This document shows positions 1-28,581 of a stretch of DNA of 28,581 nt, piece after piece. Position 1 is the stretch's first letter. Each line of letters starts with the position of its first letter. This DNA comes from a virus: IMG/VR virus record IMGVR_UViG_3300037504_000203, positions 1-28,581 of that record; one strand, written 5' to 3'. Under the pieces are notes generated by a model. That model made no database searches and was not told the DNA's origin. It saw only the letters and a list, made by a program, of their open reading frames with translations. The translations under genes were made by a program, and so were the position numbers.

Positions 1-2
1 GG

Positions 3-728
3 CGCCTGCGGCACGCGATCGCTGCCGAGGTCGGCACGGTCCCCGTGGTCCTGCGCGGTACGAGCGATGACTTGGCCGCCCTGATCGTCGAGGCGGAGGC
101 CAACGCCCACCGGCGCGACTGGTCCCCCCTGGAGATCGCGAGCTTTGCCGCCGAACTGGCCGAGGCCCACGACTGGACCCAGGCGGAGATCGCCAAATGG
201 CTCTCGGGCTTGCTGGAGCGCAGCGTGAGCCGGCCCCAGGTGAGCCAATACCTCAAACTCACGGGGCTTACCGCCAAGGCGAAGGACGCCGTGGCCGCCG
301 GGACGCTGAGCTTCACCGCGGCGCGGGAGCTCTGCCGTCTCAACGACGCGCCGGATGCCCAGCAGCAGCTGGTGGCGATGGTGGTCGAGGCCGAGGCGCG
401 GGGCCGCCCGATGACGGCGGCGGCGGTGAAGCGGCAGGTCGAGCGCCTGCTGACCCCGCCGGAGGTCGTCGCCGAGGCGCGCGAGGCCGAGGCTGAGGAC
501 GCCGCGAGCCGAGTGTACGAAATCGGCGCGGCGGATCCAGCTCCCATGCCGGCGGGCGATCTCCCCCTCGACGGCGACCCCCTGGAGGCGAGCTACCTCT
601 CGATGGCACGCGAGGCCCTGACCTACCTGGTCGAGCGGCTGGAAGACGGGAAAGAGACGGACTCGAGGTTCACAGATACCTACGAGGAGGTGACACGGTT
701 GGGAAAAGCGTTGGGAGAGTTGGGATAA
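3..728 (+). CDS. ParB/KorB-like DNA-binding protein, 5'-truncated by window edge
   Basis: The frame is open from the first bases of the window, so the start lies outside. The visible N-terminus (RLRHAIAAEVGTVPVVLRG) resembles the end of a ParB N-terminal domain, where the GxRRLxA motif is followed by a VPV-type strand. Next comes a ParB-type helical DNA-binding region: RRDWSPLEIA, then WTQAEIAKWL and SRPQVSQYLKLTGL, which form the helix-turn-helix, followed by the helical segment SFTAARELCRL. The C-terminal third is acidic and probably linker plus a small helical domain. ParB/KorB proteins bind palindromic sites and act in segregation or as repressors. In a phage this could be a partition protein or a regulator. 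The family call is firm, the role is inferred. Confidence 0.8.
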   Translation, partial: RLRHAIAAEVGTVPVVLRGTSDDLAALIVEAEANAHRRDWSPLEIASFAAELAEAHDWTQAEIAKWLSGLLERSVSRPQVSQYLKLTGLTAKAKDAVAAGTLSFTAARELCRLNDAPDAQQQLVAMVVEAEARGRPMTAAAVKRQVERLLTPPEVVAEAREAEAEDAASRVYEIGAADPAPMPAGDLPLDGDPLEASYLSMAREALTYLVERLEDGKETDSRFTDTYEEVTRLGKALGELG

Positions 729-753
729 CGTTTGGGAAACTAGAACAAAAGGA

Positions 754-779
754 CCCCTGGACGCTGGCACGCCCAGGGG
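754..779. other. Hairpin between the ParB-like gene and the next gene
   Basis: CCCCTGG (754-760) and CCAGGGG (773-779) form a 7-bp stem with a 12-base loop in the 133-base gap after the ParB-like gene. There is no T-tract on the + strand. Read on the - strand, the stem is followed within three bases by TTTTGTT, so it looks more like a - strand terminator, although no - strand gene is seen here. The rest of the gap shows no convincing promoter. Confidence 0.4.
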
Positions 780-861
780 CTAGGGTGGAAGTGGTGCGAC
801 GCGCGCTTGAAAACCGTGCATAGTGTACCACAGCCGCCCGGTAATCACAAGGGGGCTGTAA

Positions 862-1533
862 ATGGCAATCAGAGTACCGATGGCAGAGGCGACGAGATAT
901 GACTTCATCAAGCCGATGCCGTTTCGACACGACCAGGACTGGGAGGGCTGGATGATCCGGGCCGTCCGCGGCGATAGCAAGATCCTCGATCAGGAAGTCC
1001 AGGGGACGGACTTCAATCCGGACCCCGTTCTCGAGACCCTCGCGAAGCTGGGCTGGGTCGCGGCCCGTTGGGACCCGGCGCATTACATGCGGGCCTGGCG
1101 CGGCGACAATCTCCCTATCGTCCGGATGGACTTCCGCCTCGAGGGCAATCGGTGGCGCGTCCGCAAGTGGCTCGCCGGCTGGATGGCCTCGACGCAGCCC
1201 GTCGAGGACGAGCTCAAACCCGCCGACTGGGACCCGCAGATCGCCTGGACCTGGCTTCAGGATCACCAGCCGGCCGATCATCACGACTACGACGGCTGGC
1301 GGGTGAAGCGGGCCGGGAATTTCGTCCGCGCCTGGCAGGGCCCGGTGAAGGCCGTCCGCAACGGCGGGCAGGTGATCCAGATGCGGGACGAGCTGAGTAA
1401 CTACCGCAACGCCCTGGCCCGGATCCGGAACGGTGAGACCTGGGTCGAGGCCGAGCGGCCCGACTGGATGCCCGAATCGCTGGGGTTGAGCGTCCCGGAG
1501 ATCGAAGACCTCAATCTGGCAGTGATGCTGTAG
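862..1533 (+). CDS. Phage protein of unknown function, 223 aa
   Basis: I do not recognise this family. It starts at ATG 862 after the purine-rich AAGGGGG. The protein is soluble-looking, with no membrane segment or signal peptide, and is unusually rich in Trp (for example DWEGWMIR, WLAGWM, WTWLQDH) and in Arg and Asp. The Trp-rich middle part suggests a compact domain rather than a disordered one. The C-terminus is short and acidic (SVPEIEDLNLAVML). It lies between the first ParB-like gene and other early phage genes, on the same strand. A DNA-metabolism or host-takeover role would fit the position but nothing in the sequence shows it. Confidence 0.7.
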   Translation: MAIRVPMAEATRYDFIKPMPFRHDQDWEGWMIRAVRGDSKILDQEVQGTDFNPDPVLETLAKLGWVAARWDPAHYMRAWRGDNLPIVRMDFRLEGNRWRVRKWLAGWMASTQPVEDELKPADWDPQIAWTWLQDHQPADHHDYDGWRVKRAGNFVRAWQGPVKAVRNGGQVIQMRDELSNYRNALARIRNGETWVEAERPDWMPESLGLSVPEIEDLNLAVML

Positions 1534-1540
1534 ATCATTC

Positions 1541-1564
1541 GGGGCCCGTCGCAGGGCGGGCCCC
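1541..1564 (+). other. GC-rich hairpin in the 53-base gap
   Basis: GGGGCCCG (1541-1548) pairs perfectly with CGGGCCCC (1557-1564) around an 8-base loop. It lies just after the stop of the upstream gene and before the GAGGAG ribosome-binding site of the next. There is no T-tract, so it is more likely an mRNA-stabilising or processing hairpin, or a weak terminator, than a full intrinsic terminator. Confidence 0.5.
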
Positions 1565-1586
1565 CTACGCAACGAGGAGCGAGCAA

Positions 1587-2612
1587 ATGGAAACGGTACA
1601 CGACGAAAAACGCGGGTGCGGATGGCGCCGGCCGGGCACGTACCTGGTGAGCGGCACGGTTTCAACAGGCGGGTTTGCGGTGAGCGAGGAGGTCTCCGAC
1701 CTGATTATGTTCACAGAGCCGGTACCCATCGATCCGACGACGGTGGTGACGCGCGGGTATATGTATGTCGACGGCGAGCGGTTTATGCACGGCCAAGCCT
1801 CACCGACGGCGCCACGCCTGGAGCGGGACATCGCCGAGGCCCAGGGGTTTGCCTGGCAGGTGTTTGGGATGGATCTCTACCGTCGTATCAGCGGCGGCAT
1901 CTGCCGCGGAGCTGAGGGCGTCAATGACGCGCGCGCCCGGGTCTCCGCCGTGGCGTGGGACGACCGCGGGGCGTACGCTGCCGAAGCTCAACGGGCGTAT
2001 AGCTATATCGAATCCCTCCGCGAGGTCTGCGGCGACCTGGTCACGCTGCCGGCGGTGATCGCGGCCAAGCAGGCCGCCTACCTGGCCGGTGAGGGTGCCG
2101 AGCTGTACGGGCACGGGCTCACCGGCGCCGGTGCTGCCCTGGCTGCCGCCTGGCGCCTGGTCGACGTCGGCCGCCGCCTGAAGGTGGTGGAGCTCGTTCG
2201 TCACGCGGCGCGCATGATGACGGCCACGACGGCCAAGGCGGACGTGGCCTACGCCCTTCGCTACCAGCCTCCGCGTTACGACGTCGCCCCCGACATTTTG
2301 GATTGGGTTGGGTCCACGCACTACCCGACCGCCGAGGCGTTTATTGAGGAAGCCAACCGGCTGGGGATCTCCCGGCGGATGCCCGGCATGCCGAAGGCGA
2401 TTGTCACGCCCTGGAGCCGCTCGTTTTTGGCCCACGGCAACGTCGATCTGGGCTTAGGCGAGCGCGGTCCGGCGGTGTTTGGCTACTACCACATCGCCCA
2501 GGCCCAGCAGGTGATCGGCGACGACGAGCTGGTCCCCGAGGGTTGGTACGAAGCGCGCGGGGTGCAGCCGGTGCGTGTTGAGCGCGCCGAGCCCTCGCTG
2601 CTGCCGGCGTAG
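1587..2612 (+). CDS. Conserved phage protein of unknown function, 341 aa
   Basis: It starts at ATG 1587 after ACGAGGAGCG. The first ~90 residues are beta-rich and the middle (~90-230) is helical and Ala-rich. Residues ~245-310 carry a segment of the type HYPTAEAFIEEANRLGISRR followed by MPGMPKAIV and a line ending in GPAVFGYYHI. From memory, I associate this pattern (PTAEAFIEEA, GxSRRI, P, hAH, GIFxxF) with a widespread phage and plasmid protein family of unknown function, often near DNA-replication genes. No catalytic motif, signal peptide or membrane segment is evident. A GTTAC-type inverted motif lies right after the stop codon. Confidence 0.75.
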   Translation: METVHDEKRGCGWRRPGTYLVSGTVSTGGFAVSEEVSDLIMFTEPVPIDPTTVVTRGYMYVDGERFMHGQASPTAPRLERDIAEAQGFAWQVFGMDLYRRISGGICRGAEGVNDARARVSAVAWDDRGAYAAEAQRAYSYIESLREVCGDLVTLPAVIAAKQAAYLAGEGAELYGHGLTGAGAALAAAWRLVDVGRRLKVVELVRHAARMMTATTAKADVAYALRYQPPRYDVAPDILDWVGSTHYPTAEAFIEEANRLGISRRMPGMPKAIVTPWSRSFLAHGNVDLGLGERGPAVFGYYHIAQAQQVIGDDELVPEGWYEARGVQPVRVERAEPSLLPA

Positions 2613-2614
2613 GT

Positions 2615-2628
2615 GTTACCGACGTAAC
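2615..2628 (+). promoter_or_regulatory. Operator-like inverted motif GTTACCGACGTAAC (copy 1)
   Basis: GTTAC and GTAAC are inverted arms around CGAC. The site lies 11 bases upstream of ATG 2640 and directly abuts the GGGAGG ribosome-binding site. The same motif, with one base varying, recurs at 10501-10514 (reverse orientation) and 25839-25852, with a weaker variant at 20786-20799. All copies are between genes. Binding by a phage regulator is inferred. Confidence 0.5.
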
Positions 2629-2639
2629 GGGAGGATCCG

Positions 2640-2996
2640 ATGGTACAAAACGCGATTCAGTTGGAGTTTCACGAGATCAATCTGCAATTTCCGCCGCTGG
2701 TGGATCCGGAGGACGGCGGGGAGACCATCGCGGAGCAGTTCGAGGCGTTTCACGCCGCGAACCCCCACGTCTACCGCGCGCTCCGGGCCCTGGCCCTGAA
2801 CTACAAGCGGGCCGGCAACGACAGGGCCGGGATGAAGATGCTGTACGAGAACCTGCGGTACCTGAGCGGCGTCGAAACCCAGGGTGACCCCTACAAACTG
2901 AACAACAATTACACCGCGCTCTATGCGCGGCGGCTGATGGAGCACGAACCGGAGCTCGAAGGTTTTTTCGAGTTGAGAGAACGGAGAGCGAACTGA
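2640..2996 (+). CDS. Conserved small phage protein of unknown function, 118 aa
   Basis: ATG 2640 follows GGGAGGATCC. The core (residues ~30-110) reads TIAEQFEAFHAANPHVYRAL, then a basic helix, AGMKMLYENLRY, YKLNNNYTALYARRLM and PELEGFFELRE. I recall this combination (FxxFHxxNPHVY, KLNNNYxxxYARxxM, GFFExRxxR) from a common small phage protein of unknown function, possibly a compact DNA-binding fold. It is the first gene after an operator-like motif and is followed one base later by the next gene, so it probably opens an operon that runs through to the resolvase gene. Confidence 0.75.
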   Translation: MVQNAIQLEFHEINLQFPPLVDPEDGGETIAEQFEAFHAANPHVYRALRALALNYKRAGNDRAGMKMLYENLRYLSGVETQGDPYKLNNNYTALYARRLMEHEPELEGFFELRERRAN

Positions 2997-2997
2997 A

Positions 2998-3591
2998 ATG
3001 GAGAATCTGAGACCCGTGAAAGACATATACGACACATCCCTCTTCCCCTACATCGAGGGCGACATCTTGGCCGAGCAGGACCGCGACGCCGTGCTGACTA
3101 TCGAGCGAGTGATGCAGGGCGAGATGGCCTCCTCCAGAGGTAAGGAGACCAAGGTGGTGGTGCAGTTCGAGGAAACACACAAGATGTTGATCCTCAACAA
3201 GACGAATGCACAGGCCATCTTAAACCTCTACGGGCGCAAGACCCAGGGCTGGCGGGGAAAGCGCATCGCGCTGTACTCCGAGCGTATCAGCGTAGCCGGT
3301 CGGATGCATAACGCGATTCGGGTGCGCGCCAGGGTACCGGTGGCGCACCAAAAGCCCCAACCCAAACCGGAGGGTCCGAAGCCCGATCTGGAGGGGATGG
3401 AGGACGCGGAGGAACTCCCCGAAGGCTACGTCGACGCGAACGCCTTCTGGACCGAGTTCCACAACCTGAAACGCGATGGCAAGCTGCCCAACGCCGAGGA
3501 CCTGCGCGACGCCGAACCGATCAAAGACGCCAACCATACCGGCGACTGGGCCGCGGCGCTCAAGTGGCTGCACGGCCAGATGGAGGTGTGA
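2998..3591 (+). CDS. Conserved phage protein of unknown function, possible DNA-binding early protein, 197 aa
   Basis: It starts one base after the previous stop, with a GGAGAG ribosome-binding site. Residues ~30-115 form a beta-rich domain containing LTIERVMQGEM, VVQFEETHKMLILNKTNAQA and WRGKRIALYSERI, then RVRARVP. This matches, from memory, a phage protein family with the pattern FEExxKxLVLNKTN and WxGKxIxLY that sits near single-strand annealing and replication genes. Its biochemical role is not established to my knowledge. A Pro and Lys-rich linker (~115-135) leads to an acidic C-terminal helical part. It probably belongs to the early DNA-metabolism operon. Confidence 0.75.
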   Translation: MENLRPVKDIYDTSLFPYIEGDILAEQDRDAVLTIERVMQGEMASSRGKETKVVVQFEETHKMLILNKTNAQAILNLYGRKTQGWRGKRIALYSERISVAGRMHNAIRVRARVPVAHQKPQPKPEGPKPDLEGMEDAEELPEGYVDANAFWTEFHNLKRDGKLPNAEDLRDAEPIKDANHTGDWAAALKWLHGQMEV

Positions 3592-3592
3592 C

Positions 3593-3919
3593 GTGGCGAG
3601 ATTTGACGCGAGCAACGTTCGGGTGCTGGACGATACGTTTGTCTGCCGGGTGCGCGTCGAGGTCGGACCGATGACCATCGATCAGGCCCGCTGTCACCTG
3701 GCGATGGCCACGCTGGGCCCGATTGACGAGCTCGACGCCGTGCGTATCGGGCTCCTCCTGGTCGATCAGGAGCGGAGAATCGCGGAGAACGACAAGCTGC
3801 GGGCTGCGGCCCGCAAGCTGAAGCGGGCCGCCGACGCCGGCAACCAGGTCACGATGTGGGCCGCGATCGGTGAGATTAAAGGCATAGTGGAGGGAGATGA
3901 CGATGACGTACGTGATTGA
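3593..3919 (+). CDS. Small helical phage protein of unknown function, 108 aa
   Basis: I chose the GTG at 3593 because it follows a GGAGGTG ribosome-binding site overlapping the end of the previous gene. Longer in-frame starts would run inside that gene. A short beta-rich N-terminus (VRVLDDTFVCRVRVEV) precedes a helical region with charged repeats (ERRIAENDKLRAAARKLKRA) suggesting a coiled coil. The end is very acidic (EGDDDDVRD). It overlaps the ParB-like gene by 17 bases, implying translational coupling. Function unknown. Confidence 0.7.
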   Translation: MARFDASNVRVLDDTFVCRVRVEVGPMTIDQARCHLAMATLGPIDELDAVRIGLLLVDQERRIAENDKLRAAARKLKRAADAGNQVTMWAAIGEIKGIVEGDDDDVRD

Positions 3920-5081
3920 AGTGCCGCTGACCAGGATCAAGACCGATCCCGAGCTGCAGCCTCGGGCGATGATGAATGCCGTGACGATTGAGGAATACCG
4001 CGAGGAGATCGAGCACGGTACCCGGTTCCCGCCGGTGATCGTCTTTGACGACGGGGAGAATTTTTGGCTGGCGGATGGATTCCACCGCTATGAAGCGACG
4101 GCCCAGGCGGCGATTGCCAAGATCGAGGCCGAAGTCCGTGAGGGTAGCAAACGCGACGCCGTCCTGTACTCCGTGCAGGCGAACGCGACCCACGGCCTGC
4201 GGAGGTCGCCGGCCGACAAACGCAAGGCGGTGATCACGCTCTTGCAGGATCCGGAGTGGGCGACATGGTCGGACAGGGAGATCGCCCGGAAGACGAAGAC
4301 GAGTCATACGTTCGTGGCGAAGGTCCGGCAACAGACTGGCAACGTTGCCAGTGAACGCACCTATGAGGACCGGCACGGCAACGTGACCACGATGCAAACG
4401 AAGAAGATCGCGGACGCGAACCGGGAGCGGGTCGCAGGCCAGGGCCCGCCGCCCGACTGGTCGCCGGCGCTCTCTCCGCAACCTCGCGAGGAACCCGAAC
4501 AGGAGATCGCCAGCGGCCCGGTGACGGCACGTGCGCCCGCGGGCGAAAGCGACGAGGCCCGCGAGGAGAGCGCCTGGGCGCCGGATCTGAAGAAGCGCGA
4601 CAAGCCGATCCCGGCCCCGGCACCGCGGAAGACGCCCGATCTCCCGCCGCCCTCGGAGCAGATCGCGCCCCGTACTGGTGTGCTGACGGTGCGGATCAGC
4701 GACGCGGAGAGTATGGCCGAGCGGCCGATCATGGTCGCTCTGGGCGACGAGGGCAAGGGACCCAGCGTCTTCTTCCGTGGGCGGCTCGACCAGCTGCCGG
4801 AGTTAATGGAGAAGGCCCTGGTGAAATTCTACGGCGATAAGGCGGCGATTTTCGAGAGCAGATCGGAGGATGTGGGTCGACCGATTTATCCTGCTCCAGA
4901 CCCCGAGCTGCCCTTTGAAATCGGCGCGACGGTCACGTGGTTGTGTGGTATCGGCAATGTCTACGGTCAGATCGAGTCCTTCAGCGGATCCCGGGAAAAG
5001 GCGTACGTCCGGATGCTGGATGGCAAAAGACAGATCGTGGCCGTGTCGAAACTGGAAAAAGCGGACCTACAGGAGGCTTAG
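3903..5081 (+). CDS. ParB/RepB-like protein with C-terminal extension, first gene of the PRTRC-like cassette
   Basis: ATG 3903 has better spacing from GGAGGG (3889-3894) than the in-frame ATG at 3897. Residues ~5-110 form a ParB-type N-terminal domain with LQPR and ADGFHRYEA (the GxHRxxA box). Residues ~122-142 hold a helix-turn-helix (WSDREIARKTKTSHTFVAKV), followed by an RTYEDRHGNVTTM stretch typical of ParB-like proteins of phages and plasmids. After a Pro-rich linker, residues ~257-320 form a beta/alpha domain (TGVLTVRISD, then FFRGRLDQLPELM) that may be E-like (see findings). Residues ~338-390 look like an SH3 or KOW-type barrel (GATVTWLCGIGNVYG). ParB heads PRTRC cassettes, consistent with the genes that follow. 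The 18-bp palindrome lies in frame as codons 145-150. Confidence 0.8.
   Translation: MTYVIEVPLTRIKTDPELQPRAMMNAVTIEEYREEIEHGTRFPPVIVFDDGENFWLADGFHRYEATAQAAIAKIEAEVREGSKRDAVLYSVQANATHGLRRSPADKRKAVITLLQDPEWATWSDREIARKTKTSHTFVAKVRQQTGNVASERTYEDRHGNVTTMQTKKIADANRERVAGQGPPPDWSPALSPQPREEPEQEIASGPVTARAPAGESDEAREESAWAPDLKKRDKPIPAPAPRKTPDLPPPSEQIAPRTGVLTVRISDAESMAERPIMVALGDEGKGPSVFFRGRLDQLPELMEKALVKFYGDKAAIFESRSEDVGRPIYPAPDPELPFEIGATVTWLCGIGNVYGQIESFSGSREKAYVRMLDGKRQIVAVSKLEKADLQEA
4335..4352. repeat. 18-bp perfect palindrome, copy 1 (inside the ParB-like gene)
   Basis: ACTGGCAACGTTGCCAGT is its own reverse complement. This copy is inside the ParB-like coding sequence and encodes TGNVAS right after the helix-turn-helix. 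Three other identical copies exist at 9003-9020, 15509-15526 and 25867-25884. It is a candidate binding site for one of the two ParB-like proteins or for a regulator. Confidence 0.85.
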
Positions 5082-5083
5082 TG

Positions 5084-5491
5084 ATGGCACGTATCTATAA
5101 ATACGAGGATTACGAATATACCGACGAGAATGAGGAGTTCACGACCGAGGACGTCAAAAGTCAATTGCAGCAGTATTTTCCCGAGCTGGCGAACGCCACC
5201 GCCGAGGAGAAAGCGCTCGACAATGGCGATACGGAGATCACGTTCGTGAAGAAGGCCGGCACCAAGGGTCATCTGCACAAGCTCGAGCCGGATGTGCCTC
5301 CGATGAGCGATCACGAGCTCTTTACCCTGGAGGGCGAAGCCCGTTGCGCGCGCAACGGCGGCCGGGCGCTGGAAATGCCCGCCGACACGGTCCTGAGCCT
5401 GATCTGCGAGTCGTGGTACCTGCGCAGTATCCTGGGAGATCCGCAGCCGACCGTCGCCGGCGAGGCCGATGACGCCGATGACGCCGCGTGA
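5084..5491 (+). CDS. PRTRC system protein C-like (proposed ubiquitin-like) with C-terminal extension
   Basis: ATG 5084 follows AGGAGG and lies two bases after the ParB stop. Residues 1-62 match the PRTRC-C pattern as I remember it: a short beta hairpin (IYKYEDYEYTDEN), a helix before YFPELANAT, a strand (TEITFVKK) and the terminal AGTKG, with GTKG at residues 59-62. PRTRC-C is normally about 70 residues. This protein is 135, so it has an extra ~70-residue tail with three Cys or Leu-rich patches (ARCARNGG, LSLICESWYL) and an acidic end. PRTRC-C has been proposed as a beta-grasp ubiquitin-like partner of the E1 and E2-like proteins. The tail has no terminal Gly-Gly, so processing near GTKG by the JAMM peptidase encoded downstream would be needed if it is conjugated. 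That is inference. Confidence 0.75.
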   Translation: MARIYKYEDYEYTDENEEFTTEDVKSQLQQYFPELANATAEEKALDNGDTEITFVKKAGTKGHLHKLEPDVPPMSDHELFTLEGEARCARNGGRALEMPADTVLSLICESWYLRSILGDPQPTVAGEADDADDAA

Positions 5492-5732
5492 GCTTGCACA
5501 GCGCCTGGGGGCGGTCGAGCCGCTCCGCCTCCAGGCCGTGTCGTTAATCCTGGAGATGGACGCCGTATTCGGCGCGCCCGTATTCTGCACCGATGAGATG
5601 ATCGACCGCGGCGATGAGATGCAGGCCGCGGTCAACGAACTGGAGGATCACGCCAGATGCGTGAGGAAATTGGAGAAGCGATGCAGCGAGTTGCAACCCG
5701 TCCCGTCGCAGACGCCGCCCCTCGGATTCTAA
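5469..5732 (+). CDS. Small helical protein of unknown function in the PRTRC-like cassette, 87 aa
   Basis: ATG 5469 (or 5478, in frame) lies inside the end of the PRTRC-C-like gene, giving a 23-base overlap and probable translational coupling. The protein is predicted helical (ELAQRLGAVEPLRLQAVSLI, then RKLEKRCSELQP, possibly coiled coil). I do not recognise it. PRTRC cassettes commonly have a small hypothetical gene between C and F, so the position is as expected. The 3' end overlaps the next gene by 76 bases, which leaves some doubt about either that start or this gene's extent. Confidence 0.6.
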   Translation: MTPMTPRELAQRLGAVEPLRLQAVSLILEMDAVFGAPVFCTDEMIDRGDEMQAAVNELEDHARCVRKLEKRCSELQPVPSQTPPLGF

Positions 5733-6505
5733 GGCATCGGGCGCTGATCGAGCGCCTGCGCTCGCGGCAATTGCTGTCGTACAGCGCCATGGGGCTGGCG
5801 ATCCGGGACGGCGCCGAGATCGCGCGCTTCTCCCATCTCCTGCAGACCTTCTTTCCGGACGAGATCGATAAACCCGGTCCGGATTGGGACCTCCTGGACC
5901 TGACGGCCTGGTTTGCCCACCTGGTCGACGAGACTCTCTTTCCGCTGGACCTGAATTTCATGGACTCGATCTACGGCGGGACCGGCGACGTCCACGACGT
6001 GATCATGCAGGGCATTCCGTACCGCTCCTATGGGGTGCCGTATGAGATCTTGTCCCTGCGGGACCTGGAGAAGCACGCCCAGCCGGTGGTCGCGGCCACG
6101 CAGAGCATCCCGGACTGGCACGAGTTCTGGGGGGACGCGGGCGTCGAGTGTCCGGAGATGGGCCTGTCCTGGGCCTACGACCCGGAGATCGCGATCCTCA
6201 ACCTGCGCGGCCTGGAGCCGCCGCTGGACGGGCTGGAGGTGATGGCCCGGTGCGTGGCGCGCACGAATCAGAATCCGTTCCTCGACGTGCCGGATCTCTG
6301 GTACCGCGGCGAATACATGGGCGAGTTCAGTGACTACTGGTGGGCCGAGCAGGATATCCGTGAATTGGCACGATTATACGATCGCGCCCGCCCGGATAGC
6401 GAGATTTTGGAGCGGTACATTCGGTGGGTCGATGCGGACTGGCAGCACGCTTTTACCGTCATCGCCCGCAAATTCGTAGAGATGGAGGAGGCAAACAATG
6501 GATGA
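5657..6505 (+). CDS. Unknown protein in the PRTRC protein F position, 282 aa
   Basis: It starts at ATG 5657, with GGAGG about 10 bases upstream. An internal ATG at 5681, preceded by TTGGAGAAG, would shorten the overlap with the previous gene and is a fair alternative. The protein is acidic, rich in Trp and Tyr, and mostly helical, with no signal peptide, membrane segment or obvious catalytic motif. Notable stretches are DLTAWFAHLVDETLFPLDLN and YWWAEQDIRELARLYDRARP. It lies between the C-like and B-like genes, which is the slot of PRTRC protein F. I assign the slot, not the homology, and cannot confirm it without a profile search. It overlaps the E2-like gene by 8 bases. Confidence 0.65.
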   Translation: MREEIGEAMQRVATRPVADAAPRILRHRALIERLRSRQLLSYSAMGLAIRDGAEIARFSHLLQTFFPDEIDKPGPDWDLLDLTAWFAHLVDETLFPLDLNFMDSIYGGTGDVHDVIMQGIPYRSYGVPYEILSLRDLEKHAQPVVAATQSIPDWHEFWGDAGVECPEMGLSWAYDPEIAILNLRGLEPPLDGLEVMARCVARTNQNPFLDVPDLWYRGEYMGEFSDYWWAEQDIRELARLYDRARPDSEILERYIRWVDADWQHAFTVIARKFVEMEEANNG

Positions 6506-7211
6506 CATCGGTAACGCCCTGGATATGGCCAGGGCCGGGACCGCAATCGGCGGCATCGATGAGTACCTCGTGGACAACGTCTATCAGGAGATCCAGCTGC
6601 GGCTCGACGTCTTCGATGAGTCGGTCGTGATGACCCGGTACGACGACGGGCAGGCGACCCGATGCTACGAGGTGGATCCGTCCGACGTCGCGGCGGCGCT
6701 GGCTAATCAGATGCTGAGTACGGGCCTGCTGCCGGACAACTGCCTCTTCTACGCGCGATCCGGCGGATCGCCGCGTATCGCCGTTTACCTGCCGCCCCAG
6801 ACGCGTACCCTGACCGTGGTGGTCGCCCCGGAGCGTGAAGAGATCGTGGTCCCACTGCCCGGTCTGGTGTTTGTGGGCCACCGGAAGCGCTACCAGGTCT
6901 TCGCATGTGACGGGCGTCCCGACGCCGGGCAGTTGCTGGATGCCGCGCCGTTTCCGAACGTCCACGACAACGGCGCGATCTGTTGGGGCTCCGTCGAGGC
7001 TCCGGTCTGCGACGCAGACACGATCCACGAAGCCGCCGAACTCTTTCTGACGTCGGAGTTCAACGCGGACCTCAACAACGGCAAGAGCGCGGCGCACCCG
7101 AGCGACGTCACCGAGATGTGGCGCGATCTGCAGAAGGCCGGCGCGGATGAATACCCGATCGATGACCTTATGAGAACCGGAAGAAGCCTGGAGGATTTAT
7201 GGAAAGCCTGA
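6498..7211 (+). CDS. PRTRC system protein B, E2-like (ubiquitin-conjugating enzyme-like)
   Basis: ATG 6498 follows GGAGGCAAAC and overlaps the previous stop. The 237-residue protein has the PRTRC-B/E2-like architecture. The central strands are RIAVYLPP and LTVVVAPE, with PLPGLVFVGHRKRYQVFAC. They are followed by a flap-like PFPNVHDNG and ICWG, in which Cys162 is in the position expected for the E2 thioester cysteine. The C-terminus (FLTSEFNADLNN, then a helix ending EDLWKA) is also typical. E2-like proteins accept an activated ubiquitin-like protein from the E1. The E1 partner should be the ThiF-like protein encoded at 7822 and the modifier the C-like protein. Whether true conjugation occurs in PRTRC systems is not established to my knowledge. 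Confidence 0.8.
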   Translation: MDDIGNALDMARAGTAIGGIDEYLVDNVYQEIQLRLDVFDESVVMTRYDDGQATRCYEVDPSDVAAALANQMLSTGLLPDNCLFYARSGGSPRIAVYLPPQTRTLTVVVAPEREEIVVPLPGLVFVGHRKRYQVFACDGRPDAGQLLDAAPFPNVHDNGAICWGSVEAPVCDADTIHEAAELFLTSEFNADLNNGKSAAHPSDVTEMWRDLQKAGADEYPIDDLMRTGRSLEDLWKA

Positions 7212-7834
7212 TTGCACCCCCGATTGAGTACCGGATCTTTACCGGAGAAACCCCGTGCCTTTCGCCCGGCAAGGCGTACGCCTACGTGATGGACGGCGAG
7301 GGCCTGAAGAAGTTCACGACGTGCCGGCACTTCTCGGCTGTCGTGCCCGTCGCGCGGGCAATCATCCCCGGTCTGCCCGTCCTGGGCTGCGGATTGCAGA
7401 TGCACTACCGCCTGCCGGCCGGACATTTGGCCGCGATGTTGCGGGACGCCCGCGCCGAGTCGTGGGAGCAGCCGCGGGAGACGATGTACCACGTCCGCGT
7501 CCGCGACGGCATGACCCGCATCACCAAGCCGCCCCAGGATGGCGGCGCCGGGCACCTGGCGTACCAGACCGGCGATGCGCGCGATATCGCGGTCGACGTC
7601 CACAGCCACCATCAGATGAGCGCCTTCTTCTCGTCGACGGACGTTCGCGACGAGCAGGGTCGCCGGATCTACGCCGTAATCGGTAGGATCTTCACCCGTC
7701 CGCAGATCCGCGTCCGTGTTGGCGTCTACGGCCATTACCTCCCGGTCCGGGTGACGGATGTCTTCAATGGGCCCGGTCCGTTTCGCGATCTGTACGACGT
7801 CGTCCACAAGGCGGGATACCTATGCCGGAACTGA
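7199..7834 (+). CDS. PRTRC system protein A, JAB/JAMM metallopeptidase
   Basis: ATG 7199 overlaps the E2-like stop by 13 bases, after the GGAGG of CTGGAGGATTT. The zinc-binding JAMM motif H-x-H-x7-S-x2-D is complete: His135, His137, Ser145 and Asp148 (HSHHQMSAFFSSTD). Behind it come the strands YAVIGRIF and RVRVGVYGHY expected of the JAB fold. The N-terminal ~100 residues form the non-catalytic half seen in PRTRC protein A. JAMM peptidases remove or mature ubiquitin-like modifiers. Here the likely substrate is the C-like protein, with its internal GTKG, or its conjugates. The intact metal ligands imply an active enzyme. Confidence 0.85.
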   Translation: MESLIAPPIEYRIFTGETPCLSPGKAYAYVMDGEGLKKFTTCRHFSAVVPVARAIIPGLPVLGCGLQMHYRLPAGHLAAMLRDARAESWEQPRETMYHVRVRDGMTRITKPPQDGGAGHLAYQTGDARDIAVDVHSHHQMSAFFSSTDVRDEQGRRIYAVIGRIFTRPQIRVRVGVYGHYLPVRVTDVFNGPGPFRDLYDVVHKAGYLCRN

Positions 7835-8622
7835 AGATGCAGAAGCGATATCGCCTCCAGACAGCGGACCCACGGTACGCGCATATTGTCCTGGTCGGCT
7901 GCGGCGGCACCGGATCCTTCCTCGCCCTGCACCTGGCGCGTCTGGCCTACCACGCCCGCGATCGCTACGACATGGACCTCCGGCTGACGTTTATCGACCC
8001 AGACACCGTCGAGCACCGCAATCTCGGCCGGCAGAACTTTGCCCCCGCCGAGGTGGGACACAACAAGGCGCGGGCTCTGGCCTGGCGGTACAACCGCGCC
8101 TTCGGCCTGGACATCCGCGCGGTCGGCGATGTGTTTGGCGACCGTCGGTTTGAGTTTGGATACCGAACCTGGCACCTGATCGTCGGCGCGGTGGATAACG
8201 CCGCAGCCCGGCGGTCGATCGCCGACGGACGCTTGTGGCACGCAACGGACAAAAACTGGTGGCTCGACTGCGGGAATGAGGAGCACGCCGGCCAGGTCCT
8301 GCTCGGGAATCGACATGGCCTGAAAGCGCCGGCGATCTCCAAGTTGGGATTCTGCGACGGACTCCCCCTGCCCAGCGTGCAGGCGCCGGACCTGCTGGAG
8401 GCTCCGGAGGCCGGCGAGGACCCGGAGAGCTGCGCGGAGCTGACGCTGGCCGATGCGCAGAGCCTGATGGTCAATCAGGCGATGGCCACGTACGCCGCGC
8501 AGTACGTCTACCGGATGCTGATCACCCGCGATCTGGATATCTACGCGACGTACATAGACCTCCGGACCGGCGGGGCGCGGAGCGAACCGATCACCGGAGA
8601 GCCGGGAGGGACCGATGCCTGA
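7822..8622 (+). CDS. PRTRC system ThiF/E1-like adenylyltransferase
   Basis: ATG 7822 overlaps the JAMM gene by 13 bases. The 266-residue protein has an N-terminal Rossmann fold with the nucleotide loop VGCGGTGS (residues ~30-37), then FIDPDTVEHRNLGRQNF, which carries the E1-type D-x-D and N-x-x-R residues. NKARALAWRYN supplies the conserved Lys of E1-like enzymes, and VGAVDN follows. Two cysteines sit in conserved-looking places: Cys150 in LDCGN and Cys204 in PESCAE. Either could be the thiol-transfer residue. E1-like enzymes adenylate the C-terminus of a ubiquitin-like protein using ATP and pass it to an E2. The E2-like and ubiquitin-like candidates are encoded just upstream. The size and order fit PRTRC ThiF. 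Confidence 0.85.
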   Translation: MPELKMQKRYRLQTADPRYAHIVLVGCGGTGSFLALHLARLAYHARDRYDMDLRLTFIDPDTVEHRNLGRQNFAPAEVGHNKARALAWRYNRAFGLDIRAVGDVFGDRRFEFGYRTWHLIVGAVDNAAARRSIADGRLWHATDKNWWLDCGNEEHAGQVLLGNRHGLKAPAISKLGFCDGLPLPSVQAPDLLEAPEAGEDPESCAELTLADAQSLMVNQAMATYAAQYVYRMLITRDLDIYATYIDLRTGGARSEPITGEPGGTDA

Positions 8623-9001
8623 TAATATTCGCCGCTTCACCCTCGAGGGCAAGCCGGTGCCGTACGTTCGGATGACTCAGCGGGGCAAGTACGTCAAACG
8701 CAACGCCCGGCGCTACCTGGCCAGCAAGGACGCCATCGGCCTTCAGATGCGCTGCCAGATGGGCCGGCGCGGCTGGTATCCCTACCCCAGAGGCACGCGC
8801 CTGGCGGTGCATATCGCGTTCCTGTACGCCAACGGCGCCGACCACCGCAGGGATATCGACAATGAGGTAAAAGCCGTCGTGGATGCCGGGAACGGGGTGC
8901 TGTATGACGATGACCGCTGGATCGACGCGATCGAGGCGGAGCGCGGGCCATCGGACGACGGCGAGGATCGGGTGATTATCGAGGTGGCGGCGATCGGTTG
9001 A
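8615..9001 (+). CDS. rusA: RusA-like Holliday junction resolvase
   Basis: ATG 8615 follows GGGAGG and overlaps the ThiF gene by 8 bases. The 128-residue length is typical of RusA. Conserved features are the N-terminal GKPVPYVRMT, the metal-binding DIDN (Asp80, Asp82, Asn83), a following Lys in NEVKAVVD, and the acidic cluster Asp98-Asp100 (VLYDDDRW) that completes the active site, with the terminal strand VIIEVAAI. RusA cuts four-way junctions symmetrically and in phages resolves recombination or replication intermediates before packaging. It is the last gene of the early operon. The first intergenic copy of the 18-bp palindrome begins two bases after its stop. Confidence 0.88.
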   Translation: MPDNIRRFTLEGKPVPYVRMTQRGKYVKRNARRYLASKDAIGLQMRCQMGRRGWYPYPRGTRLAVHIAFLYANGADHRRDIDNEVKAVVDAGNGVLYDDDRWIDAIEAERGPSDDGEDRVIIEVAAIG

Positions 9002-9002
9002 C

Positions 9003-9020
9003 ACTGGCAACGTTGCCAGT
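9003..9020. repeat. 18-bp perfect palindrome, copy 2 (20 bp with flanks)
   Basis: Identical to the copy at 4335. Here the symmetry extends to 20 bp (9002-9021) because C and G flank it. It lies two bases after the resolvase stop, followed by GAGGAGAGAG, and 38 bases upstream of the ATG of the short frame at 9059. It marks the boundary between the early operon and the tnpB cargo region. Confidence 0.85.
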
Positions 9021-9058
9021 GAGGAGAGAGATTACTAGCTGATATTGGAGGCACTTAG

Positions 9059-9091
9059 ATGGCACATACGACAACGAAAGGGCGGGGATGA
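9059..9091 (+). CDS. Possible 10-residue leader peptide before tnpB
   Basis: A strong TTGGAGG ribosome-binding site precedes ATG 9059, which opens a frame reading MAHTTTKGRG. Its TGA overlaps the first ATG of tnpB (ATGATG at 9088). It may couple translation to tnpB. Alternatively it is the remnant start of a phage gene interrupted when the tnpB segment arrived. It is too short to judge by composition. Confidence 0.3.
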   Translation: MAHTTTKGRG

Positions 9092-10242
9092 TGGGTGATG
9101 CATCCGCGATGATTCAACGCGCATATAAGACAGAGCTTGACCCGAACAATGAACAAGCGACTAAGTTCGAGATATTTGCACGTGTTCGTCGATTCGTATA
9201 CAACGTGGGGCGATGGGAATGGATCTATCAATATGAGCATGATGGCAAACCAAGCGCCTACCGGCTCAAAAAACAATTCAACGCACAGAAGGACGATCTC
9301 TATCCCTGGGTGCGACTTGCGCCGTATGCCGTGACTGAGGCCGCGTTCCGAGATTTGGGAGACGCCTACAAGAATTTTTTCCGTAGAGTCAAAAACGGTG
9401 AGGATCCAGGATACCCGAAGCGAACTAGGCGAGCTGATCATTTCAGCGTGCGCAATCTCAAGGTAGAGCGTGACCGAGTACGTATTCAGGGCGTCGGATG
9501 GGTGCGCCTTAAGGAATACGACTATATCCCGACAACAGACACTGGCCTAAAATTTGGAACCTATGCCACAATTTCAAGGAGGGGTGGACGCTGGTTCGTT
9601 TCGACAACAGTAGAGGAGCCTGAGCCGGAGCTAAAAGACCGTCACGCCGTGGTGATTGGTGTTGACTTTGGAATCAAGGAACTGGCGACATGCTCGAATG
9701 GTACGGTATTTTCAAACTCAAAGCCGCTAGAACAGGCTCTATGCAAACTGGCCAGGCTCAATAAAGAGCTTGCTCGTCGAAAGAGGGGCGGATCGAATTG
9801 GCACAAGACAAAACGAAAGCTCCAACGGACCCACAAGCGAGTGTCGGATGTTCGCCGACACATCCAGCACAAAATCAGTCATTATCTCACGTATGATGTG
9901 CGACCGAGTGCGATTGTTCTGGAGGATCTGAATGTTAAGGGGATGCAGAGTAACGGTCATTTATCGCGTGCAATCAGTGACGTAGGCTTCTATGAACTAC
10001 GGCGTCAGATCGAATACAAAGCGAAATGGTTGGGAATTGAGGTTGTTTTCGCAGATCGATGGTACCCCAGCAGCAAAACATGCTCCAGGTGCGGGGTGAA
10101 AAAGGAGAGGTTAACACTATCGGACAGAATCTTCGTTTGTGATGATTGTGGATTCAAGGTTGATCGGGATTTGAACGCAGCTCTAAACTTGGCTGCGTTA
10201 GGTAGGAACCGCCAAATGGGCGGGGATTGCTCAGGGAGTTAG
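9088..10242 (+). CDS. tnpB: TnpB-type (IS200/IS605 OrfB / Cas12 ancestor) RNA-guided RuvC nuclease
   Basis: The protein is 384 residues from ATG 9088. The in-frame ATG at 9109 (MIQRAYKTEL) matches the usual TnpB start better. An N-terminal helix-turn-helix region (KTELDPNNEQ, FVYNVGRWEWIYQY) leads to the middle beta region, then a split RuvC. The catalytic residues all look present: Asp193 (GVDFGIKELA), Glu279 (LEDLNVKGM) and Asp361 (DRDLNAALN). The CxxC...CxxC zinc ribbon is intact at Cys332, Cys335, Cys351 and Cys354. TnpB cuts DNA guided by an RNA made from its own 3' end and flank. No tnpA is present. Its codon use is AT-richer than all neighbours, indicating recent transfer. A CRISPR-like mini-array begins 83 bases downstream, so a Cas12-like role is worth testing. 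Confidence 0.9.
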   Translation: MMGDASAMIQRAYKTELDPNNEQATKFEIFARVRRFVYNVGRWEWIYQYEHDGKPSAYRLKKQFNAQKDDLYPWVRLAPYAVTEAAFRDLGDAYKNFFRRVKNGEDPGYPKRTRRADHFSVRNLKVERDRVRIQGVGWVRLKEYDYIPTTDTGLKFGTYATISRRGGRWFVSTTVEEPEPELKDRHAVVIGVDFGIKELATCSNGTVFSNSKPLEQALCKLARLNKELARRKRGGSNWHKTKRKLQRTHKRVSDVRRHIQHKISHYLTYDVRPSAIVLEDLNVKGMQSNGHLSRAISDVGFYELRRQIEYKAKWLGIEVVFADRWYPSSKTCSRCGVKKERLTLSDRIFVCDDCGFKVDRDLNAALNLAALGRNRQMGGDCSGS

Positions 10243-10302
10243 GCTGCTGTAATGGTCTACTGTGAACTGGGAACCGAGCAGCGAATAGCATCAGTCTCGG
10301 AT

Positions 10303-10328
10303 AGACATATATGTCTGACATGTATGTC
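10303..10328. promoter_or_regulatory. Two adjacent dyads at the start of the mini-array
   Basis: AGACATATATGTCT (10303-10316) is a perfect 14-bp palindrome. It is directly followed by GACATGTATGTC (10317-10328), whose arms GACAT and ATGTC are inverted around GT. The second dyad runs into the first three bases of repeat 1. This AT-rich segment may be a leader, a regulator site, or the end of a TnpB guide-RNA scaffold. The remaining bases from 10243 to 10302 contain only a short GCTGC/GCAGC inverted pair. Confidence 0.45.
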
Positions 10329-10477
10329 GCATCCCTCTGCGCGAGGATGTTTGGGATCTAGGAGCCAATGACCCCGGACGAAAAGCGTCGCATCCCTCTG
10401 CGCGAGGATGTTTGGACGTCGGTGAGGCTCGGGCTGTCCTGGATGCGTGTCGCATCCCTCTGCGCGAGGATGTTTGG
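10326..10477 (+). CRISPR. CRISPR-like mini-array: three identical 29-bp repeats, two spacers
   Basis: The repeats are at 10326-10354, 10387-10415 and 10449-10477 and are identical over 29 bp. Each begins GTCGCATCCC and ends GGATGTTTGG. The two spacers are 32 bp (10355-10386) and 33 bp (10416-10448) and share no visible similarity. Each repeat contains an internal hairpin, CATCC with GGATG, extended by CTC/GAG with one bulged C around a TGCGC loop. The 29/32 geometry, the stem-loop and the GTTTGG end resemble type I-E repeats more than the longer repeats of type V systems. Orientation is inferred. No cas1, cas2 or Cascade genes are in the window. The nearest nuclease gene is tnpB, 83 bases upstream. 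Confidence 0.8.
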
Positions 10478-10500
10478 GGTTCTGCCGGACGCGCCTAGAT

Positions 10501-10514
10501 GTTACGTCAGTAAC
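10501..10514 (-). promoter_or_regulatory. Operator-like inverted motif (copy 2, reverse orientation)
   Basis: GTTACGTCAGTAAC on the + strand is GTTACTGACGTAAC on the - strand, matching the copies at 2615 and 25839 except for the sixth base. It lies 31 bases upstream of the -35 element of the promoter at 10546. It could be an operator or activator site for that promoter. Confidence 0.5.
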
Positions 10515-10545
10515 CCCCCCCTACAAAACGTCCCCTTGACAGGGC

Positions 10546-10574
10546 TTGCACATTAGAACAAATGATCGTATACT
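10546..10574 (+). promoter_or_regulatory. Sigma70-type promoter for the 68-aa gene and perhaps the late region
   Basis: TTGCAC (10546-10551) and TATACT (10569-10574) are separated by exactly 17 bases. Another TTGACA is seen at 10536-10541 but its spacing to TATACT is too long. Transcription should begin near 10581, virtually at the ATG at 10582, so the transcript would be leaderless or nearly so. This is the clearest promoter in the window and points into the late block, although the terminator at 10848 intervenes. Confidence 0.65.
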
Positions 10575-10581
10575 AAGGGTG

Positions 10582-10788
10582 ATGACAACTCTCTCCGATG
10601 CCGAATGGCGTGCCTTGCTGTGTGCTGTGCGTGACGCGGTCAGCGACATTGTGACCGGATCCGGGTACGGAAGTGTCACGATCGAGTGTGTGGCAGGGTC
10701 GCCCAAAGGCGTAAAGGTTCAACGGTCGCTGAGGTTCAACCGCGATATTTACCCAGACGAGGACAAACTCCCGCAGGGCGCGGCTTAG
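10582..10788 (+). CDS. Small protein of unknown function, DUF2292-like pattern, 68 aa
   Basis: I chose ATG 10582 because it lies just after the -10 box. A longer frame from 10546 would begin inside the promoter. The protein has an N-terminal helix (SDAEWRALLCAVRDAVSDIV) and a small beta hairpin, GYGSVTIECVAG then GVKVQRSLRF. This resembles the YGSVxIxVxxGKxVxIxxxxxxR pattern of short DUF2292-type proteins. The similarity is from memory and weak. It stands alone between the mini-array and a strong terminator, so it may be an immediate-early or lysogeny-expressed gene with its own transcript. Confidence 0.6.
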   Translation: MTTLSDAEWRALLCAVRDAVSDIVTGSGYGSVTIECVAGSPKGVKVQRSLRFNRDIYPDEDKLPQGAA

Positions 10789-10847
10789 CTCAGACGATCC
10801 CAGGCGAATAGAGGTGTAGCTGACGACGCCCGCCAGAGACGATGATT

Positions 10848-10884
10848 CCGGGGCAGACCGATACAGGTCTGTCCCGGTTTTTTT
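10848..10884 (+). terminator. Strong intrinsic terminator
   Basis: CCGGGGCAGACC (10848-10859) pairs with GGTCTGTCCCGG (10866-10877) over 12 bp, with a single G-T pair and a six-base loop. Seven T residues (10878-10884) follow. It would end transcripts from the promoter at 10546, so the late genes downstream would need antitermination, read-through or another promoter. The T-tract overlaps the likely TTG start of the LuxR-type gene. Confidence 0.9.
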
Positions 10885-11113
10885 GTTGTCCCCTCGGCAG
10901 AGGCAGTGCTTGACCCTCGCCGGCCGGGGAATGACGTGGCGTCAGATGGCTCAGGTATTGGATATCTCCCGGACGACGATCCGGGGACATTTGAATCGGG
11001 CACGCAACCGGCTAGGAGCGGACAACACGACCCACGCGGTGGTGCTGGCGCTGTCGAAAGGCGAAATTCATTTGGATACCATCCTGGAGGATGACGATGA
11101 TGCGAAAGGCTAG
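10883..11113 (+). CDS. LuxR/GerE-type helix-turn-helix regulator, 76 aa
   Basis: The protein is essentially a lone GerE domain: LSPRQRQCLTLAGRG (helix 1), MTWRQMAQVLDISRTTIRGHL (HTH) and NRARNRLGA (last helix). The acidic tail EDDDDAKG follows. I chose TTG 10883 because later starts (ATG 10931) would lose helix 1. No ribosome-binding site is visible because the start lies in the terminator T-tract. The frame is open back to a CTG at 10820 preceded by GAGGTG. LuxR-type HTH proteins bind DNA as dimers, and in this position a late-gene regulator is likely. It overlaps the next gene by 17 bases. Confidence 0.7.
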   Translation: MLSPRQRQCLTLAGRGMTWRQMAQVLDISRTTIRGHLNRARNRLGADNTTHAVVLALSKGEIHLDTILEDDDDAKG

Positions 11114-11639
11114 GAAGTTGGTGTGGGCGATGTTGTTCCTGCTGATGCTGGTTATGCTCTCGGTCCTCCGGGTGAGCGCCCAGGAGGCCGGGGACCCGGC
11201 GGTCATCGACGAAGCCGCGATCCCGGCGCTGCCGCAGTTTTTGGACTTTGTCGCATCCCCGCCCGGCGCGGTGATCGTCGGCGTGGTGGTCTCGATGTAC
11301 CTGGCCCGCTGGCAGTGGTACAACGCGCAGTCGGGGGAGACGAAGAAACTCATTGCCTACGGCCTGACCGCCGTCGTGGCGATCGGGGCCTATCTCCTGG
11401 TCACCTACGTCCCGGCGGCGTTCTGGGAAGAGGCCGAGGCGATCTGGGTGATCCTGGTATTTACGGCGTTTGCCGTGTTCGGGAATCAAGGATGGTTTCA
11501 ACTGGCGATCAAGCGCGCCCAGGCCGGTGACGAAACGAACCCATTGTCGAGCCCGCCCGACCGGCGCTGGATGATGATCGGCGGTGATACGGAGCCGGTT
11601 GGACCAATGACGATGACCCAGAGTGACAAGGTGGCCTGA
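11097..11639 (+). CDS. Multi-pass membrane protein, holin candidate, 180 aa
   Basis: I chose ATG 11097 because it is six bases from GGAGG. The in-frame ATG at 11091 abuts that site. The N-terminus looks like a signal peptide or first membrane segment (KARKLVWAMLFLLMLVMLSV, then LRVSA, a plausible signal peptidase site before QEAG). Three further hydrophobic segments follow: GAVIVGVVVSMYLA, LIAYGLTAVVAIGAYLLV and AIWVILVFTAFAVF. The C-terminus is polar. Its size, topology and position before the terminase suggest a holin, but no endolysin is visible in the window and the family is not recognised. Confidence 0.7.
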   Translation: MMRKARKLVWAMLFLLMLVMLSVLRVSAQEAGDPAVIDEAAIPALPQFLDFVASPPGAVIVGVVVSMYLARWQWYNAQSGETKKLIAYGLTAVVAIGAYLLVTYVPAAFWEEAEAIWVILVFTAFAVFGNQGWFQLAIKRAQAGDETNPLSSPPDRRWMMIGGDTEPVGPMTMTQSDKVA

Positions 11640-11642
11640 TCC

Positions 11643-11960
11643 GTGGAAATCGCCGCCCTCCTCGCCTCCATCGTCTCGCTCGTCGGCGCCGTCCTCACTC
11701 TTTACAAGGCCCGCGCGGAGCGCGAGCAGATCGAGGCCACGGCCTCCGAGACTATCACCAGCACGGCCTTGAGTTTGATTGAGCCGCTGAGGGTCCGGCT
11801 GCAGGAGGTTGAGCGCGAACTGCGGGCGTCGAAACTCCGCATCGAGGAGCTGGAGCGCGACCTCGCCCTGGCAAACCGTCGCATCGCGGAGCTCGAGGCG
11901 GAAAACCGGCACTATGAGTGCCTGCTGGAAGAGAACAACATCGAGATCGATGCGACCTAA
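11643..11960 (+). CDS. Membrane-anchored coiled-coil protein, 105 aa (lysis or spanin-like candidate)
   Basis: GTG 11643 lies three bases after the previous stop. Residues ~2-20 are a hydrophobic anchor (IAALLASIVSLVGAVLTLY). From ~25 to 95 the sequence is a long heptad-rich coiled coil (RLQEVERELRASKLRIEELE, then LANRRIAELEAENRH). This N-anchor plus coiled-coil layout is like inner-membrane spanin subunits or other phage lysis accessories. It follows the holin candidate in the same operon. No sequence motif proves the role. Confidence 0.65.
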   Translation: MEIAALLASIVSLVGAVLTLYKARAEREQIEATASETITSTALSLIEPLRVRLQEVERELRASKLRIEELERDLALANRRIAELEAENRHYECLLEENNIEIDAT

Positions 11961-12057
11961 CAAACGGCAGCGATATCGACGTAAGCGGAAGATGCGGCGG
12001 ATCCCGAGGGACGGCAAAAAGCAGGGAGAGAAGATCAAGGATCGGAATGGGAGGTAA
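11950..12057 (+). CDS. Possible 35-residue strongly basic peptide
   Basis: ATG 11950 overlaps the end of the coiled-coil gene. The frame reads MRPNKRQRYRRKRKM and so on to NGR, with over half the residues Lys or Arg. It fills the gap up to the ribosome-binding site of the terminase small subunit. The upstream ribosome-binding site is weak. A nucleic-acid-binding peptide is possible, but the frame could be chance. Confidence 0.35.
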   Translation: MRPNKRQRYRRKRKMRRIPRDGKKQGEKIKDRNGR

Positions 12058-12062
12058 CGATA

Positions 12063-12452
12063 ATGGCTGGGCGGTTTAACTACGAGCGGGCCGCGTCTGC
12101 GTTGGTTGATGCAGCGTACCTCGGCGACAAGCAGGCCGCCGAGCGACACGGCATTACCGCGCGATCCATTCGCAATTACCGCCAGCGACTGCAGGAAGAT
12201 CGGGAGCTTTCCGAACTTTTCCAGCATAAAAGGGCCCTGGCCGAACAGGACTGGGCGCACGAGCTGGCCCCGGCGATTCGGGCCAGCATCGACTTTCTGC
12301 GTAGAGCCGCCCAGAGGGCCAGCACGCGGGATGCGGATGTGATCCATTCCGTAGCCGGCGCGCTGAAGATTTTGTCTAACGTGGCGATGACCAAGCAGGT
12401 GCTGGATGCTCGATTCGCTCACACAGATCGATCGTCAGATCCGGAGGCTTGA
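12063..12452 (+). CDS. terS: Terminase small subunit (putative)
   Basis: ATG 12063 follows GGGAGG. The 129-residue protein begins with a helix-turn-helix (AYLGDKQAAERHGITARSIR, then NYRQRL), as in phage small terminases that recognise packaging DNA. It is followed by helical oligomerisation segments (WAHELAPAIRASIDFLRRAA). It lies directly upstream of, and overlaps by 47 bases, the large terminase, which is the standard arrangement. The call rests on HTH plus position rather than on family-specific motifs. Confidence 0.75.
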   Translation: MAGRFNYERAASALVDAAYLGDKQAAERHGITARSIRNYRQRLQEDRELSELFQHKRALAEQDWAHELAPAIRASIDFLRRAAQRASTRDADVIHSVAGALKILSNVAMTKQVLDARFAHTDRSSDPEA

Positions 12453-13986
12453 GCGGTGGCTGCCCGACGAGAAACCGGCACCGACCGGAAAGCTAGCCGA
12501 GGAGGCCGAGGGCCTTAGCGGCGAGTTGAGCGCCTACATTCGTGAGGCGTGGCATATCGTCGAGCCCCGCCGGGATTACGTCCACGGCTGGCACATCGAC
12601 GCGATTTGTGAGCATCTCACGGCGTGTACGCGCCGCGAGATTAAGAACCTTATCATCAACATACCGCCGCGACACATGAAGTCGCTGAGCGTTGTCGTCT
12701 TCTGGCCAACGTGGACGTGGACCTGGGCACCCGGCAGTCAGTGGCTGACCGCCTCCTACGCGATGGAACTGGCCGTCAGGGATGCGGTGAAGAGCCGCCG
12801 GATCATCCAGAGCCCGTGGTACCAGGCCCGCTGGGGGCATATTTTCCAGCTCTCCGGCGACCAGAACCGCAAGATGCGCTACGAAAACGACCAGGGCGGC
12901 CACCGGATCGCCAGCGGCCTCAAGGGTAAGAGCCTGGGCGAGGGCGGAGACTACCTGATCATCGACGATCCGCTGAAACAGTCCGAGGCCGACAGCGACG
13001 CGGCCCGCGAGACCAGCAACGATTTCTGGGACCAGACGATGAGCACGCGAGGTAACGATCCGGACACCGTCGTCAAGGTGATCATCATGCAGCGACTGCA
13101 CAACGACGACCTGACCGGGCACGTTCTGGAGAAGGCGCGGAAAAACGAGATGCTCCATTACGAGCACCTCTGCCTGCCCGCCGAGTACGAGCCGAGGACG
13201 TACGCCAGCGCGATCGATTTCGAGGACCCGCGCGACGAACCGGACGCGCTCCTCTGGCCGGAGCGGTTTTCTCGGGAAGCCCTGGAGACGCTCAAGGCGG
13301 AGATCGGCAGCGAGCGCGAGGTCGCCGCCCAGTTGCAGCAAAGGCCGGCGCCGGAGGCCGGCAACATCTTCCAGCGCACCTGGTGGGCCGAAGGTCGCAA
13401 TCGCTGGGACGCGGAAAGCCGGGCTGCATCGAACCGCTGCATCGGACGGTGGATCAGCTTCGACACGGCGCTCAAGGACGACGAGGCCAACGACTACACG
13501 GCCTGGGGCGTCTACGAGCTCTGGCCCGACTACCGGCTGGCCAAGCGGGACGCGGAGTGGAAACGGCTCCAATTTCCGCAGCTGGCCTCGGAGATCGAGG
13601 ACCAGGCGCGCCGGTGGAATTACGACGGGAAGCTGAAGGGCATCCTGATCGAGGACAAGGGATCCGGCACCAGCGCGCTGCAGACGCTGCGGCAGGGGGC
13701 CGAGGAGTGGATCGCCCGGCTGCTGGTGGAGTTTAACCCCACCGGCTCGAAGGTTTACCGGGCCCGGCAAGCGAGCGTGTGGTGCGATCGGGACATGGTC
13801 CTGCTGCCCGGCCCGAGTGTGTCAGTGCCCTGGCTCTTGGAATGGGAGGAGACGCTCTACGATTTCCCGGCGGTGACGCACGATGACACGGTAGACGAAT
13901 TTTCGATGGCGATCATTTATCTGGAGAACTACCTGGCCGAAGGATGGAGGGCTCGATTGAAACGAGGTACACGTGAGCCGAGTTAG
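12406..13986 (+). CDS. terL: Terminase large subunit (ATPase and nuclease)
   Basis: The protein is 526 residues from ATG 12406. The N-terminal ATPase has the P-loop-like NIPPRHMKS (residues 85-93), where most relatives have G rather than M before KS. It also has WLTASYAMELAVRDA, the LKGKSLGEGGDYLIIDDP Walker B (Asp187 and Asp188) and the coupling-type KVIIMQRLHNDDLTGHVL. The C-terminal RNase H-like nuclease shows SFDTALKDDEANDYT, ILIEDKGSGTSAL and HDDTVDEFSMAI, which carry the metal-binding acids. It pumps DNA into proheads and cuts concatemers. It overlaps the portal gene by 14 bases. Confidence 0.95.
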   Translation: MLDSLTQIDRQIRRLERWLPDEKPAPTGKLAEEAEGLSGELSAYIREAWHIVEPRRDYVHGWHIDAICEHLTACTRREIKNLIINIPPRHMKSLSVVVFWPTWTWTWAPGSQWLTASYAMELAVRDAVKSRRIIQSPWYQARWGHIFQLSGDQNRKMRYENDQGGHRIASGLKGKSLGEGGDYLIIDDPLKQSEADSDAARETSNDFWDQTMSTRGNDPDTVVKVIIMQRLHNDDLTGHVLEKARKNEMLHYEHLCLPAEYEPRTYASAIDFEDPRDEPDALLWPERFSREALETLKAEIGSEREVAAQLQQRPAPEAGNIFQRTWWAEGRNRWDAESRAASNRCIGRWISFDTALKDDEANDYTAWGVYELWPDYRLAKRDAEWKRLQFPQLASEIEDQARRWNYDGKLKGILIEDKGSGTSALQTLRQGAEEWIARLLVEFNPTGSKVYRARQASVWCDRDMVLLPGPSVSVPWLLEWEETLYDFPAVTHDDTVDEFSMAIIYLENYLAEGWRARLKRGTREPS

Positions 13987-15541
13987 CACCAGCATACAGT
14001 TCGGGGGCAACATCTACGACGCCGAGTATTCGACGCTGGGCGGGCTGTATTGGGCCCAGGAGAAGACGCGGGAGATTATGGATCTCCAGCGCATCTACTA
14101 CCTCAACAACGGCCTCTACGACACCCTCCGCGCCGCGCTGTACCTGATCGGTGCCGAAAAGTCGCGCGCCCGCCCGCTGCGCAACCCGGCCTACCGCGTC
14201 GTCGAGTTTTACGCCTCCAAAATGTGGCCCGGCACGCTGCCGGACGCGCTGCCGCTGGAGATTCTACCCGGCGGAAACCCAACCATTGAGAAGCGGATCC
14301 AGGAGATCTGGACCTGGTCGAATTGGGACGCCCGCAAGCAGGTCGCTGCCCGCTGGCAGGCGATCTACGGCAATATGTTTCTCAAGGTCGCCGGGGACCC
14401 GGAGCGCGAGCAAGTGATGCTCCAGCTCATCGATCCCCGGTATGTGGTCGATTTCGACCTCGACGACCGGGACGTGATCGTCTACGTCCGCATCGACACG
14501 CCGATCCGCCGGCGAGATGAGAGCGGCGACGAGGAGAACTGGACCTACACGGAGGTCTGGGACAAGGACGCCGACCGGCTCCGGATCTGGGAGCATCAGC
14601 GCGGCCACGGCGCGTCACAGCGGGAGCTGGGCCGCCCGGTCACCGACGAGTCGATGATCGAGCGCACCGGCGTCGATTTTGTGCCCGTCGTCCACGCCAA
14701 GAACCGCGACATCGGCGAGGACCTCGGGGTCGGCGCGTTCCAGCTGCAGACCGACAAGATCGACGAGGTCAACCGCCAGGCGTCCCGGCTGCATCAGATG
14801 CTCTACCGGTACAACAAGCCGCTCTTTGCGGTGCTGGCCAATATGGTCGACGCGCAAGGCCGCCCGATGCCGGCGCCGAAACTCGCCGATGAGAACAGCG
14901 ATGAAGAGCTGGCCCTGGAGGACGACGACCTGATGCGTCTCCCGGGAATGAGCCGATTGGAAGCCATCGTCCCGAACCTCAACTACCGCGGGCACCTGGA
15001 CGCGATCGAGGCCCAGATGCGGGAGATCGAGCGCGACCTGCCAGAGCTAGCCTACTACGAGCTGCGGGAGCAGGGCGACCTCTCCGGCGTGGCGATCGAC
15101 CTCCTCCTCAGTGATGCCGAGGACCGGCTGATCGAAGCGCGCGGCAACGGAGAGGCCGGTTTGATCCGGGCGCAGCAGATGGCCTTGTCCATCGGGCAGG
15201 CGATGGAGCTCGACGGCTTCAGCCCGCGGGAGATCGGGACGTACGACGATGGATCCTACAATCACCGATTTATGACCCGCGAGGCGCTCCCGATGACGGA
15301 GCTCCAGCGGCTGGAGCTGGTCGGCAAAGCGACGCAGGCCGGGTTACCTCTCACCACGGCGATGCGGCGGGCCGGCTATGACGAGGAGGAGATCGCGCAG
15401 GCCATTGAGGACCAGGCCGCCGCCCGCGAGCGCGAGCTCAACGAGGCGCGGGCCTACCTGGCCCAGCAGCGGGCCATCGACGGCGCAGGCGTGTATGACA
15501 CCGGTGACACTGGCAACGTTGCCAGTGAGGAGGCCGACTAA
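13973..15541 (+). CDS. Portal protein (SPP1 gp6 / Gp6-like)
   Basis: GTG 13973 follows GAGGTAC and overlaps terL. At 522 residues it is the usual length. Features include YRVVEFYASKMWPG near the N-terminus, AIYGNMFLKVAGD, QLIDPRYVVDFDLDD, the conserved-type helical segment QTDKIDEVNRQASRLHQMLY, and the crown-region helix ERDLPELAYYELREQGDLSG. The dodecameric portal forms the DNA channel at one head vertex. The last residues, DTGDTGNVASEEAD, include TGNVAS (513-518) encoded by the 18-bp palindrome, which probably extended or was accommodated in the C-terminus. The stop overlaps the next start (TAATG). Confidence 0.92.
   Translation: MSRVSTSIQFGGNIYDAEYSTLGGLYWAQEKTREIMDLQRIYYLNNGLYDTLRAALYLIGAEKSRARPLRNPAYRVVEFYASKMWPGTLPDALPLEILPGGNPTIEKRIQEIWTWSNWDARKQVAARWQAIYGNMFLKVAGDPEREQVMLQLIDPRYVVDFDLDDRDVIVYVRIDTPIRRRDESGDEENWTYTEVWDKDADRLRIWEHQRGHGASQRELGRPVTDESMIERTGVDFVPVVHAKNRDIGEDLGVGAFQLQTDKIDEVNRQASRLHQMLYRYNKPLFAVLANMVDAQGRPMPAPKLADENSDEELALEDDDLMRLPGMSRLEAIVPNLNYRGHLDAIEAQMREIERDLPELAYYELREQGDLSGVAIDLLLSDAEDRLIEARGNGEAGLIRAQQMALSIGQAMELDGFSPREIGTYDDGSYNHRFMTREALPMTELQRLELVGKATQAGLPLTTAMRRAGYDEEEIAQAIEDQAAARERELNEARAYLAQQRAIDGAGVYDTGDTGNVASEEAD
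15509..15526. repeat. 18-bp perfect palindrome, copy 3 (in the end of the portal gene)
   Basis: Identical to the other copies and symmetrical over 20 bp (15508-15527). It encodes TGNVAS in the portal C-terminus and lies 14 bases upstream of the minor head ATG, followed at once by the GAGGAGG ribosome-binding site. It is well placed to act on transcription or translation of the downstream gene. Confidence 0.85.
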
Positions 15542-16590
15542 TGGCTGAACGACTCACCGACCCCCTGGTCGTCATCCGTGCCCGGGAATTCAAACGCCAG
15601 TTGCTCGCCCGCGAGGACGCGCAGATGTCGCAGATGGCCCAGCGTTGGCTCCAGGTAGAGCAGTCGCTGCAGGCCGAAATCGACGCACTGATCTACGAGG
15701 TTCGGGATCTCCGCCAGGCCGGCGAAAGGGTTGCGCCGGACACGCTGTGGAGACTGGATCGCTACCGCAACCTTCTGCGGCAGACTGAGGCCGAGTTCGC
15801 CCGCTACGCCGACTATGCGGCGGACCTGATCCGCACGCAGCAGGAGCGACTTGTCCGCCTGGGCGTCGAGCACGCCACGCAGACGATCCAGTTGAGCTAC
15901 TGGCAGTACGGGATCATCGACGCATCGTTCCAGCGGCTCCCAGTGCGCGCTGTCGAGTACCTGGTCGGTCTGGCCGGCAACGGCCAACCGGTCGGCGAGC
16001 TGCTCAAGGCGCGGATGGTCCGCGACGCCGACGGCAACCCGATTCCCGGTGTCTGGGACCGGCTGACCCGCAGCCTGATCACCGGCACAGCCCGCGGGAT
16101 GAATCCGAGATTGATCGCCAGGGCGATGCGGGACGACCTGGCCGGCGGGCTCAACAAGGCGATGGTGATCGCCCGGACCGAGGAGCTGCGGCCCTACCGG
16201 CAGGCCAGCGCCGACGCCTACGACGAAAGTGGTGTGGTCGAGGGTCACAAGCGGCTGACCGCGCACGACATGCGTGTCTGTCCGGCGTGCATCGCCGACG
16301 AGGGCACGGTCTACCCGGTCGGAACACCGATCGGCGACCACCCGCAGGGCAGATGCAGCTCCGTCCCCGTCCTGATCGACGTACCGGAACCGACCTGGGT
16401 GTCGGGCGAGGCGTGGTTCAGTCGGCAGAGCCGGGAGATCCAGCTGTCGATTCTCGGGCAAGGGCGATTGGACGCGTGGGAGGACGGCGCGTTTGATTTC
16501 GCAGATCTGACGATCAAAACATTTGACGAGACGTGGGGGGAGAGCCTGAACCCCGCCCCACTTTATCAGTTAGTAGGAGGTGCAGGATGA
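15541..16590 (+). CDS. Minor head / head morphogenesis protein (Mu F / SPP1 gp7-like)
   Basis: ATG 15541 overlaps the portal stop, with GAGGAGG upstream. The N-terminal ~200 residues are helical. The C-terminal part holds the Mu-F-type domain: ARTEELRPYRQASADAYDES, then AHDMRVCPACIADEGTVYPV with CPAC as a probable zinc pair, and GDHPQGRCSSVPVL. The pattern of Cys-x2-Cys followed by HPxCRC is typical, here as HPQGRCSS. These proteins are injected or portal-associated in other phages and are needed for infectious heads. It follows the portal, as in SPP1, and overlaps the next gene by an ATGA. Confidence 0.9.
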   Translation: MAERLTDPLVVIRAREFKRQLLAREDAQMSQMAQRWLQVEQSLQAEIDALIYEVRDLRQAGERVAPDTLWRLDRYRNLLRQTEAEFARYADYAADLIRTQQERLVRLGVEHATQTIQLSYWQYGIIDASFQRLPVRAVEYLVGLAGNGQPVGELLKARMVRDADGNPIPGVWDRLTRSLITGTARGMNPRLIARAMRDDLAGGLNKAMVIARTEELRPYRQASADAYDESGVVEGHKRLTAHDMRVCPACIADEGTVYPVGTPIGDHPQGRCSSVPVLIDVPEPTWVSGEAWFSRQSREIQLSILGQGRLDAWEDGAFDFADLTIKTFDETWGESLNPAPLYQLVGGAG

Positions 16591-16958
16591 GCTGGATGTC
16601 GGGACAGCGGACGATGCGCAACGCACAATGGATTTGGGAGCTATTTGGTCCCAAAAACACAGTCGACGTCGAAATCGCCGATGGCGAAACGACATCAGAG
16701 AGCATTAATCTGGAGGGTCGTATCCCCACGCACGTGGCGTTGCCGGCGGGATTTGACGGCACGACCCTAGAGGTCCAGGGATCGATGGACGGGTCGACGT
16801 GGCTCGATCTGTATGACGAGAACAACAGTCAGATCTCGCTGACGGTGGCCGCCAGCAGATTCCAACGACTGCCCGTGGATGTGTACTTCATGCCGTACGT
16901 CCGCTTTGTGGCTGGCTCGCAGACTGACGCCGTTACGCTGACGGTGGCGTTTACGTGA
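16587..16958 (+). CDS. Beta-rich phage structural protein of unknown function, 123 aa
   Basis: ATG 16587, after GGAGGTGC, overlaps the previous stop. The protein has a regular all-beta pattern: VDVEIADGETTSESINLEG, HVALPAGFDGTTLEVQGSMD, GSTWLDLYDENN, FMPYVRFVAGSQ, then VTLTVAFT. This matches a small beta-sandwich family often met in phage structural clusters (ALPAxFxGxxLxFQxSxDGxTWxDLYD). I know no established function. It is probably a virion or adaptor component. Confidence 0.75.
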   Translation: MSWMSGQRTMRNAQWIWELFGPKNTVDVEIADGETTSESINLEGRIPTHVALPAGFDGTTLEVQGSMDGSTWLDLYDENNSQISLTVAASRFQRLPVDVYFMPYVRFVAGSQTDAVTLTVAFT

Positions 16959-16998
16959 TCAGCCGTCTGGGTAGCGAGATTCTCGGAGAGGTGACGCG

Positions 16999-17868
16999 AT
17001 GGGACTATTAACAGCGCGGAGAGCGTTTGCCGTCTCGGTGCTCATCAGCACCGGGGATGAGGCGGCCTTTACCGGGGCCTACGACGATTACGAGTCGAGA
17101 TTGGCGCACGTCTACGAACCGGCACGCCGCACGCTGACCAGCTACGAGGGCGATCTAATCCGTCTGCGTCGAGACAGCGATGATGCAGAATCCGACTTCG
17201 GCTACGATAGCGACGGCAACCTGGACACGGCGGCGATCAGCACGTGGCTGGGTGGGGCGAGCGGGTATGGGGTGACTTTCTACGATCAGGTCGGTGGTGA
17301 CGACGTGACGCAAGCGACGAACGCCGCGCAACCGTTGTATGTGCCGAACCTGCAGAACGGTCATCCGGGATTCAGGTTCGATGGGAGTGATGACTATCTG
17401 CAAGGCGCATTCACGAACGGCGGCGCGTTGAGCCAGCCGTTTAACGTGTTTTCGGTGGCGAAACTGGATGAGGCGGCGGTGAATGATGATAGCGATGTGT
17501 ATCTATTAGATGGTGATGATAACTCCGGCCGAATGATGCTAGTGACCAATAGTTCCGAGACACCGGATGCCTGGGCGATATATGCGGGCTCCTTCCTTAA
17601 CGGCAATATCGCAGATAGTGATTGGAACCTTTGGTCTGTGTTGTTTGGCGGGGTCTCCTCTCAGTTTTGGCTCAATCAATCCAGCGAAGCCTCCGGTAAT
17701 GCTGGCGGCGACAATTCCGATGGTATTACGATTGGCGCACGCTTTCTAATAAAAGCTTTCTGGGACGGTGACATTGCCGTACCCGCGATCATTGCTGACC
17801 CCGCGCTCTCCGCAGCCGACCGTTCTGGCCTAGAGACTGTGATCAACGCCTATTGGGGGATTTTCTAA
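16999..17868 (+). CDS. LamG / alpha-L-arabinofuranosidase B-like carbohydrate-binding virion protein, 289 aa
   Basis: ATG 16999 follows GGAGAGGTG. Residues ~30-125 carry the AbfB-catalytic-like pattern: a helical YEPARRTLTSYEGDLIRLRR, DSDDAESDFGYDSDGNLDTA, GYGVTFYDQVGG, and then PGFRFDGSDDYL. The remainder is a concanavalin A-like sandwich (NVFSVAKLD, MMLVTNSS, WNLWSVLFGG, ITIGARF, ADPALSAADRSGLETVINAY). Such proteins bind or trim sugars at the cell surface. No active-site assignment is possible here. It lies with the CBM-like gene between head genes, suggesting a host-recognition decoration on the capsid or a misplaced tail adhesin. Confidence 0.75.
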   Translation: MGLLTARRAFAVSVLISTGDEAAFTGAYDDYESRLAHVYEPARRTLTSYEGDLIRLRRDSDDAESDFGYDSDGNLDTAAISTWLGGASGYGVTFYDQVGGDDVTQATNAAQPLYVPNLQNGHPGFRFDGSDDYLQGAFTNGGALSQPFNVFSVAKLDEAAVNDDSDVYLLDGDDNSGRMMLVTNSSETPDAWAIYAGSFLNGNIADSDWNLWSVLFGGVSSQFWLNQSSEASGNAGGDNSDGITIGARFLIKAFWDGDIAVPAIIADPALSAADRSGLETVINAYWGIF

Positions 17869-18464
17869 TGGCTTATATACCCTACGACTCCATCGAGTCC
17901 GCCGATGTCCGCTCCGCCGAACTGTGGGCGGCTGTGCGCGGCGACGGCTGGCAGGAAGGCAACGTGACGCAGTATCTCTACTCACGCAAGCAGCGTACCG
18001 GCGACCCTGAGAGTGACGCCGACCTGCCGGAGACAGGGGATGCATTTATCTCAGTTGCGGATCGTGACGAGGATTTGGACACGCTGCTGATTGGCGAGCA
18101 TCTGACCGCCGACGAATATAGTGCAATCATCGAGGTCTATCCGGAGTGGAGCGGTGACGGCGTGGAGTACGAAGCTGAATCACCGTCTATCGTTCGCTAC
18201 AACGGGCAACTGTGGCGGTGCGTGCAGTCGCACCCGTCGCAGGTTGATTGGGCGCCTGGCGTGGCGCTGAACCTATGGACATTGACCGTGCCTCCTGGCG
18301 TGATTGCCGCATGGGTGCAGCCGACAGGCGGGCACGACGCCTATGATACCGGGGCACTGGTGACGCATGATGGCTACATTTGGCGCTCCGATGTTGATTC
18401 GAATACGTGGGAGCCAGGAAGTGTTGGCGCTGATGATCTATGGACACAATTGGAGGCGCTATAA
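17868..18464 (+). CDS. Phage protein with two CBM5/12-like chitin-binding-type modules, 198 aa
   Basis: ATG 17868 overlaps the previous stop (TAATG). The N-terminal half (~1-100) is a small structural domain with DLPETGDAFISVADRDED. The C-terminal half has two similar aromatic modules: SIVRYNGQLWRCVQSHPSQV with DWAPG, and WVQPTGGHDAYDTGALVTHD with GYIWRSDVDSNTWEPG. The pattern W/Y, G, V-x-Y/H-x-G-x-x-W/Y is typical of CBM5/12-like modules, which are common in phage fibres. It probably works with the preceding lectin-like protein in binding cell-surface polysaccharide. Confidence 0.8.
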   Translation: MAYIPYDSIESADVRSAELWAAVRGDGWQEGNVTQYLYSRKQRTGDPESDADLPETGDAFISVADRDEDLDTLLIGEHLTADEYSAIIEVYPEWSGDGVEYEAESPSIVRYNGQLWRCVQSHPSQVDWAPGVALNLWTLTVPPGVIAAWVQPTGGHDAYDTGALVTHDGYIWRSDVDSNTWEPGSVGADDLWTQLEAL

Positions 18465-18501
18465 CGCTCTCCGATAATCGCCATAACCAGAAGGTAATTT
18501 G

Positions 18502-18520
18502 GGGACCCAGCGGTCCCTTT
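18502..18520 (+). terminator. Weak terminator-like hairpin before the scaffold gene
   Basis: GGGACC and GGTCCC form a 6-bp stem with the loop CAGC, followed by TTT and then GG. It lies in the 110-base gap between the CBM-like gene and the scaffold gene. The short T run makes it weak at best, perhaps lowering expression across this point. Confidence 0.35.
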
Positions 18521-18574
18521 GGACGTTGTTGTATCACCTACGCCCGACGGGGCGGTAACTAAACGGAGGAGACC

Positions 18575-19183
18575 ATGAGCGAGCGAGAGAACAGCAATCT
18601 GGACGACGGCACGCAGGATCCGCAGACCGATTCGCAGACGGGGAACGGCCCCGGTCAGGGCGATTCCGACCCTGAAAACAACGGAGACGCCGGAGAGGTC
18701 ACATTCACCGACGAGCAGCAGGCGAAGATCGACCAGATCATCGCCGACCGGCTGGAGCGCCAGCGCACGAAGCTGGAGGCCGAGGCCGAGGAGGCGCGGC
18801 AAAAAGCGGAGCAGGAGGCTGAAGAGGCCCGCCTGGCCGAGCAGCAGGAGTTCCAGGAACTGGCCGAGACACGCAAGGCCAAGCTGGACGAGCTCCAGCC
18901 GCAGCTCGAGACGCTTCAGGAACGCGCGGAGCGATACGAGAAGGCCCTGGCGACCCACGCCGAGCAGGCGATGGCAAACGTTCCGGCCTTCGTCAAGCCG
19001 CTGCTGGAGCAGATGGATCCGGTAGAGCAACTGGCGTACATTGCCGAGCACGAGGAGGAATTCACGGAGAGCGGTGGCTCTGCGGGACCACCGAAGACGC
19101 CGAAGCCGAACGGCGACGGCGACATGACCGATAAGGAGCGGCGCCGCAGAGCGACGTCCGCTCGCAGAATCTGGAGCGGCTAG
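18575..19183 (+). CDS. Capsid scaffold protein
   Basis: ATG 18575 follows GGAGGAG. The 202-residue protein is acidic. It has a disordered Gln, Asp and Gly-rich N-terminus and a long helical coiled coil (~45-130: KIDQIIADRLERQRTKLEAE, EEARQKAEQEAEEARLAEQQ, ELQPQLETLQERAERYEKAL). The helical C-terminus ends in a basic cluster (KERRRRATSARRIW) that would contact capsid protein. This design is typical of scaffold proteins, which guide prohead assembly and leave before packaging. Its place before the decoration and capsid genes supports the call. Confidence 0.88.
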   Translation: MSERENSNLDDGTQDPQTDSQTGNGPGQGDSDPENNGDAGEVTFTDEQQAKIDQIIADRLERQRTKLEAEAEEARQKAEQEAEEARLAEQQEFQELAETRKAKLDELQPQLETLQERAERYEKALATHAEQAMANVPAFVKPLLEQMDPVEQLAYIAEHEEEFTESGGSAGPPKTPKPNGDGDMTDKERRRRATSARRIWSG

Positions 19184-19230
19184 GACCGGATCACCGGCCC
19201 GGCTCTCCATATAGCTATTAGGAGGATACC

Positions 19231-19638
19231 ATGGCTGCAAATCTTTCAATCACGGCGAGCGATGTCGCCGCCGTCGAGGTACGCGAGCAGTTCACCGGGC
19301 CGGTGAACGAAGCGGTTGACGCCGGCGAGGTCGGCGTGCTGAACTCGTCCAGCGGCAAGGTTGATCTGGCCGATCAGGACGACGATTCCGCCCAGCAGTT
19401 GGTCGGGATCGCGATCAAGAACGCCAACGCGCAGAACGTGACCACCACCTTTGTGCGCAAGGGGATCCTCGATCTCGGGGACGCCCTAGCGTCGCTGGAT
19501 TACGGGGCGATCCTCTATCTGAGCGCGACCGCCGGGAAGATCTACGACTCCGACCCCGGCAACTCAATCGTCATCGGTACCGTGGAGCCCGCCTGGGGCC
19601 ACACCACGGCGGATAAGGTCCTGCGCGTCGATCTGTAA
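19231..19638 (+). CDS. Head decoration protein (putative)
   Basis: ATG 19231 follows AGGAGG. The 135-residue beta-rich protein shows the layout of capsid cement proteins of the DUF2190/lambda gpD type: a flexible N-terminus, then VREQFTGPVNEAVDAGEVGV, strands with LVGIAIKNA, GILDLGDALASLDYGAILYL, and GTVEPAWGHTTADKVLRVDL at the end. It lies between scaffold and major capsid genes, the expected place. Decoration proteins trimerise on the capsid surface and stabilise it after expansion. Confidence 0.8.
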   Translation: MAANLSITASDVAAVEVREQFTGPVNEAVDAGEVGVLNSSSGKVDLADQDDDSAQQLVGIAIKNANAQNVTTTFVRKGILDLGDALASLDYGAILYLSATAGKIYDSDPGNSIVIGTVEPAWGHTTADKVLRVDL

Positions 19639-19695
19639 GCGCGCATTGAAGACGCAGTAGAGCAACGTAACTAGACACGAAGAGGAGACGTAACT

Positions 19696-20778
19696 ATGGC
19701 TAACGAACTTGCATACGGCTTCGTGCAGCTCTCGCACCTCGGCGACGAACGCGTCACCGAGGTGGGCGTCAGCGTGGTGATGCGCGCTGTCGAGGAGAGT
19801 CTCGCGGAGTACAACCGAATGATCAATGCGCTGATGGGACAGTTTGTGCAGCGCACGACCGACCACAAGCGCCGATACAAACTCGCCGGCGGCGGCACGC
19901 TGCAGCCGCTCGACGAGAACGGCATCCCGCAGCCGGTGCGACCGTCCGGGTACTACGACGTCGCCTGGCCGATCCAGGGCGGTGGGGACGCCTGGGCCAC
20001 GAACCGCGTGAGCCGGGCACTCCTGACCGTCGATGAAGCGAACCGCTTTACCCTGGACTCGCTCAAGCGCGACGCCGATTGGAACCGCCGGCACATCCTG
20101 GCGGCATGCTTCGACAACACCACCTGGACCTATGAGGACGACGTCTTCGGCGACCTCACCATCCAGCCGCTGGCCAACAGCGATACCGTCGAGTACGTCC
20201 GTCGGGGCGGCGCGACTTCTACCGACGACCACTACCTGGCCCAGGCGAGCAGCATCGACGACGCGAATAACCCCTTCGACGACATCTACGACGAACTGAT
20301 GGAGCACCCGAGTAACAGCGGGCCGATTGTGGTGTATATCCCGACCAACCTCAAGTCGTCCGTCACCGGCCTGACCAGCTTTGTTGAGATCGGCGACCCC
20401 GACATCGATTACGGAACCGGCGTCAACCAGATCGTGGGCGACCCGGATATGTTCAACGATACCATCCGCGGCTTCGGCGACGAGGTCCTGGGTAAGGTCG
20501 ACAAGTGCTGGGTCGTGGAGTGGATCGCGCTGCCGGACAGCTACATGCTCGCTCACGCCCGCGGCGCCGGGCCCGTGCTGGCGATGCGGGAGTACGACGC
20601 GCCCGAGCTGCAGGGCTTCTTCCCGGAGAATCACTCCCCGGATGGCAATATCCAGGAGATGCGAATGATTCGTTACGCCGGCTACGGCGCGCTGAACCGC
20701 GTGGCCGCCGTCGTGCAGCGCATCGGGAACGGATCCTACGCGATTCCGAGCGGCTACACCAACCCACTGGCTGTCTAG
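19696..20778 (+). CDS. Major capsid protein (HK97-fold, putative)
   Basis: ATG 19696 follows GAGGAG. The protein is 360 residues. It begins with a helical arm (QLSHLGDERVTEVGVSVVMR), followed by VEESLAEYNRMINALMGQFV. The P-domain-like helix DEANRFTLDSLKRDADWNRR and the Pro/Gly loops come next. The C-terminal part has the receptor of capsid contacts VDKCWVVEWIALPDSYMLAH, PELQGFFPENHS and EMRMIRYAGYGALNRVAAVV. The terminal pattern of hydrophobic strand, R-Y-x-G-Y-G-x-x-N and A-V-V-Q is typical of HK97-type capsid proteins of siphophages. Position after scaffold and decoration genes is decisive. Two GTAAC half-sites lie in its upstream gap (19667-19694). Confidence 0.9.
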   Translation: MANELAYGFVQLSHLGDERVTEVGVSVVMRAVEESLAEYNRMINALMGQFVQRTTDHKRRYKLAGGGTLQPLDENGIPQPVRPSGYYDVAWPIQGGGDAWATNRVSRALLTVDEANRFTLDSLKRDADWNRRHILAACFDNTTWTYEDDVFGDLTIQPLANSDTVEYVRRGGATSTDDHYLAQASSIDDANNPFDDIYDELMEHPSNSGPIVVYIPTNLKSSVTGLTSFVEIGDPDIDYGTGVNQIVGDPDMFNDTIRGFGDEVLGKVDKCWVVEWIALPDSYMLAHARGAGPVLAMREYDAPELQGFFPENHSPDGNIQEMRMIRYAGYGALNRVAAVVQRIGNGSYAIPSGYTNPLAV

Positions 20779-20785
20779 GCCAAGG

Positions 20786-20799
20786 GTTGCCGACGTAAC
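20786..20799 (+). promoter_or_regulatory. Variant operator-like motif GTTGCCGACGTAAC
   Basis: It differs from the copy at 2615 at one position (GTTGC for GTTAC). It lies in the gap after the capsid gene and 56 bases upstream of the next gene. Treated as a degenerate member of the GTTACNGACGTAAC set. Confidence 0.35.
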
Positions 20800-20858
20800 A
20801 TCTGACGGGGCGGGCGGGGTCTGACGGCTCCGCCTCCCCCGAGAATAAGGAGGCTATG

Positions 20859-22268
20859 ATGCTTAGACTGAATTTCAACACGGGGGAGAAGAGCGTGCAG
20901 GTCGATGTGTCCGGCGCCGGTGGATCCGGCGCCAAGACGGCCCGCGCCGCGCTCTACGTGGCGGTAGTAACCCTGCTGCTCACGATCGGATTCTGGGGCG
21001 CCGTCTTCGGGCCGGCGGCCCTGCAACAGGCCGGATTGGTGGTTGATGATACCGGAGGTGATCCAGGCTCCCAGGCGCTGACGCCTGTCGGGCGACGCAC
21101 GAAGATCGACGGCACCCTGCTGACGGATTACTTCGTTGCATACGAGGACGGCGAGATCCGCGATGTGCTGACGACCGATCAAATTGATGAATACACCAGC
21201 GCAGGCGGCGTCACGATCGACGGGCTGACGCTGAGGGACAGCGGCTTCGCCGAGGCGGTCTACGTCGACGGGGCCAGTGACACGATTCAGCTGCGCGTCC
21301 AGGGATACACGACGCAGACCAATGACCTGTTCGTGCTGGAAAACTCAAGCGGCACCGATCAATTCACAGTCGATAATTCCGGCAACGCGACGGCTACCGG
21401 CGACGTCTCCGCGGTGGGCGTAACCGCTTCGGGGAATATCACCGGATCCGGCGACGTCACCGTCTCAGGTGCGGACGCCGACATCACCCTGGGCGCGGAT
21501 AGTTCCGGTGGTAACGCTGGGGCCCGCAACGAGATCCAGGGTCTACCGCGCCTCAAGATGGTCGCCCTGGGGACCGGGACCGACGGCAGTGCCGAGACGG
21601 TCAATTACCTTGACGACTCCCCGACCGGCGAATGGTCGGAGGACGATGCGGGAACGAATCTGGCTGTGTCTGCTGATACGTCGATCTACCGCGTGGGATC
21701 CAACAGTCTGCAGATCGCCTTCACCAGCGTAGTCACCGGCGATGGGGCAACGGGGACGGCGGGTGCCCAGGACGATCTCAGCGCCAACGAGTCGATCGGC
21801 TTCTGGCTGTACGCCGACAGCGCGATTACGGCAGGGGACTTTTCCTTGACCGTGGACGACTCGGACGGCACGGACCAGGTTTACACATCTACGATCGCCT
21901 GCGATGCCAATGTGTGGACATGGATCGAGGTGGACATCTCGGGCTGTGACGGCAACTGTGACACGATGGACAACATCGTCATCGATGCTACGGGGCAGGG
22001 CGCGGCGAATCATACCGGTGCGCTGAATATCTATCTTGATGCTATGTACAAGTGGGACGCGGACGATGAAGAGGCGCTAAGCACAGCCATTTTGCAGGAC
22101 GGCGTGCTGGGCATTATGGCCTCGACGACCATCTCCACCAGCGCCAACACCGCGGCGATGCAGACCGCCTGGACGGATTACTTCCCCCACTACGAATCCG
22201 GTAATGATTTCATCGTCTGGATCACCGACGAGTCGGCCACCTCGAACGTGGCCCTACTGAGCTACTAG
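20859..22268 (+). CDS. Membrane-anchored, fibre-like virion or surface protein of unknown role, about 469 aa
   Basis: I chose ATG 20859 because it is five bases from AAGGAGG. ATG 20856 is the in-frame alternative. Residues ~30-55 are a single hydrophobic segment (AALYVAVVTLLLTIGFWGAV) after a basic stretch, so the protein is probably anchored in a membrane, type II. The rest is a low-complexity Thr, Ser, Gly and Asp-rich beta structure with fibre-type repeats (FTVDNSGNATATGDVSAVGV, TASGNITGSGDVTVSG). It then has a carbohydrate-binding-like sandwich (YRVGSNSLQIAFTSV, SIGFWLYADSAI, WTWIEVDISGCDGNC). A CxxxC pair may form a disulfide. It is odd to find this between the capsid and connector genes. 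Confidence 0.7.
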   Translation: MLRLNFNTGEKSVQVDVSGAGGSGAKTARAALYVAVVTLLLTIGFWGAVFGPAALQQAGLVVDDTGGDPGSQALTPVGRRTKIDGTLLTDYFVAYEDGEIRDVLTTDQIDEYTSAGGVTIDGLTLRDSGFAEAVYVDGASDTIQLRVQGYTTQTNDLFVLENSSGTDQFTVDNSGNATATGDVSAVGVTASGNITGSGDVTVSGADADITLGADSSGGNAGARNEIQGLPRLKMVALGTGTDGSAETVNYLDDSPTGEWSEDDAGTNLAVSADTSIYRVGSNSLQIAFTSVVTGDGATGTAGAQDDLSANESIGFWLYADSAITAGDFSLTVDDSDGTDQVYTSTIACDANVWTWIEVDISGCDGNCDTMDNIVIDATGQGAANHTGALNIYLDAMYKWDADDEEALSTAILQDGVLGIMASTTISTSANTAAMQTAWTDYFPHYESGNDFIVWITDESATSNVALLSY

Positions 22269-22276
22269 GAGGACCT

Positions 22277-22612
22277 ATGAAACGATCAATCTGCGCAGCA
22301 CGCGACCTGGAGGCTCGGCGGCGCATCGAGGCGGCGGCCGAGGTCCTCGCCGATCGGTTCGATGCCGAGCTGGTCGGGATCAACGCTCACTACCGCGGCT
22401 CGCCGGCCGTGGTCAACATGAAGCGCATGGAGGCCGTGGCCGAGACGATGGACGCCCTGGAGGCTGCCAGCCGGGATTACGGCGAATGCCCGGAGCCTGA
22501 CTGCCCGTCCCTGGCCGACACGATCCGGGAGGCGTCCGACGAGGAACTGCTGGCCCTGCCGGGGATCGGCAAGGCGACCGTCTCCGCCCTGCGCGAGGGT
22601 CTGGAGAGCTGA
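22277..22612 (+). CDS. Small helix-hairpin-helix protein, 111 aa
   Basis: ATG 22277 follows TAGGAGG. The N-terminal ~70 residues are helical (RDLEARRRIEAAAEVLADRF). The C-terminus has a helix-hairpin-helix motif (ELLALPGIGKATVSALREGL, residues ~90-110), a non-specific DNA-binding element. Two Cys in CPEPDCPS precede it. In this position small proteins usually belong to the head-tail interface. HhH proteins also bind the packaged DNA end. Its stop overlaps the next start. Role unproven. Confidence 0.7.
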   Translation: MKRSICAARDLEARRRIEAAAEVLADRFDAELVGINAHYRGSPAVVNMKRMEAVAETMDALEAASRDYGECPEPDCPSLADTIREASDEELLALPGIGKATVSALREGLES

Positions 22613-22968
22613 TGGCCGCCCCCACGTCCTACACCGAGGCGACGTTCAAGGCATACCTGCACAGCGTGCTGGGCGACGTCGCCTCGGCCCTGGGCTGGAC
22701 CGTCGACGGCGGGGATTACGACGAGATTCTCAACGAGACCCTGCTGGCCTACGGGACCAGCGACATCGCGGACGCGACCACGATCCGTAAGCTGCGGGCG
22801 CTGGGTCGCGTGGAGCTCTGGCGGCAGGTGATGCGCGACGTGGCTGCCGATTACGATTTCCGCACCGCCGACGGCGCGCAGTTCTCGCGCAGCCAGATCC
22901 AGGAGATGGCCGCGGCGAACTTCAACGCGGAGCTGACCGACGCGGCGGTCTACGACGCTGACGTATGA
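22612..22968 (+). CDS. Head-tail connector protein (adaptor, gp6/gp15-like)
   Basis: The start at ATG 22612 overlaps the previous stop. The 118-residue helical protein (YTEATFKAYLHSVLGDVASA, TTIRKLRALGRVELWRQVMR, SRSQIQEMAAANFNAE) fits small adaptor proteins bound under the portal. The frame stops at TGA 22966, but the +1 frame continues as YEDYYTPPDLEDDE to a TGA at 23006 that overlaps the ATG of the next gene. This suggests a frameshift, natural or from assembly, near 22937-22965 and a true end 14 residues later. Confidence 0.75.
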   Translation: MAAPTSYTEATFKAYLHSVLGDVASALGWTVDGGDYDEILNETLLAYGTSDIADATTIRKLRALGRVELWRQVMRDVAADYDFRTADGAQFSRSQIQEMAAANFNAELTDAAVYDADV

Positions 22969-23004
22969 GGATTACTACACCCCGCCGGACCTGGAGGATG
23001 ACGA

Positions 23005-23364
23005 ATGAGCCTGCGCAGCGGCGAACTGACAGCGATGCGCACGGCGGTCGAGGATCTCCTCACCGACACCTGCGCAGTCACGCCGCAGACGCGGACCGTG
23101 GACGGCGGCGGGTGGAGCGATGCCGACGGCACGCCGACCAACGTCTCCTGCCGGTACTATCCGGAGCGCAAGCCGATGGAGTCGGTGTCCAGCGACCGGC
23201 AGCGGGGCATCAACCGCTGGATCGTCGAGGTGCCGCACGACACGACGGTCAATATCTCCGATCACATCGTGGTCGACGGACGGACGTTCGACGTCGTGGG
23301 GCCCGAGACGCGCACCGATCCGCTGGCGAAGCGCGTCATCTGCGTCGAGGACGTCAGTGGGTAG
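23005..23364 (+). CDS. Head closure / head-tail adaptor protein
   Basis: ATG 23005 follows GGAGGATGAC. The 119-residue protein has a short N-terminal helix and a beta barrel of the SPP1 gp16 type: DTCAVTPQTRTVDGGGWSDA, TNVSCRYYPER, NRWIVEVPHDTTVNISDHIV, VDGRTFDVVGPETRTDPLAK, VICVEDV. Such proteins close the portal after packaging and receive the tail. It sits between the adaptor and the gp10-like gene, as expected, and overlaps the latter. Confidence 0.82.
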   Translation: MSLRSGELTAMRTAVEDLLTDTCAVTPQTRTVDGGGWSDADGTPTNVSCRYYPERKPMESVSSDRQRGINRWIVEVPHDTTVNISDHIVVDGRTFDVVGPETRTDPLAKRVICVEDVSG

Positions 23365-23788
23365 CTCCTACGTGCTGCGGTCGGTGATCCCGGACCTGGT
23401 GGCCGCGATGCCAGGCAAGGTCAAGCGCGTGGTGCGCACCACGGCGCTGTCGATCGAGACGGATATGAAGCGCCGGATGCAGGGCCCGAAGTCGGGCCGG
23501 CTCTACCGGCGCGGCGGCAAGATCCACGTGGCCAGCGCGCCCGGCGAGGCCCCGGCGATCGACACGTCCCTGCTGATCAATTCGATCCAGAGCACGCACG
23601 AGGGCTTTACGTCCTGGATCGACGTCTTCGCGGACTACGGCGGCGACCTGGAGTTCGGGACCACGCACATCGCCCCGCGCCCCTATATGGCCCCGGCCTT
23701 CGAGTCGGCCCGGGAGGAGTTCGAGGAGAAATTGGGCAAGGCTGCGTTCGACGTCAACTGGGTCTCGACGAGGATGCCCAATGTCTGA
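23357..23788 (+). CDS. HK97 gp10-like tail component
   Basis: I chose GTG 23357 because it overlaps the previous stop by 8 bases. Longer in-frame starts lie deep within the previous gene. The 143-residue protein shows the gp10-like pattern: an amphipathic N-terminal helix with TTALSIETDMKRRMQGPKSG, then RLYRRGGKIHVASAPGEAPA, LLINSIQSTHEG, GGDLEFGTTHIAPRPYMAPA and FESAREEFEEKLG. The G-x-x-x-E-F-G-T...PRPYMxPAF motif is characteristic. It is thought to act in head-tail joining. Confidence 0.88.
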   Translation: MGSSYVLRSVIPDLVAAMPGKVKRVVRTTALSIETDMKRRMQGPKSGRLYRRGGKIHVASAPGEAPAIDTSLLINSIQSTHEGFTSWIDVFADYGGDLEFGTTHIAPRPYMAPAFESAREEFEEKLGKAAFDVNWVSTRMPNV

Positions 23789-24194
23789 ACTGGTCACGGC
23801 AATGGAGTGGATCCAGGGGACGTTGAGCGACGATTCCACGCTGAGCGACACACACAGCATCTCCGAGGTCTACGTCGGCGCCGCCCCGTCGGATGCGACG
23901 TATCCGTGCATTATCGTGGCGAACTACACGCCCGGGCGCGACCTGGCGTTCAACAACGCCCAGCGCCTGTGGAGCGACCCGACGTTTCTCGTCAAGGTCG
24001 TGGATCGTGCCGCGACGTTTACGGGCCTGGAGGGCCCCGCCGACCGGGTCGACGCGCTCCTGCACCGGCAGTCCAACGGCGGGGACGTCCTCAGCTGCGT
24101 GCGCGAGGAACCGTTTTCCTTTGTAGAGTTTGACGAGCAGGAGAACCAACACTATCGCCACCTGGGCGGGATCTACCGGGTCCAGGTGAAGTAA
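23781..24194 (+). CDS. Tail terminator / tail completion protein (gp17-like)
   Basis: ATG 23781 overlaps the gp10-like gene by 8 bases. The 137-residue alpha/beta protein has an N-terminal helix, SEVYVGAAPSDATYPCIIVA, then LVKVVDRAATFTGLEGPADR, VDALLHR and HLGGIYRVQVK. This matches tail terminator proteins, in which YPxIxV precedes a strand, a helix and a final beta hairpin. It caps the tail tube and fixes its join to the head. The gene order (gp10-like, terminator, tube) is canonical. Confidence 0.82.
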   Translation: MSELVTAMEWIQGTLSDDSTLSDTHSISEVYVGAAPSDATYPCIIVANYTPGRDLAFNNAQRLWSDPTFLVKVVDRAATFTGLEGPADRVDALLHRQSNGGDVLSCVREEPFSFVEFDEQENQHYRHLGGIYRVQVK

Positions 24195-24204
24195 AGGAGG
24201 CATT

Positions 24205-25203
24205 ATGGTCGAGCGACCAGCAGTTTTTGAGATTTGTCAGATCGGCGCGGAGGGTGATGACGCCTACGGGACCGCAGTGGCGGCAGATACCCGCCTGGCC
24301 TCCCTCTCCCTCGCGCCGGCCATTCAAAATGAGAGCCAGTCCTTCAGGCCGTCCGGATATTTGTTTCCGACCGTGGCGCTGCAGAACCGCGAGTGGACGC
24401 AGCTGTCCCTCTCCGGCGTGGCGGATTACAACGAACTGGCCTACGTCTTTTGCGGGCTCTTCGTCGAAGCGACCCCCACCGGCGCCAGCGACGCCAAGAC
24501 GTGGACCTGGGAGCCGGCCTCGGATGGGGCCAACGACCGGACCAGTTACACGGCGGAGTTCGGCGGCGATTACACCAGCGCCGAGGACGCCGAGGTACCG
24601 GGCGTGATGTTCACCGACTTCAACATCGACTTCGCACGGAACGCCATCGAGATCGGCGGCGCGGCCCTGGGGCAGCTCTATGACACCACCGGCGGGATCA
24701 CCGCCGACATCAGCGACAGCGATCCGGTGCCGATGATGCCCAAGGACGTGGACGTCTACCTCGACAGCGCCAGCGGGGACCTGGGCTCCACGCAGATCGA
24801 CGCCCTACGGGTGTCCATTTCCTTTAGTGGGATGGTCGTCCCTAAGTGGGTCCTCAACTCCAGCGAGACGTCGTTTAAGTCGCTCCTGGACGCCGCGCCC
24901 GATGGGCAGGTGACGATCCGCCTGGAGGCCGACTCGACGGCGATGGGGTATCTCTCCAACCTGCGCGCCGGGGACAAGCGCTTCCTGCGGATCAGCGCGA
25001 CCTCGGACGTGGTGGCCGAGTCCGGCAGCCCGGACACCTATTACTCGATGCAGTTCGACACCTGCATCCAGTACGTGGACGTCAATGAGTTCAGTGATGA
25101 GGACGGCGTCTATGCCGTCGAGTACGTCTTCGACGTGGCGCACGACGCCACCTGGGGCAAAGCGCTTTCATGGCAACTGGTCAACACCCTGGCCGCCGTG
25201 TAG
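24205..25203 (+). CDS. Major tail tube protein
   Basis: ATG 24205 follows AAAGGAGG. The 332-residue beta-rich protein contains YGTAVAADTRLASLSLAP near its N-terminus, FRPSGYLFPT, LSGVADYNELAYVFCGLF, and a second half with VDVYLDSASGDLGSTQIDAL and VSISFSGMVVPKWVLNSS. It ends in DGVYAVEYVFDVAHDATWGK and VNTL. Long siphophage tube proteins with this pattern (two tube-type modules) are common. Hexamers stack to form the tail lumen. It is followed by the tail chaperone genes. Confidence 0.87.
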   Translation: MVERPAVFEICQIGAEGDDAYGTAVAADTRLASLSLAPAIQNESQSFRPSGYLFPTVALQNREWTQLSLSGVADYNELAYVFCGLFVEATPTGASDAKTWTWEPASDGANDRTSYTAEFGGDYTSAEDAEVPGVMFTDFNIDFARNAIEIGGAALGQLYDTTGGITADISDSDPVPMMPKDVDVYLDSASGDLGSTQIDALRVSISFSGMVVPKWVLNSSETSFKSLLDAAPDGQVTIRLEADSTAMGYLSNLRAGDKRFLRISATSDVVAESGSPDTYYSMQFDTCIQYVDVNEFSDEDGVYAVEYVFDVAHDATWGKALSWQLVNTLAAV

Positions 25204-25240
25204 GTCTGTTTACACAGAGAAGCACACAGAAGGAGCCGAT

Positions 25241-25537
25241 ATGAACCTGAAAGACATCGCCAAGCAGGAACGCGAACTAACCATTGACGAGATCCCCGGC
25301 GAGGAGCTAACGGTCATCTACAAACCGCTGGTGATCACCCGGCGCTTCCGTGAGGAGCACCCGGAGCTCGATAGCTATCTGGCCGACGTCCTGGTCGACT
25401 GGGACCTCTACGACGGTGACGAGAAGATCGAGCTCACCGCCGAGGCTATCGACGAGCAGGTGCCGGAGGTCGTGCAGATGCTCATCTTCCGGGCGATCGA
25501 GGACGATCTCAACCCAAAAGCCTGGCAGACGACGTAA
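25241..25537 (+). CDS. Tail assembly chaperone, short form (gpG-like)
   Basis: ATG 25241 follows AAGGAGCC. The 98-residue acidic helical protein (DIAKQERELTIDEIPGEELT, VITRRFREEHPELDSYLADV, VPEVVQMLIFRAIEDDLNP) lies between tube and tape measure, where lambda G and its equivalents lie. The slippery heptamer near its 3' end lets a fraction of ribosomes read on into the T-like domain. The chaperones coat the tape measure protein until the tail tube polymerises. Confidence 0.85.
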   Translation: MNLKDIAKQERELTIDEIPGEELTVIYKPLVITRRFREEHPELDSYLADVLVDWDLYDGDEKIELTAEAIDEQVPEVVQMLIFRAIEDDLNPKAWQTT

Positions 25538-25749
25538 CGGCGATCCGTCGCCTGCTCCTGGAGCCGGATTTGCGGCGGTACACGATGCCGGATTACTATC
25601 CGTTCATCCGCACGGCCCGGTATCTCGGGGTCCCACCCTGGGAGCTCTACGAGGCGCCCGAGGTATGGATCCACTGGGCCAGAGCCTGCCAGAACGCCGA
25701 AAACGGCGCCAGGAACGCGGCCCAGGAGCAGGCGAGGGGAAAGCTATGA
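25241..25749 (+). CDS. Tail assembly chaperone, long form (gpGT-like) by -1 ribosomal frameshift
   Basis: Reading shifts -1 at the slippery site after Lys93 and continues AGC CTG GCA to TGA 25747-25749, giving about 169 residues. The added 76 residues look like genuine protein: LRRYTMPDYYPFIRTARYLG, VPPWELYEAPEVWIHWARAC, then a charged helix. The new frame is open from the shift to its stop, without its own ribosome-binding site. This is the arrangement of lambda G/GT and most siphophages, in which the extra domain recruits the tube protein to the tape measure. Confidence 0.85.
25513..25519 (+). promoter_or_regulatory. Programmed -1 frameshift slippery site CCCAAAA
   Basis: The heptamer is read C CCA AAA in the zero frame (codons at 25514 and 25517), the X XXY YYZ form. 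The zero-frame stop is 16 bases downstream (25535-25537) and the -1 frame runs on to 25749. No clear pseudoknot is assigned. Confidence 0.88.
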
Positions 25750-25832
25750 ACTTATGTTCTACGTCGCATACGCGCCGCCTCCTTACGCAGGGAGGCACCC
25801 AGCTCGTCGAGGAAGTCCGTCGAAAAAAGTGA
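25746..25832 (+). CDS. Possible 28-residue peptide between chaperone and tape measure
   Basis: ATG 25746 overlaps the GT stop (ATGA), and GAGGGGAAAG upstream could serve as the ribosome-binding site. The frame reads MNLCSTSHTRRLLTQGG and ends EEVRRKK. Another frame from ATG 25753 is equally open, so coding here is doubtful. The segment also holds a GCCTCC/GGAGGC hairpin without a T-tract. Confidence 0.25.
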   Translation: MNLCSTSHTRRLLTQGGTQLVEEVRRKK

Positions 25833-25838
25833 CAAGTT

Positions 25839-25852
25839 GTTACGGACGTAAC
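25839..25852 (+). promoter_or_regulatory. Operator-like inverted motif GTTACGGACGTAAC (copy 3)
   Basis: It matches copies at 2615 and 10501 except at the sixth base. It lies 47 bases upstream of the tape measure ATG and only 14 bases before the fourth 18-bp palindrome, so both dispersed motifs meet here. Confidence 0.5.
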
Positions 25853-25866
25853 ATTCACGTTTGGTC

Positions 25867-25884
25867 ACTGGCAACGTTGCCAGT
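25867..25884. repeat. 18-bp perfect palindrome, copy 4 (upstream of the tape measure gene)
   Basis: Identical to the other three copies and symmetrical over 20 bp (25866-25885). It lies 15 bases before the tape measure ATG at 25900, almost the same spacing as copy 3 before the minor head gene. Confidence 0.85.
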
Positions 25885-25899
25885 GAGAACTAGGAGCCT

Positions 25900-28257
25900 A
25901 TGCCAACCCAGGTAGCCGATCTCTACGGCAAGGTCAGTGCGAGGATCGACGACGCGCAGCGGAACCTGCGGTCCGTTCAGGGTGATCTTGAGAAGACGGG
26001 CCGACAGTTCGATGAAACCGGCCAACATTCAGAGGAGGCGATGACGAAGGCCGGGGACTCGACTCGTGGACTGGAAATTGATGTCGCCAGTCTGGCTCGA
26101 GGTGTTGGTGCGGCCTCTGCGATTATCGTCGGTTTTGGGATCGCTGCCAAAAAAGCGTTCGATCTGAGTGAGGAAGGCGCTCAGCTGCGCCAGCTTGAAG
26201 AGTCCTTCCGCACAACCGGTGTCAGTATCGAACAAATGCGCGCGTCAGCTCGTGGTACGGTCTCAGACGCCGACCTGATGGCGCAATCCATGAATCTCCT
26301 CACCGGCACAACCGGCGATCTCGAAGATGAACTTTCAGCAGCGCTCCCGTCGCTCCTGGAGATCGCCAAAGCCTCCAACAAAATGAATCCTACGTTAGGC
26401 GACACCAGCTTCCTCCTGGAATCCATTGCCGAGGGCGTCAAACGCGGATCGGCGCTGCGAATTGATAACGCCGGCATTATTCTATCCCAGGCCGAGGCGA
26501 GCGAGCGCTACGCGGAAAAGTTGGGCGTAAGCGCTGACGCCTTGACAGAAGAGCAGGAGAAGATTGCACTTCTTCACGAAACTCTCCGCCAGGGCGAAAC
26601 AATCATCGAGCAGGCCGGCAAGAACGTTGATAGCTATGCCGATAGCCACGCCCGCCTACGCACGCAGATTCAGAATGCGCGCGCCGATTTCAAAATGGCG
26701 TTCAGTGAATTTACAGAACCGGTTATCGGCCGCATCGCTGACACCGCCGAGGGCTACAACTATATGTCGGAGGTTCTGCACAAGTTTCCGTTTAAGCGAC
26801 TCCGGATGATCAATCTGATATTAGGCGGTGTTGATCCAAAGCTTCAGGCGCAAATAGAGCTGACAGCACGGGCTTTAGAGGCCGGCAAGAATGCATCGGA
26901 AGACTACGCCGACGGCATGATGGGCGTGGGGCGCGAATCCAAATCTGCCGCCGACGGGATCGAGCAGGTCTCCTTTGCCGTAGAGGATTACGGCAAGTTC
27001 GTTGACGATGCAGCAGGCGCCTCCGCGGACATGCTCGACCGCCTCAACGAACAGTGGGACGCGGCAGCCAAGGCCCGGCAGGCCGCTCAGGTAACGTGGA
27101 TCTACGACGCGGCCCAGAGCGATCTCGGAGACACGCTCTTCGAGAACGGTCGGGAAGTTCGTGCCCTTCGCCAGGAACAGGATCAGTTACTCGAACAGAT
27201 CCGCGAACTGGAGCAGCAGCACGGGCGGGTAGTGACGGTGCAGAACAAGAGCGCCCTCTCCACTCACGAGCTGGCCCTCGCGCGGATGGACCTCGCCGAG
27301 GCCCAGGAGGAAATGGCCGAGGCCGAACCTGATTCCCGGGCGTTTCATCAGGCTGCCCAGGACGTGGCCGAGCTCGAGGCCAAGATCGGCGGGGCAGTAG
27401 GGAGTACAAGCGCACTGATTGACAAGAGCGACGACATCGCCGCACTCAGGGAGGCGTATCAGGAGGCCGGCCAGGGAGTCGATGAGCTGAGAGAGAAGAG
27501 TCAGGAGCTCCTGAACCAACAAATGTTGGAGGAGCTCAAAGCTCAGTTTGGGCGGGATGACGTTTGGAACAAATTGGAACTACAGATATTTGAGGGATTC
27601 GCTCAACGAACCGGGCAGTGGGACCAGACCTGGGTGCAGATGCAACGCCCCATCATCGAGGCCACCGAAAAGGCGGAGGGATTCGAGGGTGGGCTTGCCG
27701 CCGCCGAGGCTCAAGCCGAGCAGATGGTGACGACTCTTGTCCAAGGAAATCGGCAGATCCTTGACGAGTTCGGCCTTCTCGAGAAAAACACCGTCAGCAC
27801 TTTCGATCCTATCACAACCGGCGCGGACGAAGCCAGGGGGCGCATCGATAGCCTTGTGGGGGTTGCGATAGGGCTAAACACAGAGCTCGACAAGATGGAA
27901 CGGGATATCACTATCCGCGTCGGCTGGGACGTCGATAACCCACCAACAATTACAGGCGGTGGGCAGATCGTCGGTGGGGATCATCAAACTTACGCCGACG
28001 GTGGGTTCCTCCCCGCGGGCCGGATGGGATACGCTGGCGAGGAGGGTATCGAAGCGATCCGCGCCCTATCCGGTGGCGGCGTCCAGGTGGTGCCGCTGCG
28101 TGGATCCGGCGGCAACGGCGGGGGCGGTGGTGGTTCCCGCGGCGGCTCTCCGGTGAATATCAACATTTACGGCGGCGACCTGGCCGAGGTCCGCCGCGTG
28201 GTCGAGGGCGTCTTGATCGACCAGGGGATCGTCTCTTACCACGGACTGCGGGGCTAA
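25900..28257 (+). CDS. Tape measure protein
   Basis: ATG 25900 follows CTAGGAGCC. The 785-residue protein, the longest here, is largely helical and coiled coil. The N-terminal part (YGKVSARIDDAQRNLRSVQG) leads to a hydrophobic segment at ~65-85 (LARGVGAASAIIVGFGIAAK), then a domain with FRTTGVSIEQMRASARGTVS and DADLMAQSMNLLTGTTGD. Such TP901-type or lambda-H-like regions are typical. Long heptad regions follow (ALRQEQDQLLEQIRELEQQH). The C-terminus is Gly-rich (GGNGGGGGGSRGG), then a short domain with VNINIYGGDLAEVRRVVEGV. It sets tail length and helps DNA enter the cell. A length of 785 residues predicts a tail of roughly 115-120 nm if 0.15 nm per residue holds. Confidence 0.9.
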   Translation: MPTQVADLYGKVSARIDDAQRNLRSVQGDLEKTGRQFDETGQHSEEAMTKAGDSTRGLEIDVASLARGVGAASAIIVGFGIAAKKAFDLSEEGAQLRQLEESFRTTGVSIEQMRASARGTVSDADLMAQSMNLLTGTTGDLEDELSAALPSLLEIAKASNKMNPTLGDTSFLLESIAEGVKRGSALRIDNAGIILSQAEASERYAEKLGVSADALTEEQEKIALLHETLRQGETIIEQAGKNVDSYADSHARLRTQIQNARADFKMAFSEFTEPVIGRIADTAEGYNYMSEVLHKFPFKRLRMINLILGGVDPKLQAQIELTARALEAGKNASEDYADGMMGVGRESKSAADGIEQVSFAVEDYGKFVDDAAGASADMLDRLNEQWDAAAKARQAAQVTWIYDAAQSDLGDTLFENGREVRALRQEQDQLLEQIRELEQQHGRVVTVQNKSALSTHELALARMDLAEAQEEMAEAEPDSRAFHQAAQDVAELEAKIGGAVGSTSALIDKSDDIAALREAYQEAGQGVDELREKSQELLNQQMLEELKAQFGRDDVWNKLELQIFEGFAQRTGQWDQTWVQMQRPIIEATEKAEGFEGGLAAAEAQAEQMVTTLVQGNRQILDEFGLLEKNTVSTFDPITTGADEARGRIDSLVGVAIGLNTELDKMERDITIRVGWDVDNPPTITGGGQIVGGDHQTYADGGFLPAGRMGYAGEEGIEAIRALSGGGVQVVPLRGSGGNGGGGGGSRGGSPVNINIYGGDLAEVRRVVEGVLIDQGIVSYHGLRG

Positions 28258-28259
28258 CG

Positions 28260-28581
28260 ATGGCCGAGGACGCGACCTACGCACTCTACATCGACTGGAA
28301 CGATGACGGCGATTTTGGGGAGGCCAATGAGGACGTCTCCGACGACCTGATCGCCGCCACCGTGACGCGCGGGTTTGCCGACTCGCTCAAGCGCGTGGCG
28401 GGCGTGGGCCGGATGACGTGCGTGCTGGACAACGAGGCCCAGACGTACAGCCCGCCATTCTCGTCCGACGCCCGCCCGTGGCGCGCGGCGAAGCTGGACA
28501 TGACCTATTCCGGCACGACCACGACCCTCTTCGCCGGGTATCTCAACACCATCCGCCCGACGCCGGGCCGGTTCGAGGACC
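28260..28581 (+). CDS. Tail protein downstream of the tape measure, 3'-truncated by window edge
   Basis: ATG 28260 is two bases after the tape measure stop. The 107 visible residues are beta-rich: YALYIDWNDDGDFGEANEDV, DDLIAATVTRGFADSLKRVA, GVGRMTCVLDNEAQTYSPPF, then AKLDMTYSGTTTTLFAGYLN and TIRPTPGRFED. The order WxxDGDFxxxNEDV, then VxRGxxxxxxRVxGxGxxxxxLDNxxxxYSP, then LFxGYL is one I associate with N-terminal domains of phage tail-tip or baseplate hub proteins. The rest is outside the window. Confidence 0.75.
   Translation, partial: MAEDATYALYIDWNDDGDFGEANEDVSDDLIAATVTRGFADSLKRVAGVGRMTCVLDNEAQTYSPPFSSDARPWRAAKLDMTYSGTTTTLFAGYLNTIRPTPGRFED

Follow-up and report, generated by a model that had tools for sequence, protein, structure and literature searches.

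A putative ubiquitin-like conjugation cassette, related to plasmid PRTRC operons, among the early genes of a tailed phage

The window analysed here was the whole stretch of 28,581 nucleotides of viral DNA formed by positions 1–28,581 of the IMG/VR record IMGVR_UViG_3300037504_000203. Genes for a ubiquitin-like protein (Ubl), an E2-like protein, a JAMM protease and an E1-like enzyme formed one tight operon (window 5084–8622), located 3' of a ParB-like gene (Table 1). This cassette probably encodes a ubiquitin-like conjugation pathway of the phage, a divergent relative of the plasmid PRTRC and type 6d operons, as judged from the gene set, the fixed gene order, the invariant catalytic residues, the GTKG ends, the poly-tag and fusion precursors in relatives, and purifying selection. 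Each enzymatic step of the pathway is described below as we infer it.

Table 1. Features of the cassette and of its phage context in the window, with the supporting matches.
Feature	Position	Strand	Evidence
ParB-like, 394 aa, opens cassette	3897..5081	+	phrog_1033 1.6e-24; ParB_N 2.4e-4, under cut-off
C, ubiquitin-like	5084..5491	+	Prok_Ub PF14454 28.3 bits vs cut-off 25; PRTRC_C E=1.9e-7, 31.1 bits, under cut-off 45.95
g, small protein, 87 aa, C-terminus PxPSxxPPxGF	5469..5732	+	conserved; 27–35% identity homologues adjoining C in L157, L170, L156
F-position protein, 282 aa	5657..6505	+	homologues at same position in related phages
B, E2-like conjugating protein	6498..7211	+	Prok-E2_D PF14460 92 bits vs cut-off 25; PRTRC_B E=5e-23, 81.6 bits, under cut-off 131.45
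A, JAMM/JAB metalloprotease	7199..7834	+	Prok-JAB above cut-off; PRTRC_A E=7e-12, 45.2 bits, under cut-off 101.8
ThiF, E1-like adenylating enzyme	7822..8622	+	PRTRC_ThiF 153.3 bits vs cut-off 144.75
RusA-like Holliday junction resolvase	8615..9001	+	PF05866 2e-9, above cut-off; phrog_140 5e-12
Terminase large subunit	12406..13986	+	phrog_38 3e-71
Portal protein	13973..15541	+	phrog_64 1e-6; 50% identity to L007 portal
Major head protein	19696..20778	+	phrog_3990 1e-13

Judged by its gene content, the record is a tailed phage, because terminase, portal, head and tape-measure genes were located on the same record. The cassette occupied 5–8.6 kb and the structural genes began at 12.4 kb. The RusA gene overlapped the end of the ThiF gene and was a neighbour within the same operon. 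No tRNA or Rfam match was found when the whole window was scanned, and the viral contigs with the terminase large subunits nearest to that of the window contained no cassette in the stretches compared. The first-pass annotation had described a PRTRC-like ubiquitin-type cassette with intact active sites in the early operon of a tailed phage. Its gene positions and residues were re-read from the sequence and found correct, and the Pfam cut-offs were exceeded for the Ubl, E2-like, JAMM and E1-like proteins. The profile matches that it had set as decisive for the genes starting at 5084 and 6498 were obtained, to Prok_Ub and PRTRC_C and to Prok-E2_D and PRTRC_B, respectively.

The C gene, preceded by the Shine-Dalgarno sequence AGGAGG, started 3 bases after the ParB-like gene, and no match to PRTRC protein E was found. 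The C protein was composed of a 62-residue beta-grasp core, which ended in GTKG (residues 59–62, nucleotides 5258–5269) as previously proposed, and a 73-residue C-terminal tail, which is added here. Residue Gly62 was invariant in 40 homologues, some of which stopped exactly at GTKG. In the AF2 model, residues 1–50 of C had pLDDT values of 94–97 and a ββ-α-ββ topology, and C is thus predicted to adopt the beta-grasp fold; the model was near MoaD in fold, and Foldseek gave no significant match for it. The two best structural matches of the B model were E2 enzymes, with a weak score (best Z 4.5); a VIA second look at this model was weak, and Foldseek gave no match at E ≤ 0.001. The fold check therefore agreed with the expected beta-grasp for C and, weakly, with an E2-like B. 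No structure of PRTRC C, B or A was found by a sequence search among solved structures.

The putative catalytic residue of B, Cys162 (codon 6981–6983), was located within an ICWG motif and was invariant in 65 homologues. Protein A retained residues Glu94, His135, His137, Ser145 and Asp148, a motif invariant in 11 homologues. ThiF carried a GCGGTG motif and Cys204 (codon 8431–8433), the pair Ser203-Cys204 being invariant among homologues, and its profile matched the E1 enzymes UBA6, UBA1 and SAE2 in the PDB. The predicted catalytic residues were invariant across 11–13 divergent homologues per enzyme.

The MoaD-like fold of the C model is also in keeping with sulfur-carrier or small-molecule chemistry, in which ThiF would thiocarboxylate C as in ThiS, MoaD or CysO and the JAMM protein would free the product, with no protein conjugation. 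Sulfur-transfer pathways are likewise built from E1-like, JAMM and beta-grasp proteins, as described in sections of PMC1779556. This explanation is nevertheless improbable, given that a separate E2-like protein with an invariant Cys was nearly always present, that neither a sulfurtransferase nor a metabolic gene was identified within or beside the window cassette, and that a conjugated modifier better explains the poly-tag precursors.

Two further proteins were encoded between C and B. The small gene g was absent from the gene list of the first-pass annotation, and other loci had a g-like C-terminal signature fused to the Ubl after GTKG. The F-position protein diverges fast, with four clear homologues (L157, L136, L170 and L156) and a weaker fifth (L131), and had no family match in searches with PRTRC, Pfam and PHROGs profiles; an hhalign comparison with plasmid PRTRC_F gave a probability of 0.2%. 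It is a candidate substrate or E3-like factor.

The window proteins were compared with the NCBIfam models TIGR03735–03738 and TIGR03742 of PRTRC (A, TIGR03735; ThiF, TIGR03736; B, TIGR03737; C, TIGR03738; F, TIGR03742). ThiF alone passed the strict cut-off, whereas B, A and C were detected under theirs; the F-position protein did not match TIGR03742, and the window ParB was not of the PRTRC type, showing weak generic ParB matches only. The gene order ParB-C-F-B-A-ThiF was common to the window and a Cupriavidus plasmid. From the PRTRC system of plasmids and integrated elements the window differed by the extra gene g, the tail on C and the tailed-phage setting. An "almost complete PRTRC set", as first proposed, goes too far by strict criteria, because E, F and a PRTRC-type ParB were not picked up by the PRTRC models.

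Operon type 6d of Iyer, Burroughs and Aravind (2006) is described, in its section of PMC1779556, as a stand-alone Ubl with a C-terminal Gly, separate E2-like, JAB and E1-like proteins, and a fast-diverging alpha-helical fifth protein, whose place the F-position protein occupies in the window. The window likewise had its E1-like, E2-like (Cys) and JAB enzymes as separate proteins, and its Ubl shared the conserved Gly, with the difference that a tail followed the GTKG. The E2 of type 6d has an absolutely conserved His after the Cys according to the same section, whereas B of the window has Asp191; in this column, 42 of 65 relatives had Asp and 20 had His. That section places type 6d in bacteria and mobile elements, not in phages, and describes no poly-tag or fusion precursors.

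Such precursors recurred among relatives, where the tag was encoded either in mature form, ending exactly at GTKG, or as a precursor consisting of a tandem chain of 2–6 tags or a tail fusion. Among 100 distinct Ubl ORFs, 23 stopped exactly at GxKG and eight were tandem arrays of 2, 3, 4 or 6. Like the window, Bacillus phage KLEB27-3 (OM634661) and plasmid pAD3 of B. velezensis had B, A, ThiF and Ubl; unlike that of the window, their Ubl was made up of four copies in tandem, each with GVKG or GTKG at its end. The four repeats of the KLEB27-3 Ubl were exact, of 57 aa each, and 45% identical to window C. Three tandem copies were found in D69 and six in L147. The mature form was found in five of six loci lacking the JAMM gene compared with 22 of 80 having it (Fisher p = 0.011, for a small sample uncorrected for kinship); in the sixth JAMM-less locus, L236, the catalytic half of the JAMM had been lost. 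That nearly all JAMM-less loci had a mature tag supports a working pathway of processing, activation and conjugation. The recurring precursors are sequence-internal evidence for tag maturation by the JAMM protein, and parallel the eukaryotic polyubiquitin and ubiquitin-ribosomal-protein genes.

Viral loci were gathered via E1, using a hand-made DNA pattern for DxVExxN.xRQNF, and the 69 with room upstream were usable. All four genes were present in 63 of these, always in the order C-B-A-ThiF (63/63). When viral contigs were scanned with ThiF or B as a single query, by a method reliant on rare peptides, no relative was found. The description of the cassette as unusual in a phage applied to GenBank, in which about nine of 50,697 phage records had one, but not to environmental viruses, in which it recurred; related cassettes were found in dozens of further phages. 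The cassette genes were under purifying selection in the pairs compared, with dN/dS values of 0.06–0.32 in 11 of 12 gene comparisons and no synonymous change in the twelfth. The isolated tailed phage BgVeeders33 of Burkholderia (OK665841) had C, F, B, A and ThiF in the same order, all above the PRTRC cut-offs; it was much nearer to the plasmid type, its ThiF being 33% identical to that of the window.

The cassette was present on phages, plasmids and conjugative elements, and its plasmid and phage versions were interleaved in the tree; it therefore moves between elements. This interleaving, together with the decay in L236, is what a plasmid passenger or misassembly would leave, that is, a decaying insertion or chimeric contig useless to the phage. 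Such an origin is barely credible given the intact active sites, the purifying selection, the constant gene order across many independent viral contigs and the canonical set in BgVeeders33, a complete isolated phage. Plasmid contamination was rejected because the cassette genes were on the same contig as phage genes and the set is also found in isolated phages.

In the proposed conjugation pathway, C would be produced as a precursor and cleaved behind GTKG by protein A. The terminal Gly would then be adenylated by ThiF and the tag loaded on Cys204 of ThiF, from which it would be handed to Cys162 of B. B, aided by F and g, would attach the tag to a target protein, and A may be able to remove it again.

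The target may, as a guess, belong to the machinery for replication, partition or recombination of the element itself rather than to virion assembly or defence, because ParB, RusA and replication genes are neighbours and the same cassette occurs on plasmids. ParB HTH genes were near the cassette in the window-type clade, and in related phages, too, C was immediately preceded by ParB-type genes. The cassette of the window and of its close relatives was accompanied by ParB, RusA and replication-type genes, at a distance from the structural block, whereas in T4-size phages it adjoined genes annotated as structural. The B and ThiF proteins of Salmonella phage Arash carry the annotation "structural protein", the cassette of this phage faces structural genes, and similar reverse-strand gene sizes were seen beside the cassette in other large phages; the tag might accordingly be attached to a structural protein during assembly. 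The location in the window and its kin, and the presence of the cassette on plasmids, which have no virion, make virion modification a poor prospect. PHROGs searches on the genes flanking the cassettes of Arash and D69 were uninformative. Neither gp249 nor gp251 of Arash was its Ubl, which is encoded by an unannotated ORF. Lambda and T1 tail assembly shares a phage-encoded Ubl (TAPI) and JAB (TAPK) pair; this pair belongs to the tail module and is described, in the part of PMC1779556 that treats it, with neither E1 nor E2, whereas the window cassette was outside the structural block.

A further alternative is a protective role for the cassette, which would add tags to, or take tags off, defence proteins of the host (CBASS, Bil or others). 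Its carriers, phages, plasmids and conjugative elements, all confront host defence, and the JAMM protein could in principle strip host-made tags. CBASS Cap2/Cap3, Bil and other E1-E2-JAB defence operons have the E1, E2 and JAB chemistry in common with the window, whose ThiF matched E1-E2 profiles. The E1 and E2 of the window were, however, separate and not fused as in Cap2, and a profile scan of the ten genes at 2998–10242 detected no CD-NTase or effector. Of the Bil set (BilA–D), BilD was weakly matched by ThiF (7e-4) and none by the other cassette genes. No resemblance to the known inhibitors compared was found, and the cassette has its own dedicated tag and a full conjugation chain, with no defence partner gene among the ten scanned. 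The counter-CBASS role suggested in the first-pass annotation was thus not borne out, and counter-defence in general is unlikely.

A conjugation pathway is the reading favoured here, with modification of the element's own machinery as a guess at its role. More broadly, there is an even chance that several lineages of tailed phages have complete and self-contained Ubl conjugation pathways, with polyubiquitin-like and fusion-like precursors matured by their own JAMM protein, which modify proteins during infection. No paper on such a cassette in phages was found in the open-access literature, the cassette having previously been known mainly from large plasmids. To our knowledge, no function has been assigned to PRTRC cassettes in the years since they received their name. 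The compact copies in isolated phages, with their deletable genomes and short life cycles, make PRTRC function testable.

The cassette of the window was real and intact. Mobile cassettes of this kind are already known, and the window carries a phage version that recurs. The window, a linear IMG/VR record of 28,581 bases that is probably a fragment, was derived from a tailed phage, as terminase, portal, head, and tape-measure genes were located downstream of the cassette, starting at 12.4 kb. The TnpB gene at the cassette edge was an IS200/IS605-type insertion. A second ParB-type helix-turn-helix gene was located upstream of the cassette ParB (PF17762, 7.5e-11), and a weak acyltransferase-like match (PF01757, 0.0018) was located between TnpB and the terminase gene.

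In a profile search of the window proteins, the ubiquitin-like tag (C), the E2-like protein (B), the JAMM protease (A), the E1-like protein (ThiF), and the RusA resolvase all scored above Pfam cut-offs. The first-pass annotation had likened the cassette to the PRTRC cassette of plasmids. With the NCBI models, this likeness held for ThiF, the only window protein above the curated cut-off of a PRTRC model, and for B, A, and C, with significant matches under the curated cut-offs; it failed for the PRTRC E, F, and ParB models, which had no match among the window proteins. Because a single model was passed and those three were unmatched, the cassette is, judged by its profiles, "PRTRC-like, type 6d-like" and strictly not "a PRTRC system". 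The bacterial type 6d operon, in the available part of the report by Iyer and colleagues (PMC1779556), contains a Ubl with a C-terminal Gly, an E1, an E2, a JAB, and a diverging helical protein, and the only phage cases in that part are the Ubl and JAB of lambda/T1 tail assembly. In published open-access papers, no description of a phage with a PRTRC or type 6d cassette was found; one may exist elsewhere.

Every residue named in the first-pass annotation was confirmed in the window proteins. In alignments of 11–13 divergent phage and plasmid proteins (window numbering), the invariant positions were G26xGG29, D59, D61, Q71, K82, D125, and S203-C204 of ThiF, E94, H135, H137, S145, and D148 of A, and C162 of B, which was also unchanged across a wider set of 65 B proteins. 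Residue Asp191 of B occupied the position of a His that Iyer and colleagues give as absolutely conserved among E2s of type 6d; this column contained Asp in 42 and His in 20 of the 65 relatives. The replacement would exchange one possible acid-base group for another.

The proposed ubiquitin-like fold of C was borne out by a confidently predicted beta-grasp core (pLDDT 94–97 for residues 1–50); the tail was modelled with low certainty. The model matched protein G/L and MoaD with Z values of about 5, a likeness at the fold level only. B was modelled with an overall pLDDT of 89. Foldseek gave no significant match for it; in a second look with VIA against 990 chains the best two matches were E2 enzymes, Ube2S (Z 4.5, r.m.s.d. 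3.8 over 103) and UbcA1 (Z 3.8, r.m.s.d. 4.2 over 96). The likeness of the B model to E2 is suggestive and weak, and the putative E2-like assignment rests mainly on the Pfam profile.

Related ThiF proteins were found in about nine phages among 50,697 GenBank phage records: BgVeeders33, KLEB27-3, three Vibrio phages, Salmonella phage Arash, two faecal metagenome records, and Acinetobacter phage ME3, which has a divergent ThiF and is listed under two accessions. A scan of IMG/VR with a nucleotide pattern of a single E1 motif matched 101 stretches, of which 80 were retrieved, nearly all belonging to a cassette. When the window-type ThiF was used as the query, 38 viral loci were obtained along with 47 contigs of bacteria, most of them Chloroflexota and cyanobacteria. 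ThiF matches were present in 391 of 72,556 plasmid records. C, B, A, and ThiF were all present in 63 of the 69 viral loci in which 4.5 kb or more precedes ThiF, a fraction that measures linkage and not prevalence, since the loci were chosen via ThiF and some contigs came from both scans; the order C, B, A, ThiF was the same in all 63. Behind ThiF, recurring reverse-strand genes of about 135, 175, 290, and 200 aa were observed in L107, L110, L118, L121, and other large viral contigs like them, which suggests a fixed site in the genomes of large phages.

When cassette genes of related phages were compared in pairs, dN/dS was 0.06–0.32 in 11 of 12 comparisons, and the twelfth contained zero synonymous changes. 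In a quick ThiF tree, built without bootstrap, the clade that contains the window (support 98) comprised 16 viral contigs and four from Chloroflexota. These four contigs may themselves be phage, and a Chloroflexota host for the window phage is a plausible guess, no more. Across the wider tree, viral, plasmid, and genomic copies were interleaved, and the well-supported branches required the "virus" label to change at least 13 times.

The tag was encoded in several forms. Among 100 distinct Ubl ORFs, 23 ended exactly at GxKG, 49 had a longer tail, which ended in GF or GI in 26 cases, and 8 were tandem arrays. The GF-ending tail resembled g, the stand-alone small gene behind C in the window, and the array of plasmid pAD3 had a relative with 63% identity on a Cytobacillus plasmid (H107). 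Eukaryotic polyubiquitin and ubiquitin-fusion genes have the same layout as these arrays and tail fusions. If A matures the tag, loci lacking the JAMM gene are expected to encode mature tags; a mature tag was present in 5 of 6 such loci versus 22 of the 80 loci that have the gene (Fisher p = 0.011, from a small sample with kinship ignored). Loci L141, L089, L210, L222, and L268 contained tag, E2, and E1, with every tag already ending at or near GxKG and no JAMM match upstream. In the exception among the six, L236, only the N-terminal 84 residues of A remained, joined to ThiF; this locus is apparently a decaying copy, a reading made after the fact. The Arash Ubl, ending in GTKG, lacks GenBank annotation, and gp251 is called over it in another frame. 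The tag forms are new evidence, internal to the sequences, on how the tag is matured.

Coordinates and copy numbers of the cassette features in the window and in related loci
Feature	Record	Position	Details
Cassette run	window	3897-9001	genes overlapping or adjoining; order ParB-like, C, g, F-position, B, A, ThiF, RusA
TnpB, full-length	window	9088-10242	RNA-guided nuclease family (298 bits); immediately follows RusA, between cassette and structural block
Second ParB-type gene	window	45-728	
Acyltransferase-like match	window	11091-11639	
Poly-Ubl	KLEB27-3		four 57-residue copies; ends GVKG
Poly-Ubl	plasmid pAD3 (L090)	3030-3767	four copies ending GTKG; 220 kb B. velezensis plasmid
Poly-Ubl	Vibrio phage D69		three copies
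Poly-Ubl	L147		six copies
A–ThiF fusion	L236 (Trichormus)	9075-10768	deletion joins JAMM gene start to ThiF
Arash Ubl	L006	107-304	
Divergent ThiF	ME3 (KU935715.1)	136603-136836	genome 235 kb

Within the window-type clade, ParB-family genes were located directly upstream of the cassette in many loci, as in PRTRC plasmids, and FtsK, DnaA_N, SSB, and DnaG-type domains were encoded nearby. A virion protein is a possible target of the tag, as B and ThiF of Arash carry a "structural protein" annotation and adjoin structural genes; the ParB and replication-type neighbours and the presence of the cassette on plasmids argue against it. For the earlier proposal that the cassette counters CBASS, positive evidence was not found. 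Based on these neighbours and the sharing of the cassette with plasmids, we favour a role in maintaining or replicating the element itself, or in protecting it generally, rather than a virion role.
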